Positions 1 through 64,000 of a stretch of 64,000 nt of DNA are shown one piece after another (within the stretch, counting starts at the first letter, position 1; every line of letters starts with the position of its first letter). Below the pieces are notes generated by a model. That model had not been told where the DNA came from. It searched no databases and worked only from the letters and a program-made list of their open reading frames with translations. The stretch covers positions 34,381 through 98,380 of the forward strand of contig NZ_JACJQG010000030.1 of NCBI RefSeq assembly GCF_014696435.1, given 5' to 3'. Origin of the DNA: Calothrix anomala FACHB-343. Lineage in GTDB: Bacteria; Cyanobacteriota; Cyanobacteriia; Cyanobacteriales; Nostocaceae. Made by a program: the position numbers and the translations under genes.

Positions 1-387
1 TTTGTCAAAGCGATCGCTATGGCTGAGTTCTTCTAAATAAACAGAGCAATCAAACATTTCCATGTTGACGTAGTTAAAGTCAAAATGCTCTCGCCAGTAG
101 TCAACCAGTAAGTTGTGCGGGGGAATGATCGTAATTCCAGGAAGGAACTCACCAAGCACAGCTAAATTTTTCCAAGCTTCTTTTTGGCAAATTTTATCAA
201 ATGAGGTTTTAGTAGCTTCACTACTGCCATCTTGAATATAGTATTTTTTTGTATTAGGGTAAGCTGCCCAACTAGCAGTAGCCGGATAATTGGGGATAAA
301 AGCATAACTTTCATCGATGATATCTTGTGCAAATAAATCTGATAAAGAACTGCCTTGAAAGTAATCAAACTTGTATTTTGCGCTCAT
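1..387 (-). CDS. Unknown protein, C-terminus cut by window edge
   Basis: An open frame starts at ATG 387 and runs off the window at position 1, giving the first 129 residues (start MSAKYKFDYFQGSSLSDLF). There is no signal peptide or membrane segment in the visible part. It is rich in aromatic and acidic residues and looks globular and cytoplasmic. I do not recognise the family. The reading frame is open throughout and contains a HIP1 site near its cut end, as real genes here do. The overlapping frame in 162-368 on the same strand is a shadow. Function cannot be assigned from this fragment. Confidence 0.6.
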   Translation of the reverse strand, partial: MSAKYKFDYFQGSSLSDLFAQDIIDESYAFIPNYPATASWAAYPNTKKYYIQDGSSEATKTSFDKICQKEAWKNLAVLGEFLPGITIIPPHNLLVDYWREHFDFNYVNMEMFDCSVYLEELSHSDRFDK

Positions 388-463
388 AAAAAAATCTAAT
401 CTTTGTTGTATTTAAATATTTTTATATCCAAAAAATAGTTTATAATTAAGCATAAACCGAGTT

Positions 464-578
464 ATACCAATTTTCTATGAAGATGCATATAATTAGCCTG
501 CCTTTGCAGGCTTTGTTTGTTTAGCCCCACCCTTCTAGGGTGAGGGCGTTAATGTGCAGCCTCACATATAATTGGTAT
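464..578. repeat. Modular hairpin repeat element (copy 1)
   Basis: Bounded by the inverted repeat ATACCAATT (464-472) and AATTGGTAT (570-578). It contains two hairpins: AGCCTGC/GCAGGCT at 495-512, and a 9-bp stem with one bulged A at 525-546 (arms CCCCACCCT and AGGGTGaGGG). The same two hairpins in the same order occur near 40400, and in altered order or orientation at 10491 and 45133. The rest of the 388-787 spacer is AT-rich with nothing I can assign. Confidence 0.75.
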
Positions 579-787
579 TATGCATAAATTACGATATTAA
601 CGACAATCTGCTAATTAAATTAACAATAAATGCTGAGTTTTAGTTAAACTTCTACTATAGGAATATGTTTATCTATACCAAAAGTTTTATTTTTACCAAT
701 TCAATAAATTTAAAGAAAAAAGATGCACGCAGATAAATGTTGGTGTTTACCTGCGTACATTTGTAGTTATGTTTTGACTGATGAGAA

Positions 788-1843
788 TTAAACTACAGCA
801 ACTGCTGTTTGCCAACGTCCTACAGCTTTACCAACTACGGCTAATTCTTGCATTAAATGGTCAAAAGCGTCTGGTGTCAGGGATTGAGGCCCGTCTGACA
901 AAGCTTTTTTGGGGTTGGGGTGAACCTCAATCATGAGAGAATCAGTACCAGCTGCGATCGCGGCCATAGACATCGAAGGTACAAACTCAGACCAACCCGT
1001 ACCATGACTAGGATCGATCATAATTGGTAGGTGAGTTAACTTGCGTAAAACAGGCACTACCGATAAATCTAGGGTATTGCGAGTATACTGACGGTCAAAG
1101 GTGCGAATTCCGCGCTCGCATAAAATTACATTCGGATTACCTGCGGCTAACACATACTCAGCAGCCATCAACCAATCCTCAATTGTCGCCGCCATTCCCC
1201 GCTTTAAAAGTACTGGTTTCGATTGCGCGCCTACTTTTTTCAGTAGCGAGAAATTTTGCATATTTCTCGCGCCTACCTGAATCATATCGGCAACTTCCGC
1301 GATTTTATCCAGGTCGGCGGCATCCATCACTTCTGTGATAATTCCTAATCCGCTAACTTCCCTAGCTTTCGCCAATAATTCCAAAGCACTCTCACCATGT
1401 CCTTGGAAAGCGTAAGGAGAAGTCCGGGGTTTGTATGCACCACCACGTAAAAACTTGGCTCCAGAGGCTTTAACGCGCTGCGCCGTCTCAATAATCATTT
1501 CCTCATTTTCTACGGAGCAGGGGCCAGCAACTACAACTACCGGATGATGTTCGCTAAAAACAACAGGCCCGTCAGGGGTGCTAACAATCACTTCCGAAGC
1601 TTCCCCGTGGCGGTATTGACGACTAGCACGTTTATAAGGCAACTCTACCCGCAAAACTTGCTCAATCCAAGGGCTAACTTCTTGAATTTGTAGGGGATCT
1701 AAATCCGCAGTCTCACCAACTAAACCAATAACTACTTTATGTTTACCAACAATTTTTTCTGGTGTCAGTCCCCAACCGATTAATTCTTCATTAATCCGAT
1801 TGATTTCTGCCTCTGGGGAACCAATTTTCATTACAACAATCAT
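788..1843 (-). CDS. aroF: 3-deoxy-7-phosphoheptulonate (DAHP) synthase
   Basis: Condenses phosphoenolpyruvate with erythrose 4-phosphate, the first step of the shikimate pathway to aromatic amino acids; cytoplasmic. The 351-residue protein has the class I-beta architecture. A roughly 90-residue N-terminal ferredoxin-like regulatory extension precedes the TIM barrel, with the PEP-site motif AGPCSVE at 106-112, LRGGAYKPRTSPYAFQG at 132-148, LLKRGM around 212-217 and DPSHGTG at 277-283. Length is normal for this subclass. Start ATG at 1843; an in-frame ATG four codons on is an alternative. It stands alone between spacers. The N-terminal extension suggests feedback control by an aromatic end product, but the effector cannot be read from sequence. 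Confidence 0.95.
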   Translation of the reverse strand: MIVVMKIGSPEAEINRINEELIGWGLTPEKIVGKHKVVIGLVGETADLDPLQIQEVSPWIEQVLRVELPYKRASRQYRHGEASEVIVSTPDGPVVFSEHHPVVVVAGPCSVENEEMIIETAQRVKASGAKFLRGGAYKPRTSPYAFQGHGESALELLAKAREVSGLGIITEVMDAADLDKIAEVADMIQVGARNMQNFSLLKKVGAQSKPVLLKRGMAATIEDWLMAAEYVLAAGNPNVILCERGIRTFDRQYTRNTLDLSVVPVLRKLTHLPIMIDPSHGTGWSEFVPSMSMAAIAAGTDSLMIEVHPNPKKALSDGPQSLTPDAFDHLMQELAVVGKAVGRWQTAVAVV

Positions 1844-2285
1844 ATTAAATTCCCTGATTAGTTGAGTTGTTTGTTAGCGTGGTTTTCAAAAGAAGCTTGA
1901 GTTAGTAAATAAGCCGTCACCTAAAATTTATTAGTAGGTCTATGACAGCAGAATGTATACTTCCTCTGAGTTTTAGGTATTTTCTTTAATGTAATACACT
2001 GCCACTGGGGACAACATGAGAAACCTGATTTAATATTGTTTCTCAACCTAATCTGAGGAGCGTAATCTGATGAATTATCAATGGTTTAGCAGAAATATTG
2101 ATTTTTTATTAAATATTAAAATTCAATTTTAAAAATATAGCGCTCAGTATATTTATGACTGAAGATTGGGGATATAAATAAACATAAATTTTTAATTAGC
2201 AATGTTGAAGTTATCAATTTCAACTTCAACATTTACTTTAAAATTTACCCAAAATTACAGTCTTCTGATATCTGAGCGCCAAAAA
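1844..2285. other. Intergenic spacer with one hairpin
   Basis: AT-rich spacer between the pam68 stop and the aroF start. The only structure I see is a perfect 12-bp inverted repeat, arms AATGTTGAAGTT (2201-2212) and AACTTCAACATT (2222-2233) with a 9-nt loop. It lies downstream of rpsO-pam68 and may end that transcript, but no clean U-tract follows on the minus strand, so the terminator role is tentative. Confidence 0.5.
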
Positions 2286-2765
2286 TCACACCTTTTTCTG
2301 CCGAGTTTCTCGCCAAACATCCACCATGCGTCCCCAATTGGTGCCGAACTCAGCCGCACCCAGCCAACTACCAACTCTGTCTTCATCCCAAGAAGCAGAA
2401 AGCACGCCATAGGTGATTCCTAATACTCCCAAGCCAAACAAGGCCATGTTGACCAACAACACGGCAATGGGAGCTAATCTGATGTCGGTATAAATGGTCA
2501 GTATGTAGCTAGCAACTAACGTGGCAATACCTAAAGCTGTTGGTATACCACAAAATGCCGCTACTCGGCGAATCATCCTTTGGCTGACAACCTTGGGGAT
2601 GGCCATTTCCTCTTTGGTGTAGGGTGGCTGCTTGGTTGTTTTTGTGGTCTTTTCACCAGACTCTTTAGACTGTGCTGGTGGTTGACTTTTAGCCTTTGCT
2701 GGCTTTTGGCGCTTTGTGTTCGGTTCAAAAGGTAAGCGGCTGCGTTCAGATTCTTCAGCAGACAT
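2286..2765 (-). CDS. pam68: PAM68-like photosystem II assembly protein
   Basis: 159 residues. A charged Lys/Pro/Gln-rich N-terminal half (to about residue 55) is followed by two transmembrane segments (about 68-89 and 97-122) and a short conserved tail containing SWDEDRVGSWLGAAEF. This matches the cyanobacterial/chloroplast PAM68 family (Synechocystis Sll0933 type), thylakoid proteins that help early photosystem II reaction-centre assembly and chlorophyll insertion. It starts 11 bp after rpsO ends on the same strand, a gene pairing commonly seen in cyanobacteria, so the two are probably co-transcribed. Function is taken from family knowledge; nothing here is truncated. Confidence 0.88.
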   Translation of the reverse strand: MSAEESERSRLPFEPNTKRQKPAKAKSQPPAQSKESGEKTTKTTKQPPYTKEEMAIPKVVSQRMIRRVAAFCGIPTALGIATLVASYILTIYTDIRLAPIAVLLVNMALFGLGVLGITYGVLSASWDEDRVGSWLGAAEFGTNWGRMVDVWRETRQKKV

Positions 2766-2776
2766 AAGCGGTATCC

Positions 2777-3046
2777 TTAACCACGAATTCCCAAACGACC
2801 AATTAAAGCTTGATATTTTTCTCTGCTTTCCTTTTGGACATAAGCAAGAAGGCGCTTACGATGTCCAATCAGCTTTAACAAGCCTCTGCGAGAAGAATGG
2901 TCTTTTTTGTTTGCTTGCAGATGTTCGCTGAGACGGTTAATCCGTTCAGTAAGCATTGCAATTTGGACATCGGCAGAGCCTGTATCAGTTTCGTGAACTT
3001 GATAGCTGGAAATGAGTTCTTGTTTGCGCTGTTGCGTCAGAGCCAT
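2777..3046 (-). CDS. rpsO: 30S ribosomal protein S15
   Basis: 89 residues, the normal length for S15. It carries the family signature from [20 protein letters not shown] (about 18-37) through [19 protein letters not shown] (about 49-67). S15 binds 16S rRNA at the three-way junction of helices 20-22 and starts platform assembly of the small subunit. It is the first gene of a probable two-gene operon with pam68. No upstream autoregulatory pseudoknot of the E. coli type was recognised. Confidence 0.98.
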
Positions 3047-3289
3047 GATCGGATTTAATTTCTAGTGTTTCTAAATTTATGCAGCAGTCTCTAATAATAT
3101 CACAGGCCTTAAGCTGTGGGGTGAATCAAGCTGAGATACCTGAGTTATTGAGGAAGTTGGGGATGTAAGTACTGCTTTGCATAAATTTATCACTTTTTAA
3201 ACGCAGAGGAACGCGGAGGTTAGCGCAAAGTTTCGCTGAGTATTTCACCAGCCAATTCGCTATGAATTAATGAAATTGTGTACTAATAA

Positions 3290-3376
3290 GACTTACGCAC
3301 ACTCTACGAACTCTTGGCGTTCTTGGCGTCTTGGCGGTTCCATAAATTAAGCTTTTTGGCAATTTTTGCGTAAGTC
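3290..3376. repeat. Short inverted-repeat (MITE-like) element, GACTTACGCA family
   Basis: Ends are GACTTACGCA (3290-3299) and TGCGTAAGTC (3367-3376), perfect 10-bp inverted repeats. The interior holds the phrase CTTGGCGTTCTTGGCGTC...GGCGGTTCC that recurs in other elements of this window. Related ends occur at 25953-26036 and 46383-46533. The surrounding 3047-3413 spacer shows nothing else. Confidence 0.75.
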
Positions 3377-3413
3377 CTGACTAAGCAAAGTTAATCTAGG
3401 ACTGAAGTTCTGA

Positions 3414-5084
3414 TTACGCAGTAATGAATATTTTGGCTGTGTAGGGTTGGATATCGGTAATTAAAGCATCTTCGCTTACTTCTACAGGCGTGTTTGTGAA
3501 CCAATCTTGCCAATTTTCGGCTTTTGGGAAGTTGGGAATTTGATAATCGTTGAGATAATCATCAGCGAAATTGACGACAACGACTACTTGCGAACCTTGG
3601 TTATCCCAGCGAAGGTAGCTTAAGAGTTTCGCCTGTGTATCTTCGTGGAAAAACTCTATATTGTCACTTTGCAAAGCTAGATTATGTTTACGTAGGGCAA
3701 TGAGTTTTTTGTAATAATCGAATAAATCGCGGTTTTGGGGGTTTTCTAACAATGGCCAAGCGATTTTCTTTGGCTGAGTGACTTTTTCGCTTTTGCGCTT
3801 GTGTTCGCCAAATTCTTCACCCATCCATAACATAGGTATACCCACTGCTGTCATTAATAGGACTGCGGCTAATTTGGCGCGGGTAAATGCAGCTTGATCA
3901 AAAATTCCGCGATCGCCTAATTCTCTAAATAAACGTTCGCGATCGTGTGTGGATATATAATTGATCGCATTAGTACCAGTTTTATAACCCTGCTGTCGCG
4001 GATCTAAAACTTGCTTGAGATGATCTAGTTCAAATTTTTCGCCACAAACATGAGGCACTATAAAGTAATGAAAACTTTCATGCCAACATGCATCTAAGGG
4101 CCCTTCTGGTGCTGTAACTTTGTTAGTATCAGGAATATGTTCGGCAATGTTATAAAACGGTTTTTTAACAGTATTCTTTTTTGCTTGTTGAGCCAGCCAA
4201 TGCAAAAAGTCAAAGTTAGCTAATTGGCGCACCGCATCAAAGCGAATCCCATCAATATGATATTCTTGTACCCAAAACCGCACTACATCACCAACATATT
4301 GCCAAGCAGGTTTAACATCTAATTTTTCGTCATAATTATCATAGTTAAACTCTGGCCCCCAGTAATTATCCGGGTCTTCCGGATAGTGCATGTATTCGTA
4401 ATACCAGTAATTTCTATCTATCAGCATTAACGGGCATTCTTCATCAGTATGATTATAAATTCCATCCATAAATACCCGAATGCCTCGACTATGACATTCA
4501 TCAATTAATCGCTTTAAATCTGCTGTGGAACCATAACTAGATTCTGTGGCGAAAAAATGGCGAACTTTGTAACCCCAGCTATAATCGCCAGGGTATTCAT
4601 TCACTGGCATTAATTCAACAGCATTAATTCCTAATTCTTGGAGATAATCTAATTTTTCAATCGCATCTAAATATTGTCCTCGTTTTTCCCTATCAACTTC
4701 ACCACCAGTAAAATCAGCAATGTGCATTTCATATATTACTAATTCATTATTTTCTGGTAATGGGATATCGTCATACTGCCAACTATAACTATCAACTATT
4801 CTTTTACCATTCTTAATTTGTACTAAACCCACTTTTTGCTGTTCGTCAACATCTGTGGCATAAGGATCTATGACATCTACCCATTCATCTGGGGAAAAAT
4901 TAGGACTTTGACTTTGGACGCGAAATTTATATTGATAAATACCATCTGCTAAATTTACTTGGGTATAAAAATAACCATCTACATTTTTCTCCATTGGCGT
5001 TTCTTGCCAATCAGAAAAAGAGCCGATTAAACTAGCTTTTTGATTACGAGGTGCAAATAATTTAAAATCAATTAAGCTACCCAT
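3414..5084 (-). CDS. GH13 (alpha-amylase family) enzyme with N-terminal glycogen-binding-like domain
   Basis: 556 residues. The N-terminal ~90 residues (FKLFAPRNQKASLIGSFSDW) resemble a CBM48/AMPK-type glycogen-binding immunoglobulin fold, followed by the GH13 barrel. The four GH13 regions are visible: FMDGIYNH (205-212), GIRFDAVR (279-286, nucleophile Asp283), NIAEHI (Glu315, acid/base) and STHD (His380-Asp381). A beta-sandwich C-terminal domain closes the chain. All catalytic residues are present, so it should be active on alpha-1,4/1,6-glucan. The N-terminal domain fits a branching or debranching-type activity on glycogen, but the exact reaction cannot be settled. It follows the cphB terminator on the same strand and appears to be transcribed on its own. 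Confidence 0.85.
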   Translation of the reverse strand: MGSLIDFKLFAPRNQKASLIGSFSDWQETPMEKNVDGYFYTQVNLADGIYQYKFRVQSQSPNFSPDEWVDVIDPYATDVDEQQKVGLVQIKNGKRIVDSYSWQYDDIPLPENNELVIYEMHIADFTGGEVDREKRGQYLDAIEKLDYLQELGINAVELMPVNEYPGDYSWGYKVRHFFATESSYGSTADLKRLIDECHSRGIRVFMDGIYNHTDEECPLMLIDRNYWYYEYMHYPEDPDNYWGPEFNYDNYDEKLDVKPAWQYVGDVVRFWVQEYHIDGIRFDAVRQLANFDFLHWLAQQAKKNTVKKPFYNIAEHIPDTNKVTAPEGPLDACWHESFHYFIVPHVCGEKFELDHLKQVLDPRQQGYKTGTNAINYISTHDRERLFRELGDRGIFDQAAFTRAKLAAVLLMTAVGIPMLWMGEEFGEHKRKSEKVTQPKKIAWPLLENPQNRDLFDYYKKLIALRKHNLALQSDNIEFFHEDTQAKLLSYLRWDNQGSQVVVVVNFADDYLNDYQIPNFPKAENWQDWFTNTPVEVSEDALITDIQPYTAKIFITA

Positions 5085-5183
5085 TTTGAATCCTTATTTT
5101 TTCATTACAATAAATTCTGTCAAGCAGGGCTGATGTTATGGCTACATACATTGCTGATTAAAACGTAAAGTTAATGTTATAAA

Positions 5184-5211
5184 TCCCCCTAACTTTCCAG
5201 GAGTTGGGGGA
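5184..5211 (-). terminator. Probable intrinsic terminator of cphB
   Basis: Read on the minus strand, TCCCCCAACT pairs with AGTTaGGGGGA (one bulged base) around a 7-nt loop and is followed by TTTATAAC. It sits 70 bp after the cphB stop and 100 bp before the GH13 start, so it separates the two genes. Confidence 0.6.
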
Positions 5212-5281
5212 ATATTAGCAGTCAACATTACTAAAAAATAAATATTTACTTTCTAGTGAGTCCAAATACATCTACTAAAAG

Positions 5282-6136
5282 TTAGATATTACCTGAACCG
5301 ACAGGTACAGATGCATCAGCAATAGAAGCATTTTGTAAGATAGGTTGACGAGTTTTTAAATCAAATTTATAGCCATTTGGCAAAATATGAAGCTTTGCTC
5401 CGAAAATTGCCAAAGGTTCATCCTTCAAAATTTCGTCAATATTGTTGTGTGTGGCGTCTGATTCATCAACAATCGTCACTGCACCTTCACCAACAACTTC
5501 AATTTGGTTATCGGTAACCACCATAGCGGTATTTTCATCAATACCAAATCCTAAGTCTGCTGGTTCTTGTAATAAAGCAGAAATTAAGCGCCCTAAACGA
5601 CCGCGTTGGGAAAAATGTTGATCGATAATTACTCCAGGTAAAAAGCCCATACCAGGGCCAATATCAACTATTTCAATTCGGGGATTTGTTTCGGAATCTC
5701 CTTCAACAATCATAGTGTCAGGCATCACTGCAGCGCCAGCACTTGTACCCGCAACCACAACACCTTCAGCAAATCTTTTATGAATAGCTTCATCAATTTG
5801 AGTGTCTTTAAGAATGCTGGTAATCCGTGCTTGATCGCCGCCAGTGAAAAATATTCCCGTTGCATCGTTAACGGCTTCTAAAGCTGTTGAGGAAGCTGCA
5901 TCTTCACGAGTTTCTGTATCAACTATGCGAACTTTTTCTGCTCCTAAGCGTTCAAAAACTCGAATATAATTTTCGCCAACTTCTCTCGGTAGTTCTGTTG
6001 CTGCTGTCATAATGACAATATGAGCTTTGGTACCGCCTGCACGCCGTAAAAACTCCCGCAGGATTTGACAATCTCCTTCTTTATCTTCAGCTCCACCAAT
6101 TATCACTAGCTGCCGTTTAATATCTGTTGTTACCAC
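5282..6136 (-). CDS. cphB: Cyanophycinase (peptidase S51)
   Basis: Cleaves cyanophycin (multi-L-arginyl-poly-L-aspartate) to beta-Asp-Arg dipeptides in the cytoplasm. The 284-residue protein has the S51 fold with an early GGAEDKEGDC motif (14-23) and the nucleophile elbow AGTSAGAAV, with Ser132 at the catalytic position known for Synechocystis CphB, followed by GFLPGVIIDQHFSQRGRLGR (164-183). Length is normal for the intracellular enzyme. It lies divergently from cphA2 with about 960 bp between, holding one small gene. No secretion signal. A GTA-N8-TAC NtcA box was looked for upstream and not found. Confidence 0.95.
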   Translation of the reverse strand: MVTTDIKRQLVIIGGAEDKEGDCQILREFLRRAGGTKAHIVIMTAATELPREVGENYIRVFERLGAEKVRIVDTETREDAASSTALEAVNDATGIFFTGGDQARITSILKDTQIDEAIHKRFAEGVVVAGTSAGAAVMPDTMIVEGDSETNPRIEIVDIGPGMGFLPGVIIDQHFSQRGRLGRLISALLQEPADLGFGIDENTAMVVTDNQIEVVGEGAVTIVDESDATHNNIDEILKDEPLAIFGAKLHILPNGYKFDLKTRQPILQNASIADASVPVGSGNI

Positions 6137-6221
6137 GATCTCACCTAAAATTTTCTGTAAGTATTTTCAATAAAGCATGACAATTACAGCGATAAAATCA
6201 TCCATTTGGTAGATTATTAAC

Positions 6222-6254
6222 AATTCAAAATTCAAAATTCAAAATTCAAAATTA
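6222..6254. repeat. Heptanucleotide tandem array (TTCAAAA)
   Basis: About four and a half copies of the 7-bp unit TTCAAAA upstream of cphB. The same unit forms arrays at 31551-31582 and, on the other strand, at 34536-34567 and 40495-40534. The remaining spacer to 6547 is AT-rich with no clear feature. Confidence 0.85.
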
Positions 6255-6547
6255 AAGACATTTTTAGTCGGGGATTTCGACCCTCACTAGTTGAGCTACC
6301 ACAAGCTTAAGGGGTCTTAAAGCCTTAAATTGACGATGAATTAAGTAAGAAAAATTAAGTTTTATCAACAAATCTTACTATATTAATCTAGACTTAATCT
6401 ATCCTATATATGCTTTATTTTATAAGCCCATAGAAATTATTCTATGAGCTTATGAGATAATTGTTATTTATTTAATTGGTAAAAATTTGTGGTGTTGAGT
6501 ATAATTGAGAGAAAATATGCATCCCGATCAAAAAAGTGTTTTTTAAC

Positions 6548-6751
6548 TTAATGAACTTGACTTCTATAAATCAAGTTGAGTAAAAAAAGACGAGCTTGTT
6601 CGAGGGGAAGATGTCTAGGTTTACCTTGATAAACAATTTGGTATTCATCGATATCTGGGCCATCTCCATGACCAGAAATTAGCTTAAGGTGAAATGCTCG
6701 ATCGGCAAGTTCCCGAACTTCATTTCTTAAAGAAACTTGTGAACTGTTCAT
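6548..6751 (-). CDS. Small conserved-looking hypothetical protein
   Basis: 67 residues from ATG 6751 (MNSSQVSLRNEVRELADRAF). The frame extends 20 codons upstream to 6811, but that extension is low-complexity and the internal ATG gives a compact charged protein. The middle reads GHGDGPDIDEYQIVYQGKPR and the end is a predicted helix, EQARLFLLNLIYR. No membrane segment, signal peptide or metal motif. It lies between cphB and cphA2, on the cphB strand, which may only be positional. I do not recognise a named family. Confidence 0.6.
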   Translation of the reverse strand: MNSSQVSLRNEVRELADRAFHLKLISGHGDGPDIDEYQIVYQGKPRHLPLEQARLFLLNLIYRSQVH

Positions 6752-7096
6752 ACTTTGCTGTTTATTAATAAACCGTATTTTAGATATATAAAACTTGCAA
6801 ATAGTTTGCACCTTTCAAAGGTTATATTTTTGAAGGGGAATATGAATGGAAAAATATTCTCAATCTTGTCCATACTGAGTGAGAAATAAAGAAACTGCTT
6901 GATTATGCCCTTAGATAGCTGAAGATTTCTTTGAGTAAGGTTAAGCTGTCTCAGTGAAGGTTGAGTTTTATACTCTGAACAGTCGTTAAGCGATCGCTTC
7001 TCCAAGCGTAAATCGAATCAATTGCTCATCGATAGGTCTGGGTAAACGCCTTTGAGCGTCCCGACTTCAGGGTGTTTAGCTAGAGGTTTATCATCA
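6752..7096. promoter_or_regulatory. Divergent spacer upstream of cphA2
   Basis: AT-rich region between the small gene and cphA2. It contains a HIP1 octamer near 6990 and an AGAGG ribosome-binding site (7082-7086) ten bases before the cphA2 ATG. I could not find a convincing NtcA site or -10/-35 pair by eye. A minus-strand frame at 6748-7005 shows no protein character. Confidence 0.35.
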
Positions 7097-9007
7097 ATGC
7101 TTCAAGAAAAAAGCACCGATGCAGTTCGCATCAACGCTAGAAAAACTGACGTATTCGATATTTTCAAGTTCAAGCATTACATGGGCCCTAATCCCTATCT
7201 GGAAGTAGGGGCTTTAGTGTTCAACTTTGTACTGACGGAGTATAGAACACCTGTGCCCATTGAGGACTATGTTGCGATGATTAGCGATCGCTATCCTCAT
7301 TTAGGCAATCGAGAATACGAATCCTACGCCCATTTATTTGCTCAAACTCTATCGGAAGTCGGAAAGCTAGAAATGGGGTTACACCTCACCCGTTGGAGTA
7401 TCCAGCCAAATGCAGATAATGTGCGTATCGCTATTCAATCGCTGCACGAACGCACAACCAGGGGAGTAGTCTATTTTGTCTGGGATTGGTTTGAGGCGAT
7501 TAACCGAGATGCAGACTTTCTGTTTGAGGATGAGCTAGCAAGGCTGCAAAATAAATTTAGACAATCGGCTTACGGTGGCCCCACAGTTTACGCTTTATTA
7601 CGCACAGCCTATGAAAAAGCTATTCCCACTTTTTATTTGTGGGAAGAAGGCTTAATGCAATACGGCTATGGTAAAAAACATATTCGCGGTATTGCTACAA
7701 CTTTTGACTGTGATAGTCATATAGATTCTGACTTTACCACTCGTAAAGATGACTGCAAAGCTTTCTTAAAAACCTTGGGTTTCCCCGTACCGGAAGGTGA
7801 TATTGTCAATACCCAAAAAGATGCTTTAGCTGTAGCTAGAGAAATCGGCTATCCGGTTGCTGTCAAGCCTGTAGTCGGACATAAAGGAATTGGTGTCACA
7901 GCCGAAGTCCAAGACTCAGAAGAACTAGAATCAGCTTATGATAGAGCGTTAGCGGCAATTCCAGAAGAACAAGCCACAAGGATAATTGTCGAAAAAAGCA
8001 TATCTGGGGCAGATTTTCGCTTGCTGTGCGTTAATGGTAAATTTGTCGCCGCGACAGAAAGGCGTCCCGCTTCCGTTGTGGGTGATGGCTATTCCACTAT
8101 TGATGAGTTAATTCGCGAAGAAAACCGCAAACCTGCACGTTGGGATACACCAACTTCTCCTATGAGTAAAATCCAGCGTGATGAAGCGATGGAATTATAT
8201 TTAAGAGAACAGCGTTTGACATTAGATAGTGTAATTGAAAAAGACCAGACTGTTTATCTGCGCAAAGTAGCTAATCTTTCTGCTGGTGGGATTAGTATTA
8301 ATGCTACTCACACAGTTCACCATGACAACATTATTTTGGCGCAGGATATTGCCCAACACTTTCGGTTAACTTGTTTGGGGATTGATGTGATTACCAAAAG
8401 TCTGGCGGAATCTTGGAAAGATGGTAACTTTGCCATCTTAGAAATTAACGCTGCACCCGGTATTTTGATGCATCTTAACCCGGCGGTTGGCGATAGTGTG
8501 GATGTACCTTCCCATATTTTAAGTACATTTTTTGAGTCAGGTACAGAGGCAAGAATCCCAATTATCACTTTTAATAAAATCTCCGTCCATGATTTGCAAG
8601 AAACCATAGATCATATTCTGTTACAACATCCTGATTGGACAGTTGGCGCTGTTTGTCGTGAAGGAGTTTTTGTTAATCGCTCGAAAAAAGTTTTAAGCAA
8701 AGATTACAATACCAACGTTCAAAGTTTGTTACGCAATCCCAAGTTAGATTTGTTAATTGCCGCATACGATGAGGAAATTTTAGATCGGGATGGAATGTTT
8801 TACCAAGGTAGTAATATGGTGGTTCTCGATAATCCCAGCGAAATAGAAATGATGTTAGTTCGGGATATTTTAGAAGGCTCTACTGTCGTGATTAAAAAAG
8901 GAGACAGTGTTTCGATTAGTCGTAAAGGATTAATTGAAGATTACACCTTGGGAGAAGATGAACCTTTTACAAGGGTTTATTTAAAAGAAGTGGGGACACT
9001 TTTTTGA
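7097..9007 (+). CDS. cphA2: CphA2-type cyanophycin synthetase
   Basis: 636 residues from ATG 7097, chosen over the upstream TTG at 7052 because AGAGG lies ten bases before it. The chain aligns with the N-terminal and ATP-grasp parts of cyanophycin synthetase CphA: central ATP-grasp motifs VAVKPVVGHKGIGV and, later, NFAILEINAAPGILMHLNP. The C-terminal Mur-ligase-like half is shrunken. Where CphA1 has IPI-x-x-V-T-GTNGKTT, this protein reads IPIITFNKISVHD (487-499), so the ATP-binding P-loop is gone. That is the hallmark of CphA2, which polymerises beta-Asp-Arg dipeptides with one ATP per dipeptide instead of building from free Asp and Arg. It therefore pairs logically with cyanophycinase upstream. 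An IS element abuts its stop codon. Confidence 0.92.
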   Translation: MLQEKSTDAVRINARKTDVFDIFKFKHYMGPNPYLEVGALVFNFVLTEYRTPVPIEDYVAMISDRYPHLGNREYESYAHLFAQTLSEVGKLEMGLHLTRWSIQPNADNVRIAIQSLHERTTRGVVYFVWDWFEAINRDADFLFEDELARLQNKFRQSAYGGPTVYALLRTAYEKAIPTFYLWEEGLMQYGYGKKHIRGIATTFDCDSHIDSDFTTRKDDCKAFLKTLGFPVPEGDIVNTQKDALAVAREIGYPVAVKPVVGHKGIGVTAEVQDSEELESAYDRALAAIPEEQATRIIVEKSISGADFRLLCVNGKFVAATERRPASVVGDGYSTIDELIREENRKPARWDTPTSPMSKIQRDEAMELYLREQRLTLDSVIEKDQTVYLRKVANLSAGGISINATHTVHHDNIILAQDIAQHFRLTCLGIDVITKSLAESWKDGNFAILEINAAPGILMHLNPAVGDSVDVPSHILSTFFESGTEARIPIITFNKISVHDLQETIDHILLQHPDWTVGAVCREGVFVNRSKKVLSKDYNTNVQSLLRNPKLDLLIAAYDEEILDRDGMFYQGSNMVVLDNPSEIEMMLVRDILEGSTVVIKKGDSVSISRKGLIEDYTLGEDEPFTRVYLKEVGTLF

Positions 9008-9043
9008 CATACTCCCCACCCTTGAAGGGTGAGGATTCTGGGG

Positions 9044-10176
9044 TCAAACAGCAATTGCAGGCACAGCCAGACTTACATCGCCTAACCCAATGGTTGATGC
9101 CCCAACCACTTGAATATTACGTGCGGCGTTTTCGTCTCTTGGGTTAACTGACTGGCAGGAAGGACAACGCCACTGTCTGACCGACAAATCCAGGCTTTCT
9201 AAGATATGACCGCAATTTGAGCAAGTTTTACTACTGGGACACCACTGGTCGATAAAAACAACTAATTTGTTCTTCTTTTTGGCAACCCATTCTAGGTATG
9301 CCATGAACTCACCAAAAGCTAAGTCTGATATTTTTCTACCCCAAAGTCGCTGCATTCCCTTGAGGTTTAAAGTCTCAAAGCAGAGAACATCAAACTTATC
9401 AGTTAACTCATGAGCTAGTTTCCAAAACCAATCACGCCGACGATGAGAAATATCCTCATATTTGCGTACTAAATTCTTTCTTGCTCGTTCTCTATTGGAG
9501 GAACTTTTTAGTTTTTTAGACTGTTGCCTACTGGCTTTTTTGATGGCGTTTAGGGATTGCTTGAAGAATTGGGGAGACTCAATCTTAGTGCCGTCTGAGC
9601 AGGTGAGAAATGTCTTCAATCCGAAGTCAAAGCCAGCGATTTTACCCGTCTTAACTTCAACTTCTGGGTTATTCCCATCGTCAACAACCAAAACCATAAA
9701 CAATTCACCTAACGGAGTACGTTTAATGGTTAGGGTTTTGACTTTTCCCTCAATTTCTCTAGACTGACAAAATTGATAAACACGCAGGCCAATTTTTACT
9801 TGGTTCCCACCAAAGATTTATAACCTGCTTGCTTAAGGGTGAAAGATTTGTACTTCTTAACCTTTTTAAATCCTGGCGGACGAACCCCCTTCTTATTGTG
9901 TTTAAAAAATAATTGGTAGGCTTTCTCAATGCGTTGACAAATATCTTGTACCGCCTGAGAACCTACTGATTGCCAGAAAGAATTACGCTTCCTTAACTTG
10001 GCGATATGAGACTGAAGTTTTGCGCTCCGTAAATGCTTGCCAAACATCCGATAATACCGTTTATGTAGGGCAATACAATGGTTGTATATCACCCCAGCAG
10101 CGTTGATTATGCGCTTAAGGTGTCTATTCCGTTTGTGCTGATATAACTTAAACTTCAGTGTTTTCATAATATCCAT
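9044..10176 (-). pseudogene. tnpB: tnpB, RNA-guided nuclease of IS605 family, frameshifted
   Basis: The N-terminal part is encoded by 10176-9796 (ending KSLVGTK then stop) and the C-terminal part by the frame that continues to 9044. Immediately after the stop the other frame reads KIGLRVYQFCQSREIEGKVK, the normal continuation, so a one-base deletion near 9800 explains the break. RuvC residues are intact in the downstream piece: Asp in GFDFGLKT, Glu in CFETLNLKGM, Asp in PRDENAARN. The zinc ribbon is present too (CSNCG and CPSC). TnpB uses a guide RNA (omega RNA) from the element's right end to cut DNA. This copy should be inactive unless frameshifting rescues it. Confidence 0.9.
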
Positions 10177-10209
10177 GATACCATAAACGGGTAGCCGATG
10201 GATAGCGCG

Positions 10210-10347
10210 ATGAAAGAGAGATTAAGTGTACGAGTTGACCCTCAAAGGCTTGAAAAATTAAGAAGGATTGCCAAACAGAAACGCAAAACAATGACTCAAA
10301 TGATTGAAGACTGGATTGATAGACTACAGGAAGAAAAGTCGCCCTAG
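10210..10347 (+). CDS. Tiny ribbon-helix-helix protein of the IS element
   Basis: A 45-residue frame, MKERLSVRVDPQRLEKLRRI at its start and MTQMIEDWIDRLQEEK near its end. This is the classic RHH/CopG pattern: a short beta strand (RLSVRVD) then two amphipathic helices. It is divergent from tnpB with only 33 bp between the two starts, and its stop codon lies inside the left-end hairpin. By analogy with RHH proteins it probably binds DNA as a dimer, perhaps to repress tnpB or mark the element end; that role is inferred. Confidence 0.7.
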   Translation: MKERLSVRVDPQRLEKLRRIAKQKRKTMTQMIEDWIDRLQEEKSP

Positions 10348-10390
10348 AAGGGCGAGGCTTTAGACCCAGATTTTTGGTAAGTTCATATAC

Positions 10391-10466
10391 TATAGCCATC
10401 CTATTTGAGATGCAAACAAAAGGGAAAAGGAAGATAAGTATTTATAAATCATTTAGGATTGCTATA
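10391..10466. repeat. Short inverted-repeat element, TATAGCAATCCTA family
   Basis: Ends TATAGCCATCCTA (10391-10403) and TAGGATTGCTATA (10454-10466) match at 12 of 13 positions as inverted repeats around a purine-rich core. Related ends bound elements at 12128-12302 and 45014-45105. Confidence 0.65.
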
Positions 10467-10490
10467 TATTGCTGGAATTACACCCGTTAT

Positions 10491-10651
10491 GGGAGCATCC
10501 CAAATGTGCAAAAACGCCCTCACCCTATAAGGGTGGGGCTAGAAATACGAAGCCTGCCTTCGCAGGCTATCAAACTTTTAGCCTGGGAAGGCAGGCTTTG
10601 TTGGTATAGCAATACCCTAGAAGGGTATTGCGTCAAAATTGGGATGCTCCC
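10491..10651. repeat. Modular hairpin repeat element (copy 2)
   Basis: 161 bp between perfect 11-bp inverted repeats GGGAGCATCCC and GGGATGCTCCC. Inside are at least three hairpins: CTCACCCT/AGGGTGGGG, AGCCTGC/GCAGGCT, and AATACCCT/AGGGTATT. The first 43 bp are identical to 63851-63893. It ends only 8 bp from the stop codon of the DUF58 gene and could form its transcript end. Confidence 0.85.
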
Positions 10652-10658
10652 CCAGTTG

Positions 10659-11981
10659 TTAAAGCTGATTCCGCGCTTTAAGTTGTAAGTATCTTTCCAC
10701 TAATTGATCTGTAATTTGATGTGCTGGTGCGTCAAGTACCAACACACCTTTTTGTTTTAATTGGGCAAATGCAACTTGACGCTGTGCTAATAAATCTAAA
10801 GCTACCGCTCTGATATAAGCCTCTGTAACATCTTCTGTAAATGTATGCGCCCGCCGATCGACTTGCGGATCGCGCAAAGTCACGCAAAAGGGGAGATAAC
10901 GGGGTGCTAGGCGAGAAAGGGCGGCGAGGAGTTCGGTGGAGGCGGTGACATCAACTATGTCGGTAATTAATACTACTAATGCCCGCCTTGTTTGTTGTTG
11001 GACGACGCTGGTAACGGCTCCTAAATAATCAGATTCTAGTAATACTGGTTGAATTGGGGTGAGGCGGTCAATTAAGTGTGTGAGATAATTTTGACCGCGT
11101 TCTGGTGGAATCCACGTATGCATTTGGCGATCGAATACACCCACGCCAACGCGATCGCCTCGATGTAATCCCGCCAAAGCTAAAGCTAAAGTTGCATTTA
11201 ACCCCCAATCAAAGCGCTGCAAACCCTGCACTTTCGCTGTCATCAATCTTCCCCGATCCAGCAAAATCAGCAGGGTTTGTTCTTGTTCTGGTTCTAAAAC
11301 CCTAACTAAGGGGGCTGTATTTCCATAAGCGCCAACTTTGCGGGCGGTAGCTTTCCAATCAATTAAGCGTAAGTCATCACCAGTACGATAGTTACGCAGT
11401 TCGGCAAATTCTGTGCCAATTCCCATGCGCCGTTGGCGAATCGCTCCAGATGATTGCAAGGCGAGGCGAATAGAAAGCGATCGCAATCCCACTAAATCTG
11501 GATAAACTTTAACTGTCAGTTTTTGGGGAATCTGCCAATCATTCCACGCTAACCCCCATAAACCTAACTGTCTTACCTGAATATTTCCCCAGTCAAATTC
11601 TCCTCGTTGTGTGGGGTGGACGGTATAGGTTAATTCATGATTAGTGTTAGCAGCTACATTTGCTCTCAGTTTTGCTGCGGATACGCCAAAGTCTGTAGGG
11701 TAGTAATCGCAGATTTCAAGAATGGCATTAGAATTTGCAGAGGTGATATTTAGCACTACTGGGTTGTCTCGCCCAATAGATAAACGTGAGGGAATTTCCC
11801 GGTTGATTTGCACGCGATCGCGTTTTACCCGCAAACCATCCACAACCATTAATCCTAATACCAGGACATCAAATAAAAGCGCGATCGCAATACTAGTGGG
11901 AATACCCAAAACCATAGCCAAGATAGGGGCGATGGCAATTCCTATCAGCAATAATAAATAAACTCTATTGGCTGGAACCAT
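10659..11981 (-). CDS. DUF58 domain membrane protein
   Basis: 440 residues. Two N-terminal transmembrane segments (about 7-24 and 28-48) anchor a large soluble part. It contains the DUF58 signature EFAELRNYRTGDDLRLIDWK (about 191-210), then a von Willebrand A-like fold with LLILLDRGR and LVVLITDI. DUF58 proteins are usually encoded with MoxR AAA+ ATPases and are thought to act in chaperone-like or envelope-stress complexes. Here the MoxR gene with a DUF4350 partner lies about 22 kb away at 33.5-35.6 kb. Length and motifs are normal. The biochemical role is unknown for the family. Confidence 0.85.
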   Translation of the reverse strand: MVPANRVYLLLLIGIAIAPILAMVLGIPTSIAIALLFDVLVLGLMVVDGLRVKRDRVQINREIPSRLSIGRDNPVVLNITSANSNAILEICDYYPTDFGVSAAKLRANVAANTNHELTYTVHPTQRGEFDWGNIQVRQLGLWGLAWNDWQIPQKLTVKVYPDLVGLRSLSIRLALQSSGAIRQRRMGIGTEFAELRNYRTGDDLRLIDWKATARKVGAYGNTAPLVRVLEPEQEQTLLILLDRGRLMTAKVQGLQRFDWGLNATLALALAGLHRGDRVGVGVFDRQMHTWIPPERGQNYLTHLIDRLTPIQPVLLESDYLGAVTSVVQQQTRRALVVLITDIVDVTASTELLAALSRLAPRYLPFCVTLRDPQVDRRAHTFTEDVTEAYIRAVALDLLAQRQVAFAQLKQKGVLVLDAPAHQITDQLVERYLQLKARNQL

Positions 11982-12127
11982 TTTTAATTAATCAAATATA
12001 GCGATAATCATCAGCAATTTCTGGCATTTTAAGCTAAACCTAGAGATTTTGCCAGTAATTACTTCTTTAACAGCTATGGCAGATAATTTTATTAGTAATG
12101 GCGGTCAAATTATCTCATAAGCTTTAT

Positions 12128-12302
12128 AGCAATCCTATCGGAGTTGTGAAAAATTTTTTTTAATGAACCGCCCTTCGGGTTCAGCAGTTCCTCATGGGGG
12201 AAACCCCCAAGAACGGACTGCTTCACCAAGTACGCTAAGTACGCCAAGGATAAGAGAAAAAAACTGAGAGGTTGCAAATTTCACAAATAATTTAGGATTG
12301 CT
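12128..12302. repeat. Inverted-repeat element with nested palindrome
   Basis: Ends AGCAATCCTA (12128-12137) and TAGGATTGCT (12293-12302). Read on the minus strand the core says CCTTGGCGTACTTAGCGTAC ... GGCGGTTCATT, the phrase also found at 15960-16048 and 32803-32885. Between its two parts sits a GC-rich palindromic insert (about 12171-12229, with nested GGGGGaaaCCCCC). The rest of the 11982-12761 spacer is AT-rich upstream sequence of the GH2 gene without recognisable signals. Confidence 0.65.
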
Positions 12303-12761
12303 TTAACATTAAAATAATTAATATAGAACTTAAATTTCGAGATTCATTTTCTACTGTAGAGTTCGTTATTAATCCCCAAAATCGTGATGAATGGTGTGAC
12401 ATGCTGTCGCTGACACAGCCTAACATCTAAGATTAAAATTATTAATCTAGGGCTATGATTTCGGTATAAGGTAGTAAAAAATTTATTTCCAATTTAGTCA
12501 AAAATAATTATTAACTTTTGTCTCGAATATGCCATAATGTCACGAGTCAAAAGGTAGTACCTAATTAAATACCCCTAAGTCAAATAGGGGTAAATTACTA
12601 ATTTTCTGATAAGCAAGCTCGACAATTAGTTTCCCTATCTTAAAGCAGAGCCTGGTTAGCAGATAGTAAATATTTTTAGGTATTTATATAGTTTTGACTC
12701 TAGAAATATTGACCAAAAGCCAAGTTTTTTAAACTCTTTTACAAAGCAAATTTAGGAATAT

Positions 12762-14651
12762 ATGATGATGAATTTGTTGGAGTTGGCGAATAATCCTGTG
12801 GATTTAAAATCTCATGCAGTTACTCAGCCAAGTTTAGAGTTAATTGATATAGCTTATCCGCGTCCCCAATTGCAGCGCCTTTCTACTACCGATGCAACGC
12901 GATCGCCTTGGCAAAATCTCAACGGTCAGTGGAAGTTCGCATTTGATGACCAAGGCAAATGCGCTCAACCAAGTGACCTCAAGCAATGGACACATGATAT
13001 ACAAGTTCCCTTTGCTCCTGAATCTATCAAAAGTGGGATTGGCGATACAGGATTTCATGCTAACTGCTGGTATGAGAGAGAATTTACCACTCCCGAAGGT
13101 GAGGGTAGGTTATTACTGCACTTTGGCGCTGTAGATTATCGCGCTCGTGTTTGGGTGAACGATCGATATATTGGTGAGCATGAAGGCGGACACACCAATT
13201 TCACAATGGATATTACTGCTGCTTTAAATGACAGTGGCATCACAAAAGTTACAGTCTGGGCGCAGGACGATCCGCAAGACTTAGCCAAGCCGCGCGGAAA
13301 GCAGGATTGGCAACTAGAACCCCACAGTATTTGGTATCCGCGTACAAGTGGAATTTGGCAGACAGTTTGGGTAGAACGTGTGGGCGCGACTTATATCGAT
13401 CACATCCGTTGGACTCCTGACTTTGAACGCTGGGAAATTGGTTGTTATGCGGCGCTGGCAGGGGATACACCCGCAGCTGGCGTACAAATGAAGATGAAAT
13501 TAACTGTAGGCGATCGCATTCTGGCTAATGATATTTATGAAGTATTCAATGGCGAGATTAACCGCCGCATTTCCCTATCAGACCCAGGTATCGATGACTA
13601 CCGCAATGAATTGTTATGGAGTCCGGAAAAACCGACGTTAATCAAGGCAGAGATTGATTTATCCCATAACGGACAATTATTAGATAAAGTCATATCTTAT
13701 ACAGCCTTGCGGACTGTCAGTATTCAGCGCGATCGCTTTATGCTCAATGGTCGCCCCTACTATTTGCGCTTAGTGCTAGACCAAGGTTACTGGGCTGATA
13801 GTCTGATGACTGCACCCGATGATTTAGCATTGCGGCGAGATGTGGAACTAGCCAAAGCGATGGGTTTCAACGGAGTTCGCAAGCACCAAAAAATAGAAGA
13901 CCCGCGATTTTTATATTGGGCAGATGTGTTGGGATTGCTAGTATGGGAGGAGATGCCAAGCGCTTATCGCTTCTCCCCCAGAGCAGTGGAACGCATGACT
14001 CATGAGTGGACAGAAGTTATTAAGCGTGATGCCAATCACCCCTGTATTGTTGCTTGGGTACCATTTAATGAGTCTTGGGGGGTGCCAAATTTAGTTGAGA
14101 CACAAGCTCACCGGAACTATGTTTTGGCTATGTATCACTTAACCAAGACCCTCGATCCGACTCGTCCGGTGATTGGTAATGATGGTTGGGAAAGTACAGA
14201 TACGGATATTCTCGCCATTCATGATTACGATACAAATCCCCAGCATTTAGCTCGTAGGTACGGGCCAGAAGTCCAGCTATCAGATTTATTTAATCGCCAA
14301 CGTCCCGGAGGCAGAATCCTCACACTGGATAACTACCCACATCAGGGACAGCCAGTCATGTTGACCGAGTTTGGCGGTATAGCCTACGCGCCAGAAGAAC
14401 AGCCTGATGCTAACAAAGCTTGGGGATATGAGCGCTGCTGGAATCTCTCAGAGTTAGAAATCAAATACACTGCTCTGTTAGAAAGTGTGAATCACATCGA
14501 TATGTTTAGCGGTTTCTGCTATACACAATTTGCCGATACCTTCCAAGAAGCTAACGGGTTATTGTACAGCGATCGCACGCCGAAAATTCCCCTGGAGAAG
14601 ATACGCGCAGCCACCCTTTCTGGAGGTTTATGTACTCCCACAAGTTGTTAA
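12762..14651 (+). CDS. GH2 family glycoside hydrolase (beta-galactosidase/glucuronidase-like)
   Basis: 629 residues without signal peptide, so cytoplasmic. The order is typical of GH2: N-terminal jelly-roll sugar-binding domain (about 40-210, GEGRLLLHFGAVDYRARVWV), immunoglobulin-like domain, then a TIM barrel. The acid/base Glu437 lies in VPFNESWG and the nucleophile Glu536 in LTEFGG. It is shorter than E. coli LacZ and lacks its C-terminal domains. GH2 covers beta-galactosidases, glucuronidases and mannosidases; the 22-bp overlap with galT downstream argues that it releases galactose. That substrate assignment is inferred from context. Confidence 0.85.
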   Translation: MMMNLLELANNPVDLKSHAVTQPSLELIDIAYPRPQLQRLSTTDATRSPWQNLNGQWKFAFDDQGKCAQPSDLKQWTHDIQVPFAPESIKSGIGDTGFHANCWYEREFTTPEGEGRLLLHFGAVDYRARVWVNDRYIGEHEGGHTNFTMDITAALNDSGITKVTVWAQDDPQDLAKPRGKQDWQLEPHSIWYPRTSGIWQTVWVERVGATYIDHIRWTPDFERWEIGCYAALAGDTPAAGVQMKMKLTVGDRILANDIYEVFNGEINRRISLSDPGIDDYRNELLWSPEKPTLIKAEIDLSHNGQLLDKVISYTALRTVSIQRDRFMLNGRPYYLRLVLDQGYWADSLMTAPDDLALRRDVELAKAMGFNGVRKHQKIEDPRFLYWADVLGLLVWEEMPSAYRFSPRAVERMTHEWTEVIKRDANHPCIVAWVPFNESWGVPNLVETQAHRNYVLAMYHLTKTLDPTRPVIGNDGWESTDTDILAIHDYDTNPQHLARRYGPEVQLSDLFNRQRPGGRILTLDNYPHQGQPVMLTEFGGIAYAPEEQPDANKAWGYERCWNLSELEIKYTALLESVNHIDMFSGFCYTQFADTFQEANGLLYSDRTPKIPLEKIRAATLSGGLCTPTSC

Positions 14652-15730
14652 AGCCAGATGGACGCCAACTGACTTTATATAGTCGCTATCCAATTTCCCC
14701 AGATATTACAGCTACTAGCCCCAGTAATGAGCCAGTGCAAGCCAATCCCCACCTGCGCTGGCACCCCTTACGGGGGGAATGGGTAGCTTACGCCAGTCAC
14801 CGTCAAGGGCGGACTTTTATGCCGCCGCCAGAATATAACCCCCTCGCACCCACCAGTAACCGAGAGTTTCCCACAGAACTACCCCCAGGGAAATATGATA
14901 TTGCTGTGTTTGATAACCGCTTTCCTTCAATGGCACTCACGGCACATAATCCACCAGCGAGTATTGTGGAAACCTTACCTGCTAATGGTGCTTGCGAGGT
15001 AGTGGTTTTTACTCAAGACCCCCATGCTTCCCTCAGTTCCTTGGAATTAGCCCACCTAGAATTGCTGTTACAAGTTTGGGGCGATCGCGATCGCGAACTC
15101 GGCGCAAATCCCCAAATTCAGTATGTTTTGCCCTTTGAAAATAAAGGTGTTGAGGTAGGGGTAACTTTACACCATCCCCACGGGCAAATTTATGCATATC
15201 CGTTTATACCACCAGTTCCCGCCAGAATCTTGGAAATGCAACGGCAATTTTATCAAGAACAGCAACGGGGTTTGTTAGCGGATTTAATTCAAAAAGAGAT
15301 AGCCGATAACCAGCGTATTCTATATCAAGATGAAGATGCGATCGCCTTCGTCCCCGTCTGTGCGCGTTATCCCTACGAAGTATGGATTGCGCCTAAACAA
15401 CCAGTTCCTAACTTTCAAGACTTGAGTGCAAAGCAACGTCAGGGATTAGCCAAAGCATTAAAAACCGTCACTCTTAAATATGATGGTTTGTGGAATCGCC
15501 CATTTCCCTATCTCATGGCTTGGTTCGGCGCGCCAACCGACGGTAAACCCCATCCAGAAGCCCATTTACACGCCCAGTTTTATCCACCCTATCGCACCAG
15601 CGACAGACTCAAGTATTTAGCAGGAACCGAACTCGCCGCCGGTATGTTTGCTAATGACGCCTTACCAGAGGAGAAAGCCAAAGAGTTACAGGCGATCGCT
15701 GTGAATCTACAAATGCCAATTTCCGCATAA
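14630..15730 (+). CDS. galT: Galactose-1-phosphate uridylyltransferase
   Basis: 366 residues. Exchanges UMP between UDP-glucose and galactose 1-phosphate (Leloir pathway). The HIT-superfamily active site HPHGQ is at 182-186 with nucleophilic His184. Other family landmarks are NPHLRWHPLRGEWV near the start and PEAHLHAQFYPPYR near the end. The start overlaps the GH2 gene by 22 bp, and a GGAGG site lies just before the ATG, inside GH2 codons, which suggests translational coupling. galK and galE are elsewhere in this window, not in this operon. Confidence 0.95.
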   Translation: MYSHKLLKPDGRQLTLYSRYPISPDITATSPSNEPVQANPHLRWHPLRGEWVAYASHRQGRTFMPPPEYNPLAPTSNREFPTELPPGKYDIAVFDNRFPSMALTAHNPPASIVETLPANGACEVVVFTQDPHASLSSLELAHLELLLQVWGDRDRELGANPQIQYVLPFENKGVEVGVTLHHPHGQIYAYPFIPPVPARILEMQRQFYQEQQRGLLADLIQKEIADNQRILYQDEDAIAFVPVCARYPYEVWIAPKQPVPNFQDLSAKQRQGLAKALKTVTLKYDGLWNRPFPYLMAWFGAPTDGKPHPEAHLHAQFYPPYRTSDRLKYLAGTELAAGMFANDALPEEKAKELQAIAVNLQMPISA

Positions 15731-15753
15731 AGTGAAAATTGGGAAATTACAAC

Positions 15754-15779
15754 CAGCGCATCTTCTAAAAGATGCGCTG
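15754..15779 (+). terminator. Hairpin after galT, possible terminator
   Basis: Perfect 11-bp stem CAGCGCATCTT / AAGATGCGCTG with a 4-nt loop, 24 bp after the galT stop. It is followed by ATTAAACC and lacks a run of T, so termination efficiency is uncertain. Confidence 0.55.
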
Positions 15780-15924
15780 ATTAAACCTTTGAGAAAACTC
15801 ATATTTTAATACCAATTGATTTCTGAAAAATTTAAGTATATGTATTAGACTGACAAGCATAAAAAGTTGCAATAAATCTCTTCTTTTTTCTCTGCTTCCT
15901 CTGCGCCTCTGCGGTTTATTAATA

Positions 15925-16060
15925 AATCCTAAATCATTTGTGAAATTTACTAATTCTCAATTTTTTCTCTTATCCTTGGCGTACTTGGCGTCTTCTCTGC
16001 GAGACGCTGCGCGTTGGCGGAAGCCTCTCGCAGAGAAGGCGGTTCATTAAAAAATTAAAT
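15925..16060. repeat. Decayed repeat with nested 47-bp palindrome
   Basis: The phrase CCTTGGCGTACTTGGCGT (to about 15991) continues as GGCGGTTCATT only after an insert (15992-16038) with a 12-bp stem CTTCTCTGCGAG / CTCGCAGAGAAG. The outer element is the same family as 12128-12302, in the opposite orientation; the insert sequence is different. Confidence 0.65.
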
Positions 16061-16083
16061 CTTTAATTATTACGCAATAATTC

Positions 16084-17550
16084 ATGGAACTGCACCCAGA
16101 AGATACCATTTTAATAGAAGTAACCTCTTTTCCTCCTATTCCGATTCAAGAAATACCAGAAGATAGAGCGTTAACAGAAACGGTAATTTCTCCGACGCCA
16201 AAACAATTTTTAAAATTTATTTCTAAACCCGAAATTCGCATCAGTTTGCGGGCGTTAACTTGTGAAAGCATCTTCGCTAGTATTTTTTATAGTATTATCG
16301 GCGGCGCATTGTTGAGTAATTTCTTACTAGAGTTAGGTGCAGGCCCTGTAGAAATTGGTCTGGTAGCAGCTATTCCGCAAATGGTGAATCTGCTGCAACC
16401 AATAGGAGCATATTTGATTAATCGAAGTCAAAGCTTTCGCTGGTATTTTGTCAGCATATTTCTCCCAGCCCGGATGTTGTGGTTGATTCTTGTACCAGCG
16501 ATTTGGTTAGTTAATTCATCTTGGCTTGCTGGCTATCAAGTAGTCCAGTTAACATTAGGAATTCTGTTAGTAGCTAATATTATCGAAGCTTTTGGTCGTG
16601 CGCCTTGGCTTGGTTGGTCGGCTGTATTAGTACCGCAGCGATTGCGGGGGAGATATTTCGGTTTTCGCAATAGTATTCTTGGTTTAATCAACTTTTTTGC
16701 TGTACCACTGCTAGGATTGGCGGTATCTGCTTGGCCTGGGGGAACCCTTCAAGGTTACAGCGTAATTTTAATTTTAGGAATCATCCTTGGAGTCACAAGT
16801 ATAATTTGTCAAACTTGGATGAAAGATGTAAATCCACAACTTTTAAAAGTTGCACATTCAGACATATCTGAACCACAGCCGCAAGGGATAAATTTTAGTT
16901 TTCTCCAAGATGGTAATTTTTTGAAATTTGTATTTTATCTGAGCATTTGGTGTTTTTCTGTTAATATCAGCGCCCCCTTCTTTAACCTCTATTTGCTCGA
17001 TGATTTAGATATAGATATTAGTGTAGTTACTATTTATAACGGTCTGGGAACTGCGGCGAATATGTTAATGCTGCTGTTGTGGGGAAAGCTAGCTGACCGA
17101 GTAGGGAATCGTCCATTATTGCTATTAGTAGGAGTTTTGGTAGCGGTGACACCTCTACTATGGTTATTTGTCAGCAGTAATGAAATTTCCTTTTGGGTAT
17201 GGTTACCCTTTTTGCATATGCTAGCTGGAGGAACATGGGCTGCAATTGACCTCTGTACTAACAATTTGATGATGGGGATAGCGCCGTTGCGTCATCAGTC
17301 GAATTATTTTGCGATCGCAGGTGCAATTGCTGGAATTACTGGCGCGATGGGTACGACTTGCGGTAGTTTTCTCGCCAGTATACCTGTAGCTGGGGGATTG
17401 CTGGGATTGTTTGTAGTTTCTGGCTTATTGCGCATGATTGCACTTCTACCTTTGCTTTTTGTGCAAGAACAGCGTTCTACACCATTAAGTCAGATCCTGC
17501 GAGTTCTATTCCCAATTAAGCAAAGAATAGATTTAATTGAAGCAGAGTAA
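16084..17550 (+). CDS. Major facilitator superfamily transporter
   Basis: 488 residues with about 50 polar N-terminal residues followed by 11-12 hydrophobic segments in two halves, joined by a polar loop around residues 245-275. The inter-helix motif LADRVGNRP (about 336-344) in the second half matches the conserved MFS loop 8-9 signature; RLRGRYFGFRN lies in the first half. It is a plasma-membrane secondary transporter of unknown substrate. It stands alone, downstream of the galT operon behind repeat sequence, so a sugar role is possible but unsupported. Confidence 0.85.
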   Translation: MELHPEDTILIEVTSFPPIPIQEIPEDRALTETVISPTPKQFLKFISKPEIRISLRALTCESIFASIFYSIIGGALLSNFLLELGAGPVEIGLVAAIPQMVNLLQPIGAYLINRSQSFRWYFVSIFLPARMLWLILVPAIWLVNSSWLAGYQVVQLTLGILLVANIIEAFGRAPWLGWSAVLVPQRLRGRYFGFRNSILGLINFFAVPLLGLAVSAWPGGTLQGYSVILILGIILGVTSIICQTWMKDVNPQLLKVAHSDISEPQPQGINFSFLQDGNFLKFVFYLSIWCFSVNISAPFFNLYLLDDLDIDISVVTIYNGLGTAANMLMLLLWGKLADRVGNRPLLLLVGVLVAVTPLLWLFVSSNEISFWVWLPFLHMLAGGTWAAIDLCTNNLMMGIAPLRHQSNYFAIAGAIAGITGAMGTTCGSFLASIPVAGGLLGLFVVSGLLRMIALLPLLFVQEQRSTPLSQILRVLFPIKQRIDLIEAE

Positions 17551-17573
17551 AGAATTATAAGTAAAAAATATAA

Positions 17574-17817
17574 CTATAGGATTCATTTTTGATTTTTGAA
17601 GAAATACGTAGGGGAGCCAGTCGCATGGGCGGGTTTCCCACGCCAGTCCGCACAACGGGGGGAACCCCCGCAAGCGGCTGGCTCGACTTGAGCGAACTGG
17701 CGTTGTGTTGTCGCGCAGCGCAACGCACCAACTCCCATAATACGGTGCGTTACACTTCGTGATAACGCACCCTACATATACTTAGATTTTTTCAGAAATC
17801 AAATCGGATTCCTATAG
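17574..17817. mobile_element. MITE-like element with GC-rich core
   Basis: About 244 bp bounded by an imperfect ~30-bp inverted repeat (CTATAGGATTCATTTTTGAT versus the complement CTATAGGAATCCGATTTGAT). The core is GC-rich and holds nested palindromes, including TGCGTTA..TAACGCACCCTAC, which also forms the ends of the repeat at 26045-26129. No coding capacity. The rest of 17818-18290 holds scattered HIP1 sites and the promoter side of the pentapeptide-repeat gene. Confidence 0.75.
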
Positions 17818-18290
17818 TTGAAGTAAAATTACAAGAAGGTTAAAAATCTTTGCATATACAAAGATTTACCTATTTAGCCTAAATTAACCCCAATTAACTG
17901 AATAAGTTAACAACGCCAACAGACTTAATTTGCGTATAATCCGCATTTGCTTACGTATAAATACTGATGTAAATACGTATATAAGCTGTTGATAATAAAT
18001 CTTGGTTATTGTTAATGCAGAACTCCCTGATAACAAGTAATTTTTGACTATTAGGTAAGTTTTTCACATCTGAGGTCGAAAATATGCGGAGCGATCGCTT
18101 CTCATATCGTCCAGCTTTGGTATGCGATCGCCTGGTATCAAAAGCCAAAATAGTCGCAAGATATGGGTATTGAGGAGAACGATTTAACTTTTATTGTCAG
18201 TTCCCAAACCTATCCGACGATTGGCGTTAACCCTCTTCTGCAAAAGTTCACTGACACAATCACCACAAAACCTTAATTCTCAAATCTAAT

Positions 18291-18959
18291 ATGAGTATGA
18301 CCTCTTGGTTTCGTAGACTCTCTGCTATTGCTTTTGCCATTATCGTTAGCTTAACGTTCTCTACATTGTCGGCTAACGCTGTCGTTTCAAGTGATTACAA
18401 TAAGTTGCTTATGACTAACGCATGTGTTAAATGCGATTTATCAGGAGCCGATTTATCGAATAAAGATTTATATGGTAGCGCTCTCAGTGGCGCAAATCTA
18501 TCAAACGCCAATCTCTCTGGTGCTTTACTCAATGATGCAACACTCGAAGGCGCTAACCTAACGGGAGCCAATTTATCGGGAGGCATCCTCATGGGGACAA
18601 ACTTAAAGGAGGCTCATCTAACAGGGGCTAATCTAGCTGAGGCAGATTTATATAATGCTCTGATGAGTAATACAAGGCTATCAAATGCCAATCTCACCTC
18701 AGCCGATTTAACAGAGGCTATTCTCTCTGATGCAGATTTGTCTAATGCATCGCTGAAAAATGCCAAGCTAAGGGGAGTAATTCTCTCTCGCGCTAATCTA
18801 TCAGGAACAGATTTGTCCAATACTGAAATGAGAAGATCAAGGTTATCAAATGCCAACCTTAAGCAAACTAAGCTATTTGGTGCAGATCTGTCTAATTCTC
18901 TCATGCCTGATGGAACTACCTATAATGGAGATGTCACTAGGTTTGGTGCCTATCAGTAA
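18291..18959 (+). CDS. Exported pentapeptide-repeat protein
   Basis: 222 residues. The first ~30 form a signal peptide (charged MSMTSWFRR, hydrophobic core AIAFAIIVSLTFSTL, cleavage likely after SANA). From about residue 47 to 207 the chain is built of A(D/N)LXX repeats (SGADL, SGANL, SNANL, TGANL and so on), which fold as a right-handed square beta-helix. A short Cys pair (ACVKC, about 44-48) sits just before the repeats. Such proteins are common in cyanobacterial periplasm and thylakoid lumen, and their roles are mostly unknown. Minus-strand frames over it are shadows of the repeat. Confidence 0.88.
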   Translation: MSMTSWFRRLSAIAFAIIVSLTFSTLSANAVVSSDYNKLLMTNACVKCDLSGADLSNKDLYGSALSGANLSNANLSGALLNDATLEGANLTGANLSGGILMGTNLKEAHLTGANLAEADLYNALMSNTRLSNANLTSADLTEAILSDADLSNASLKNAKLRGVILSRANLSGTDLSNTEMRRSRLSNANLKQTKLFGADLSNSLMPDGTTYNGDVTRFGAYQ

Positions 18960-18995
18960 GCTGAGAAAAGCTCAGAATTCAGCATAAAATGTTAG

Positions 18996-19021
18996 GTGGG
19001 TTGCAACTTTTGCTAACCCAC
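18996..19021 (+). terminator. Hairpin after the pentapeptide-repeat gene
   Basis: GTGGGTT (18996-19002) pairs with AACCCAC (19015-19021) over a 12-nt loop, 37 bp after the stop. No U-tract, so only a possible terminator. Confidence 0.35.
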
Positions 19022-19218
19022 TATGCAGCAAAAATTCTTCTTAATATCAGACAGATTTAAGAAATTCAAACTCAACCAATACCTCTACAATTAGTTGAGT
19101 TTGAGCGTAATATTTTCACACCATACAACAATATTTGTGATAACTTTTTTATCACTTGCTGTTAATTGTTATCAACTCATCAAGGGTTGCTATTTTCTCC
19201 ATCGCCTTGCTCTCATAT

Positions 19219-19428
19219 TTAAGCTAGTACAATATTGTGTTTGAATTCTTGGAGTTGACCTTGCACCCAATTACCACCCTTAGCTGTACATTGGTGGCAA
19301 ATTTCCCCGTAGCCGTCTCCATCATCATTACAGACAATTAATCTGGCTGCTAGCATCTGAAAAGTTTGGCGACAAATTAAACAAACTTGACTACTTTTTT
19401 CACTATTGCATTCTATTTGAAATTGCAT
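19219..19428 (-). CDS. Small Cys-rich (zinc-ribbon-like) hypothetical protein
   Basis: 69 residues starting at ATG 19428, chosen because AGGAG lies just upstream; the frame could extend 8 codons further. Two CxxC pairs (CLIC and CHQC), with a further Cys in CNDDGDGYG between them, suggest a zinc ribbon. No membrane segment. It stands alone. Family and role are not recognised. The spacer from 19429 to 19800 shows no further feature. Confidence 0.65.
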   Translation of the reverse strand: MQFQIECNSEKSSQVCLICRQTFQMLAARLIVCNDDGDGYGEICHQCTAKGGNWVQGQLQEFKHNIVLA

Positions 19429-19800
19429 ATTAATTCTCCTGGCTAAAAGCATTTAAATATGTTTATCAATAACACATTCTTTTGTATATCTCGCATCTGC
19501 AATACGAAGTGAATTCTGTAAATATTGCATGTGAGTTTAACTACAACAAATTCGTAAATCAGAAAATACAGTCAGCATTTCCTGATTTACCTTTTTTGTA
19601 ATTAATTCAAGTTTCTAAGATACGGCACCCATAATACAGCCCACTATATCCGGGTTTCCGTAAGCGTTGCCAACCTTACAGATACGGATATTTTTTTCAT
19701 AAATTAAATGGGATTTCTATATTATTCAATTCTCTGAGTAACCGCATCTATTTATGGGTAGGATTATGAAAATTAAAAGTTTTATTTTAGAATCTATGAG

Positions 19801-20673
19801 TTATTTTTGGGTAAAGAAAGCCACCTGATCTAGTTCTGGAGTCATATAAGCACAAGCCATGTGTGATGAGTTATACGCCCAGCCTACCCTTCCTTGACGA
19901 TCTATCAGGATACATCCCGCTTCACCTTTAACTTTAGATTTCAAAGCCTCTATTGCCATTTTTGCAGCTTCGTCTGGGTGTCTGTCACCAGTGAGAAAAT
20001 CGATCGCAGTTTTCGCCAAAACCACCGGGATAATCGATTCGCCATCACCTGTGGTTGAGCAACCACCAAGTTTATTATCTGCGTATAAACCACAACCAAC
20101 AAGGGCAGTGTCACCGACGCGACTACACTGTTGCTTCGTAGTTCCGCCTGTGGAAGTACCAGCAACTAAGAGACCGCTTGCATCTAAAGCTACACAACCT
20201 ACGGTGTTAGGGCGATCGCTAACTTCTCGATCCTCTTTCCACTGTTCCCATTGCTCTTGGGCAATCAAGTCTTCTTTATTACACATTTCTGCACCGCATT
20301 CGGTAGCGAAGCGTTCTGCACCCCGCGCTACTAGTAGCCTGGGTTTGTCATCCATAATTTTACGTGCTACAGAGATGGGATGACGGATACCTTGAACAGC
20401 TGCAACTGCTCCCCAATTTAAAGAGCCTTCCATAATCGCTGCGTCTAACTCTACTTCGCCATCGCTGTTGAGAGTTGCGCCCAAACTAGCATTAAATGTT
20501 GGATCGGCTTCTAATACACGAATGGCTGCTTCCACTGCTTCTGCAGCGCTACCGCCACTAATCAATACTGCCCAGCCAGCTTCTGCGGCGGCTGTACAAC
20601 CGGCATGATTTGCAGCAACTTTTTCATCAGAAATGGTTTTTGCTCCACCGTGAACGATGATAGTCGGTATCAT
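19801..20673 (-). CDS. iaaA: Isoaspartyl peptidase / L-asparaginase (plant-type Ntn hydrolase)
   Basis: 290 residues. The precursor autocleaves before a threonine that becomes the catalytic N-terminus: here RPNTVGCVALD with Thr157. The substrate-site motifs STGGTTKQQCSRVGDTALVG follow. It hydrolyses beta-aspartyl dipeptides and asparagine. In cyanobacteria it splits the beta-Asp-Arg made by cyanophycinase, so it complements cphB and cphA2 about 12 kb away. It lies 14 bp behind hflX on the same strand, with an AGGAA ribosome site, so probably co-transcribed with it. Confidence 0.93.
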   Translation of the reverse strand: MIPTIIVHGGAKTISDEKVAANHAGCTAAAEAGWAVLISGGSAAEAVEAAIRVLEADPTFNASLGATLNSDGEVELDAAIMEGSLNWGAVAAVQGIRHPISVARKIMDDKPRLLVARGAERFATECGAEMCNKEDLIAQEQWEQWKEDREVSDRPNTVGCVALDASGLLVAGTSTGGTTKQQCSRVGDTALVGCGLYADNKLGGCSTTGDGESIIPVVLAKTAIDFLTGDRHPDEAAKMAIEALKSKVKGEAGCILIDRQGRVGWAYNSSHMACAYMTPELDQVAFFTQK

Positions 20674-20687
20674 AGAATTTCCTTTAA

Positions 20688-22376
20688 TTAGTAAGAATTT
20701 TGCGGAATTGTAATTGATTCTGTAGGTTCATCGATGAGTTCAAGCGATCGCCTTTTTAATGTCTCTAAACCTAAGTGCTGAGTCGCTGATATAAACACAG
20801 ATTCTGGGTATCTTTCCTGTGCTGCTACTAAAGTTTCCTTGGTGACGCGATCGGTTTTGTTAAAAGCAATCAGACTCTTTTCGGGAATTTCTGGCATTTC
20901 TGCGAGTATTTCTTCAACGCTGACAATATGGTTTTCCCAAGCTGGGTGAGATAAATCCACAACATGAATTAAAGCGTCTGCCTCTATCACTTCCTCTAAG
21001 GTGGCGCGAAAAGCATCCATTAGCGGTGGTGGGAGCTCGTGAATAAACCCGACTGTATCTGTCAGCAGAATTGAGCGGCGTTGTTTTGTTTCCGGTTCAA
21101 TAATTACCACCTTACGTGTTGTCGGATCGAGGGTGGCGAAGAGTTGATCTGCGGTGTAAACCTCGGCATTAGTTAATACATTCAATAAAGTAGATTTACC
21201 TGCATTTGTATAACCGACTAATGCCACAACGGGAATTTCTTGTTCTTGTCGTTGTTGTCGAATCCGGGCGCGATGTGCTTGTAATTGGTTAACTTCTTCT
21301 TGTAGTTGGGCAATTCGCCGTTGAATCACTCGCCGTTCCGTCTCTAGCTTAGTTTCACCAGGCCCCCGCGTTCCAATCCCCGCACCTAATCTAGACATTT
21401 CCTGACCGCGACCGCGCAGGCGAGGTAACATATATTCGAGTTGTGCCAATTCTACTTGTAATTTTCCCTCTTGAGTACGCGCCCGTTGAGCGAAAATATC
21501 GAGAATTACCTCTGTACGATCTACAACTCTTATACCTATTTCTTGTTCCAAATTGCGGGCTTGAGATGCAGAAATATCTCTATCGAAAACAATCAAATTA
21601 GCACCAACTTTTTGGGCTAAAAGCTTGACTTCTTCCACCTTTCCTTTACCAACAACAGTTTGCGGATGGGGGCGATCGCGCTTTTGTCGCATGACATCGA
21701 GGACAATTCCCCCAGCACTTTCAACTAAACGCACCAGTTCCGCAAGTCCATCTTCAAACCTTTGGGTAGATACATCATCGGTATGTACTCCAACTAATAA
21801 AACTCTATCTTGGTCAGATATGATGTCTTGAGAAAGAAATACACTCCCTCCAGCATCAGCAATTTCTTTTTCCCATTCCGCAACTAAAATATCGAATTCT
21901 TGTTCAGTTAAATCATCCAAAGTTAGAGGAGGCGAAATTATCCAAGGATTTTCTGGATCGGGGAAAAGATAAGCTAAAAAAGCGTCATCTATTTCACCAT
22001 CAATTATAGTTAACATTACCAAAGCATCTAAGCGCTGATTTGTCATTGCTACCAACGCTGATAAATCAGGCAATTCGGATTTAAATTGAGTAGTAATACA
22101 ACGAATTCCGCTTAAACGTTCTGCACTGCGACGGGGTAATTCATCAGTTGGAATTTGCGTCTGGCTTGGTGTTCCTACTGCAACGCGGATAACTTGTCCG
22201 CGCCGATTTATATAACAACAAATTTGGTGATGGATATCGGTACTTAAATTAGCTAAAGTTTGAGCAAACTCTGCCGTAATAAATCTATCTCCCGGTTCCC
22301 TTTGCTCGTAAAGCTGCTGTAATCGTTTGATTTGGCTAGCTTTTATTCCTTGAATATTGCCATAAATATTTTGCAT
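20688..22376 (-). CDS. hflX: GTPase HflX
   Basis: 562 residues. Ribosome-associated GTPase that rescues or splits stalled ribosomes under stress. An extra N-terminal region of about 185 residues precedes the HflX core domain (TVVGKGKVEEVKLL at 240-253, GRGQEMSRLGAGIGTRGPGE around 322-341). The G domain follows: G1 GYTNAGKST (388-396), G3 DTVGF, G4 NKTD. The N-terminal extension makes it longer than E. coli HflX (about 426 residues), as is usual in cyanobacteria. First gene of a two-gene operon with the isoaspartyl peptidase. Confidence 0.95.
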   Translation of the reverse strand: MQNIYGNIQGIKASQIKRLQQLYEQREPGDRFITAEFAQTLANLSTDIHHQICCYINRRGQVIRVAVGTPSQTQIPTDELPRRSAERLSGIRCITTQFKSELPDLSALVAMTNQRLDALVMLTIIDGEIDDAFLAYLFPDPENPWIISPPLTLDDLTEQEFDILVAEWEKEIADAGGSVFLSQDIISDQDRVLLVGVHTDDVSTQRFEDGLAELVRLVESAGGIVLDVMRQKRDRPHPQTVVGKGKVEEVKLLAQKVGANLIVFDRDISASQARNLEQEIGIRVVDRTEVILDIFAQRARTQEGKLQVELAQLEYMLPRLRGRGQEMSRLGAGIGTRGPGETKLETERRVIQRRIAQLQEEVNQLQAHRARIRQQRQEQEIPVVALVGYTNAGKSTLLNVLTNAEVYTADQLFATLDPTTRKVVIIEPETKQRRSILLTDTVGFIHELPPPLMDAFRATLEEVIEADALIHVVDLSHPAWENHIVSVEEILAEMPEIPEKSLIAFNKTDRVTKETLVAAQERYPESVFISATQHLGLETLKRRSLELIDEPTESITIPQNSY

Positions 22377-22533
22377 AAAGTAAATAATTCACAATTAACT
22401 TTTTAATTCCGTACCTTATATTTTGATTCCTTTTAAGTTAATTTAATCTACCAAAGGAAATAGGCACTAAATCTTTACATCTTGCTTATTTTATGTATTG
22501 AATAGTGTGATTTTCTTAATTACGAATTATGAA

Positions 22534-22664
22534 AAACTCCGATCCTTGGTTAGAGTTGTTGGACATAAGGAAGAGAGCATGGCAAAGAATTACCAATGCC
22601 CAATACCCCAAGTCGGCGGGCAGCTATCCCTCTCCACCCAGGGATCGGAGTTTCCCGCCGACTT
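22534..22664. repeat. Interleaved inverted repeats between galE and hflX
   Basis: Two perfect inverted repeats overlap in order A-B-A'-B': A AAACTCCGATCC (22534-22545) with A' (22642-22653), and B AAGTCGGCGGG (22610-22620) with B' (22654-22664). A' and B' are directly adjacent. This is pseudoknot topology in any transcript that reads through from galE. A plus-strand frame from 22529 is not credible coding. Confidence 0.8.
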
Positions 22665-22678
22665 CTGATGAACTGGTG

Positions 22679-23668
22679 TTATTTGTGCCTTTTTATGTGC
22701 CATTCCCAAGCATGGCGAATAATCTCATTTAAATTGGGGTATTCAGGTCGCCAACCTAATTTTTGTCTGGCTTTATCGCTACTACCGACTAAAATAGGCG
22801 GGTCACCAGGGCGGCGATCGCGTTCTTCGATTTTGAGAACTTTTCCTGTAACTTCCTTAGCAGTTTCTATTACTTCCCTAACCGAAAAGCCGCTACCATT
22901 GCCGAGATTAAATACTTCACTTTCTCCACCTTTAAGCAGATATTCTAAACCTAAAATATGTGCTTGTGCCAAGTCAGTTACATGAATATAATCTCGGATA
23001 CAAGTACCATCTGTTGTCGGGTAATCAGTACCGAAAATAACAATAGATTCCCGTTTACCTAAAGCAGCTAATAGCACCAATGGTATCAGATGAGTTTCTG
23101 GTTCGTGGTCTTCACCTAACAAGCCATTGGGGTCAGCACCAGCAGCATTAAAATAGCGGAAACGTACAGACTTTAAATTGTAAGCTGTATCAAAATCAGA
23201 TAAAATTCGCTCTACCATCCATTTGCTAGTAGCATAAGGGCTAATTGGGTCTTGGGGATGGTTTTCTGTTAGGGGAATAAACTGAGGAACACCGTAAAGA
23301 GCGCAAGTAGAAGAAAAGATAAATTTGTTGACTGACGCTTTTAGCATGGCTTCTAAAAGTGTCAGAGTACCGACAACATTATTTTGATAATATTTGGCAG
23401 GCTGGGTAACAGATTCACCTACAGCAATATAGGCAGCAAAATGCATTACAGCAGCTATATTGTGAGTAGAAAATATGTTGTCAAGAAGAGAGCGATCGCT
23501 CATATCGCCAACAATCAATTTTACCTGCAAAACATCTTCTACAAGTTCTCGATGTCCATTAGACAGATTATCTAAAACAATAACTTCATAACCTGCATTT
23601 TTTAGAGCTAATACTGCATGGGAGCCAATATAGCCGGCTCCTCCCGTAACTAAAATTGTGTTTTTCAT
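22679..23668 (-). CDS. galE: UDP-glucose 4-epimerase
   Basis: 329 residues. Interconverts UDP-glucose and UDP-galactose using tightly bound NAD. The Rossmann motif GGAGYIG is at 9-15, the catalytic Ser/Thr is in SSTCALYG (119-126) and the Tyr-Lys pair is YATSK (145-149). Length is normal. It is the last gene of a minus-strand group with the GH1-RmlD and GT-Glf fusions, so it probably supplies UDP-galactose to the mutase. It also completes the Leloir route with galT and galK. Confidence 0.95.
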   Translation of the reverse strand: MKNTILVTGGAGYIGSHAVLALKNAGYEVIVLDNLSNGHRELVEDVLQVKLIVGDMSDRSLLDNIFSTHNIAAVMHFAAYIAVGESVTQPAKYYQNNVVGTLTLLEAMLKASVNKFIFSSTCALYGVPQFIPLTENHPQDPISPYATSKWMVERILSDFDTAYNLKSVRFRYFNAAGADPNGLLGEDHEPETHLIPLVLLAALGKRESIVIFGTDYPTTDGTCIRDYIHVTDLAQAHILGLEYLLKGGESEVFNLGNGSGFSVREVIETAKEVTGKVLKIEERDRRPGDPPILVGSSDKARQKLGWRPEYPNLNEIIRHAWEWHIKRHK

Positions 23669-23713
23669 TGGGCATTGGATTTAAAATCCGTTTTTCACAA
23701 AATCTCAAATTTC

Positions 23714-25915
23714 TTATCTTCTATCTTCCAAGTAGCGGGAAATGGCACTATCAAGGTGTGACATTAATTCACCGCGACTGCTACCGAGAACGCTGTAGAC
23801 TGGACGGGGAGCGATGAAACCTAGTTCTTGGGTGGGTACAGAAATTAAACTGTTGACACTCACACCGGCTTTTTTGGCGGCTAATCTTGCTAAGTCAGCC
23901 CAAGCAATAGCCCCTTTATTCGCTAAGTGCCATAAACCGTTCTCGCCATCAATCAGCAAATCTAGGCTGGTATGAACGAGATCCGGTACATAGGTAGGAG
24001 AGACGATCGCGTCTTCTGCGGCGACAAAGGTATTCCCGGCTGCTAATTGGCGTAAGGCGATGGTGACGAAGTTGTACTCATCCCAAGGGCCGAAAAATGC
24101 ACTGGTGCGAATCACCAAAGATGCAGGATTAGCTTGCAATACTAGCTTTTCTGCCAATACTTTGCTACAGCCATAGACATTCAGAGGAGCAACGTTATCA
24201 GTTTCCACATAGGGATTAGAGACAGCGCCATCAAATACTAAATCTGAGGAGAAAGTCAGGAGTGCTACGTGATGTTGAGCGCAAGCGGCTGCTAAAATTG
24301 CCGGGCCTTCAGCGTTTACCTTTAAACAAATATGGGGTTCCCGTTCGGCATCATCTACGCGCACATATCCGGCAGCGTTAACAACTGCCCAAGGTTGTAA
24401 TTCATCAAGGACTTGATTCACGGAAGCTGGATTAGCAATATCCATATCTTGCCGTGTCAGTAGGCGATAGGATATACCTCTAACTTCACACAACCGTGCA
24501 AAAGCCTTGCCCAGAGTCCCTGTAGCTCCAATAATTACCAAAGGACGAGGGGAAAGTTGAGAAGCGAACTCCTCTTTGCTTTTGCCACAGCTAACTGCTG
24601 GATAAACCAAACGTGTTGGACGATGCCACCAGCCTGGGGTTTCAAGTATGGGGTGATTGGGTTTACGTCCTGCTGCTAAATCTTGCACCATTTTAGCGAT
24701 CGCAGTTTTTCTGGGACGTAGCGATCGCAAATCAAACACCCCTGACTCGTAATATCCAACACAGCGAGTCAGTAAACTATTCCAATCAAAGCTGCCGAGA
24801 AGCGCCCAAGCTGTGACAGCGCGAACATCCGCACCTTGTTCTCGTAATTCTTGGGCGGCATTCCAAACTTCATTCAGCCAGCGTAACTGTTCTTCACGAG
24901 TGCAACTGAGATGAACTTCTGTAACAGCTAGAGGTAGTTGATAGCGTTCCCATGTCTCTTTGAGCAAGGTACGCGGGCCTGCTAAACCTTCAGTGCATAC
25001 TCGTACAGCTTCCACATCTGCATAGTTATCCCGCCCATTACCGCCATGGGTGCAAGCTGGATAATTTTCGAGATTTTCATCTAAAAAGCGCTCGCTTGTG
25101 AGGTAATGGTTAATGCCAATAATGTCAGGCGGACAGGTATTTTGGCTAAATACTGCCAGTTCAGCCTCGCTGATACCACTGTCGCGCAAGTAATCCCACA
25201 TGGGATGAGTTGGAGTAATTTGACCGCACAATAAATCTAAACTCAACCAACGGCGCTCATTTTCAAATTCTGCTTGATACGCTAGTTTTGCTGTACTGTA
25301 AGTCTTACCCAAATCTTCCGTTTGTACTAGTTTGGCATCGGGGTTAACTTCGCGGATAGCTTGCATCGAAAGTGCGATCGCTCGACATTCCCCTAATAAC
25401 GCACGGGCAAAAGTTAAATCGTCTCTGCCGTGAGGATACCAGTGTCCGTACATCCCACTGAATCTGGCTGTTGTCAGTGGTTCGTTGATTGGTGTGTAAT
25501 GGGTCACCCAAGGATAGCGTTTCGCCACCGCACGGGCAAAAACCGCTAATTTCTCTGGAAATTCTGGGTCTATCAAGCTCGTATCACGGGGGCCGCTACC
25601 ATGATGTACTAAACCCACAATCGGACGAATACCGAGTTCCCGTAAACGTTCTAATCGTTCATCCGCCCAAGACCAGTCAGCATTCTCTAAACCATTGGGC
25701 GCGATCCGCTCCCACAGCACAGGATAACGGATCGCCTGTATCCCCAGTTCAGCGAATAAATCTAGGTCATCCAAGCGCATTGCATGACCGTTGCGTTCTA
25801 ACTGATCGAAATACTCTTCACCCACACGATTAACCGTACACTCCACACCAGCCCACACTTCTAAGGGAAGTTGTGATTTCGTAGTGTTAAGTGTCGATTG
25901 GAAAGCAGAAGCCAT
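23714..25915 (-). CDS. GH1 glycosidase-like / RmlD (dTDP-4-dehydrorhamnose reductase-like) fusion
   Basis: 733 residues in two parts. Residues ~18-420 match family 1 glycoside hydrolases: acid/base Glu145 in TPINEP (141-146) and a nucleophile-position Glu333 in AVTEVHLS, where typical GH1 enzymes read (I/V)TENG. Residues ~457-733 are an SDR of the RmlD type: Rossmann GATGTLGKAF (463-472), DAEREP, SSDLVFDG and YGCSK. RmlD enzymes reduce dTDP-4-keto-sugars to dTDP-rhamnose. Neither half has a signal peptide, so the fusion is cytoplasmic. It lies 45 bp upstream of galE. The combination suggests glycan or sugar-nucleotide work on one substrate, but the true activity is unknown. Confidence 0.85.
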   Translation of the reverse strand: MASAFQSTLNTTKSQLPLEVWAGVECTVNRVGEEYFDQLERNGHAMRLDDLDLFAELGIQAIRYPVLWERIAPNGLENADWSWADERLERLRELGIRPIVGLVHHGSGPRDTSLIDPEFPEKLAVFARAVAKRYPWVTHYTPINEPLTTARFSGMYGHWYPHGRDDLTFARALLGECRAIALSMQAIREVNPDAKLVQTEDLGKTYSTAKLAYQAEFENERRWLSLDLLCGQITPTHPMWDYLRDSGISEAELAVFSQNTCPPDIIGINHYLTSERFLDENLENYPACTHGGNGRDNYADVEAVRVCTEGLAGPRTLLKETWERYQLPLAVTEVHLSCTREEQLRWLNEVWNAAQELREQGADVRAVTAWALLGSFDWNSLLTRCVGYYESGVFDLRSLRPRKTAIAKMVQDLAAGRKPNHPILETPGWWHRPTRLVYPAVSCGKSKEEFASQLSPRPLVIIGATGTLGKAFARLCEVRGISYRLLTRQDMDIANPASVNQVLDELQPWAVVNAAGYVRVDDAEREPHICLKVNAEGPAILAAACAQHHVALLTFSSDLVFDGAVSNPYVETDNVAPLNVYGCSKVLAEKLVLQANPASLVIRTSAFFGPWDEYNFVTIALRQLAAGNTFVAAEDAIVSPTYVPDLVHTSLDLLIDGENGLWHLANKGAIAWADLARLAAKKAGVSVNSLISVPTQELGFIAPRPVYSVLGSSRGELMSHLDSAISRYLEDRR

Positions 25916-25952
25916 AATTTACAACTCAAGCTGATATTTGATTTTTCAACTA

Positions 25953-26036
25953 AGACTTACCCACAAAATCTCTCAAATTCTTATTCCTCTGCGGACTCTG
26001 CGGTTTCTTTTTCCGTTGTCCTTGCATAAGTCCTAT
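25953..26036. repeat. Short inverted-repeat element, GACTTACGCA family (decayed)
   Basis: Ends GACTTACCCA and TGCATAAGTCCTA resemble the perfect ends of the 46383-46533 copy. The core contains CTCTGCGGACTCTGCGG, similar to other cores in this window. Confidence 0.55.
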
Positions 26037-26044
26037 CAAATTTT

Positions 26045-26129
26045 GTAGGGTGTGTTGTCGCGTAGCGCAACGCACCGGACTATTCAAAATTCTCGGTGCG
26101 TTAGGACTAAAGTCCATAACGCACCCTAC
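26045..26129. repeat. Palindromic repeat (GTAGGGTGCGTT family)
   Basis: GTAGGGTGTGTT (26045-26056) faces AACGCACCCTAC (26118-26129), with an inner palindrome GTCGCGTAGCGCAACGC. It ends directly at the stop codon of the GT-Glf gene (26130) and may serve as its 3' structure. A related sequence lies within 17574-17817. Confidence 0.65.
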
Positions 26130-28571
26130 TTACACAGCTTTAACTGCAATTTGCTTGTATACAGTCAGAGCTTGAGCGACACATTGATCCATGTTGTAAT
26201 ACTTGTAAGTCGCTAACCGCCCAACAAAATATACTCCTGATGCGGCATCAGACAGCGCCTTATACTGCTTGTACATTTCGTTATTTTCTGGACGCGGTAC
26301 AGGGTAGTAAGGATCGCCCTCAGCTTTGGGAAACTCGTACACAATACTAGTTTTACTGTGATCCTGACCTGTCAAATATTTAAACTCCGTCACACGGGTA
26401 TAAAGATGCTCATTGGGATAGTTAATCACAGGCGCAGGTTGAAACACCGACGTATTGTGTGTCTCGTGCTTAAAATCAAGGGAACGGTATGGTAGTTTGC
26501 CGTAGCGATAATCAAAGAATTCATCTACAGGGCCTGTATAAACCATTTCCCTGCAAGGAATTGCTTTATTAATCTCCCGGTAATCTGTGTTCAGCATTAC
26601 CTTGATATTTGGATGATTGAGCATATTCTCAAACATCCGGGTAAAGCCGTGTAATGGCATTGCCTGATAAGTATCTGTAAAATACCGATTGTCGCGGTTG
26701 GTACGGGTAGGTATCCGGGCAATTACTGATTTATCTAGTTCCGATGGATCGAGTCCCCATTGTTTGCGGGTATAGCCTCGGAAAAACTTTTCATACAGTT
26801 CTCGCCCCACTTTACTGACTACCACATCCTCACTAGTGCGGATTTGTTCGATGGGTTCAGCTAGGGATTTGTAAAAATCCTGTATCTCCAGTGAATTGAG
26901 ACTCATCCCATACAACTTATTGATGGTGTCGAGGTTGATGGGAATTGGTACAAGTTGCCCATCTACACTAGCAAGAACGCGATGTTCGTAAGAACGCCAA
27001 GGAGTAAAGCGTGAGAGGTATTCAAAGACTTCGCGAGAATTGGTGTGGAAGATGTGAGGGCCGTATTTATGTACGAGAACGCCATGCTCGTCATAATGGT
27101 CGTAAGCATTACCACCAATGTGATTGCGCTTATCTACAACCAGGACTTTTTTACCAGATTGAGTGGCGAGACGTTCTGCAATGACGCTACCAGAAAAACC
27201 AGCACCCACAATCAGGTAATCAAAGACAAAATCTCTGGTAATGATATTTGGTGCTTGGGTACTGGCTGCACCTTTAGAGTTTGCTTTATCTTCACTATCG
27301 CGAGCTGCGATCGCAGAATCAATCAGCTTCATCATCGAAGCCCAAGTCCGATCCCAAGAAATTTTTTCTAGAAAGGCGTCTACTCGACTCAACCATTCGG
27401 ATGTTCTGGTGTCCTCTCGCATTGCTTGTTCAGCAGCAGTGACGAAATCAGCCACTGTATCTGCAATCCGCACCAGTTTCAACTCGCCGTAAGGACGCAC
27501 CACATCGCGAATTGAGGTAGATACTACCGGTCTCCCGGCTGCTAGATATTCTGGTGTTTTGGTGGGGCTAATAAAGCGTGTTGAATCATTGCGCGCAAAT
27601 GGTAGCATCGCTAAATCCCACCCGGCTAAATATGCAGGTAGTTCTTTATAATCTCTACCGCCGAGATAATGTATATTTTCCTGTTGTGGTAAAGCTGCGG
27701 GATCGATTTTCACCACAGGGCCAATAATTACTAAATGCCAATCTGGACGGGCTTCAGCAATCCCAGCTAGCAATTCTATATCCATTCGTTCGTCAACCAC
27801 GCCAAAAAACCCGAGGCGCGGATGGGGAATATGGGCTTGATCTGCAGGTTCGGAAATAGTTCTCGCTTGCGCAAAGTGGGGAACATCTACGCTGCTAGGA
27901 AATGCATAGACGTTGAGATGCTGATTGGCTTTACTTTCGTAGAGGCTTTGTCCGCCTGTAAATACGAGATCTGCAATCTTGAATAGTTCGGCTTCGTAAT
28001 TTTTTAAGGTAGGTGATGCGCCTTTGAATGCAGATAATTCATCCATGCAATCGTAAATGACTGCTTGGGGTTGCAAGTGGCGAGTAAAAGCGATCGCCAT
28101 TGGTGTGTAATACCAACATATATATTTATGGATATTATGCGCGGCAAATAACCCATCAATTAAGATTTGTAAATCTGCGTTGATTCTGTCTGCGCTCAAA
28201 CCTTGTGGGAGATGGGGTAGAACCACGATGACACCAGTAGAATCTTCGCTGATATCTAACCTTCCCACGGGATCGTCGGAGAAAATTGGCTCTTCAATAA
28301 AGAAGACTCGCTTTCCTTGGGCGCAACGGCTTAAAAGATGCTGCGGCCTTTGATAGACGAAATTCCAGCGTAAATGAGATAAGCAGATAATATCGGGTGT
28401 ATCTTGAAAGGTTTCTGTGATTTGGGTCTTTTTATTTGATGAAGCTATATTTAAGAGTGATTGAGTTGATGATTGCGTCTCCTCTAAATGCGATCGCTTG
28501 TTTGTACCTTGCTTTGGCGAAATAATATTGCTAACACCATTGTTGTTAACTTTAGCTTTTTCACTTGCCAT
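26130..28571 (-). CDS. glf: Glycosyltransferase / UDP-galactopyranose mutase fusion
   Basis: 813 residues. After a polar 50-residue lead, residues ~57-430 look like a GT-B glycosyltransferase (ICLSHLRWNFVYQRPQHLLS at the start; HLVIIGPVVK and SPTKTPEYLAAGRPVVST in the nucleotide-sugar half). Residues ~450-813 are a full-length UDP-galactopyranose mutase: FAD motif VGAGFSGSVIAERL, KRNHIGGNAYD, and the C-terminal YFVGRLATYKYYNMDQ. Glf converts UDP-galactopyranose to UDP-galactofuranose. The fusion suggests that the transferase uses or follows that product. It heads a minus-strand group with GH1-RmlD and galE. All flavin-site motifs appear intact. Confidence 0.9.
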   Translation of the reverse strand: MASEKAKVNNNGVSNIISPKQGTNKRSHLEETQSSTQSLLNIASSNKKTQITETFQDTPDIICLSHLRWNFVYQRPQHLLSRCAQGKRVFFIEEPIFSDDPVGRLDISEDSTGVIVVLPHLPQGLSADRINADLQILIDGLFAAHNIHKYICWYYTPMAIAFTRHLQPQAVIYDCMDELSAFKGASPTLKNYEAELFKIADLVFTGGQSLYESKANQHLNVYAFPSSVDVPHFAQARTISEPADQAHIPHPRLGFFGVVDERMDIELLAGIAEARPDWHLVIIGPVVKIDPAALPQQENIHYLGGRDYKELPAYLAGWDLAMLPFARNDSTRFISPTKTPEYLAAGRPVVSTSIRDVVRPYGELKLVRIADTVADFVTAAEQAMREDTRTSEWLSRVDAFLEKISWDRTWASMMKLIDSAIAARDSEDKANSKGAASTQAPNIITRDFVFDYLIVGAGFSGSVIAERLATQSGKKVLVVDKRNHIGGNAYDHYDEHGVLVHKYGPHIFHTNSREVFEYLSRFTPWRSYEHRVLASVDGQLVPIPINLDTINKLYGMSLNSLEIQDFYKSLAEPIEQIRTSEDVVVSKVGRELYEKFFRGYTRKQWGLDPSELDKSVIARIPTRTNRDNRYFTDTYQAMPLHGFTRMFENMLNHPNIKVMLNTDYREINKAIPCREMVYTGPVDEFFDYRYGKLPYRSLDFKHETHNTSVFQPAPVINYPNEHLYTRVTEFKYLTGQDHSKTSIVYEFPKAEGDPYYPVPRPENNEMYKQYKALSDAASGVYFVGRLATYKYYNMDQCVAQALTVYKQIAVKAV

Positions 28572-29780
28572 AGATGCTCTCTGTATTTCGATTATTAATT
28601 CTCACTAGCCAATCGCTAATACCTTTTCTGGTTCAGGTAGCACCAAACTCACTCTCAGGCAATGCAACATAGTTTGGTCTTATTTACCTATGGAATCGGT
28701 ATAATCATTAATTGGTTGAATTAATAATAAATTACTATTAATTTTCTTATATCTCATCTATCCAAATAAATATAAAATCAATTTATTTATTAATTCTTCA
28801 GTATTATCTGTTGTGGGAAAAGTTGATATTCTTGATGGCTAAATTAGCCCAGTACATTAAATGGCTATAGATATGCAATTATTCATAATTTTTATCATTC
28901 AAATGGCAATATATTACGGTCAATCCTTTACAAAATGACTGTAAGTACGCTAATTGATATATTCCCTAAATATTTTCGTCTTACGCAAAGACGTGAATCC
29001 ACAAAGGAAAAGATATTTACTGTTGATTATAAGTCTATGTAAGAGTTTTAGTCTGCCCGGTTGCGTACATTTAATTCGATAAATATTGCAAAATGCATAT
29101 ACAGCATATTGCCAGTTGGTGATGTACAAATTATCGTTGATTTTAGGGGCACTGGCACTGCCATGCCCCGAAGCGCTTACCTCATTTACCTGAAATATGC
29201 TGTATTAATTTTTCTAGATAATTATTAAACTTATTTTGTAGCATTTATTACTTTAATTTTTAATCAAATTTTGCTCTAAATAAGTAAATTAATTAATCTT
29301 GTTGACTTAATTTTAAGGCTTTCAGTTTTTATATAATAATCTTCAAGGCTTTGTGAAATATTATATGTAAAGTCAACATTACGCCTTTCGGGGCATGGCA
29401 CTGCCATGCCCCTACTGTATATTTTTTAATGGGGTTGGCATTGCCCAGCGTATCAGGGTTTTAGTAGGTAGCAGCAAATTTTAATTTTTAACAAATCAAA
29501 TCAGATTTCTATATATCTTTTCTCTGTCTTAGGTTAGGTGAAAGCATTGTTAGCAATGCCTAATATCCTTATATTGGGATTAGTAAAGATTAGGCGATCG
29601 CTTCTATTTATCTCAGTCATTGAAGCGATTATTTCTCCTCAATGCTGCTCGTAATGAATGGATATCGTCAAGCAAAGTCTGCAATTATTATCAAAATCTG
29701 GGAAATTCATTTGAGATAGCTTTGGAGTCGAGTAAACCTATTGATATTTCAACTAGCACATAATTAACCGGAGAAGAAGC
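28572..29780. other. Long non-coding spacer with repeats
   Basis: About 1.2 kb without a credible gene. At 29097-29213 an element is bounded by TACAGCATATT and AATATGCTGTA and contains GGGGCACTGGCACTGCCATG. A second GGGGCATGGCACTGCCATGCCCC palindrome sits near 29391-29414. A HIP1 site lies near 29596. The last 150 bp should hold the promoter of the DUF4383 gene, but no clear -10/-35 was found. Confidence 0.5.
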
Positions 29781-30260
29781 ATGGAAAACATCAACCAGGC
29801 AAGAATGACGGAGCGTTACATTTCTTTAGTTATTGGCATTAGTTATTTACTGTTAGGTTTAGCGGGATTTATCCCAGCTTTAGTTTCATTACCAGGTTCA
29901 AGCGCATCTTATGTACCAGTAGATCAAGCTGCTGGTGCATATTCTGCGGGTTTTGGTTATCTTTTTGGGTTAATTCCTACTAATTTCTTGCATAATATTG
30001 TTCGCTGTTCTGTAGGATTGTTAGGCATTGCTTGTTATAACAATTTTACAACGGCGCGGCTATTCAACCGGGGCTTTGCAATTTCTTATGCGCTGCTAGC
30101 TATTTTGGGATTGTTACCTTTTGCGAAGACATTTTTCGGTTTAATGCCGTTATTTGGTAACAATGTTTTACTGAATGCATTAGCTGCGATCGCAGCTGCT
30201 TATTACAGCATTGTTATACCAGCTAAAATCATGGGTGTTAACGTCTCGGAAAATATTTAA
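29781..30260 (+). CDS. DUF4383-like small membrane protein
   Basis: 159 residues with four hydrophobic segments (about 13-35, 55-75, 93-112, 127-147). The motifs GLAGFIPA, LFGLIPTNFLHNIVR and GLLGIACY fit the DUF4383 family of four-helix membrane proteins. Function is unknown. A GGAG ribosome site (GGAGAAGAAGC) precedes the ATG. It is followed by a short heptanucleotide array (about 30298-30332) and seems monocistronic. Confidence 0.75.
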   Translation: MENINQARMTERYISLVIGISYLLLGLAGFIPALVSLPGSSASYVPVDQAAGAYSAGFGYLFGLIPTNFLHNIVRCSVGLLGIACYNNFTTARLFNRGFAISYALLAILGLLPFAKTFFGLMPLFGNNVLLNALAAIAAAYYSIVIPAKIMGVNVSENI

Positions 30261-30297
30261 TTTTCTAGCCAAAATTAGAAACACCTAGCTGGAAAAT

Positions 30298-30332
30298 GGG
30301 CATGGGGCATAGGGCATAGGGCATGGGGGATT
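30298..30332. repeat. Heptanucleotide tandem array (GGGCATA/G)
   Basis: About five 7-bp units: GGGCATG, GGGCATA, GGGCATA, GGGCATG, GGGGATT. Lies between the DUF4383 and M24-like genes. Confidence 0.8.
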
Positions 30333-30458
30333 AATCAATTTTTTGTTCTGGTGTACCCAGTTTATGACGGCTACTTAAATCTAAAACTACAGATGGACGC
30401 AAATTAATGCAGATGATTTTGATAATTAATCATCTGTGTTCATTTGTGAAAATACTAT

Positions 30459-31550
30459 ATGAATGAAGAAGTATCTCAGAAGTTAAAAATAATCAGACAA
30501 ACCCTCTCGCAAGCTGAGGTTGAGGGTGTACGTCTGCGCGGTACAGATTGGTTTGCTTGGGCGACTGCTGGCGCTTCTCACACTGTATTGCTAACTGCGG
30601 AAACAGGGGTAGCCGAATTGTTAGTTACTCAAGAAGATGCATGGATATTGACGGATGAAATTGAAGCCCAACGTCTGAAAGATGAAGAATTAGCAAGTAA
30701 TTTTAAGTTATATGTTAATCCTTGGGCTGATGCGGCGGCGCGTGAGGCTTTTGTGCGCGATGCCACATCTGGAGGTAAGATAATTAGCGATCGCCCTTCT
30801 TCTCAATTAGAACAACCCATACCACCATCTCTACAACAATCTAAACGCAGATTATTACCAACAGAATTAGAAAGATATCGCCAAGTCGGACAAAAAGCCA
30901 GCGCCGCAATGACAGAAGTATTACAAGCAGCACAACCTGATTGGACAGAATTTCAATTAGCTGGTGCGGGTGCGGAAGCCTTATGGGCGCTAGGTTTGCA
31001 TCCAGCTTTGACATTAGTAGCAGGTGAGAGACGTTTACCTCTTTACCGCCATGCTACAGCCACAGGTGAAAGAATTGGACGCCAAGCAATGCTGGTTTTT
31101 TGCGCCAGAGGCTATGGATTATATGCTAACCTGACAAGATTCGTCTGTTTTGGTAGCCTTTCTCCAGATGACGCCGAATTACATCGTCATGTGCGGGAAA
31201 TAGAAGCTACAGCTTTATCTGCATCTCAACCAGGAATGACGCTGGATGCAGTTTATTATGCTTTAGCTCAAGCTTACGAACAGCATGGTTTTCCTGATGC
31301 TATTCGCCAACATCACCAAGGAGGAACTACAGGATATTTAGCGCGAGAAATTGTAGCCACGCCTCAAACACAGGATTTTTTAACGGAAAATATGGCTATT
31401 GCTTGGAACCCAAGTGTCACAGGTGCAAAGGTAGAAGATACTTTTGTCATTCTCCAAGATGGGAAATTAGAAAATTTAACTTTTGATGCAAACTTCCCTC
31501 ATGTTGAAGTAGAAGGTAGATTCCGCGCTGTACCTTTAGAAAAATCATAA
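30459..31550 (+). CDS. M24 (creatinase/aminopeptidase P fold) protein, probably not a metallopeptidase
   Basis: 363 residues. The second half has the pita-bread fold pattern. Where active members have an Asp in Y-x-S-D-x-TR, this protein reads LYANLTRF. The His-containing GHG-type motif is replaced by HHQGGTTGYLARE. The final Glu is kept (KVEDTFVI). With the first metal ligands gone it is likely metal-free, perhaps a creatinase-like hydrolase or a binding protein. No signal peptide. It is followed by galK after a TTCAAAA array; co-transcription is possible but the spacer is 98 bp. Confidence 0.75.
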   Translation: MNEEVSQKLKIIRQTLSQAEVEGVRLRGTDWFAWATAGASHTVLLTAETGVAELLVTQEDAWILTDEIEAQRLKDEELASNFKLYVNPWADAAAREAFVRDATSGGKIISDRPSSQLEQPIPPSLQQSKRRLLPTELERYRQVGQKASAAMTEVLQAAQPDWTEFQLAGAGAEALWALGLHPALTLVAGERRLPLYRHATATGERIGRQAMLVFCARGYGLYANLTRFVCFGSLSPDDAELHRHVREIEATALSASQPGMTLDAVYYALAQAYEQHGFPDAIRQHHQGGTTGYLAREIVATPQTQDFLTENMAIAWNPSVTGAKVEDTFVILQDGKLENLTFDANFPHVEVEGRFRAVPLEKS

Positions 31551-31582
31551 AAATTCAAAATTCAAAATTCAAAATTCAAAAT
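31551..31582. repeat. Heptanucleotide tandem array (TTCAAAA)
   Basis: Four to five copies of the 7-bp unit directly after the M24-like stop codon. Confidence 0.85.
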
Positions 31583-31648
31583 GAAGAAAAGTAGATTTTT
31601 TAGGCGAATTTTGGAGAATGAATATAAATTGGCAATTTTAGAGAAATT

Positions 31649-32725
31649 ATGACTTTTCAAGAGATATTTAATAAACCACCAGAAACTGAAGCTAGCGCAC
31701 CAGGAAGGGTGAATTTGTTGGGCGAACATACCGACTACAACGATGGTTTTGTTCTCCCGACAGCGATTCCCCAACAAACAACGGTAAAGCTAGGTTATAG
31801 CAATGATGAACAACATCAATTTTATTCAGAAAATCTGCAAGAACGTGTGAGTATTTTAGATATTCATCATTCGCCTTCAGGATTTGCTAGTTATATTTTT
31901 GGTTGTATAGAAGTAGTGAAACAAGCACAATACACCATTCCACCACTCAATATTTACGTTCAATCTTCAGTTCCTATCGGTTCTGGTTTATCTAGCAGTG
32001 CCGCTTTAGAAGTAGCGACAATTAGAGCAATTCGCGAACTTTTGGAGCTTCCAATTAATGATGTAGAAATTGCGCAATTTGCCCAACAAGCAGAAATTCA
32101 TTATGCTGGCGTACAATGCGGCATCATGGATCAAATGGCTTGTAGCTTGGCTGACAATCAACATATTTTGTTTTTAGATACGCGCAGTTTAGAACGTCAG
32201 TTACTTCCTTTGCCAAGTAACACTAGTATTGTCGTGATAGATAGTGGCGTACCCCGCACCTTAGCCAGTAGCGGTTACAATCAGCGTCGCGCTGAATGTC
32301 AAGAAGCAGCGAAATTATTATTTGTTAGGGCACTGCGGGATATTACTGATGCTAGTGTAACAGAAAGCTTGCCCGAACCATTAAACCGTCGCGCCCGTCA
32401 TGTGGTGACAGAAAATAACCGTGTCTTGGAAGTATTGCAAGGAGTAAAACCTGAGCGTTTTGGCGAGTTAATGAATGCATCCCATGCTAGTTTACGGGAT
32501 GATTATGAAGTATCCGTACCAGCATTAGATAAATTGGTAGAAATCTTACAACATACTCCAGGTGTATATGGTGCGCGGTTAACTGGTGCGGGTTTTGGCG
32601 GTGCTTGTGTGGCGTTGGTAGCCTCAGGTAAAGAAGAAGGCGCAATTCAAGCTTTAGAACAATACAATCATGCAGGTTATACAGGGAAAATTTTAGTTCC
32701 TGAGTTGATAGAGGCTAGGGATTAG
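31649..32725 (+). CDS. galK: Galactokinase
   Basis: 358 residues, a GHMP kinase that phosphorylates galactose at C1 with ATP. The galactokinase signature GRVNLLGEHTDY is at 19-30, the ATP-binding PIGSGLSSSAAL at 109-120, and the C-terminal GHMP motif LTGAGFGGACVAL near 306-318. Length is slightly short of the usual ~380 residues but all motifs are present. It supplies galactose 1-phosphate to GalT, encoded 16 kb away. Confidence 0.95.
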   Translation: MTFQEIFNKPPETEASAPGRVNLLGEHTDYNDGFVLPTAIPQQTTVKLGYSNDEQHQFYSENLQERVSILDIHHSPSGFASYIFGCIEVVKQAQYTIPPLNIYVQSSVPIGSGLSSSAALEVATIRAIRELLELPINDVEIAQFAQQAEIHYAGVQCGIMDQMACSLADNQHILFLDTRSLERQLLPLPSNTSIVVIDSGVPRTLASSGYNQRRAECQEAAKLLFVRALRDITDASVTESLPEPLNRRARHVVTENNRVLEVLQGVKPERFGELMNASHASLRDDYEVSVPALDKLVEILQHTPGVYGARLTGAGFGGACVALVASGKEEGAIQALEQYNHAGYTGKILVPELIEARD

Positions 32726-32802
32726 GAGCTAGGGGTTTGTCGTATTAATTATGTCGGGTAATAACCATTTCTTTGTGATGATGCACCTAATATTTATTAA
32801 TA

Positions 32803-32885
32803 AACCGCCAAGTACGCATTAGACGCGTTCGCGGAGCGTTGCCGCAGGCTAGCGGCTTCCCGTAGGGTAGTACGCCAAGAAACAG
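32803..32885. repeat. Repeat core with nested palindromic insert
   Basis: Read on the minus strand: TTGGCGTACT, then an insert with CCTGCGGCAACGCTCCGCGA-type palindromes, then GCGTACTTGGCGGTTTATT. Same outer core as the copies at 12128-12302 and 15925-16060, with a different insert. The rest of the 32726-33073 spacer includes a second decayed phrase TTCGCGTACTTCGCGTC near 32950. Confidence 0.6.
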
Positions 32886-33073
32886 AGAGGTAATCATTTA
32901 GTGTAAGTTTATAGAGAATCGGTATAAGTTTCTTCTTCTTTTCTCTTTCTTCGCGTACTTCGCGTCTTTGCGGTTCGTTTGTAACCAATCAAAATTAATG
33001 CGACAAACTATAAGGAAATAAGGATTTTGATGATTTTTATCAGAATTGTTCGAGATTAAATTGGAGGTAAAGA

Positions 33074-33490
33074 ATGCAGCCTAATGTTATTTTTGGGAAT
33101 GCTGTTAGCGAGGGTGCAAATCGCTGGGGTTGGTTTATGGGACATTTTATTACACCAGATGACGATCCGCGCTCAACTTCAGCAATAGAAATAAAATGGG
33201 GTGTTCATAAAGCAGGAGAATGTAGAAGCGAGTGGGCGATTAATCATCAAGCTGCTACGCTTTCTATTTTAATTAGTGGGAAATTTTGCCTTCAATTTGA
33301 GGATAGAGAAATTATCTTATCTCGTGACGGTGATTATGTGCTGTGGTGTGCGGGTGTACCCCATTGTTGGATTGCACAGTCTGACTGTACGATTTTAACT
33401 GTGAGATGGCCTTCGGTTCCCAATGATAGTGTGGAAGTGCGATCGCCTGCAACGGTCAATGATATTATGGCAGTGCGATCGCCTCAATAA
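33074..33490 (+). CDS. Cupin-fold protein of unknown function
   Basis: 138 residues. The pattern SILISGKFCLQFEDREIIL followed by GDYVLWCAGVPHCWIA looks like the two halves of a small cupin barrel, though the His cluster is incomplete (HQAAT and GVPHCW). GGAGG precedes the ATG. The last 20 residues are encoded by two copies of GTGCGATCGCCT (each containing HIP1) 24 bp apart, giving the repeated VRSP in the tail. Role unknown. Confidence 0.65.
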   Translation: MQPNVIFGNAVSEGANRWGWFMGHFITPDDDPRSTSAIEIKWGVHKAGECRSEWAINHQAATLSILISGKFCLQFEDREIILSRDGDYVLWCAGVPHCWIAQSDCTILTVRWPSVPNDSVEVRSPATVNDIMAVRSPQ

Positions 33491-33508
33491 AACAAACATA
33501 AATCAACC

Positions 33509-34468
33509 TCACCGGGGAACTGGTACTTGATTAATCACCGATGCAATCACCGCATCCATTTGTAAACCATCAAGCATTGCTTCTGGTTTTAAAATCAGGC
33601 GATGACGCAATAATGGTGATGCAACAGCTTTGACATCATCTGGCGTGACAAATTTTCTTCCTGCTAACCAAGCTGCTGCTTGAGATGTTTGCAACCAAGC
33701 ACCAGCAGCACGAGGTGATGCGCCTAATGCTAATTCGGGGTGTTGGCGTGAGTTTTTCACTAAAGCTAGTAAATAATCAATAATTTTTTCATCAACATCA
33801 ATTTCTTTTACAGCTTGTCGCGCCTGCAAAATTTCGCTGACTGTGGTGACAGGTTGCAAACGATTAATATCTCCCCGTCGCGCTGCAAATCCAGCCTGAC
33901 GATTAAGTAACATTTGCTTTTCCGCAGCAGGTTCGGGGTAATCTACGGCTAGTTTAAATAAAAATCTATCTAATTGCGCTTCTGGTAAAGGATAAGTACC
34001 CTCAAATTCTAGAGGGTTTTGTGTCGCAATTACCCAAAATAATTCTGGTAAAGGTAAACTTTCACCATCGAGAGTTACCTGCATTTCTTCCATTGCTTCT
34101 AACAGCGCCGCCTGTGTTTTGGGAGGAGTGCGGTTAATTTCATCTGCTAGTAATACTTCTGTAAAAACAGGCCCTTTTTTTAAAGTAAAATCGCGGCTAT
34201 TTAAATCAAATATATTTGTCCCAGTAATATCTGAAGGTAATACATCTGGCGTTAATTGAATCCGGCGAAAATCTGCTTTAATTAACTGCGCCAGCACTTT
34301 TACCAAGAGTGTTTTACCCGTTCCCGGTACACCTTCTAAAATTATATGTCCTCCCGCTAGTAATGCTACTATTAGCTGTTTTATCAAGCTAGATTGTCCC
34401 ACAATTACTTGATTGAGTCCTTGCTCCAGGTGAATTAAACTAGAATGTGTATTGTTCATGTTTGTCAT
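33509..34468 (-). CDS. MoxR-family AAA+ ATPase
   Basis: 319 residues. Walker A GVPGTGKT (46-53), Walker B LLADE (106-110), then NRTPPKTQAALLEAMEE and sensor-1 IATQNP, all typical of MoxR ATPases, which act as chaperone-like remodelers together with DUF58/vWA proteins. The partner DUF58 gene in this window is at 10659-11981. The immediately upstream gene on the same strand encodes a DUF4350 membrane protein, a usual neighbour. ATG codons at 34468 and 34459 are both possible; the first abuts the TTTGTCA array. Confidence 0.92.
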   Translation of the reverse strand: MTNMNNTHSSLIHLEQGLNQVIVGQSSLIKQLIVALLAGGHIILEGVPGTGKTLLVKVLAQLIKADFRRIQLTPDVLPSDITGTNIFDLNSRDFTLKKGPVFTEVLLADEINRTPPKTQAALLEAMEEMQVTLDGESLPLPELFWVIATQNPLEFEGTYPLPEAQLDRFLFKLAVDYPEPAAEKQMLLNRQAGFAARRGDINRLQPVTTVSEILQARQAVKEIDVDEKIIDYLLALVKNSRQHPELALGASPRAAGAWLQTSQAAAWLAGRKFVTPDDVKAVASPLLRHRLILKPEAMLDGLQMDAVIASVINQVPVPR

Positions 34469-34518
34469 TTGTCATTTGTCATTTGTCATTTGTCATTTGT
34501 CATTTGTCATTTGTCATT
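34461..34518. repeat. Heptanucleotide tandem array (TTTGTCA)
   Basis: About eight copies of TTTGTCA, touching the 5' end of the MoxR gene. The complementary unit TGACAAA forms the array at 37037-37070. Confidence 0.9.
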
Positions 34519-34532
34519 GGTAAAATCAATTC

Positions 34533-35642
34533 TTAATTTTGAATTTTGAATTTTGAATTTTGAATTTCTTGAATTTTCTGCCATTTGCCCAACCAGCTTA
34601 ACAGTTCTTTATCGCTCATGGATCGTTTTGGCGATTTAAACTTTAATACTGTAACTAATTCGGCTGCACTTCTTCCGGTTTTCTCTACCCAAATATCAAT
34701 TAAGGCTTGAGGTTCGAGGAGAATTTCTCCTAATCCTAAAGCTTTTTGTAATTGTAATTGTTCTTCTTTCCCTACCATCTCCACAACAAAATCGCTGGAT
34801 TCGGCTTTTTGTAAGACTCCGGCTAATGCTTGGATATATGCTTCGCTATTGTCTAAAACTGGTGCTTCTAAAACTATTGGCTTACCAAAACGGCGATTTT
34901 GTGACCAAATTAGCACTAATAAAAATATACCTGCTTGCAATATGGCTACAATTAAAGGTTGATTAGCAAAATAAGTCAATAAGTCACCTTCACCTTCTTT
35001 TTGTCTAATATCAGCGTCTTTATAACCATGAATGTATTCATCCACAAATATGGGATGATTTTGTTTGCTGACTAAATCTGCAAGAAATTTAAAATTACTT
35101 AAATAATCTTGATAAGCATTCGCTGCTAAATAGGGAGTGGTGCAAAAGATAACTTTTCCTTTACCATATTTTGTCTGCCAAACTATAGCACCAAAGCGAT
35201 CGCCTAATAACATCTCTTCTTCAGCGTCTGTTTTTTGGCGTCTGCGCGTATCAATTTTGACATTACCAACAGGCGATTGTTGCATTGTCTGAAATTTAGC
35301 GGCTTTTACTGGGTACTGTGCGCCTAAAATTACCCAAATATTACCTTTTTCAATCCATGCGCGTTCTTGGGAAGTGATGACTGCATAATTCAGACGGCTG
35401 TATACTTGTAACAGCGTCACGGGAGTTTTGGCTTTAATATCATCCCACGGTTTTTGCCAGCGCTGGATAGAACTACCCTGTTCTTGCATAAAAGCATACC
35501 AAGCACCATAGCCATCAGCACTACGGTTATAAGTAGAACCACTATTAAGAATGCTGTTGCTAGGTGCCGCAAATAAGCTGATAATTACTATCGCTACTAA
35601 TGCGATCGCACCTAGCAAAGACAAGCGATTTGCACGCTGCAT
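34533..35642 (-). CDS. DUF4350 domain membrane protein
   Basis: 369 residues. One N-terminal membrane segment (about 7-26), a soluble DUF4350 region (SADGYGAWYAFMQEQGSSIQ; NIWVILGAQYP; GKGKVIFCTTPYL; PIFVDEYIHGY), and a second membrane segment (about 226-246) before a cytoplasmic tail. Such proteins are usually encoded with MoxR and DUF58 genes. The last residues, EIQNSKFKIQN, are encoded by the TTGAATT heptamer array, so the repeat has grown into the gene and set its stop. Confidence 0.82.
   Translation of the reverse strand: MQRANRLSLLGAIALVAIVIISLFAAPSNSILNSGSTYNRSADGYGAWYAFMQEQGSSIQRWQKPWDDIKAKTPVTLLQVYSRLNYAVITSQERAWIEKGNIWVILGAQYPVKAAKFQTMQQSPVGNVKIDTRRRQKTDAEEEMLLGDRFGAIVWQTKYGKGKVIFCTTPYLAANAYQDYLSNFKFLADLVSKQNHPIFVDEYIHGYKDADIRQKEGEGDLLTYFANQPLIVAILQAGIFLLVLIWSQNRRFGKPIVLEAPVLDNSEAYIQALAGVLQKAESSDFVVEMVGKEEQLQLQKALGLGEILLEPQALIDIWVEKTGRSAAELVTVLKFKSPKRSMSDKELLSWLGKWQKIQEIQNSKFKIQN
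34536..34567. repeat. Heptanucleotide tandem array (TTTTGAA) inside a gene end
   Basis: Four to five copies of the 7-bp unit, overlapping the final codons and just ahead of the stop of the DUF4350 gene. Confidence 0.85.
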
Positions 35643-35657
35643 AAGGTATAAAAATTT

Positions 35658-35716
35658 AGTCCATAGTCAATAGTCCACAGTCAATAGTCCATAGTCAATA
35701 GTCCATAGTCCAGAGT
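35658..35716. repeat. Heptanucleotide tandem array (AGTCCAT/AGTCAAT)
   Basis: About eight 7-bp units alternating AGTCCAT and AGTCAAT, just upstream of the DUF4350 start. Confidence 0.85.
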
Positions 35717-35784
35717 AATTAACCTTAACAACTGATAACACTTCATGTAGCTGTCAGTGCATCGCTGACAACTGACAATTGTAC

Positions 35785-35804
35785 AGACGCGATTAATCGC
35801 GTCT
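35785..35804 (-). terminator. Perfect 20-bp palindrome over a stop codon
   Basis: AGACGCGATT followed by its exact complement AATCGCGTCT. The stop codon of the PLP-enzyme gene (35793-35795) lies inside it. It could end transcription or be a DNA-binding site; there is no loop spacer and no U-tract. Confidence 0.45.
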
Positions 35805-36704
35805 CTGAATATTGCCTTGTAAGCCGCCTGTGTGGATTAATAATATGCGATCGCCTTTTGGGAAAAATCCCTGTTTTAATAAATCCATGACGCCATAAAA
35901 CATTTTGGCGGTGTATACATAATCTAAAGGTATACCTTGTTCTTGGGTGAATTGCTGCTGAAATTGTAATAATTCGTCGTTGACTTTGGCGTAACCACCC
36001 ATGTGATAATTACAGATTAGTTGCCAAGATGCGATTTCTTCATGAGCTACAGGTAAACCAGAAGCGAGGTAATTTTTCAGCCAATTATCTACATCCGATT
36101 TGAGAAATTCCCCACCTTTGAGAACCGGAAAACCAATAGCGCGTTGGCTTTTGGTTAACGACAAAATAATTCCCGCTAAAGTTGTACCCGTACCGCAAGC
36201 TACGCATACAGTATCAAATGCGGCATTATTTACTATCTCCATACACCCGCGCACACCGTTCAGATTTCCCCCACCTTCAGGAATGATAAACACATTACCA
36301 AAGCGTTGCTGTAATTCTGCTTGTAATTCTGCTGTGTGGCGCTGTCGGTATTTCTGTCTATCCAAGTAGAAAATTTGCATACCTTGTTGCACAGCAAAAC
36401 TCAGTGTAGGGTTGAGTGGTAATCTCTCCTCTCCCCGAATCATTCCAATTGTGCGGAATCCTAAGAGATTTCCCGCCGCAGCTGTGGCAAATATATGATT
36501 AGAATAAGCACCACCAAAGGTAAGCAAGGTGGTTAAATTTCTTTGTTGCGCTTCCAAAAGGTTGTACTTGAGTTTAAACCACTTATTACCATTAACCAAA
36601 GGGTGCATATTATCGAGACGAAGTACAGACAATTCCATTCCAATTTGTTGAGCAATTAGACTTTGAATTGGCTGTATATTTGGAGGGAGAAAAGTTAATG
36701 ACAT
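35793..36704 (-). CDS. D-cysteine desulfhydrase / ACC deaminase-like PLP enzyme
   Basis: 303 residues, fold type II PLP enzyme. The Schiff-base lysine is in VNGNKWFKLKYN (Lys41), followed by TFGGAYSNHIFATAAAG, the glycine loop VACGTGTTLAG that holds the phosphate, and a C-terminal ILLIHTGGLQGN. This is the family of 1-aminocyclopropane-1-carboxylate deaminases and D-cysteine desulfhydrases. Bacterial homologues of this length are mostly the latter, releasing pyruvate, ammonia and sulfide. Deamination of ACC is an alternative; sequence alone does not decide. A GGTTGAC array lies right upstream. Confidence 0.8.
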   Translation of the reverse strand: MSLTFLPPNIQPIQSLIAQQIGMELSVLRLDNMHPLVNGNKWFKLKYNLLEAQQRNLTTLLTFGGAYSNHIFATAAAGNLLGFRTIGMIRGEERLPLNPTLSFAVQQGMQIFYLDRQKYRQRHTAELQAELQQRFGNVFIIPEGGGNLNGVRGCMEIVNNAAFDTVCVACGTGTTLAGIILSLTKSQRAIGFPVLKGGEFLKSDVDNWLKNYLASGLPVAHEEIASWQLICNYHMGGYAKVNDELLQFQQQFTQEQGIPLDYVYTAKMFYGVMDLLKQGFFPKGDRILLIHTGGLQGNIQRRD

Positions 36705-36708
36705 TTAG

Positions 36709-36764
36709 ACGGTTGACGGTTGACGGTTGACGGTTGACGGTTGACGGTTGACGGTTGACGGTTG
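36709..36764. repeat. Heptanucleotide tandem array (GGTTGAC)
   Basis: About eight copies of the 7-bp unit immediately upstream of the PLP-enzyme start. Confidence 0.9.
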
Positions 36765-36820
36765 CATAACGTTATTAGCAATTAACCCTCTTCTATCACT
36801 TTGGGAAGAGAATAATAAAT

Positions 36821-36901
36821 GTAGGTTGGGTTAAACGGAGTGAAACCAAACAATACCAAGGTTTTCGGGTGTTGGGTTTCGTTCCTCAACCCAACCTACG
36901 C
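36821..36901. repeat. GTAGGTTGGGTT inverted-repeat element (copy 1)
   Basis: GTAGGTTGGGTT near the left end faces AACCCAACCTAC at the right end, with an inner GTTGGGTTTCG. A second copy is at 39209-39303. A TGACAAA heptamer array lies at 37037-37070 in the same spacer. Confidence 0.7.
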
Positions 36902-37036
36902 CTCAATTGATAAAAACCTTTAAAAAAAAGGGTTTGAGATTCTTATTCGGCTAGAGTGATTAAAGAGGGTTAAGTAAGTCGGTGGAAAAAAACCAAACTA
37001 TATTACGAAACGTAAACTGGCTTGAAACCCTTACCA

Positions 37037-37070
37037 ATGACAAATGACAAATGACAAATGACAAATGACA
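37037..37070. repeat. Heptanucleotide tandem array (TGACAAA)
   Basis: About five 7-bp units between the PLP-enzyme gene and the next minus-strand gene. Confidence 0.85.
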
Positions 37071-37105
37071 GCCATCGCCAGTTATCTTTAATTGCACCGC
37101 CCTAG

Positions 37106-38146
37106 TTAATCATTAACAAAATTGAGTCCTGATATTGCTCGATCAATATCTAAATTTAAATATTTATCTATTGGTAGATACATCCAATTTAGCGCTACTT
37201 GGGGATCTGGGTTAGTTCTGTGAAACCCTAATGCTGCTACTAATTGTTCGTGGCTGGGATGTATAGTGAGAGCATAAATATCGCAAATGTTAGGAAAATC
37301 AGCTTGGAGACGCAAAAATGTTTTTTGTGTATCTTTTAATAATTGACAGACATTAATTAGCCGATTGTAAGGTAAATCGATTTGCCAACTGCGGATAAAA
37401 ATTGATGTACAATTGCGATCGCCTATTTGGGCAATTTCAAATGGATCAATATCCCAAGTTGCACTCATGTGTAAGCCTTTGCGGGCTGGGAGAAAGAAAT
37501 TAGCTTCCGATTCTCTCGCGACTGGATACAGCGCATAAAAAGCTACAGCATCTTGGTTATCGCTACGGCGTAAAACCCTCATCCCGGTTGGATATTGTTC
37601 CGCCCAACCCCGGATAATTCTGACAATTCTATGGGGTAATGCAGTCGCTTTTTTATTCATCCAGTTGTAGTTACGGGCTAAAAAACTCGCAACGGGTACA
37701 GCATCGGTGCGGGGATTGAAATCATCAGCGAAAAGTTTAATATCGGCTTTAGCTACTTGAGAATTTTGCAGATTGGGTAATAAAGAACGGATGCGAATAC
37801 AAGTACTATTACCATCAAAGTCTTTTTCAATCAGCCCCAAAGCCACCAGCTTATCAATCATCATACCCGCAGAGCGATCGCTCCCCCGCTCTTGTTCGCC
37901 ATAAAAAACTTCTTGGGCTTCCCGATGGGTACAAGGAACAAACCCATCGGGTAAATCCAGTTCTGTCAAAGGTTTGGAAAAACGCTCACCTAATTCTTGG
38001 CGTTGTTTAATTAGTAAATAAACCCACAACTTGACAAAATATTCTGCCCGTCGTCGCGTTATCCCCACTCGCCCTTGCAACTGGGAGACATATTTGCGCT
38101 GTTGTTCCTGGGGAAACCATTGTTCAATACTTTGTGGATGCATCAT
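37106..38146 (-). CDS. Unknown protein with winged-helix-like N-terminal region
   Basis: 346 residues, no signal peptide or membrane segment. Residues ~25-120 are helical and charged (GITRRRAEYFVKLWVYLLIK; HREAQEVFYGEQERGSDRSA) and end in a KLVALGLIEKDFDG turn that resembles a winged helix. The second half (DAVAFYALYPVARES; DIYALTIHPSHEQLVAALGFHR) resembles the strand-helix pattern of a GNAT-like fold. These are impressions, not family matches. It is divergent from a LuxR-type regulator. Function not assigned. Confidence 0.65.
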   Translation of the reverse strand: MMHPQSIEQWFPQEQQRKYVSQLQGRVGITRRRAEYFVKLWVYLLIKQRQELGERFSKPLTELDLPDGFVPCTHREAQEVFYGEQERGSDRSAGMMIDKLVALGLIEKDFDGNSTCIRIRSLLPNLQNSQVAKADIKLFADDFNPRTDAVPVASFLARNYNWMNKKATALPHRIVRIIRGWAEQYPTGMRVLRRSDNQDAVAFYALYPVARESEANFFLPARKGLHMSATWDIDPFEIAQIGDRNCTSIFIRSWQIDLPYNRLINVCQLLKDTQKTFLRLQADFPNICDIYALTIHPSHEQLVAALGFHRTNPDPQVALNWMYLPIDKYLNLDIDRAISGLNFVND

Positions 38147-38508
38147 TTCGCAAAACTCCTGACTTTTCCTAACTTGTGCGGTTGAACGGCAGTTACAATT
38201 GATTAGTCCCCAGCATTAGACTGTGTTTGTATAGCCGAACCAGTGCGTTCGGTTGCCAGACTTCTACGTAACTCAAGAGTGACTGGTTTGCGAAGAGAAT
38301 TCGCCAGGTTGAGACTCCTGCACCAATCATCTTTATAAAAACTTCACCTTAATTCAGCTAAATTACGCAAACTTCATCGCCTTGACTATATTTGCTGCTT
38401 ACTCATTGCATAGACATAATCGCCAACCCCAAAATTTAGTTAAACACCTGATTAACATCACAGGTATCCCTATTTGGCTGTAATGCTGAGTTTTGGAGGC
38501 AATTAATT
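38147..38508. promoter_or_regulatory. Divergent spacer before the LuxR-type regulator
   Basis: 362 bp between two divergent genes, so both promoters should be here. A GGAGG ribosome site lies just before the ATG at 38509. I see no clear operator or sigma-70 boxes. Confidence 0.35.
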
Positions 38509-39156
38509 ATGGTATTTTCAGATAACGAAAACAATTTAAATTTTCTGGCTTTTTCCGAAGAAAAACAAAATCAAAAAACTCCCACAAATGATGATTTACA
38601 ACCTTTAGCAAAATTTGATTTACTCCAAGCGATTATTGAAAGCTTTGTTGATGGTGTATTGATTGTCTCACCCGAAGGTAAATTAATTCATACCAATGAA
38701 TACGCCCGTGCAATATGTCGGCAATTAATGCCAAAAGATGCAGATAGCTCGGCAATACCCCAAGAAATTTGGCAGATTTGTCAATCTTTAATTGAAAGTT
38801 ATGAGCTATTTACTACCGAAAAAATTATTATTGAGTCAGAAATTCAACCAAAGCCAACAATCAAATTGCGCGTTAGGGCTAGATGGTTAGAACTATCTGC
38901 CAGCCCAAGCAACTTTTTATTGGTGACAATAGAAGATTGTAATCAACATAGCCAAAGTATTGCGATCGCGGATGCCAAAAAATACAATTTAACCGAACGG
39001 GAAATAGAAGTTTGGCAGCTAAGGTTAGCGAATCTTTCTTATAAAGAAATTGCCAATAAACTATTTATTACTATTAATACAGTAAAAAAGCATTTACAAA
39101 ACATTCATGCTAAACAACAAGATATAAATAATCTGCATGAATACAACTTCGTGTAA
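38509..39156 (+). CDS. PAS-LuxR type transcriptional regulator
   Basis: 215 residues. Residues ~37-140 form a PAS-like sensor domain (AIIESFVDGVLIVSPEGKLI; NEYARAICRQLMP). Residues ~158-210 form a LuxR/GerE helix-turn-helix: NLTEREIEVWQLRLANLSYK, then IANKLFITINTVKKHLQNIH. It has no receiver domain, so signals probably enter through PAS. The DNA target is unknown. GGAGG precedes the start. The gene stands alone, facing the repeat-rich spacer. Confidence 0.88.
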   Translation: MVFSDNENNLNFLAFSEEKQNQKTPTNDDLQPLAKFDLLQAIIESFVDGVLIVSPEGKLIHTNEYARAICRQLMPKDADSSAIPQEIWQICQSLIESYELFTTEKIIIESEIQPKPTIKLRVRARWLELSASPSNFLLVTIEDCNQHSQSIAIADAKKYNLTEREIEVWQLRLANLSYKEIANKLFITINTVKKHLQNIHAKQQDINNLHEYNFV

Positions 39157-39208
39157 TAAATAAATTATTTTCCGTAGTGGATTTACACAACTAAAATAGT
39201 ACATTAGA

Positions 39209-39303
39209 TGTAGGTTGGGTTGAGGCTTTGCGAAACCCAACATGAATTTCAGCAACTCAACATAGATGCTGGTGTTGGGTTTCCTTACGTCAACCCAACC
39301 TAC
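39209..39303. repeat. GTAGGTTGGGTT inverted-repeat element (copy 2)
   Basis: GTAGGTTGGGTTGAGG at the left and TCAACCCAACCTAC at the right, with inner GTTGGGTTTCC. Same family as 36821-36901, opposite inner arrangement. Confidence 0.7.
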
Positions 39304-39453
39304 ATTTTTTTGCAACATTTTAGCCTTGCCATGCCAGTAGGCTAACGCACCATTTTTATTTACAAATTATAGATAATTTGAGATACATCAAGATATTAAA
39401 GCAGATAAAGCATTACCTTGCAGAAAAAAGGCTTCAAGTTCAGTTTTTTTGCT

Positions 39454-39808
39454 GAAAATTCGCCAGCTTTATCATTTACACATATTTACGACTCATTTTT
39501 ATAATTTTAGTAAACAAAAAAGGCGATCGCTTGCTCATTTATCTAAATTAACTACTCATTTTCCTGTTTTCAGTAAGCAAAAAGCCATTTCACCTTCTCG
39601 TTAAGCCTTAACGAGTTCTCATTATTGTATTTTCCTTGCGGAAAATACCATTTCACCTACTCAAAAAGCCATATCGCTTACTCGTTTCGGTAAATCGCGT
39701 ACTCATTTTAGTGTTTTCCGCAGGTAAAAAGCTATATTGCTTACCCATTTCGGTAAATCACGCACTCATTTTGGTGTTTTCCGCAGATAAAAAAGGATAT
39801 AGCTTGCT
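39454..39808. repeat. Degenerate tandem array with 63-bp period
   Basis: Units begin AAAAAGCxATATxGCTTACTC at 39516, 39579, 39641 (a 22-bp truncated unit), 39663, 39726 and 39789. Spacing is 63 bp, except 62 bp into the truncated unit at 39641 and 22 bp out of it. An older unit is visible from about 39454. The last full units share GTTTCGGTAAATC and GTGTTTTCCGCAG. A plus-strand frame through it gives a 21-residue repeat but is unlikely to be a gene. The surrounding 1.4-kb spacer holds other elements listed separately. Confidence 0.75.
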
Positions 39809-40002
39809 GAAAAATGGCGCTGTTTGATAATAAGCTGCTGTGTAGGTAGGCGTTATTGTTTTTTGCGATGTCAAAGGCGGGCTACGCCTACGCACTTATT
39901 TGAAAATTCAATTGAGTAATTGAATCTAGAAACCTAATTCATAATTCATAATTCATAATTCCCAACAGTAATACATCATAGATTTCGCGTAGCGGCAAAG
40001 CA

Positions 40003-40219
40003 TTGCCCATTGGTGTCAACTTAAGCTCAAAAGCCTTCTCTATCTCCTTATCTCGTTTCCAGCCTCCGGCTGGAAATGCGTATTGCGAGGCTCTGCCTCG
40101 AAAGCTGATAAATTGAGGCAGAGCCTCATGATTTTAGCTCCCACGCAGAGCATGGGAGCTAGATGGAATATCTTGAGCAATAAAGCCTTTCACGTTAAGT
40201 TGACACCAATGAGCATTGC
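40003..40219. mobile_element. MITE-like element with long inverted repeats and three hairpins
   Basis: Perfect 17-bp inverted repeats CATTGGTGTCAACTTAA (40008-40024) and its complement (40195-40211), extended imperfectly by GCATTGC at each end. Inside: CCAGCCtccGGCTGG, a 13-bp stem GAGGCTCTGCCTC / GAGGCAGAGCCTC (40087-40127), and AGCTCCCA..TGGGAGCT. No coding capacity. Confidence 0.8.
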
Positions 40220-40250
40220 CTTGCCCCTACAATTTATATTTGTATTACAG

Positions 40251-40376
40251 CAGTTTTCACCTATTTAAACCACATCTGTCGTAGGGAACACCGACAATCT
40301 TTTGGTACATGCAATAATTTTACTGGTGCCGTGCCCCTACCGCGTGGTCTATTTACCTGAAAATAGCTGTAAAATT
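40251..40376. repeat. TTACAGC inverted-repeat element
   Basis: ATTACAGCAGTTTTCACCTAT at the left faces ACCTGAAAATAGCTGTAA at the right. It contains ACAATCTTTTGGTA and GGTGCCGTGCCCCTAC, shared with the copy at 60832-60926. Confidence 0.65.
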
Positions 40377-40384
40377 CATAAATA

Positions 40385-40490
40385 AATACATATAATTTAG
40401 CCTGCGTAGGCAGGCTTTGTTTGTTTAGCTCCAGGCTTCCAGCCTGAGAGCGTTAATGCCCAGCTCCACAGAAACTTAGTATAATATATG
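40385..40490. repeat. Modular hairpin repeat element (copy 3)
   Basis: Same order as copy 1 (464-578): AGCCTGC/GCAGGCT hairpin, TTTGTTTGTTTAG linker, then a 9-bp stem with one bulge (40429-40450) followed by GCGTTAATG. Three stem pairs differ from copy 1 with compensating changes. Confidence 0.75.
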
Positions 40491-40494
40491 TCTT

Positions 40495-40534
40495 TAATTT
40501 TGAATTTTGAATTTTGAATTTTGAATTTTGAATT
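40495..40534. repeat. Heptanucleotide tandem array (TTTTGAA)
   Basis: About five 7-bp units ending six bases before the cofG start codon. Confidence 0.85.
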
Positions 40535-40539
40535 GATTT

Positions 40540-41505
40540 ATGCCAACTGATAATTCTCGAATTGTCACCTATAGCCCAGCTTATACAATCGTCCCAACTT
40601 ATGAATGCTTTAATCGCTGTAGCTACTGTAATTTTCGCACCGATCCTGATAAAAGTCCTTGGTTAACTTTAGCAGCAGCCACCAGCATTTTAGAAAAAAT
40701 ACAACAAAAAAATGTATGTGAAATTCTCATTCTTAGCGGAGAAGTACATCCACATTCCCCCAGGCGTGAAGCGTGGTTCCAAAGAATTTATGATTTGTGT
40801 CAGTTAGCATTAACAATGGGTTTTCTCCCCCACACTAATGCAGGGCCGCTTAGTTTTGCAGAAATGCAAAAGCTGAAGAGTGTTAATGTTTCAATGGGGT
40901 TAATGTTAGAGCAATTAACACCTCAATTATTAACTACAGTACATCGTCACGCCCCCAGTAAATTACCAGAATTGCGATTACAACAATTAACATGGGCGGG
41001 AGAATTACAAATTCCCTTTACTACAGGGTTATTATTAGGAATTGGCGAAACATTAGCCGATTGCTGGGAAACATTAACAGCTATATCTGAATTACATCAG
41101 CGTTATCATCACATTCAAGAAGTTATTTTACAACCCCATAGTCCAGGAAATCAGCAAACTTTTGACGCGCCAAATTTTGACCCCCATAAATTACCAGAGA
41201 TAATTGCTAAAGCCAGGGAAATTTTACCGCTAGAAATTACAATTCAAATTCCGCCGAATTTAGTCAAAGATGGTGAATGGTTACTTGCTTGTATAGCGGC
41301 TGGTGCGAGAGATTTAGGTGGAATTAGCCCAAAAGATGAAGTGAACCCTGATTATCCCCATATTCAAGCAGGGGAATTGAGAGAAATTTTACAGATTGGG
41401 GGATGGGAATTAGTACCGCGATTACCTGTTTATCCACAATTTGATTATTGGTTGTCAGGAGAATTACAAACAGCAGTAAAGCGATGGCAATTTAATAGTC
41501 AATAG
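40540..41505 (+). CDS. cofG: FO synthase subunit CofG (radical SAM)
   Basis: 321 residues. Radical-SAM enzyme that, with CofH, makes the deazaflavin FO (7,8-didemethyl-8-hydroxy-5-deazariboflavin). FO is the antenna of some cyanobacterial photolyases. The [4Fe-4S] motif CFNRCSYC gives Cys23, Cys27 and Cys30. Further family landmarks are ILSGEVHP, NAGPLSF, MGLMLEQL, TTGLLLGIGET and DLGGISPKDEVNPDYP. Length is normal. No cofH or photolyase gene is within the window. The start ATG lies right after a heptamer array, and there is no strong ribosome site. Confidence 0.93.
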   Translation: MPTDNSRIVTYSPAYTIVPTYECFNRCSYCNFRTDPDKSPWLTLAAATSILEKIQQKNVCEILILSGEVHPHSPRREAWFQRIYDLCQLALTMGFLPHTNAGPLSFAEMQKLKSVNVSMGLMLEQLTPQLLTTVHRHAPSKLPELRLQQLTWAGELQIPFTTGLLLGIGETLADCWETLTAISELHQRYHHIQEVILQPHSPGNQQTFDAPNFDPHKLPEIIAKAREILPLEITIQIPPNLVKDGEWLLACIAAGARDLGGISPKDEVNPDYPHIQAGELREILQIGGWELVPRLPVYPQFDYWLSGELQTAVKRWQFNSQ

Positions 41506-41600
41506 TCAGTAGGGGCGGGTTTATTGAGAATTATCGTTGAGCAGTGAAGATATTTGTGAACCCGCCCTTACAACAGTCAACATTCAACATTTAACTTAAA

Positions 41601-42866
41601 TTATTCTTGAGGAATTGCAATTGTAAACTCTGTACCTACGCCTAGTTGAGAATTTACTTCTAATGTGCCATTGTGTTTTTCAACGACAATTTGATGGGCG
41701 ATTGATAAGCCTAATCCTGTACCTTTTCCCACAGGTTTAGTGGTAAATAAAGGCTCAAATAGTCGTTGTTTAAGTCGTTCAGGAACGCCCATCCCATTGT
41801 CAGCAATCCGAATTAAAATATGATTTTCTGAATCTGCTGCTGTGGTAATTTTAATTTGGGGATTTTTACAGATCATTTTGCCTTGAAATATGGCTTCATC
41901 AATCGCATCAATGGCGTTAGCTAGTATGTTCATAAATACTTGGTTCATCTGCCCTAAATAGCAGTTAACCTCTGGTAATTCTCCGTAATTTCTAATTACT
42001 TCAATACAGGGGCGATCGCTATTATTTTTTAAGCGATGTTGTAAAATCATTAATGTACTATCTAGCCCTTGGTGCAAATCCGCAAGTACTTTACAATCGC
42101 TATCGGCGCGGGTGAAGGTACGCAATGAATTAGAAATATTACGGATGCGTTCGCTGGCGATTTTAAATGAATCGATTATTTTGACTAGATCGTTGAGCAT
42201 AAATTCTAGATCTAAGTCTGCAATTGCTGTACTAATTGTCTCCTGGGGGTTGGGATACTCTTGTTCATATAGTTTCAAAATTGCTGATATCCCAGCAATA
42301 TATTCTTCTAAAGGGGGAATATTGCTGCTAATAAAATTGATGGGATTATTCATTTCATGGGCAATCCCAGCAATTAATTCTCCTAGCGTAGATAATTTTT
42401 CTTGCTGCACTAGTTTAACTTGGGCTTGTTGTAAAGCCAAAGTGCGATCGCGTACTTGTTGTTCTAAAGATTCATTTAGCTGCTTCAGTCTTAAATGTAC
42501 CAGCACTCTAGCAATGACTTCTTCTTGGGCAAAGGGTTTTGATATGTAGTCTACCGCACCAAGAATAAAACCCTTAGTCTTACTTTCGATATCGGCTAAA
42601 GCAGTGGTAAAAATAATCGGAATATTTGCGGTAACTGGATTAGCTTTCAAACGCCGACAGGTTTCAAATCCGTCAATACCCGGCATTTGAATATCGAGTA
42701 AAATTAACTCTGGTTGATTGCGTTCGACTTGCGCGATCGCACTTTCGCCGTCAACTGCTACCCGAAAACGCAAACCCTTACTAGTCAACGCTTCTGACAG
42801 CACAGATAAATTTGTGGGATTATCATCCACAATTAAGATAAATCCTTTATTGCCAATCTCACTCAT
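41601..42866 (-). CDS. Response regulator-histidine kinase hybrid
   Basis: 421 residues. An N-terminal receiver domain (FILIVDDN; phospho-acceptor Asp58 in LILLDIQMPG) is followed by a coiled linker (about 125-155), an H-box with His170 in GIAHEMNNPINF, and a full HATPase (N box NILANAIDAID, ADNGMGVPE, GKGTGLGLSI). With a receiver in front of the kinase, it is built to take a phosphoryl signal and act as a second kinase. It begins 31 bp after the ethylene-receptor-like kinase gene on the same strand, so it is probably its downstream partner. Confidence 0.93.
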   Translation of the reverse strand: MSEIGNKGFILIVDDNPTNLSVLSEALTSKGLRFRVAVDGESAIAQVERNQPELILLDIQMPGIDGFETCRRLKANPVTANIPIIFTTALADIESKTKGFILGAVDYISKPFAQEEVIARVLVHLRLKQLNESLEQQVRDRTLALQQAQVKLVQQEKLSTLGELIAGIAHEMNNPINFISSNIPPLEEYIAGISAILKLYEQEYPNPQETISTAIADLDLEFMLNDLVKIIDSFKIASERIRNISNSLRTFTRADSDCKVLADLHQGLDSTLMILQHRLKNNSDRPCIEVIRNYGELPEVNCYLGQMNQVFMNILANAIDAIDEAIFQGKMICKNPQIKITTAADSENHILIRIADNGMGVPERLKQRLFEPLFTTKPVGKGTGLGLSIAHQIVVEKHNGTLEVNSQLGVGTEFTIAIPQE

Positions 42867-42897
42867 AACTATAGATAAAAATAGAATTTACACCTAA

Positions 42898-44784
42898 TTA
42901 ATTCATAGATTCTTGGATAAAGCTTTCCAAGCGTTTAAGTTGAAAGTTGCTAGCCAACTGGATGATTTGCTCGGTAAATGCACCTAAATCCTCGTGAGAA
43001 TTCCCAAGTTGTACCGCTATTTCTAAAATTGATTGAATATCGCCGTCTTGTACCAATTCATGTAAATTTTGCAAAACCTCACGAGCAGGTACAACTATTC
43101 TATTATTCAGAGATAAACTATCTAAATCGGGGTTTTTTAAGGAATTATTATTGCCTTCATACAGCCATTCTAATTGCAAAAATTGCCGTAGTAATTCTAG
43201 CAAAGTTTCTACATCTATGGGCTTGCCCAGAAAAGCATTAGCACCCACATCAATACTTTTATATTGGTCATTGGCAAAGACACTAGCGGAAGAAGCAATA
43301 ATAGCTATATGTTTAAATTCTTCAGATTGGCGCAAGGTTTTAATAAACTCCAAACCATCCATTACAGGCATAATTAAGTCAGTAATAATCAAGTCTGGTT
43401 TGTGAATTTTTACCTGTTCTAATCCTTTTTGACCATTAGTAGCTTCTACAACCGTAAAGCCCACTGGCTCTAGTAAATTGACGATAACGGAACGGTTCTC
43501 CCATTTATCATCTAAAATCAAAATCTTCCGTCTTTGTCCTTCATAACCAATAATTGTACCTTTATCAACTATTCTGCAAAAGGTTGCCCAGTTTTGAGAC
43601 TCTGCTACTTCTAAATCAAAGTAGAAAGTGCTACCTTTGCCAAACTTACTTTCTAACTGAATTTGACTCCCCATCAACGCAATAATTTGTTGGCTGATGG
43701 CTAATCCTAAACCTGTACCTTCGGTTTGTCGCTTTTGATTACCTACTTGCTCAAAAGGCAGAAAGATTTTTGTGGCTTGTTCGGGGGTAATACCCGTACC
43801 CGTATCTACTATTTCAAAGCGAATTTTATAGATGATTTCTCCTTGTTTATTAGCTGTTTGATTCAGGACTTTCACCTTAAAGGTGACACTCCCTTGTTGG
43901 GTAAATTTAATAGCATTACCCAGCAAATTAATCAAGACTTGGCGCAAACGTTTTTCATCAGCGCGAATCCCTGTTGGTAAATCACTGTCAAGTTGCAAAT
44001 TAAACTCAATCACTTTTTGTTCAGCCCGAATCCGGCAAATTTCACTCACGCTATCGAGAAACGCCGGTAAGTAAAAATCTATCAGATTCAATTCCAGTTT
44101 TCGGGCTTCAATTTTGGAGAGATCCAACACATCATTAATTAGAGTTAATAAATGAGAAGCACATTGATAAATAATGCTAATTCCTTTAGTAGCTTTTTCA
44201 CTTAAATTTTCTGTCCGTTGGAGAATTTGTGTATAGCCAAGAATACCGTTTAGAGGTGTGCGTAACTCATGACTCATATTGGCGAGAAATTCACTTTTGG
44301 CTTCGCTAGCATTATTTGCTATTTCCTCAGCGTGACGTAATTCTTGCTCAACGCGCTTGCGCTCAACAATTTCCTTAAGGAGTGATTGATTCATTGTTTC
44401 TAATTGGGCGGGACTAGGTAATGTGAGAGCTTGGGGTATGAGGTCAACTAACGCAAATGCTGTATATATAGAGATAATTGCCGTCAAAGCTTTCAGTGTC
44501 CCAGAAAACCAGTAATCTGGATGCCATAACGTCCAAATTTCCATTAAATGTCCAGTACCGCAAGCAATAATAAAAGCACCAAATAACATAAACACGCCAT
44601 TAAAAGGTACATCTTTGCGTTGCGAGATAAAGTAAATTAGTAACAGTGGAATAGAATAATAAGCGAGAGCGATGGTTGCATCAGAAATAATGTGAAGCCA
44701 GACTAATCCGGTATTCCACAAATAACAATGTCCATGAGCCATAAAACCAAGTGAGTAGAAACCAGAGGAAAAAAATGCCAACAT
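42898..44784 (-). CDS. Ethylene-receptor-like hybrid histidine kinase
   Basis: 628 residues. Three N-terminal membrane helices (about 30-120) match the ethylene-binding domain of plant ETR1: SDATIALAYYSIPLLLIYF and FGAFIIACGTGHLMEIWTL. With a constant offset of +10, the key ETR1 residues Asp25, Tyr32, Ile62, Cys65 and His69 are Asp35, Tyr42, Ile72, Cys75 and His79; the Cys/His pair binds Cu(I). A kinase follows (His172 in NMSHELRTPLNG; GTGLGLAI), then a receiver (Asp469 in IITDLIMPVMDG) and an alpha-helical C-terminal region of about 60 residues. There is no GAF domain. It is likely a membrane sensor for ethylene or a similar ligand and is first in an operon with the 41601-42866 kinase. Confidence 0.9.
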   Translation of the reverse strand: MLAFFSSGFYSLGFMAHGHCYLWNTGLVWLHIISDATIALAYYSIPLLLIYFISQRKDVPFNGVFMLFGAFIIACGTGHLMEIWTLWHPDYWFSGTLKALTAIISIYTAFALVDLIPQALTLPSPAQLETMNQSLLKEIVERKRVEQELRHAEEIANNASEAKSEFLANMSHELRTPLNGILGYTQILQRTENLSEKATKGISIIYQCASHLLTLINDVLDLSKIEARKLELNLIDFYLPAFLDSVSEICRIRAEQKVIEFNLQLDSDLPTGIRADEKRLRQVLINLLGNAIKFTQQGSVTFKVKVLNQTANKQGEIIYKIRFEIVDTGTGITPEQATKIFLPFEQVGNQKRQTEGTGLGLAISQQIIALMGSQIQLESKFGKGSTFYFDLEVAESQNWATFCRIVDKGTIIGYEGQRRKILILDDKWENRSVIVNLLEPVGFTVVEATNGQKGLEQVKIHKPDLIITDLIMPVMDGLEFIKTLRQSEEFKHIAIIASSASVFANDQYKSIDVGANAFLGKPIDVETLLELLRQFLQLEWLYEGNNNSLKNPDLDSLSLNNRIVVPAREVLQNLHELVQDGDIQSILEIAVQLGNSHEDLGAFTEQIIQLASNFQLKRLESFIQESMN

Positions 44785-45013
44785 AATGCTGCGCTTATAG
44801 GTGCCATATTTTGTCTATCAACTTAGTATTCCCAATTAATTAAGTCAGTAACCTCAATCGATACTTTCCTCAAAAAACCCTTATTTCTACTCAAATTTCC
44901 CACACTTATATGCTTCAATTTGCTGATTGAGGAGTTTACGATCGCTTCCTTATCTAGAAATTTAAACATGTAAATTTAAATACGCTTATATAAGCAAATA
45001 TACATATATTACA

Positions 45014-45105
45014 TAGCAATCCGTTTAGGATTTACAAACACCTATCTTCCTTGTCCTCCTTGTCTTCCTTATCCTTTTTGTTCGGATATCAAATAGAATT
45101 GCTAT
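45014..45105. repeat. Short inverted-repeat element, TATAGCAAT family
   Basis: TAGCAATCCGTTTAGGATT at the left and ATCAAATAGAATTGCTA at the right are imperfect inverted repeats around a pyrimidine-rich core (CTTCCTTGTCCTCC). Confidence 0.55.
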
Positions 45106-45132
45106 ATTCTCTAACAGACAAGATGACGAGAG

Positions 45133-45291
45133 TGTGCATCCCAGTTTTTAAAACGCCCGCAGGCTGGAAGCCTGGGGCTATAAAGACGAAGCCTGCCTCC
45201 GCAGGCTATAAGTTTTTGAAGCCTGCGAAGGCAGGCTTTGTTTGTGTAGCAATACCCTTCTAGGGTATTGATTAAAAAAGTGGGATGCTCC
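45133..45291. mobile_element. Modular hairpin repeat element (copy 4) with target duplication
   Basis: Ends GTGTGCATCCCA and TGGGATGC. Inside are the hairpins GCAGGCT/AGCCTG, AGCCTGC/GCAGGCT (twice) and AATACCCT/AGGGTATT. A 10-bp direct repeat ATGACGAGAG lies on both sides (45123-45132 and 45293-45302), as a target-site duplication would. The remainder of the 44785-45554 spacer is AT-rich upstream sequence of the ABC operon. Confidence 0.8.
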
Positions 45292-45554
45292 CATGACGAG
45301 AGCGATCGCTTTGTGCCCCATTAGTTAATCTTGCGGTTGCGAATTGCTGTATCTTATGCGACACCTGATTGGAGACATCAGTTAAGCCCTGTGAGAGGGT
45401 AATTTTTAGCAATATACGTTTTGGCAATTTTTTGCCCTATTTCTCCTAGCTTGGTGAGAAATCCGCGATGAAGTGCTGAGTTTTTGCAAAATATTGCTAT
45501 TAGTGGAAAAATTTGGCTATTTTGGATAGTATCAATTCTTTAGGCTACAAATAA

Positions 45555-46376
45555 ATGTATTCCCAACCTCAGTATAGAAACTTATTCGAGCGAATAGCAA
45601 AAGTTGCTTCCCAAAAGCTTAAGGAGTTATTGCCCTCGTTCTTTGGCATTTGTATATTTTTGATAATCTGGCATTTATTAAGCTTGCGTCCTAATACGTC
45701 ATTACCTTCACCATTTGCAGTGGTGACTGAAACCTGGGATTTAATAAGAGATCCTTTTTTTCAGAAAGGAGGAAATAATAAAGGTTTCTTCTGGCTAATT
45801 CTCGCCAGTTTAAATAGGGTAATGGTAGGTTATTCCTTGGCGATAGTAATCGGTATTCCTATTGGTTTTTTTATTAGCTTAAATAGTTTTTGTAGAAAAG
45901 CGATAGATCCAATAATACAATTACTGCGTCCTGTTGCACCTTTAGCTTGGCTACCTTTAGCCCAAGCAGTATTTCTCAAACCTAATCCTTCAGCTATTTT
46001 CGTAATTTGTATAACGGCGATTTGGCCGATTATTTTAAATACAGCTTTGGGTGTCAGTCTGGTACCTAAAGATTACATTAATGTTTCTAAGATAGCGGGT
46101 TTATCACCATTAGAACATTTTTATAAAATCCTCTTACCGGCAACTTTACCTTATATATTTACAGGCTTGAGAATTGCTCTCGGTTTATCTTGGTTAGCAG
46201 TTGTGGCGGCGGAAATGTTGCTTTCTGATGATGGTATTGGTTTCTTTATTGTCGATGCTTACAACAATGCCAATATTCACGAAATTATTTTGGCAATTTT
46301 TTATCTAGGTGGCTGCGGTCTTATCCTCGATAAAATTATGGGCTATATTTCCGAAAAAGTCACGCCGCAAGAGTAA
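45555..46376 (+). CDS. ABC transporter permease (nitrate/sulfonate/bicarbonate type)
   Basis: 273 residues with about six membrane segments. The EAA-type loop reads GLSPLEHFYKILLPATLPYI (about 183-202) followed by FTGLRIALGLSWLAVVAAEML, typical of NrtB/SsuC/TauC permeases that serve CmpA/NrtA-type binding proteins. It is the first gene of a three-gene set with an ATPase (46636) and a binding protein (47528). A 151-bp inverted-repeat element now separates it from the ATPase gene. The substrate is not determinable from the permease. Confidence 0.9.
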   Translation: MYSQPQYRNLFERIAKVASQKLKELLPSFFGICIFLIIWHLLSLRPNTSLPSPFAVVTETWDLIRDPFFQKGGNNKGFFWLILASLNRVMVGYSLAIVIGIPIGFFISLNSFCRKAIDPIIQLLRPVAPLAWLPLAQAVFLKPNPSAIFVICITAIWPIILNTALGVSLVPKDYINVSKIAGLSPLEHFYKILLPATLPYIFTGLRIALGLSWLAVVAAEMLLSDDGIGFFIVDAYNNANIHEIILAIFYLGGCGLILDKIMGYISEKVTPQE

Positions 46377-46382
46377 TTAATA

Positions 46383-46533
46383 TTAGGACTTACGCAGTGT
46401 CAGATATTTTTCCTGCTTTTTGTCAATTGTCAATAGTCAATAGTCCATAGTCCAAAAACCTGAATTTTGACCATTGACTTTTGACTTTTGACCACCCTTG
46501 TGAGGGTTTTTGTGTTCGGTGCGTAAGTCCTAA
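46383..46533. mobile_element. MITE-like element, perfect 14-bp ends, inside ABC operon
   Basis: TTAGGACTTACGCA (46383-46396) and TGCGTAAGTCCTAA (46520-46533) are perfect inverted repeats. The interior holds two 7-bp-period stretches (GTCAATA/GTCCATA and TTGACTT) and a CCCTTGTGAGGG hairpin. Confidence 0.85.
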
Positions 46534-46635
46534 ATATCAGTTAATCACAAGAAAATCTCACAACCAAACATAAAAATTTCTCTTCCCTAATCCCTAGCCC
46601 CTAGCCCCTATTTATTTAAGCCGAGAGTCAATACC

Positions 46636-47421
46636 ATGCCTAGTTTCGTAGAAATCAGGGATATACATAAGGAATTTGTCCAAGATGGTACGAAGAACAT
46701 TGTTCTTAAAGATATCAATTTAGAAATTGAGCAGGGGGATTTTGTCTCCCTAATTGGTCACTCTGGTTGTGGTAAATCTACACTATTAAATATTGTCGCC
46801 GGTTTAGAAAAACCAACTCAAGGACAAGTGTATGTAGATGGGCAATTAGTTAAAAGACCATACCGCGATCGCATGGTAGTATTTCAGAATTATTCCCTAT
46901 TACCTTGGCTGACAGCTTGGGAAAATATCGCTTTGTTTGTTGATAAAGCTATGCCAGGGAAATCGAAAGCCGAACGCCGGGAGATTATCGCCTCGCACCT
47001 AGAATTAGTGGGTTTGAAAAACGCCGCCCAGAAAAAACCCGCGCAACTCTCAGGGGGGATGAAACAACGAGTAGCTTTAGCCCGTGCTTTGGCGGTTCAG
47101 CCGAAATTACTTTTACTTGATGAACCATTTGGTGCTTTAGACGCGCTAACGCGCGGTTCATTGCAAGCAGAGTTAATGTGTATCTGCGATCGCTATCACA
47201 TCACAACTATCATGGTAACTCATGATGTGGATGAAGCTTTATTACTGAGCGATCGCGTAGTCATGTTGAAAAATGGCCCTGCTGCTACCATCGGTCAAAT
47301 TTTAGACATACCCTTTGAACATCCCCGTTCTTTAGAAATTCGCGATACTGCCAAATTTCATGACCTACGCCATGAATTAATGCAATTTTTACAAGGTCAA
47401 GAACAAGCCAAACGATTGTAG
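46636..47421 (+). CDS. ABC transporter ATP-binding protein (nitrate/sulfonate/bicarbonate type)
   Basis: 261 residues. Walker A GHSGCGKST (about 47-55), Q-loop FQNYSLLPW, signature LSGGMKQRV, Walker B LLLLDEPFGALD and H-loop MVTHDVDEALLL are all intact. It belongs to the SsuB/TauB/NrtD group and should drive the permease at 45555. The C-terminal extension found in the regulatory NrtC/CmpC proteins is absent, so it is the plain ATPase type. Confidence 0.92.
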   Translation: MPSFVEIRDIHKEFVQDGTKNIVLKDINLEIEQGDFVSLIGHSGCGKSTLLNIVAGLEKPTQGQVYVDGQLVKRPYRDRMVVFQNYSLLPWLTAWENIALFVDKAMPGKSKAERREIIASHLELVGLKNAAQKKPAQLSGGMKQRVALARALAVQPKLLLLDEPFGALDALTRGSLQAELMCICDRYHITTIMVTHDVDEALLLSDRVVMLKNGPAATIGQILDIPFEHPRSLEIRDTAKFHDLRHELMQFLQGQEQAKRL

Positions 47422-47527
47422 ATATAAATTTTAACTATTTTGACCAAATCAGGCAAAGGTAAAAAGATAATTTTTTACTTTTTACTTCTTACAACCTCAG
47501 TACAAGTATAAATTTTGAATTCCCCAC

Positions 47528-48832
47528 ATGGTGAAATTTAAGCGCAGACAATTTCTCACAACGGCAGGTGCAGCTGTTATCGCTCATAGCTTAAGCAACT
47601 GTAGTAATTTCAGTGTAGCGAAAACGCAATTAAATGCTGGCGTCTATGCAGGCGATCGCGATACGCCCGAAGTAACAACTGCTACACTAGGATTTGTGCC
47701 TGTGACTAGCAGTTGCCCGTTGATTATTGCCAAAGCTAAAGGCTTTTTTGCGAAATATGGTTTACCAGATATTCGCGTTGTTAAACAACCCTCATGGGCG
47801 GTGATGCGCGACAAACTCATGTTAGGTTCAGCAGATGAAGGCTTAGATGGCGGACATCTGCTATTTCCGATGGTTTACCTCATGTCCACTGGGGAAATTA
47901 CTTATAGAAGAAAAATTCCCATGTATATTTTGGCAAGAATGAATCTCAACGGACAAGGAATATCTGTTGCCAACACATATAAAAATTTAAATTTGAGTAC
48001 AGACAGTTCGCCCTTAAAATCAGCTTTCTTACAAAAAGCGAAAGCTGGTGAAACTGTGCGTTGTGCTGTTCCCTATCGCCGGGTGACTGGTGATTTTTTC
48101 ATGCGTTGGTGGTTGGCGCATGGCGGTATCGATCCCGATCGCGATTTATCCATCATTGTCATTGCACCGCCGCAGATGGTTGCAAGTATGCGGAGTGGGA
48201 GTATGGAAGCCTTCTGTGTAGTCGATCCTTGGCACCATCGCCTGATTAAACAAGGATTAGGTTATTCGGCGGTGACAACTGGGGAATTATGGCCGAATCA
48301 CCCAGAAAAAGCCTTTACCATGCGCGCTGAGTGGGTTGATAAATATCCCAAAGCAGCCAAAGCCATGCTAGCGGCATTTTTAGAAGCGCAAATTTGGTGC
48401 GATCGCCCAGAAAATAAAGCAGAATTATTTGATATTGTCTCACAAAGACAATGGATTGGGGTCAAAAGTGAATTGATCCGCGATCGCCTTTTAGGTAAAT
48501 TCGATTATGGCAATGGGCGGGTAGTAGAAAATAGTCCCCATGCGATTAAATACTGGCGAGAAAATGCCTCTTATCCCTTCAAAAGCCACGATTTATGGTT
48601 TTTAATTGAAGATATGCGCTGGGGTTATCGTTCTCCTGATTTTAATACCAAACCCTTAATTGATGCAGTCAATCGTGAGGATTTATGGCGAGAAGCAGCT
48701 AAATTTATCGGTCAAGAATCAGCAATTCCAGCTAGTACATCAAGAGGAATCGAAAAGTTCTTTAACGGCTTAGAATTTGACCCCGAAAATCCCCAAGCGT
48801 ATCTCAATGCACCCAAAATCACGTTGACATAG
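47528..48832 (+). CDS. CmpA/NrtA-type ABC substrate-binding protein, Tat-exported
   Basis: 434 residues. The N-terminus KFKRRQFLTTAGAAVIAHSL carries a twin-arginine motif, and LSNC at about 22-25 is a possible lipobox, so the mature protein may be a Tat-exported lipoprotein. The body matches the nitrate/bicarbonate-binding family (ATLGFVPVTSSCPLIIAKAK; AHGGIDPDRDLSIIVIAPPQ; MEAFCVVDPWH; RWGYRSPDF). Members bind nitrate, nitrite, bicarbonate or related small anions. The substrate cannot be fixed here, and no nitrate-assimilation gene is nearby. A short GTCAACA array follows the stop. Confidence 0.88.
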   Translation: MVKFKRRQFLTTAGAAVIAHSLSNCSNFSVAKTQLNAGVYAGDRDTPEVTTATLGFVPVTSSCPLIIAKAKGFFAKYGLPDIRVVKQPSWAVMRDKLMLGSADEGLDGGHLLFPMVYLMSTGEITYRRKIPMYILARMNLNGQGISVANTYKNLNLSTDSSPLKSAFLQKAKAGETVRCAVPYRRVTGDFFMRWWLAHGGIDPDRDLSIIVIAPPQMVASMRSGSMEAFCVVDPWHHRLIKQGLGYSAVTTGELWPNHPEKAFTMRAEWVDKYPKAAKAMLAAFLEAQIWCDRPENKAELFDIVSQRQWIGVKSELIRDRLLGKFDYGNGRVVENSPHAIKYWRENASYPFKSHDLWFLIEDMRWGYRSPDFNTKPLIDAVNREDLWREAAKFIGQESAIPASTSRGIEKFFNGLEFDPENPQAYLNAPKITLT

Positions 48833-48859
48833 TCAACAGTCAACAGTCAACCGTCAACG
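48832..48859. repeat. Heptanucleotide tandem array (AGTCAAC)
   Basis: Four 7-bp units right after the binding-protein stop codon. Confidence 0.75.
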
Positions 48860-48908
48860 CTATTTTCAAGCTAGTCTCTAGCCGCTAGGGCGTGTTTTCA
48901 AACTATAA

Positions 48909-49023
48909 CTAGAATAAAATGGAGGCGATCATGATCATGGCTGTATAATTAGCTGCAAGTTTTTCATATCGTGTTTGATTCTGTTGATAGCCCGCTCGAT
49001 AACGTGGCGTTGATTGGTTTTGC
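48909..49023 (-). pseudogene. Remnant of an IS5-like transposase (3' end)
   Basis: On the minus strand one frame gives NQRHVIERAINRIK and the next gives TRYEKLAANYTAMIMIASIL followed by F and a stop. These are the end of a DDE transposase of the IS5 type, where RHV-ER-NR-K is followed by RYEKLA-NY. A deletion or frameshift joins the two pieces. The sequence GGGCGTGTTTTCAAAC just beyond could be the element's terminal repeat. The spacer from 49024 to 49317 shows no other feature. Confidence 0.7.
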
Positions 49024-49317
49024 TTTTGATTTTTATTTACTCAAGTTTTCTGTTGTGGATAAAATTTGTGCAGATGGGGTTGGCAATAGTGCATTTCCCC
49101 TTCTATTTAGTTATTGGTTGAGATTTTTAGCTTTATGCACCCAGGTAGAAATATTTTTTTGATATTTTAGATTCAGGTAATACGCGATCGCCATTTTTGA
49201 CAAGGTTTGAATGCAATCCGGAATCATAGTGAGAAAACATTTAATATACAAAAGTATTTTTAATTACTCGTATTAATTCAATTTTGAGGCTAAAATTATA
49301 TATTGCATAATATATAG

Positions 49318-51672
49318 TTACATTGAGAGCCTAAATACCAATACGCTTCCACCACTAAATATAACTCCCAGGATTGATGGAATCAAAGGCAACCATGCTC
49401 CCTGTATTAAAAGTATAAGTGTACAGACTCCGTACAAAACTACTGCTATGGTAACTACGGTGCATATCTGTACTAAGAGCGATCGCACCGGCCAAACAAT
49501 CAAGCCACTGACTAAACACCATCCCCAAATCCAAAGAATATCACCCCAGTAAGGCAAAACCCAAATAATTGGCCGTCGATCCAACACAGCACTGATGATT
49601 TGGCTAGTCATCTGTGCTTGAATCAACAGTCCTGGAGTTTCTTGATAAGGTTGTTGTCCCACACTATCAGGAGTAGGAAAGCTATCTCTGAGACTTTGAG
49701 CAGTTACGCCAATCAGAATAATTTTATCTTTAACGGCATCAGATTTTACAGCACCACTCAATACATCTTCCACAGTAACTTGTTCAAACTTGGAATTCCG
49801 ATAATTTGTGAGTATTTGAATACCACCTAAATCTACTTTGCCTACTCCTTTTTGATAACCTCCACTACTACCTGCTGCTAATCGCCAGAATGTTTTATTA
49901 TGAGTAGGCGAATGAAAAATCACACCATTATTAGTAAGTTCATATTGAATATTTTCAGAATATAAATAACGGGCAGCTAATTGCAGATTGAGGGAGAAAG
50001 GAGTTGTGCAACGCGAAGAAATTTCCTGTTTCACCATTAAGATTTGACGCCGAATAATACCATCTGGATCGCGGATGGCATCAGTAAAACCTTGACGATC
50101 GACGGGAACACCTATAGGAGGTTTAATACCTTGAGGATCGTGTTCGCTATCTTTGCCTTTGCAGACAGCAATTACGTTTTCTTGATTTAACTGTGCAGTT
50201 AGTGGTAACTGTTTTAATTTTTCTTGAAAGTCGGGGATATCTCGATAGATGTCTATACCAATAACTCGCGGTTGATATGTTTGTAATTTCTCAAGTAATT
50301 TAGCTAATTTCTGATCGGATATAGATTTTAGTCCGCGTCTCAGTTCTGATAAGTTTTGAATGTCTTTTTCTGTAACTTCAACCACCAGCAATCTGGAATC
50401 TTGTTCTTCTTGAGGACGCAAGCGGATGATGTGGTCAAAAGCTTGTAGTTCCTGTGTTTGAAATACTCCTAAAAATCGTAAACCAATGATGGATAAAGTA
50501 GCTATTGCAGTACTCAAAAGTATAGTTGCTATTGATTGTCTAATCCCAAGATTTGAGTGGATAGAATCATGGGAATTACCACATAATTCTGACCAAGTTA
50601 TCGGAACTGTTGTCGGATTTTGGCAGATAACAGGTAACCAACTGGCGCAAGGAAAATCATTTTCCCATCCCTGAAGTCTTTCTCGTGCTTCCCGTACTGC
50701 TGTATAAAAAAGCTTATCTCCCGCAAAAGCGACAAGAAAGTTTTTGAGAAACTCCTGGGCTACTAAATCTGGTACCGGTTCGCGCATGACAATCATTTGG
50801 GGAATGTTTAAATCGGCTAAATCCCTTGCCAAACCCGTGCTATCACAGGAGTTGAAAATTGCCAATTGTAAACCGCGGGCGATCGCATTTTGTAGGGCAT
50901 TCTTAAGTTGGGGAATAGTTAAGCTTTCAGTTTGGTTGAGATAAATTTTTCCGGTGTCCTCATCAGCCTGGCTTGAACTGTGTCCAGCAAAAAACAAGAT
51001 ATCCCAATCCTGATTCCACAAATATCGGTCAACTTGTCTCCGGGTTGGTTCCACAAGAAACTCAATCTCGGCAGATTGTAACCCCTTGAGCAAAGTGCGG
51101 TCTTTATCAATATCAATTCCTTCACTGTTACCCAAGATAGCAAGGATTTTTACCTTACCGATGGGCTTTCTCTTTTCGTTGTGTGGGGGTTCATACTCGT
51201 GGGAACTTAATGCTACTTCTGCTTGACGATAATCATCAAAAAAGTTCCAAAGATGCCAGGGAAGTCGCTGAAGTAAGGGAATATTTGTTTCAAAAATTAC
51301 TCTAATTGTATCATTTCTGTTGAGTAGAGTTCTTAACTGTTGGACTATATTTTGAAATGGTTCTGAGTTCAACCACCTATTTATAGAGTTTTTTAATTGT
51401 TGGCAGACTTCACCAAATTCACTCACAGAGATATTCGTGACATCTTGTGCATGAATTTTAATGCGTAAACGCGACCCCAAACGTTGATGGAGTGCCTCAT
51501 AAAGTAGCTGCCAGCGATGATATAGTTCGCTTAGTTCTGGTGCTGGTGGTAGAGTCCCTGTCAGTTTCATCGGATATTGTCGATTACTGTCCCAAACTTG
51601 AGCAGTCACCGCAGAAAATCCTTGATGCAAATCACCTGATAAGAAGCTGAAGACGACTAGTTTGTTCATCAC
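49318..51672 (-). CDS. CHAT-CHASE2 membrane protein (caspase-like protease plus sensor)
   Basis: 784 residues. Residues ~130-365 form a CHAT domain of the caspase/separase clan, with the His-Cys dyad His231 in FFAGHSSS and Cys276 in IFNSCDSTG. A membrane helix (about 376-397) leads to a CHASE2 domain (about 400-690; LLVVEVTEKDIQNL, RVIGIDIYRDIPDF, DKIILIGVTAQSLRDSF). Three helices end the chain (about 695-784). CHASE2 is normally an extracytoplasmic sensor, so the CHAT part should be cytosolic: a transmembrane, possibly signal-controlled protease. It lies 16 bp behind the DUF1822 gene and is the last gene of the sigma-DUF1822-CHAT operon. Confidence 0.9.
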   Translation of the reverse strand: MMNKLVVFSFLSGDLHQGFSAVTAQVWDSNRQYPMKLTGTLPPAPELSELYHRWQLLYEALHQRLGSRLRIKIHAQDVTNISVSEFGEVCQQLKNSINRWLNSEPFQNIVQQLRTLLNRNDTIRVIFETNIPLLQRLPWHLWNFFDDYRQAEVALSSHEYEPPHNEKRKPIGKVKILAILGNSEGIDIDKDRTLLKGLQSAEIEFLVEPTRRQVDRYLWNQDWDILFFAGHSSSQADEDTGKIYLNQTESLTIPQLKNALQNAIARGLQLAIFNSCDSTGLARDLADLNIPQMIVMREPVPDLVAQEFLKNFLVAFAGDKLFYTAVREARERLQGWENDFPCASWLPVICQNPTTVPITWSELCGNSHDSIHSNLGIRQSIATILLSTAIATLSIIGLRFLGVFQTQELQAFDHIIRLRPQEEQDSRLLVVEVTEKDIQNLSELRRGLKSISDQKLAKLLEKLQTYQPRVIGIDIYRDIPDFQEKLKQLPLTAQLNQENVIAVCKGKDSEHDPQGIKPPIGVPVDRQGFTDAIRDPDGIIRRQILMVKQEISSRCTTPFSLNLQLAARYLYSENIQYELTNNGVIFHSPTHNKTFWRLAAGSSGGYQKGVGKVDLGGIQILTNYRNSKFEQVTVEDVLSGAVKSDAVKDKIILIGVTAQSLRDSFPTPDSVGQQPYQETPGLLIQAQMTSQIISAVLDRRPIIWVLPYWGDILWIWGWCLVSGLIVWPVRSLLVQICTVVTIAVVLYGVCTLILLIQGAWLPLIPSILGVIFSGGSVLVFRLSM

Positions 51673-51688
51673 CGTCTTTGTTTAATGA

Positions 51689-52882
51689 CTAAAATATAAA
51701 ATTTTCTCTGATTTGAAAGTTATTTAATCCTACTTGAATGCAAAAGTTTTCTCCCGATTCCACATCAAAACGTGGCAGTTGTACAAAGTTATCCTGGCTT
51801 CTAGCTTCCACCTCCTGAAGCATATCTCCAGATTCCGAAAGTAAAGCTAATTTAATATTTTCTGGTAAATAGAATTCCCCAGCAGTCGGATGTAATTGCA
51901 CTCGCACGCTTATTTGTCTATCTACCTCAGGTATGAGAGCAACGAGTAAAACTACAGTTTTGGAATCTAATTGCATTCCCAAATCAATCAACTTGGCTCG
52001 CTTGGTTGCAACTTCTCCCAAACCATAGCCACTCCTCAATCCTAAAGCCATACTGCTACCGTTTGTACCAAAAAATATTTCTAAAGCCTCCCAGCCTGAT
52101 GAAAACAATCCTTCTAACCACTGACTAAGATTAACTTTTATTTTGCCTTGGCGGTAATTGTACAATTGCTGTCGCCAATGTTCTTGCTCTAGTAACGCTC
52201 CCCAAATTGTCAATGGTAATTCCAGCCGGGAAAATTTTGCACTAGGGTTACCCAACCGTTGTAAAAGGTTTTCTGCTTGGGTTGCTGTTAATTCTGGTAA
52301 GGATGCGTTGGCGTAGCCTGCCGCAGGCATCGCTGCTTGGGTTTCTTCTTCTCGACAAAATTGGTAAGTTAAAAAGAAGGCATTAATATCTTTGGTAATA
52401 TGTTGTATTGGCAAGCAGTAGGTGCGGTCAATGGAGTCATAATTTGCAAGTGATTTCAATTCCTTATGGGTGGTGTAACCCCAAACTCGCACCCAATCCT
52501 CATCTGGTTTGACTTGCACTGCTAAATAATAATCTGCTGCCCAACTCTGAATATCCACCCATTCTTGGGGAATTTCTAACTCTCGAGAGTCAATTGCTTC
52601 GCTGGGAATTAACACTACCTTCTTACCACCGAAGGAAATCGCCGTTCCGTTGACAAACTCCCAAAAACTTGGCATATCTGCACTGCTATACCAAATCTCG
52701 GCATCAGGAAAATACTCTTGTTTTACCCAGTCTAAAAACACATCCAAACAAATTTGATTGATATAGGCACACCAACGACTGCTAGGATTTGCATAAATTT
52801 GGCTATTTTGCCAAGACTGCGATCGCAATAATGGCGATACTTCTAATAATAATTCCGTTGGTTCCGTAAACATACTTATCAT
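51689..52882 (-). CDS. DUF1822 family protein
   Basis: 397 residues from ATG 52882, chosen because GAGGT lies eight bases upstream; the frame also allows a start at 52927, which would overlap the sigma-like gene. No membrane segment. Conserved features include SRWCAYINQICLDVFLDWVK near the start and WVDIQSWAADYYLAVQVKPD in the middle. DUF1822 proteins are cyanobacterial, of unknown function, and often sit beside CHAT/CHASE2 and sigma-like genes as here. An in-frame small dispersed repeat (52302-52333) encodes AAMPAAGYANAS in the middle of the protein. Confidence 0.82.
   Translation of the reverse strand: MISMFTEPTELLLEVSPLLRSQSWQNSQIYANPSSRWCAYINQICLDVFLDWVKQEYFPDAEIWYSSADMPSFWEFVNGTAISFGGKKVVLIPSEAIDSRELEIPQEWVDIQSWAADYYLAVQVKPDEDWVRVWGYTTHKELKSLANYDSIDRTYCLPIQHITKDINAFFLTYQFCREEETQAAMPAAGYANASLPELTATQAENLLQRLGNPSAKFSRLELPLTIWGALLEQEHWRQQLYNYRQGKIKVNLSQWLEGLFSSGWEALEIFFGTNGSSMALGLRSGYGLGEVATKRAKLIDLGMQLDSKTVVLLVALIPEVDRQISVRVQLHPTAGEFYLPENIKLALLSESGDMLQEVEARSQDNFVQLPRFDVESGENFCIQVGLNNFQIRENFIF
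52302..52333. repeat. Small dispersed palindromic repeat inside a coding region
   Basis: GATGC (52302-52306) faces GCATC (52327-52331) around GTTGGCGTAG and GCCTGCCGCAGGC. It resembles the GCGTTGGCGTAGCCTGCCGC-type repeats known from Nostoc genomes and is carried in frame by the DUF1822 gene. Confidence 0.65.
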
Positions 52883-52892
52883 TTTTGATACC

Positions 52893-54122
52893 TCATACGG
52901 TTGAAGCCTTAAAGCTAGATTTTGCATAATAAATTCTCAACCATTCTTCCAAAGCTGCACTCATATCTTTTATTTGGTTGGAACTTACGGAAATATTCTG
53001 TGCTTTTTGACTCCAATCAATCAAGGCCTTGAGTAATGATTCTCTACCTTTGAGTAACCGACGGGAAACTGTAGGCTGGCTGATTTTTAACTCTTGGATA
53101 ATCTGTTGCTGTGTCATGCCTTGTTGATAATAGAGTTCGAGTATCCTCTGAGATTGAGAATCCAGTCCTTCTAAGGCTGACAGCAGGACATCATTCATTT
53201 GCGAGATTTGATTGCGGCGGTTTTGAGCTTCTTCTTGGGCAAGAATATCAGCTAGCAATGATTCAGAAGTTGGATCTTTGATGTCAAACTCCGAATTTGA
53301 ATCTTCGTCTTGATTATATACGTATAAAGAACTAACACTAGGGTAAAGATAATTACGTACATAAATAGTAGTTTTGTTCAGCCATTCCGCAATCATTTCC
53401 CAGTTGCATTCTGCGGTGGGGAAAGTTAGCTGGCTGAGTCTTTCGCTATTGTAGAGATGCGCAATATTTTCCCATAGTTGACGATTTGGTTGGGGCAGTT
53501 TTTGTATTCCTCCCGGTTGATTTTGCAGATATAGCATCCGGAAGCAAGTCCAAGCTAGGCGATATTGGGCGACTTGTGTGGGGGATAATCCAGCATTTTG
53601 CAGCGCCTCTAGCACTACTTTTTTACTCACCTTGCGTAAAAGTCCCCAGTTTGTGCAAATATCCGCTTCCTTGCGTTGGCGCAGCAGATCCTTCAATCTG
53701 CTGGGAAAGGCTATGGTGGCATAGGTTTTCAAAGCCGTGGATTTGTCTGGGTTATACCCTTGTAAGATAGTTTCTAACTCTGCAATGCCCATTTGGAAAT
53801 AATCAGCTAATCCATACTGAAAAACAGCAAATTTAGCGATCGCTTTTTCGGCTGCCCAATAACAAGTTTCCTGCAAATAAGCTGATAAATGTGCTTTTGC
53901 CAGATTACTTAAATGAGAGTTTGAACGCCATATTTTATACCAATAAAACGCCCAAAAATTTTCTGTAAACTTATTTGCCTGGTCTTGATTATTAGCGATC
54001 TCTGCCAAATTATTTTGCATACTCCGGCGCAACTTAACTTCTGTTAGCCATTTGCTAAATCTATCTGCTTCTAGTTGGGCAAAGGTAGAGAATATTTCAA
54101 TAATTTCTAAACGAGGACGCAT
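52893..54122 (-). CDS. Sigma-70-like transcription factor
   Basis: 409 residues. The C-terminal third contains a sigma region-4 helix-turn-helix: LDSQSQRILELYYQQGMTQQ, then IIQELKISQPTVSRRLLKGR (about 325-365). The middle (YFQMGIAELETILQGYNPDK; IAFPSRLKDLLRQRKEADIC; SKKVVLEALQNAGLS) resembles a divergent region 2-3. It is longer and more divergent than typical group 3/4 sigma factors. It heads a minus-strand operon with DUF1822 and CHAT-CHASE2 genes, so it may set expression of this cluster or respond to the CHAT protease. That link is inferred. Confidence 0.82.
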   Translation of the reverse strand: MRPRLEIIEIFSTFAQLEADRFSKWLTEVKLRRSMQNNLAEIANNQDQANKFTENFWAFYWYKIWRSNSHLSNLAKAHLSAYLQETCYWAAEKAIAKFAVFQYGLADYFQMGIAELETILQGYNPDKSTALKTYATIAFPSRLKDLLRQRKEADICTNWGLLRKVSKKVVLEALQNAGLSPTQVAQYRLAWTCFRMLYLQNQPGGIQKLPQPNRQLWENIAHLYNSERLSQLTFPTAECNWEMIAEWLNKTTIYVRNYLYPSVSSLYVYNQDEDSNSEFDIKDPTSESLLADILAQEEAQNRRNQISQMNDVLLSALEGLDSQSQRILELYYQQGMTQQQIIQELKISQPTVSRRLLKGRESLLKALIDWSQKAQNISVSSNQIKDMSAALEEWLRIYYAKSSFKASTV

Positions 54123-54146
54123 AGGCTAGTTATAGTCTGATATCTT

Positions 54147-54406
54147 TTAACAGATTTGGTAAATGGATTCTGCCTTATAGCGCCCTTTTGCGCTCATATT
54201 TTCAACGCAGGTAATGGCACTAGTTAATTCTTTCATCCCTTTACGGATAGTATCTCGATTCCATCCTAATTCCGAGGGGAGCAAGTCTGTGTCCATCTAA
54301 ACCAAAACCTTGGACTGTTGATGCTATAAAGAAAGCCTATTGCAGCACCTTTTAATTGAAATGCTATTTGTTTCAATAGTTGTTTTAGGGAAGAAGTTAA
54401 TACCAT
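54147..54406 (-). pseudogene. Probable transposase N-terminal remnant
   Basis: On the minus strand, one short frame begins MVLTSSLKQLLKQIAFQLKG and another reads LGWNRDTIRKGMKELTSAIT then CVENMSAKGRYKAES. Together they resemble the N-terminal region of a cyanobacterial transposase type in which an LGW-RDTIRKG-KEL segment is followed by C-DN-S-RGRK. The frames are offset, so it is broken. Family assignment is uncertain. The rest of the 54407-54846 spacer contains a HIP1-like site and should hold promoters for the divergent genes. Confidence 0.45.
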
Positions 54407-54846
54407 AGACACCTCTGCTGCACCCAAAAATTCAATCATTATTACTGAATTTACTACAAAAAGGAGGGGAAAAAGCGACTGCCACTTTCTCCCCGGTTAT
54501 AATAATTATCATTATCCTAAAGAAGATGTTTTATTTTTTGGCAGTCCCTCACAAGCAATCTGCTGTATTTTCTGAGATATTCCTTTGCGATCGCTAAATA
54601 CTGGAGTTACTAGCATTAGAGCTACCCATTATCCTAGACCTAGCTTGCTCTCATTTTCTTGAACTTCTGCCTAGCAGCACTAGTTATCGGCTTTTCTCAA
54701 AAAATTCCTCGTTCAGTATTTTTGAGTGAATAAACCATAAAAGGCCAACTAATAAAACAACAGAGGGAAGCAGATACAGTAATTCTGCATCCTTTCAATT
54801 CTTTTTTCCAACATAGTCAATTTATTACATCAACAAAGAGAAACTT

Positions 54847-55782
54847 ATGCCTTACCGTATTGATGGCACACCAAATGTGTTTACCTTGACTAATGGCAAT
54901 GACACTTTTGATGGTTATATAGGAGTCGATGTAATCGATGGTAAAGGAGGAAACGATTACATCTTTGGCGGTGATATGCCTGATCAGCTGACAGGCGGAG
55001 CTGGTAACGATACCCTTGATGGAGGTAATGGTTACGATACTGTTGTTGAACAAGGCAATTTTAACTTTGTCCTTACCAATACCAGACTGACTGGAAACGG
55101 AACTGATACCTTGATTAGTATTGAAGATGCAGTTTTGGCTGGTGGTGATGGTAATAATATTCTTAATGCCTCTGCTTTCTCAGGTGGTGTTTCGCTTTTT
55201 GGTTTTGCTGGAAATGATTATCTTTATGGGGGTAGCTCAAACGATTGGCTATTTGGGGACGTGGGCAATGATACAATGTCCGGCGGGAATGGTAATGATT
55301 TTCTAGATGCTAGTGCGGGAAATGATCTCCTATATGGTGGTGCGGAAAGTGATGATCTATTTGGTGGCGATGGAAATGATCTCCTATATGGTGGTACGGA
55401 AAGTGATGAACTATATGGTGGCGATGGAAATGATTACCTTGTAGGCTATGGATCTTCATCTGTGTATCAAATCGATACTTTGAAGGGAGGAACTGGTGCA
55501 GATAAGTTTGTCCTTGGTGACGCTTCCAGTTCTCCGTATACTAATGGGACAATAATTTTGGGTAGTGACGCCAACAAAGCGATTATTCAGGATTTCAGTG
55601 CTGTTGAGGGTGACAAGATTCAAGTTTATCGTGGTGGCAGCTACAATTTATATCAAAATAGAGACCTTGGCTACGGCTCTTCTAGCGCATTTGATACAGC
55701 AATCTATGACCGTGGCAACTTAATTGCGATCGTTCAGGATACTGTTGGATTGACTCTTGCTTCCAACTTCATCTTGGTCTAA
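54847..55782 (+). CDS. RTX-type calcium-binding repeat protein
   Basis: 311 residues with many GGxGxDxLx nonapeptide repeats between about residues 30 and 205 (GGAGNDTLDGG, GGNGNDFLD, YGGDGNDYL). They fold as a parallel beta-roll that binds Ca2+ in each turn. The last ~100 residues are non-repetitive (FVLGDASSSPYTNGT; IIQDFSAVEGDKIQVY), a common tail in such cyanobacterial proteins. There is no N-terminal signal; RTX proteins usually leave by type I secretion through a C-terminal signal. It lies 43 bp upstream of the TPS exoprotein gene, same strand. Confidence 0.9.
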   Translation: MPYRIDGTPNVFTLTNGNDTFDGYIGVDVIDGKGGNDYIFGGDMPDQLTGGAGNDTLDGGNGYDTVVEQGNFNFVLTNTRLTGNGTDTLISIEDAVLAGGDGNNILNASAFSGGVSLFGFAGNDYLYGGSSNDWLFGDVGNDTMSGGNGNDFLDASAGNDLLYGGAESDDLFGGDGNDLLYGGTESDELYGGDGNDYLVGYGSSSVYQIDTLKGGTGADKFVLGDASSSPYTNGTIILGSDANKAIIQDFSAVEGDKIQVYRGGSYNLYQNRDLGYGSSSAFDTAIYDRGNLIAIVQDTVGLTLASNFILV

Positions 55783-55825
55783 ATTGATCGGCTTTTCTAT
55801 GGACTATTCAACTTATGATTAAATA

Positions 55826-58800
55826 TTGACAGATTGCCATTGCCAAAAAATTGCCAGCTGCGTGAAAAACCAATCAGTTCCAATTCAAACCGGTTCTTCT
55901 ACAAAACTTTCCAAGAAAGTTAGTTCAATAACTCAACTGCTAAGACAACCCAGTTGGCAAACTAAGCTAGTCAGTGCTTTTGTTCTTAGTGGAGCAATAT
56001 TTACTTTCTCTAACATGTGTGCGCTGGCTCAAAATATTACCCTTGACGGTACGCTGGCTCCTCAAGAGACTTTGACAGGCCCAAATTATCTCATTCCGCA
56101 ACGAGCGGGACGAACTGTTGGCAATAATCTTTTTCAAAGTTTTGGCAAGTTCAACTTAGATACAGGCGAAGTGGCTAAGTTTGAGAGTTCTGCCAGTATC
56201 AGAAATATTTTGGCTCGTGTCACAGGTGGTAGTCTTTCTTCGATTAATGGTTTGATTCAAATTCAAGGCAGTAATGCCAACCTGTTCCTGCTTAACCCAA
56301 ATGGTATTATCTTCGGGCCCAATGCTCAACTAGACATTCGGGGTTCTTTTCTGGCTAGCACCGCCAATAGTTTTGTCTTCCAAAATGGTAGTGAATTTAG
56401 TGCCATTCATCCGCAACCACCCGACTTGCTGGCAATTAATGTGCCGATTGGCTTGCAATATGGAGGACAACAACCAGGGGCAATTAGGCTTGAGGGATCT
56501 CTAGCTGTTGATCCAGCAAAAACCATTACTCTTGTGGGAGGCCCAATCACTATACAAGGTCAGTCTAATCCAGATAATCCAGACTTTAGATCTTTAAAAG
56601 CGCTGGGAGGACAGATTAATCTGGGCGGAGTTTTAGGTGCAGGGATAGTTGGGCTGAATGGGGATGGAAATCTGTTGAGCTTGAATTTTCCAGAGAATAT
56701 AGCACGAAGTGATATATCTCTTGTAAACAGTGCTTTATCAGTCAAAGGAAACGATCGCGGAGGTGTTGAAATTTATGCCCGGAACTTGCAAGTTTCATCG
56801 ACGACTATTGATGCTGGCATTGGTGCAGGTTTAGGTTCAACTGCGAGTCAAGCAGGAGACATTAATCTTAATACAACTGAGACAACTACCATAGGGCCAT
56901 TGGCTAACATTGGAAATTCTGTTTATTTTGGGGCGACTGGAGATGGTGGCAACATTAAGGTAGAAACTGGATCGCTTTTCTTAACTGATGGTGGTAGCAT
57001 CGGCACATTTACAGATGGAAACGGAAATGCAGGGAGTATCAAAATAAATGCTCGTAACACCGTAATTATTGACGGCGTATCCCTTTTCACATTTGTCGAT
57101 CCTGACCCTGACATTGGTCTTCAAAACATAATTGTTTTTAGCACAGTATACAGTTATTCAGGAGAAGAGGGCAGAGGTGGGAATATTGACATTACCGCCA
57201 GATCGCTAAAAGTTAGTGGCGGAGGTACAGTGGAGTCCAGCGCCAACAGAAGAGATGGGGGCAAGATAACAATCAATGTTAATGATGCTGTGGTTATTGA
57301 CAATGCAGGCGCTGACTCTACTATCCCTGTCTATGCAAGAGGAACAAGTTCTATACTAAGCTATACGGCATGGCAGAGGGAAGGCAGAGGAGGAGATATT
57401 GATATTAATGCAGGGTCACTTTTAATCAGTAATGGCGCTCAGTTATTTGCTAACAAAAGAGGGCAGGGTGATGGCGGCAATGTCAACATTACAACTAGAT
57501 CGCTCACTCTCTCCAATGGAGGTGTACTGTCTGCTAGAGCAGAGTATGGTCAAGGAAATGCAGGTACAATAAGCATTAATGCTGATGATACAGTCAGTAT
57601 TAATGGCATAGGCAGCGAGAACAAGCTGAGTGGCATCTTTAATAATATACTTCGTGAGTCTGAAGGCAAAGCTGGTGGTATCAACATAACAACTGGTTCA
57701 CTTTTTCTGGCTGACGGTGCTTTCCTATCTTCTAGGACGTTTGGACAAGGAGATGCAGGAAACATAACAATCAATGCACGAGATAATGTTTTGTTGACAG
57801 GGAGGATAATTGAAGGTGTCCTTCGTTCCAGTGCAATTATCAGTGAGGTAAAACAAACAGGCAATGGACGAGGTGGAGATATCTCGATTACAACTGGGTC
57901 ATTTTTCCTCAGTGAGGGTGCTAGCATAGGCTCTGCAACTTTAGGGCAAGGAGACGCAGGCAATATTACTATCAATGCCCGTGATACCATTTCTTTAATT
58001 GGCCGAATGGATATCTTTGGGCAGACAGGAAACTATATTGCTAGCAACGTTGAAACTAGTGGTACAGGAAAGGGCGGAAACCTGCAAATTGCCACTGGCT
58101 CACTGTTTTTGAGCAATGGGACTGAACTGCAAGCCCTAACACGCGGCAACGGAGATGCTGGAAATATCACCATTAATGCTCGTGATGCAGTCGTCATAGA
58201 CGGAGTTGGAGTCAGTGGATTTTCTAGCGGGTTATTTACCAGTGCAGAACTTGGGGCGTTAGGTCAAGGACGCGCTATTACTGTAAATACGCCTTTATTG
58301 CGGCTGAGTAATGGCGGTGTGATTAATGCCCGCACACTCAACAATAAACCCGGAGGCAACATCACCATTAATGCTGACACCTTTGAAGCAATAAATGGTG
58401 GACAGGTAATCACGACTACCTATGATAGTGGACAAGCAGGTAATATCATCCTTAACGTCACTGACAAAATTACTTTATCTGGCAGCGATCCGACCTATAA
58501 AAACCGAATTTTTCAATTTGCTCAAGGCAATCCGGACAATACAGGCGCAGCTAGTGGGCTTTATGCTAACACAACCCCTGGATCAACAGGAAATGCTGGT
58601 AGTATTTTTATTGACCCCAGAACCGTCCTTGTTCAGGATGGAGCAATAATTGCTGTAAATAGTCAGGGTAGTGGTCAAGGAGGCGATATTGACATTCGGG
58701 CAGGAAAATTGACACTGGATAATCAAAGTCTGATCTCAGCAGAAACAGCAAGCAATCAGGGTGGTAACATCAACTTCAACAGCAATTTACTATTGCTGCG

Positions 58801-59497
58801 TCGTGGCGCTCAAATTTCTACCAACGCAGGTACTGAGCAACAAGGCGGTGATGGCGGCAACATCAATATCAACTCAAAATTTCTTGTCGCTGCACCCAAT
58901 GAAAATAGCGATATTACTGCCAATGCATTCAACGGTGCTGGCGGCAAAATCCAAATTAACGCGACTAATATCTTTGGCATCGCACCACTTAGCCGACAAG
59001 ATCTAGAAAGATTGCGTCCACTGGATTTAGACCCATATCAACTGCCAAGCAATGACATCACCGCCGTTTCTCAAGCAAACCCTTCTTTAAGCGGCACTAT
59101 ACAAATTAACACCCCAGATGCTGATCCCAGTCGCGGTTTAGTACAACTATCTACTAATGTCGTCGATGTTTCTGGGCAAATTGCCAACGGTTGCACCCCT
59201 GGTAGTCGGCAAAGTCAGAGTTCCTTTACCGCTACTGGAAGGGGGGGATTGCCAATCAGCCCCAATCAACCATTACAAGATGTCAGTATGTTGTCAGAGT
59301 GGGTGAGAGTAACACAAAAGCCTGCAACTTCTAACCAAGTGCAAGTCACGCCAATATTAGCCAAGTCTGCTACGCAAATTGTCGAAGCTCAAGGGTGGGT
59401 GGTTGATGGTAATGGTGATATTAAGCTGGTTGCCTATTCCCCGCAAGTAAATCTGCGTAGTTCTTGGCAAGCATCTGTGTCCTGTCCAACATTTTAG
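55826..59497 (+). CDS. Two-partner secretion exoprotein (filamentous haemagglutinin-type TpsA)
   Basis: 1223 residues from TTG 55826; GTG at 55862 is an equal candidate, as neither has a clear ribosome site. A long charged lead precedes a hydrophobic stretch (about 48-63) with a likely signal cleavage near CALA (about 68). The TPS domain follows (about 70-250) with NPNGIIFG at 157-164. Hundreds of residues of beta-helix repeats come next, of the type GNAGxIxINAxDxVxIxG and GGxIxIxTGSLxLxNG. The C-terminal region ends VDVSGQIANGC and a short tail of the type seen in cyanobacterial TpsA proteins. It would pass the outer membrane through a TpsB pore, not present in this window. Likely a surface adhesin or secreted fibre. 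Confidence 0.9.
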   Translation: MTDCHCQKIASCVKNQSVPIQTGSSTKLSKKVSSITQLLRQPSWQTKLVSAFVLSGAIFTFSNMCALAQNITLDGTLAPQETLTGPNYLIPQRAGRTVGNNLFQSFGKFNLDTGEVAKFESSASIRNILARVTGGSLSSINGLIQIQGSNANLFLLNPNGIIFGPNAQLDIRGSFLASTANSFVFQNGSEFSAIHPQPPDLLAINVPIGLQYGGQQPGAIRLEGSLAVDPAKTITLVGGPITIQGQSNPDNPDFRSLKALGGQINLGGVLGAGIVGLNGDGNLLSLNFPENIARSDISLVNSALSVKGNDRGGVEIYARNLQVSSTTIDAGIGAGLGSTASQAGDINLNTTETTTIGPLANIGNSVYFGATGDGGNIKVETGSLFLTDGGSIGTFTDGNGNAGSIKINARNTVIIDGVSLFTFVDPDPDIGLQNIIVFSTVYSYSGEEGRGGNIDITARSLKVSGGGTVESSANRRDGGKITINVNDAVVIDNAGADSTIPVYARGTSSILSYTAWQREGRGGDIDINAGSLLISNGAQLFANKRGQGDGGNVNITTRSLTLSNGGVLSARAEYGQGNAGTISINADDTVSINGIGSENKLSGIFNNILRESEGKAGGINITTGSLFLADGAFLSSRTFGQGDAGNITINARDNVLLTGRIIEGVLRSSAIISEVKQTGNGRGGDISITTGSFFLSEGASIGSATLGQGDAGNITINARDTISLIGRMDIFGQTGNYIASNVETSGTGKGGNLQIATGSLFLSNGTELQALTRGNGDAGNITINARDAVVIDGVGVSGFSSGLFTSAELGALGQGRAITVNTPLLRLSNGGVINARTLNNKPGGNITINADTFEAINGGQVITTTYDSGQAGNIILNVTDKITLSGSDPTYKNRIFQFAQGNPDNTGAASGLYANTTPGSTGNAGSIFIDPRTVLVQDGAIIAVNSQGSGQGGDIDIRAGKLTLDNQSLISAETASNQGGNINFNSNLLLLRRGAQISTNAGTEQQGGDGGNININSKFLVAAPNENSDITANAFNGAGGKIQINATNIFGIAPLSRQDLERLRPLDLDPYQLPSNDITAVSQANPSLSGTIQINTPDADPSRGLVQLSTNVVDVSGQIANGCTPGSRQSQSSFTATGRGGLPISPNQPLQDVSMLSEWVRVTQKPATSNQVQVTPILAKSATQIVEAQGWVVDGNGDIKLVAYSPQVNLRSSWQASVSCPTF

Positions 59498-59809
59498 AAA
59501 ATAGGTACATTCATTCTTTGAATTCAGTCAATAAAACGAGAAAAGCCAACTAATAAATAGGTATCTAGGCTTCAATACTAAATATAGTCATCATCAAAAA
59601 TTTAAGCATTCTTACGCATAAGCGAAAATCCCAAACTAATAAAAGATTATTATTAAATAATAATTAAAAAATCAACTTTTTGAGGATATGTAATTTAACT
59701 TTTTAGATAATTCATTCATCAAGATGAAATACAGCATAATTTAAAAAATATTGCTACCTAAAAATTAGATAAAAAATCATAAATCACTTTTATTGTGATA
59801 ATTATAGCT
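59498..59809. other. AT-rich spacer before DUF928 gene
   Basis: No gene, repeat or hairpin recognised. Very AT-rich; may hold a promoter for the DUF928 gene. Confidence 0.4.
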
Positions 59810-60667
59810 ATGAAATCATCGTTTAAATCAATAAAATGGATATTGCCGACTGTGCTGATATTGAGCAATGTAATTCAATATCCAGTATTGGTTAAAGCCC
59901 AAACTCAATTACCAAGCTCTTCTCCAAAACCAGCATCGTCTAATAAACCAGTTTCTCCTCCAAAAAATCAATCTCGACCTATTTTCCGTTGGACAAAACC
60001 CCCAGCCGGACTCAGCACTATATCAGGACGCAGTATTGGCATGGGAAGCCGGAATTTGTGTCCCTATGTACAGATACCTTTAATGGCTTTAGTACCATTT
60101 AAAGAACGTGACTCAGCCAAAAATTCTGGTGATAAATCAGTTTCGACAATCTCAATGGATGTGTGGGGATTAACTACAGATGAACGTCCAAGTTTTTGGT
60201 TTTACGTTCCTTATACAAAAGAGATTGCTAATGCAAGTGCGGAGTTTGTCTTGCAGGATAGTCAAGAAAATGAAGTTTATAAAAATGCTGTATCTCTAAG
60301 AGCAAAACCAGGAGTGATAAATGTTGAATTACCATCAACAACTCTACCATTAGAAGTAGGTAAAACCTATCGTTGGTTTTTCAAGGTCAATTGTAGCGGA
60401 CAAGATAGTGCTAGCATTCCAATTTATGTTGAAGGTGATGTACAGCGAATCAATTTGGACTCTAGTTTGGCAAACCAAATAGCGACAGCACAACCGCAAG
60501 ATAAGATTGCTATTTATGCTGCAAATGGCATTTGGTTTGATGCTTTAAATTTACTAGCACAATTGCGTAAAGCTAATCCTAATAATGCATCTTTAGAAAG
60601 CGATTGGCAAAGTTTGCTGGAGTCTATTAAATTGGGAAACATTGCCAAAGCTCCCTTGGAGGAATAG
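59810..60667 (+). CDS. DUF928 family exported protein
   Basis: 285 residues from ATG 59810 (a GTG five codons upstream is possible). Signal peptide MKSSFKSIKWILPTVLILSN with cleavage likely after VKA (about 33-35). A Pro/Ser-rich linker leads into the DUF928 region: NLCPYVQIPLMALVP, TTDERPSFWFYVPY, LPLEVGKTYRWFFKVNC and a helical C-terminal part (AANGIWFDALNLLAQLRKAN). DUF928 proteins are cyanobacterial, exported and of unknown function. They are commonly encoded with CHAT-TPR and TPS exoprotein genes, as here. Confidence 0.85.
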   Translation: MKSSFKSIKWILPTVLILSNVIQYPVLVKAQTQLPSSSPKPASSNKPVSPPKNQSRPIFRWTKPPAGLSTISGRSIGMGSRNLCPYVQIPLMALVPFKERDSAKNSGDKSVSTISMDVWGLTTDERPSFWFYVPYTKEIANASAEFVLQDSQENEVYKNAVSLRAKPGVINVELPSTTLPLEVGKTYRWFFKVNCSGQDSASIPIYVEGDVQRINLDSSLANQIATAQPQDKIAIYAANGIWFDALNLLAQLRKANPNNASLESDWQSLLESIKLGNIAKAPLEE

Positions 60668-60831
60668 GGAATATGGTGAGGCGACTATCAAATTCTGCTC
60701 GCTCAGTGATTGGCTATTTTTTTATTTGGAAGTCTCTTAGGTATCAAGTAAAAATAAGTAGTGCTTTCGCGTAGCGTGTCCAAAGGACAAACATCTTGCT
60801 CGCGCGGGCACGATGCCCGCACTACAAATAT

Positions 60832-60926
60832 TACAGCAATTTTCAGGTAAATAGACCACACTGTAGGGGCACGGCATCGACAATCTTCTCGTATATACAA
60901 TAATCTTACTGGTGCCGTGCCCCTAC
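60832..60926. repeat. TTACAGC inverted-repeat family, partial copy
   Basis: ATTACAGCAATTTTCAGGTA and AATAGACCAC, then GTAGGGGCACGGCAtcGACAATCTTCTCGTA and GGTGCCGTGCCCCTAC. It matches the 40251-40376 element over most of its length. The 60668-61020 spacer also has a GCGTAGCGTGTCCAAAGGAC small repeat near 60768 and a decayed CTTCGCGCACTTCGCGTC phrase near 60947. Confidence 0.65.
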
Positions 60927-61020
60927 TACTACTTTTCTCTTCCTTCGCGCACTTCGCGTCTTCGTGGTTCGTTTTTTACCCAGCAAAATTAATGGGACAG
61001 ACCACTAGATTTGGAACAGC

Positions 61021-63663
61021 TTATAACCAATTACCCACAAGCACATAAGGTGCCCATTGGGCAGGACGACTGTAATTATCACTCTTTAACATTTTAATTT
61101 GCGCCTGACGTAGTGCTTCTGATTTTGTCGTTTTACCAGTAGTTAATTGGCTGTAAAATTCGCTGATAAAGAAAGCTGTTGAATCATCATTAATATTCCA
61201 TAATGAAGCTAATGTACTTCGCGCACCAGCTTTAATAGCAACTCCGGCTAAACCTAATGTGGCGCGGTTGTCTCCAGATGCGGTTTCACATGCACTTAAA
61301 ACTAGCAATTCCACAGGTTCGCTACGTTTTTCACTTCTACTCTTGAGCAATGTATCAAGTTCACCAACATAAATGCGTTTGTCGTAAGCCAAAATAAAAG
61401 TTTCTGTGGCTTTTGAACTAAATTTTCCATGTGTTGCTAAATGAACAATTCTGTAAGGTTGTTCGTTAATTGTTTTTTCTAAAATTGTGCTGATAAATTG
61501 ATCGTTTAGTAGTGTAGTAGTCCTAACGCCTAATTTCTGAATTTTATTTAGTTCATTTTTAACGTTAGGCAGGGGTGCAAATTTCTCATTTTTGGGGATT
61601 TCGGAAAGTCCTCCAGCCAGGGCATTAAAGTTAGTTTTTGTTAATGGTTGGGGTGTAAAGAGTTGCAATCCAGGGCTAAGAGCGAGGGCATATTTTTCGA
61701 TTAAATATTCTTTACCGTCATACAATACAGCCATTGGAATATTTCGCAAAAGTCCATCGGGAATAAAAACTAGTGTATTGACACCACTAGTTTTTAACTC
61801 ATCGGCAATTGGTTGAATTAGCCAGTTATAAAGTTGCTCTGAAAGTTCCTTAACTTTCTTAGTTTTTTCAGGTTGAACAATATCTTTTCTTAATTGCATG
61901 ACAACTTGTTCAACTTGCTGGCGGCTCACTACATTATTTTTATATATCAGAGGTTTGTTAGGAAGTTTGAGGATAACAGCTAACTGGTTTTCGAGAATAA
62001 TGGGATAAAAGATAGCAGTATGAGGATTATCTTGATCTACTACTCGATCGAGAACCACAAATTGGTTATTTAAGCAAGCTTCTCGAAAGAAATTGTCTAA
62101 TTCGGCTAGTTGTAGAGTTTCAATGCGCTTGCGGGCTTTATCTAAGTCTGGTTTGTTTTCTCCCTTTTCTTGTAAAAGCAATTCCACTGACTGACGGTAA
62201 ATAGGTTCGACGCGATCGCGAAAATTAAATTGTACGTCGCGGTTAACTGCAACTAAGTCACTACGCAGAGATTGCAGGGTGGCAACTGCTGCATCGTAGA
62301 ATGCGATCGCAGCTGTTATATCCCCCTTGGCTCTCAACAACCTTCCTAATTGCCATTGCCAAAGGTAAGCTATATCAGAAGCATCTATTTCTTGCGCAAT
62401 CAATAATGCTTTCTGGGTCAATTTTTGGGCTTCATTCCACTGCTGAGTTTGTTCGTATACTTCCCCTAAACTGCCCAGCGCGTAGGATTCTGCTTGCCTA
62501 TCTCCCAGAGTTTGCGCTTGCTGTACAGTTTTTGCGAGTATCTGGGCAATGTCTTGATTGCCACCAAGATTTTTAATAGTCCGAGCAAAATGTATACTGG
62601 CATATAAACTTGAATGATTAAGTGGTAAATTAGCCAGTTGCGATCGGATAATGGGAACAAGTACTTTGGCATCTGCGGTTTTTTCGGTTTCCAGCAGCAG
62701 ACTCAGTTGATTGATTTGGGCTTGGATTTTGGTAAAGGGGGTAGGTGCAACTTCAGCAGCTTTTTGGTAATGAGCGATCGCGCTAGCAAAATCACCTGCG
62801 GCTCTTTTGGTGTTACCTAAGCTAAATTCTCCAATACTGATATCTTGGGGTAATTTGAGGTTTTGGGCGATATTGATACTTTGTTGGAGAACTTGCTGAG
62901 ATTGCTCAAAATCACCCGCTAGTTGCAGTGCATTTCCTAGCGATCGCAAACCAGCGACTTTCATCGGTGAGTCGGGTTGGGTTTGCAACTGTTTGTTAAC
63001 CGCTTGCAGTGTATCTAATGCACGGCGGTAGAAGCCAGAAACCCTTAAGGCTTGAGCTTGGTTGATGCGGCTGTATGTTACTCTATCTCCATTTCCTAGT
63101 TGCTGCCAAAGTTTCTCCGCTCTTTGGGAAGTAGTTAAAGATACTTCTGACTGTCCCACGGATAGTTGCAGTCCCGCCTGAATGTCAAAGGTTTGCGCCA
63201 GAACTTCCAAAGGTTCTGAGTTTTGATGATTAACTTTTAACTTTTGATCTTTTACATCCCAACCAAGTAAGTTTAAGCTGGTATTAATAGCATTTTCAGC
63301 TTCCTGCAACAAGCCTAATTGCTGATATACCAAAGCCAGATTGCTCAAAGCTGCGGCTTGGTAAATATTGTCCTTTTGCAGCTTATAGGTGCGAACAGCT
63401 GCTTGTAGTACTATCACTGCTTGAGAAAAGTTCCCTGATTGATAAAGCTGTTCACCTTTTTCAATCAGCTTTTCTGGATTTGGCGCAAATTGAACATTTG
63501 GGATTTTAGTTGCTGGTTGGTTGGCAAAGGTAATGGGAAGAGAAGTCAGGTAAAAAGCGAGGGTGAATAGGAGTATGGAATTTACTACAACCTGTTTTCG
63601 ACGCAGGAAGTTTTGTAAATTAAAGTGAAGGCTATATTTTTTAGTAAATAATTTTTTTGTCAT
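61021..63663 (-). CDS. Exported TPR-CHAT protein (caspase-like)
   Basis: 880 residues. An N-terminal hydrophobic segment (about 25-46) with possible cleavage near TFANQ suggests export or a membrane anchor. TPR helices fill about 60-490 (EKGEQLYQSGNFSQAVIVLQ; ALSNLALVYQQLGLLQEAEN; SLGEVYEQTQQWNEAQKLTQ). A CHAT domain ends the protein (about 590-880), with His745 in VHLATHGKFS and Cys792 in LVLSACETASGD, so the protease dyad is intact. The final AQWAPYVLVGNW is typical of the domain. It converges with the DUF928 gene. Its likely site, periplasmic or membrane-attached, would let it act on envelope or secreted proteins. Confidence 0.92.
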   Translation of the reverse strand: MTKKLFTKKYSLHFNLQNFLRRKQVVVNSILLFTLAFYLTSLPITFANQPATKIPNVQFAPNPEKLIEKGEQLYQSGNFSQAVIVLQAAVRTYKLQKDNIYQAAALSNLALVYQQLGLLQEAENAINTSLNLLGWDVKDQKLKVNHQNSEPLEVLAQTFDIQAGLQLSVGQSEVSLTTSQRAEKLWQQLGNGDRVTYSRINQAQALRVSGFYRRALDTLQAVNKQLQTQPDSPMKVAGLRSLGNALQLAGDFEQSQQVLQQSINIAQNLKLPQDISIGEFSLGNTKRAAGDFASAIAHYQKAAEVAPTPFTKIQAQINQLSLLLETEKTADAKVLVPIIRSQLANLPLNHSSLYASIHFARTIKNLGGNQDIAQILAKTVQQAQTLGDRQAESYALGSLGEVYEQTQQWNEAQKLTQKALLIAQEIDASDIAYLWQWQLGRLLRAKGDITAAIAFYDAAVATLQSLRSDLVAVNRDVQFNFRDRVEPIYRQSVELLLQEKGENKPDLDKARKRIETLQLAELDNFFREACLNNQFVVLDRVVDQDNPHTAIFYPIILENQLAVILKLPNKPLIYKNNVVSRQQVEQVVMQLRKDIVQPEKTKKVKELSEQLYNWLIQPIADELKTSGVNTLVFIPDGLLRNIPMAVLYDGKEYLIEKYALALSPGLQLFTPQPLTKTNFNALAGGLSEIPKNEKFAPLPNVKNELNKIQKLGVRTTTLLNDQFISTILEKTINEQPYRIVHLATHGKFSSKATETFILAYDKRIYVGELDTLLKSRSEKRSEPVELLVLSACETASGDNRATLGLAGVAIKAGARSTLASLWNINDDSTAFFISEFYSQLTTGKTTKSEALRQAQIKMLKSDNYSRPAQWAPYVLVGNWL

Positions 63664-63850
63664 CTCTCTAAAGAAGTAATTTTTATTCGTTAAGCGTATT
63701 TGCGAGCCAAAAAGATACCTCTATTTGGGTGTCCGCCGAGATGCAAATTGGGACAAGTTGTAAATAAATATTGTAGAGAATGCTTTGTTGATTTACGCGC
63801 CTTGCCTAAATTTAGTGCGATCGCTACGCACTTCCATTACTGTGGGAGAG

Positions 63851-63893
63851 GGGAGCATCCCAAATGTGCAAAAACGCCCTCACCCTATAAGGG
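63851..63893. repeat. Truncated copy of modular hairpin element
   Basis: Forty-three bases identical to 10491-10533, beginning GGGAGCATCCC and ending in the ACCCTATAAGGG hairpin. The remainder of the element is missing, replaced by sequence next to a probable transposase end. Confidence 0.85.
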
Positions 63894-63913
63894 CTTGTCA
63901 TTACCAACATCTT

Positions 63914-64000
63914 TTAAAGTGATTGGGTAATCAAATCAGCAGCCCAACACATATCCTGTAATCGCAACCAGCCTCGCCATAAGGTCTGCCAACCGGGCAG
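63914..64000 (-). CDS. C-terminal end of a probable transposase, cut by window edge
   Basis: The visible 28 residues read LPGWQTLWRGWLRLQDMCWA followed by ADLITQSL and stop. The (L)PGW-LWRGW-RLQD pattern resembles the end of IS4-type transposases. Only the last codons are inside the window, so this is tentative. Confidence 0.4.
   Translation of the reverse strand: MPGWQTLWRGWLRLQDMCWAADLITQSL

What the first reader, a model, noticed from the sequence alone, without database searches (positions are those of the whole stretch)
49318..63663. CHAT-protease, sigma factor and secreted-adhesin cluster as a candidate envelope signalling system
Seen: a minus-strand operon (sigma-like factor, DUF1822 and CHAT-CHASE2; 11 and 16 bp gaps), opposite a plus-strand set (RTX protein, TPS exoprotein, DUF928), closed by a convergent exported TPR-CHAT gene. 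Both CHAT domains keep their His-Cys dyads (His231/Cys276 and His745/Cys792). Known: CHAT domains belong to the caspase/separase clan; CHASE2 is an extracytoplasmic sensor; DUF1822 and DUF928 have no assigned function. Inferred: the membrane protein could turn an outside signal into proteolysis in the cytosol, with DUF1822 or the sigma-like factor as target. The exported CHAT protein could process or guard the secreted adhesin. Two proteases on opposite sides of the membrane beside a transcription factor is an architecture I do not know to be characterised.
Basis: partly seen in the sequence, partly recalled or inferred. Interest (0 to 1): 0.82.

Follow-up and report, generated by a model that had tools for sequence, protein, structure and literature searches.

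The report
Candidate protease-gated sigma-factor cassette
In a cyanobacterium, a membrane sensor carrying a caspase-like protease sits in one operon with a gene-switching factor and a third protein that carries one strikingly conserved, possibly cuttable arginine, which suggests how an outside signal could be turned into new gene expression.

Summary
The genes are as described. The minus-strand operon (sigma, DUF1822, CHAT-CHASE2) is not a new kind: it fits a predicted EACC2-caspase/ECF-sigma/DUF1822 system in print (eLife 2021), and a protease-CHASE2 topology was proposed in 2012. It recurs widely with CHAT dyads intact (69/69, 15/15, 30/30).

New here: (1) DUF1822 has a hypervariable linker with one near-invariant arginine (window Arg298): 139/146 homologues, 27/29 in a second sample. 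I read it as the candidate cut site. (2) Loci lacking CHAT often carry a C14 caspase (28/54 versus 4/48). The residue before the arginine follows protease type (large in 69/72 sigma+CHAT, 0/29 sigma+C14), but the DUF1822 tree holds only three switches. (3) DUF1822 residues 151-204 and 236-262 track the presence of sigma.

The secreted arm (TPS, DUF928) is linked above chance but loosely; the full seven-gene set occurs only in the window (1 of 48 CHAT loci). Best model: CHAT cuts DUF1822 and frees sigma. Cleavage, binding and regulon are inferred.

The parts
52893..54122 (-). Sigma factor (409 aa): sigma region 2 about 53-150, an unusual helical middle, sigma region 4 about 302-367
51689..52927 (-). 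DUF1822 protein (likely start Met16, base 52882): N-terminal alpha/beta part 26-175, helical 181-294, C-terminal beta-sandwich 306-412; candidate gate or inhibitor of sigma
   Evidence: Pfam 4e-103; model pLDDT 83.5; no strong PDB match
52034..52036 (-). Codon of DUF1822 Arg298, candidate scissile residue in a hypervariable linker with pLDDT under 50 at 297-304
   Evidence: R in 139 of 146, 27 of 29 in a second set; 136 of 137 linkers of up to 45 residues hold an R, about 38 expected without
52142..52477 (-). DUF1822 residues 151-262, candidate sigma-binding segment
   Evidence: blocks 151-180, 181-204 and 236-262 filled in 150-152 of 152 sigma-linked DUF1822 but in 3-4 of 23 without sigma nearby; block 205-235 does not discriminate
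49318..51672 (-). Membrane protein: N-terminal alpha/beta module (EACC2-like), CHAT protease predicted cytosolic (His231 at 50980-50982, Cys276 at 50845-50847), one TM, CHASE2 sensor, three TM
54847..55782 (+). RTX calcium-binding repeat protein, divergent from sigma
   Evidence: Pfam 5e-30; divergent RTX beside sigma also in L079, L087, L088, L092, L093 and L130
55826..59497 (+). TPS (two-partner secretion) exoprotein
   Evidence: Pfam 5e-51
59795..60667 (+). DUF928, hydrophobic N-terminal segment, probably exported; downstream of sigma on the same strand in 15 of 46 CHAT-linked loci
   Evidence: Pfam 1e-62
61021..63663 (-). TPR-CHAT protein with hydrophobic N-terminal signal-like segment (His745 at 61429-61431, Cys792 at 61288-61290)

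Best explanation
The minus-strand operon is a protease-gated sigma switch. Shown: the CHASE2 protein has one TM-like stretch before and three after the sensor domain, so the CHAT protease is predicted to be cytosolic; the genes recur together; the sigma factor has both sigma-2 and sigma-4 parts; DUF1822 carries one near-invariant arginine in a low-confidence linker. Inferred: DUF1822 holds the sigma factor through its sigma-associated segment (about 151-262). A signal sensed by CHASE2 activates CHAT, which cuts DUF1822 after Arg298, splitting off its beta-sandwich. The loss of full-length DUF1822 frees sigma. Sigma then switches on surface genes, among them probably the neighbouring RTX/TPS/DUF928 genes. 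In many relatives the same DUF1822-sigma pair stands beside a C14 caspase instead of CHAT, and the linker residue before the arginine differs accordingly. The exported TPR-CHAT is an accessory of the TPS arm, not of the switch.
For: The cassette sigma>DUF1822>EACC2-CHAT-CHASE2 recurs across many genera; L097 is a one-strand run sigma, DUF1822, CHAT-CHASE2, DUF928, TPS, TPR-CHAT with gaps of 25, 234, 29, 38 and -4 bases. Mirror-tree r: sigma-DUF1822 0.86 (n=115), DUF1822-EACC2/CHAT 0.95 (n=53); within this genome sigma-DUF1822 0.78, p=0.0005, 11 pairs. Dyads intact 69/69, 15/15, 30/30. Arg298: 139/146, first or second in isolated conservation in 8 of 9 alignments, an R somewhere in 136/137 linkers, lysine depleted, second set 27/29. 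P2 large in 69/72 sigma+CHAT and 0/29 sigma+C14 loci. C14 in 28/54 loci lacking CHAT against 4/48 with it, p=1.5e-6. Sigma-linked DUF1822 segments. TPS 20/48 against 5/54 and DUF928 19/48 against 7/54. A CHAT protease cutting an inhibitor of an ECF-like sigma has been shown in the CRISPR-associated Csx29 system (passages of PMC10028731).
Against: No cleavage, binding or transcription data. Seven of 146 DUF1822 and 2 of 29 in the second set lack the arginine. The P2 rule has exceptions: 5 of 109 rows with a known protease break it (L041, L044, L105, L123, L203, all CHAT-linked); sigma-less CHAT loci 4 large, 2 small of 6; loci with no protease seen 10 large, 20 small of 30; in the second set, of 17 CHAT-linked with R, 12 large, 3 small, 2 basic (read from the list). 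On the DUF1822 tree only 3 protease switches exist and the independent-pairs test is not significant (1 same, 0 opposite, 1 no difference). In one alignment of the 37 most diverse rows Arg298 fell to 78% and fifth place. The Fisher tests ignore relatedness; tree-aware tests of TPS, DUF928 and C14 against CHAT were not significant. 26 of 54 CHAT-less loci show no C14 either. DUF1822 gave no convincing match to Csx30 or an anti-sigma. Some DUF1822-CHAT pairs have no sigma nearby, so sigma cannot be the only output.
Confidence: 0.5

Rival explanations
1. Autoprocessing effector, as proposed in the 2021 paper: the constant caspase/CHAT domain activates the system by cutting its own polypeptide, in a cell-death or immunity response; sigma gives a transcriptional response and DUF1822 is an adaptor.
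For: Autopeptidase activation was proposed for this kind of gene set (section 9 of PMC8195603). C-termini are variable between paralogues.
Against: In the CHAT-CHASE2 alignment (29 thinned rows) the six most isolated conserved residues include no basic residue between protease and sensor; they lie within the CHASE2 span. DUF1822 does show one.
Confidence: 0.2
2. Arg298 is a binding or docking residue, not a cut site; CHAT acts as a scaffold or on other substrates, and DUF1822 may be an activator of sigma.
For: Conservation alone cannot tell cutting from binding; 30 of 33 loci with no protease seen nearby keep the arginine too.
Against: It lies in a low-confidence, hypervariable linker; lysine is depleted there and the residue after a linker R is S or G in 53%; P2 follows the protease type (with the exceptions told above).
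Confidence: 0.15
3. The secreted arm (RTX, TPS, DUF928, TPR-CHAT) has nothing to do with the sigma switch; two multi-copy gene sets happen to lie side by side.
For: The full set is found in 1 of 48 CHAT loci, the window itself; 16 of 48 have none of the four; looser mirror-tree values with the core (TPS 0.43-0.69, TPR-CHAT 0.39-0.53); TPR-CHAT and RTX enrichment not significant; no shared promoter element seen.
Against: DUF928-DUF1822 7/19 against 0.77 expected in this genome; TPS 20/48 against 5/54; collinear six-gene run in L097; DUF928 directly behind CHAT-CHASE2 in many loci.
Confidence: 0.25

Closest known systems
EACC2-caspase / ECF sigma / DUF1822 neighbourhoods (Kaur et al., eLife 2021, PMC8195603; section 9 read whole)
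   Same: Same three genes, including a CHASE2 version; sensing, caspase action and sigma output were already proposed.
   Different: That section names no cut site in these proteins, no DUF928, no TPS partner and no exchange of CHAT for a C14 caspase beside the same sigma-DUF1822 pair. It calls DUF1822 a TPR protein; the model here shows alpha/beta, helical and beta-sandwich parts. Of the rest of the paper only passages were seen; its supplements were not seen.
Craspase, type III-E CRISPR: Csx29 TPR-CHAT, Csx30, CASP-sigma (PMC10028731; passages)
   Same: A CHAT protease cuts an inhibitor of an ECF-like sigma and so relieves it.
   Different: Activated by RNA and CRISPR-bound; here the partner is a membrane sensor. 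No sequence or fold link of DUF1822 to Csx30 was found.
HetF-PatU3 of Anabaena (PMC12288457 section 15 read; primary PNAS paper not held)
   Same: A cyanobacterial protease reported to cut a negative regulator; the window protein hits the HetF model weakly over its CHAT part.
   Different: 15 bits against a cut-off of 1200; HetF acts in cell division and differentiation; no sigma partner mentioned in the section read.
Metacaspase-CHASE2 of Trichodesmium (PMC3501461, passages)
   Same: Sensor outside, caspase-fold protease inside, one TM before and three after the sensor.
   Different: Metacaspase domain instead of CHAT; no sigma factor in the passages seen.
Nostoc punctiforme CHASE2/DUF928/WD40 gene cluster (PMC5587647, passage)
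   Same: CHASE2 and DUF928 genes in one array.
   Different: Found there in one of seven species surveyed; here DUF928 is a frequent neighbour of the cassette (19 of 48 CHAT loci).

Membership tests
EACC2-caspase/sigma/DUF1822 system | caspase-fold protease domain with catalytic dyad | tested here: met
   PF12770 6e-14; dyad 69/69
EACC2-caspase/sigma/DUF1822 system | constant N-terminal EACC2 alpha+beta domain | tested here: inconclusive
   A conserved N-terminal module of about 190 aa precedes CHAT in the 84 relatives counted (chosen for having both), but no EACC2 family came up in the libraries used; the name rests on the paper's description
EACC2-caspase/sigma/DUF1822 system | variable C-terminus, CHASE2 among them | tested here: met
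EACC2-caspase/sigma/DUF1822 system | neighbouring sigma factor and DUF1822 | tested here: met
   DUF1822 near 46 of 46 CHAT-linked sigma loci
Craspase (type III-E CRISPR) | TPR-CHAT bound to Cas7-11 with guide RNA | tested here: inconclusive
   Of the 4 window proteins scanned with PADLOC none hits a type III-E model; no RNA family at gathering score in the window. Cas7-11 and CRISPR arrays were not searched for in the genome
Craspase (type III-E CRISPR) | Csx30-like inhibitor | tested here: inconclusive
   no convincing match of DUF1822 by sequence or fold
HetF | passes the HetF equivalog model | tested here: not met
   NF045509 15 bits against 1200
ECF sigma factor | passes ECF/sigma-70 family models | tested here: met
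   TIGR02937 102.8 bits against 42.9; PF07638 Sigma70_ECF 24.0 against 21.1
ECF sigma factor | regions 2 and 4 with only a short linker between (definition recalled) | tested here: not met
   Region 2 about 53-150 and region 4 about 302-367, so about 150 residues between them and 409 aa in all; works like a sigma, class left open
Two-partner secretion | TPS signal domain | tested here: met
   PF05860 174.6 bits against 33.5
Two-partner secretion | TpsB/ShlB gene beside tpsA | tested here: not met
   13 ShlB matches in the genome, none on contig C69; a TpsB acting in trans is possible

The most novel reading that the evidence does not exclude
DUF1822 is a general cleavable latch of cyanobacterial signalling: one conserved arginine in a disposable linker is cut by whichever clan CD protease the locus carries (CHAT or C14 caspase), the residue before it is retuned when the protease is exchanged, and in its sigma-linked form the cut releases a sigma factor that drives secreted adhesins. 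It would be a caspase-to-sigma pathway, present in several parallel copies per genome, with a membrane sensor or a STAND-WD40 receptor as input.
Probability: 0.4. Interest if true: 0.82.

Novelty: new variant of a known kind. Interest (0 to 1): 0.66.

Why it matters
This genome alone has 93 CHAT matches, and to my knowledge (recalled) hardly any substrate of cyanobacterial caspase-like proteases is known. A single, conserved, protease-matched candidate cut site turns a neighbourhood prediction into a one-residue experiment. It would place caspase-fold proteases in everyday transcriptional signalling at the envelope, next to the CRISPR-bound Craspase case.

Tried and rejected
Promoter search: the upstream 260 bases of sigma in 34 sequences (window included) gave no element that I could see conserved (every second row was printed). 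The sigma-RTX intergenic region against Nostoc sp. 106C is conserved only on the RTX side, about 290 bases. No motif-discovery program was run. So the regulon is not shown.

Phylogenetic tests: on the sigma tree of 89 rows the CHAT label changes at least 9 times and C14 14 times (rows with neither included), but independent-pairs tests of DUF928, C14, RTX (and of TPS, whose printout was largely cut) against CHAT did not reach significance and were underpowered. The same holds for P2 against protease type. The Fisher values and the Mantel values ignore relatedness.

HetF membership rejected. RNA families and tRNAs: none in the window.

Sampling limits: 144 sigma rows, of which 42 with under 6 kb flank on either side were dropped. 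80 of 257 relatives were kept by the scan, biased to close ones. L078 and L166 are the same contig and are counted twice. Nine of 146 DUF1822 with linkers over 45 aa were left out, and the linker limits there come from the alignment. Loci labelled 'none' had no protease found within 8-10 kb, which does not mean none in the genome. CHAT ORFs with under 180 aligned residues were left out of the TPR/TPS-CHAT dyad count. Arginine specificity of metacaspases and separase is recalled, from no call.

Full report
What is there. The seven ORFs are real, at the stated coordinates and strands, with the stated domains. The window is part of contig C69 of a 9.24 Mb genome. The closest relative by sigma factor among the named loci kept is Nostoc sp. 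106C, 85% identical (very near genomes may be left out there). CHAT domains are extremely frequent in this genome (93 matches), as are DUF1822 (20), DUF928 (19, one under the cut-off) and TPS (30), so co-location had to be tested.

The core cassette. I fetched 19 neighbourhoods of DUF1822 genes in this genome, 52 from other genomes of the class anchored on the sigma factor, and 80 named loci by a genome scan. The order sigma, DUF1822, EACC2-CHAT-CHASE2 recurs throughout. Pairwise distances of the proteins agree closely: sigma-DUF1822 r=0.86 over 115 cassettes, DUF1822-EACC2/CHAT 0.95 over 53, and within this genome alone sigma-DUF1822 0.78 over 11 pairs, p=0.0005. The catalytic pair is intact in 69 of 69 CHAT-CHASE2, 15 of 15 other EACC2-CHAT and 30 of 30 TPR- or TPS-linked CHAT domains counted.

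Is it known? Largely yes. Section 9 of PMC8195603, read whole, describes EACC2-caspase proteins with CHASE2 and other C-termini, in most TRADD-N-free cases beside an ECF sigma factor and DUF1822, and proposes sensing, caspase action and a sigma output. PMC3501461 (passages) described a metacaspase-CHASE2 protein with the same one-plus-three TM pattern that the window protein shows by hydropathy. DUF1822 occurs in 2 papers and DUF928 in 1 of the library searched; 'CHAT domain' together with 'two-partner secretion' in none, and with 'hemagglutin' and 'cyanobacteri' in none. The library holds open-licence papers only.

DUF1822 and its arginine. The model (pLDDT 83.5) has an N-terminal alpha/beta part, a helical part and a C-terminal beta-sandwich; residues 297-304 have pLDDT under 50. 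In 146 DUF1822 proteins the linker around them is hypervariable except for one residue, Arg298: R in 139, K in 3. By protease context: 72 of 74 sigma+CHAT, 29 of 30 sigma+C14, 30 of 33 sigma with no protease seen, 6 of 7 CHAT and 2 of 2 C14 without sigma. Across nine alignments it is first or second in isolated conservation in eight and fifth in one, where it fell to 78% (start methionines compete for the top). Counting R anywhere in the linker, 136 of 137 linkers of up to 45 residues hold one where about 38 would lack one by composition, 88 hold exactly one, lysine is depleted (0.7% against 2.0%), and the residue after a linker R is S or G in 53%. In 29 DUF1822 proteins gathered afterwards, mostly from new genomes, R is kept in 27. 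The same scan of sigma and of CHAT-CHASE2 gave no comparable linker residue among its top six. I read this as a cut site for an arginine-specific clan CD protease; that metacaspases and separase cut after arginine is recalled, not from a call.

Exchange of the protease. Of 102 sigma loci with at least 6 kb on both sides (42 of 144 dropped), 48 have EACC2-CHAT within 10 kb and 54 do not. Of the 54, 28 carry a C14 caspase gene in the locus, against 4 of the 48 (p=1.5e-6). The five C14 candidates given to Pfam and one more were confirmed. Two large relatives have an nSTAND1-WD40 C-terminus. The residue before the arginine is large and hydrophobic in 69 of 72 sigma+CHAT cases and in 0 of 29 sigma+C14 cases, where it is A, T or S; it is large in 4 of 6 sigma-less CHAT cases and in 10 of 30 cases with no protease seen. 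This is what a retuned cut site would look like, but 5 of 109 rows break the rule and the DUF1822 tree has only three protease switches: one pair agrees, none opposes, one is neutral. L091 and L092, CHAT loci nested among C14 loci, follow the rule with Met; L123, a CHAT locus beside C14 loci, does not. In the second set the rule is looser: of 17 CHAT-linked proteins with R, 12 large, 3 small, 2 basic (list).

Sigma-linked segment. DUF1822 residues 151-204 and 236-262 are filled in 150-152 of 152 sigma-linked proteins and in 3-4 of 23 without sigma nearby; 205-235 does not discriminate. This points to about 151-262 as the sigma-binding part, by inference. DUF1822-CHAT pairs without sigma also exist, so DUF1822 may be a more general partner of these proteases.

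The secreted arm. In this genome DUF928 lies within 10 kb of 7 of 19 DUF1822 places (0.77 expected), TPS of 5 of 19 (1.19 expected), and TPS of 9 of 19 DUF928 places (1.19 expected). Among the sigma loci, TPS is near 20 of 48 with CHAT against 5 of 54 without, DUF928 19 of 48 against 7 of 54; thinned to under 60% identity, TPS is 6 of 16 against 2 of 28, p=0.019, and DUF928 10 of 16 against 4 of 28, p=0.002. TPR-CHAT and RTX are not significantly enriched, and 16 of 48 CHAT loci have none of the four partners. L097 holds sigma, DUF1822, CHAT-CHASE2, DUF928, TPS and TPR-CHAT in one direction, the last two overlapping by 4 bases (the TPR-CHAT gene runs off the stretch, its CHAT start is seen). 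TPS and CHAT are fused in one polypeptide in four proteins. Yet the whole seven-gene set is found only in the window, the nearest relative L130 shows no DUF928 or TPR-CHAT in its 20.5 kb, and distance agreement of TPS and TPR-CHAT with the core is lower (0.39-0.69). The arm is thus a frequent but exchangeable partner, plausibly part of the regulon; no promoter element was seen.

Mechanism, with status. Sensor outside and protease inside: predicted from TM pattern. Cut at Arg298: inferred from conservation. Release of sigma: inferred by analogy with Csx29-Csx30-CASP-sigma (passages of PMC10028731), which would work alike but is not shown to be the same family. Regulation of surface genes: inferred from neighbourhood. 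My confidence in the cut-and-release model is about one half.

Verdict. A new variant of a predicted system, with a specific, testable cut site that the printed section I read does not contain.

Noticed in passing
L032:5142-10601, L034:1450-7857, L196:2856-8060, L201:11159-14608: TPS secretion domain and a C-terminal CHAT domain fused in one large polypeptide with intact dyad: probably secreted exoproteins that carry a caspase-like domain. L201 is cut by the contig end.
   Followed up: partly
L036:7821-9350, L042:13294-14892: Sigma proteins of 509 and 532 aa with a second, C-terminal match to the sigma model, as if its end were duplicated.
   Followed up: no
L177, L172, L180, L170, L194, L195, L200, L205: Proteins of about 1740-1830 aa with a C14-caspase start stand beside the sigma-DUF1822 pair in loci without CHAT (C14 confirmed by Pfam for L177, L172 and L170). 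Two relatives elsewhere (L113, L118) end in nSTAND1-WD40.
   Followed up: partly
window 45555-48832: Three plus-strand genes left of the cluster read like an ABC transporter of the nitrate/taurine type (permease, ATPase, binding protein); by eye from the translations.
   Followed up: no
L087:9405-15600 and the matching part of L093: Two genes of about 617 and 509 aa lie between sigma and DUF1822 in two genomes, breaking an otherwise near-constant gene pair.
   Followed up: no
L106:12100-15400: The CHAT-CHASE2 gene is split into two ORFs (229 and 506 aa) and DUF928 into two; looks like decay or assembly error. Left as it stands.
   Followed up: no
window 54557-54846 and L130: About 290 bases upstream of the RTX gene are highly similar to Nostoc sp. 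106C while the sigma-side half of the intergenic region is not.
   Followed up: partly
G000, whole genome: 93 CHAT matches in 9.24 Mb; 13 ShlB (TpsB) matches, none on the contig of the window's TPS gene.
   Followed up: no
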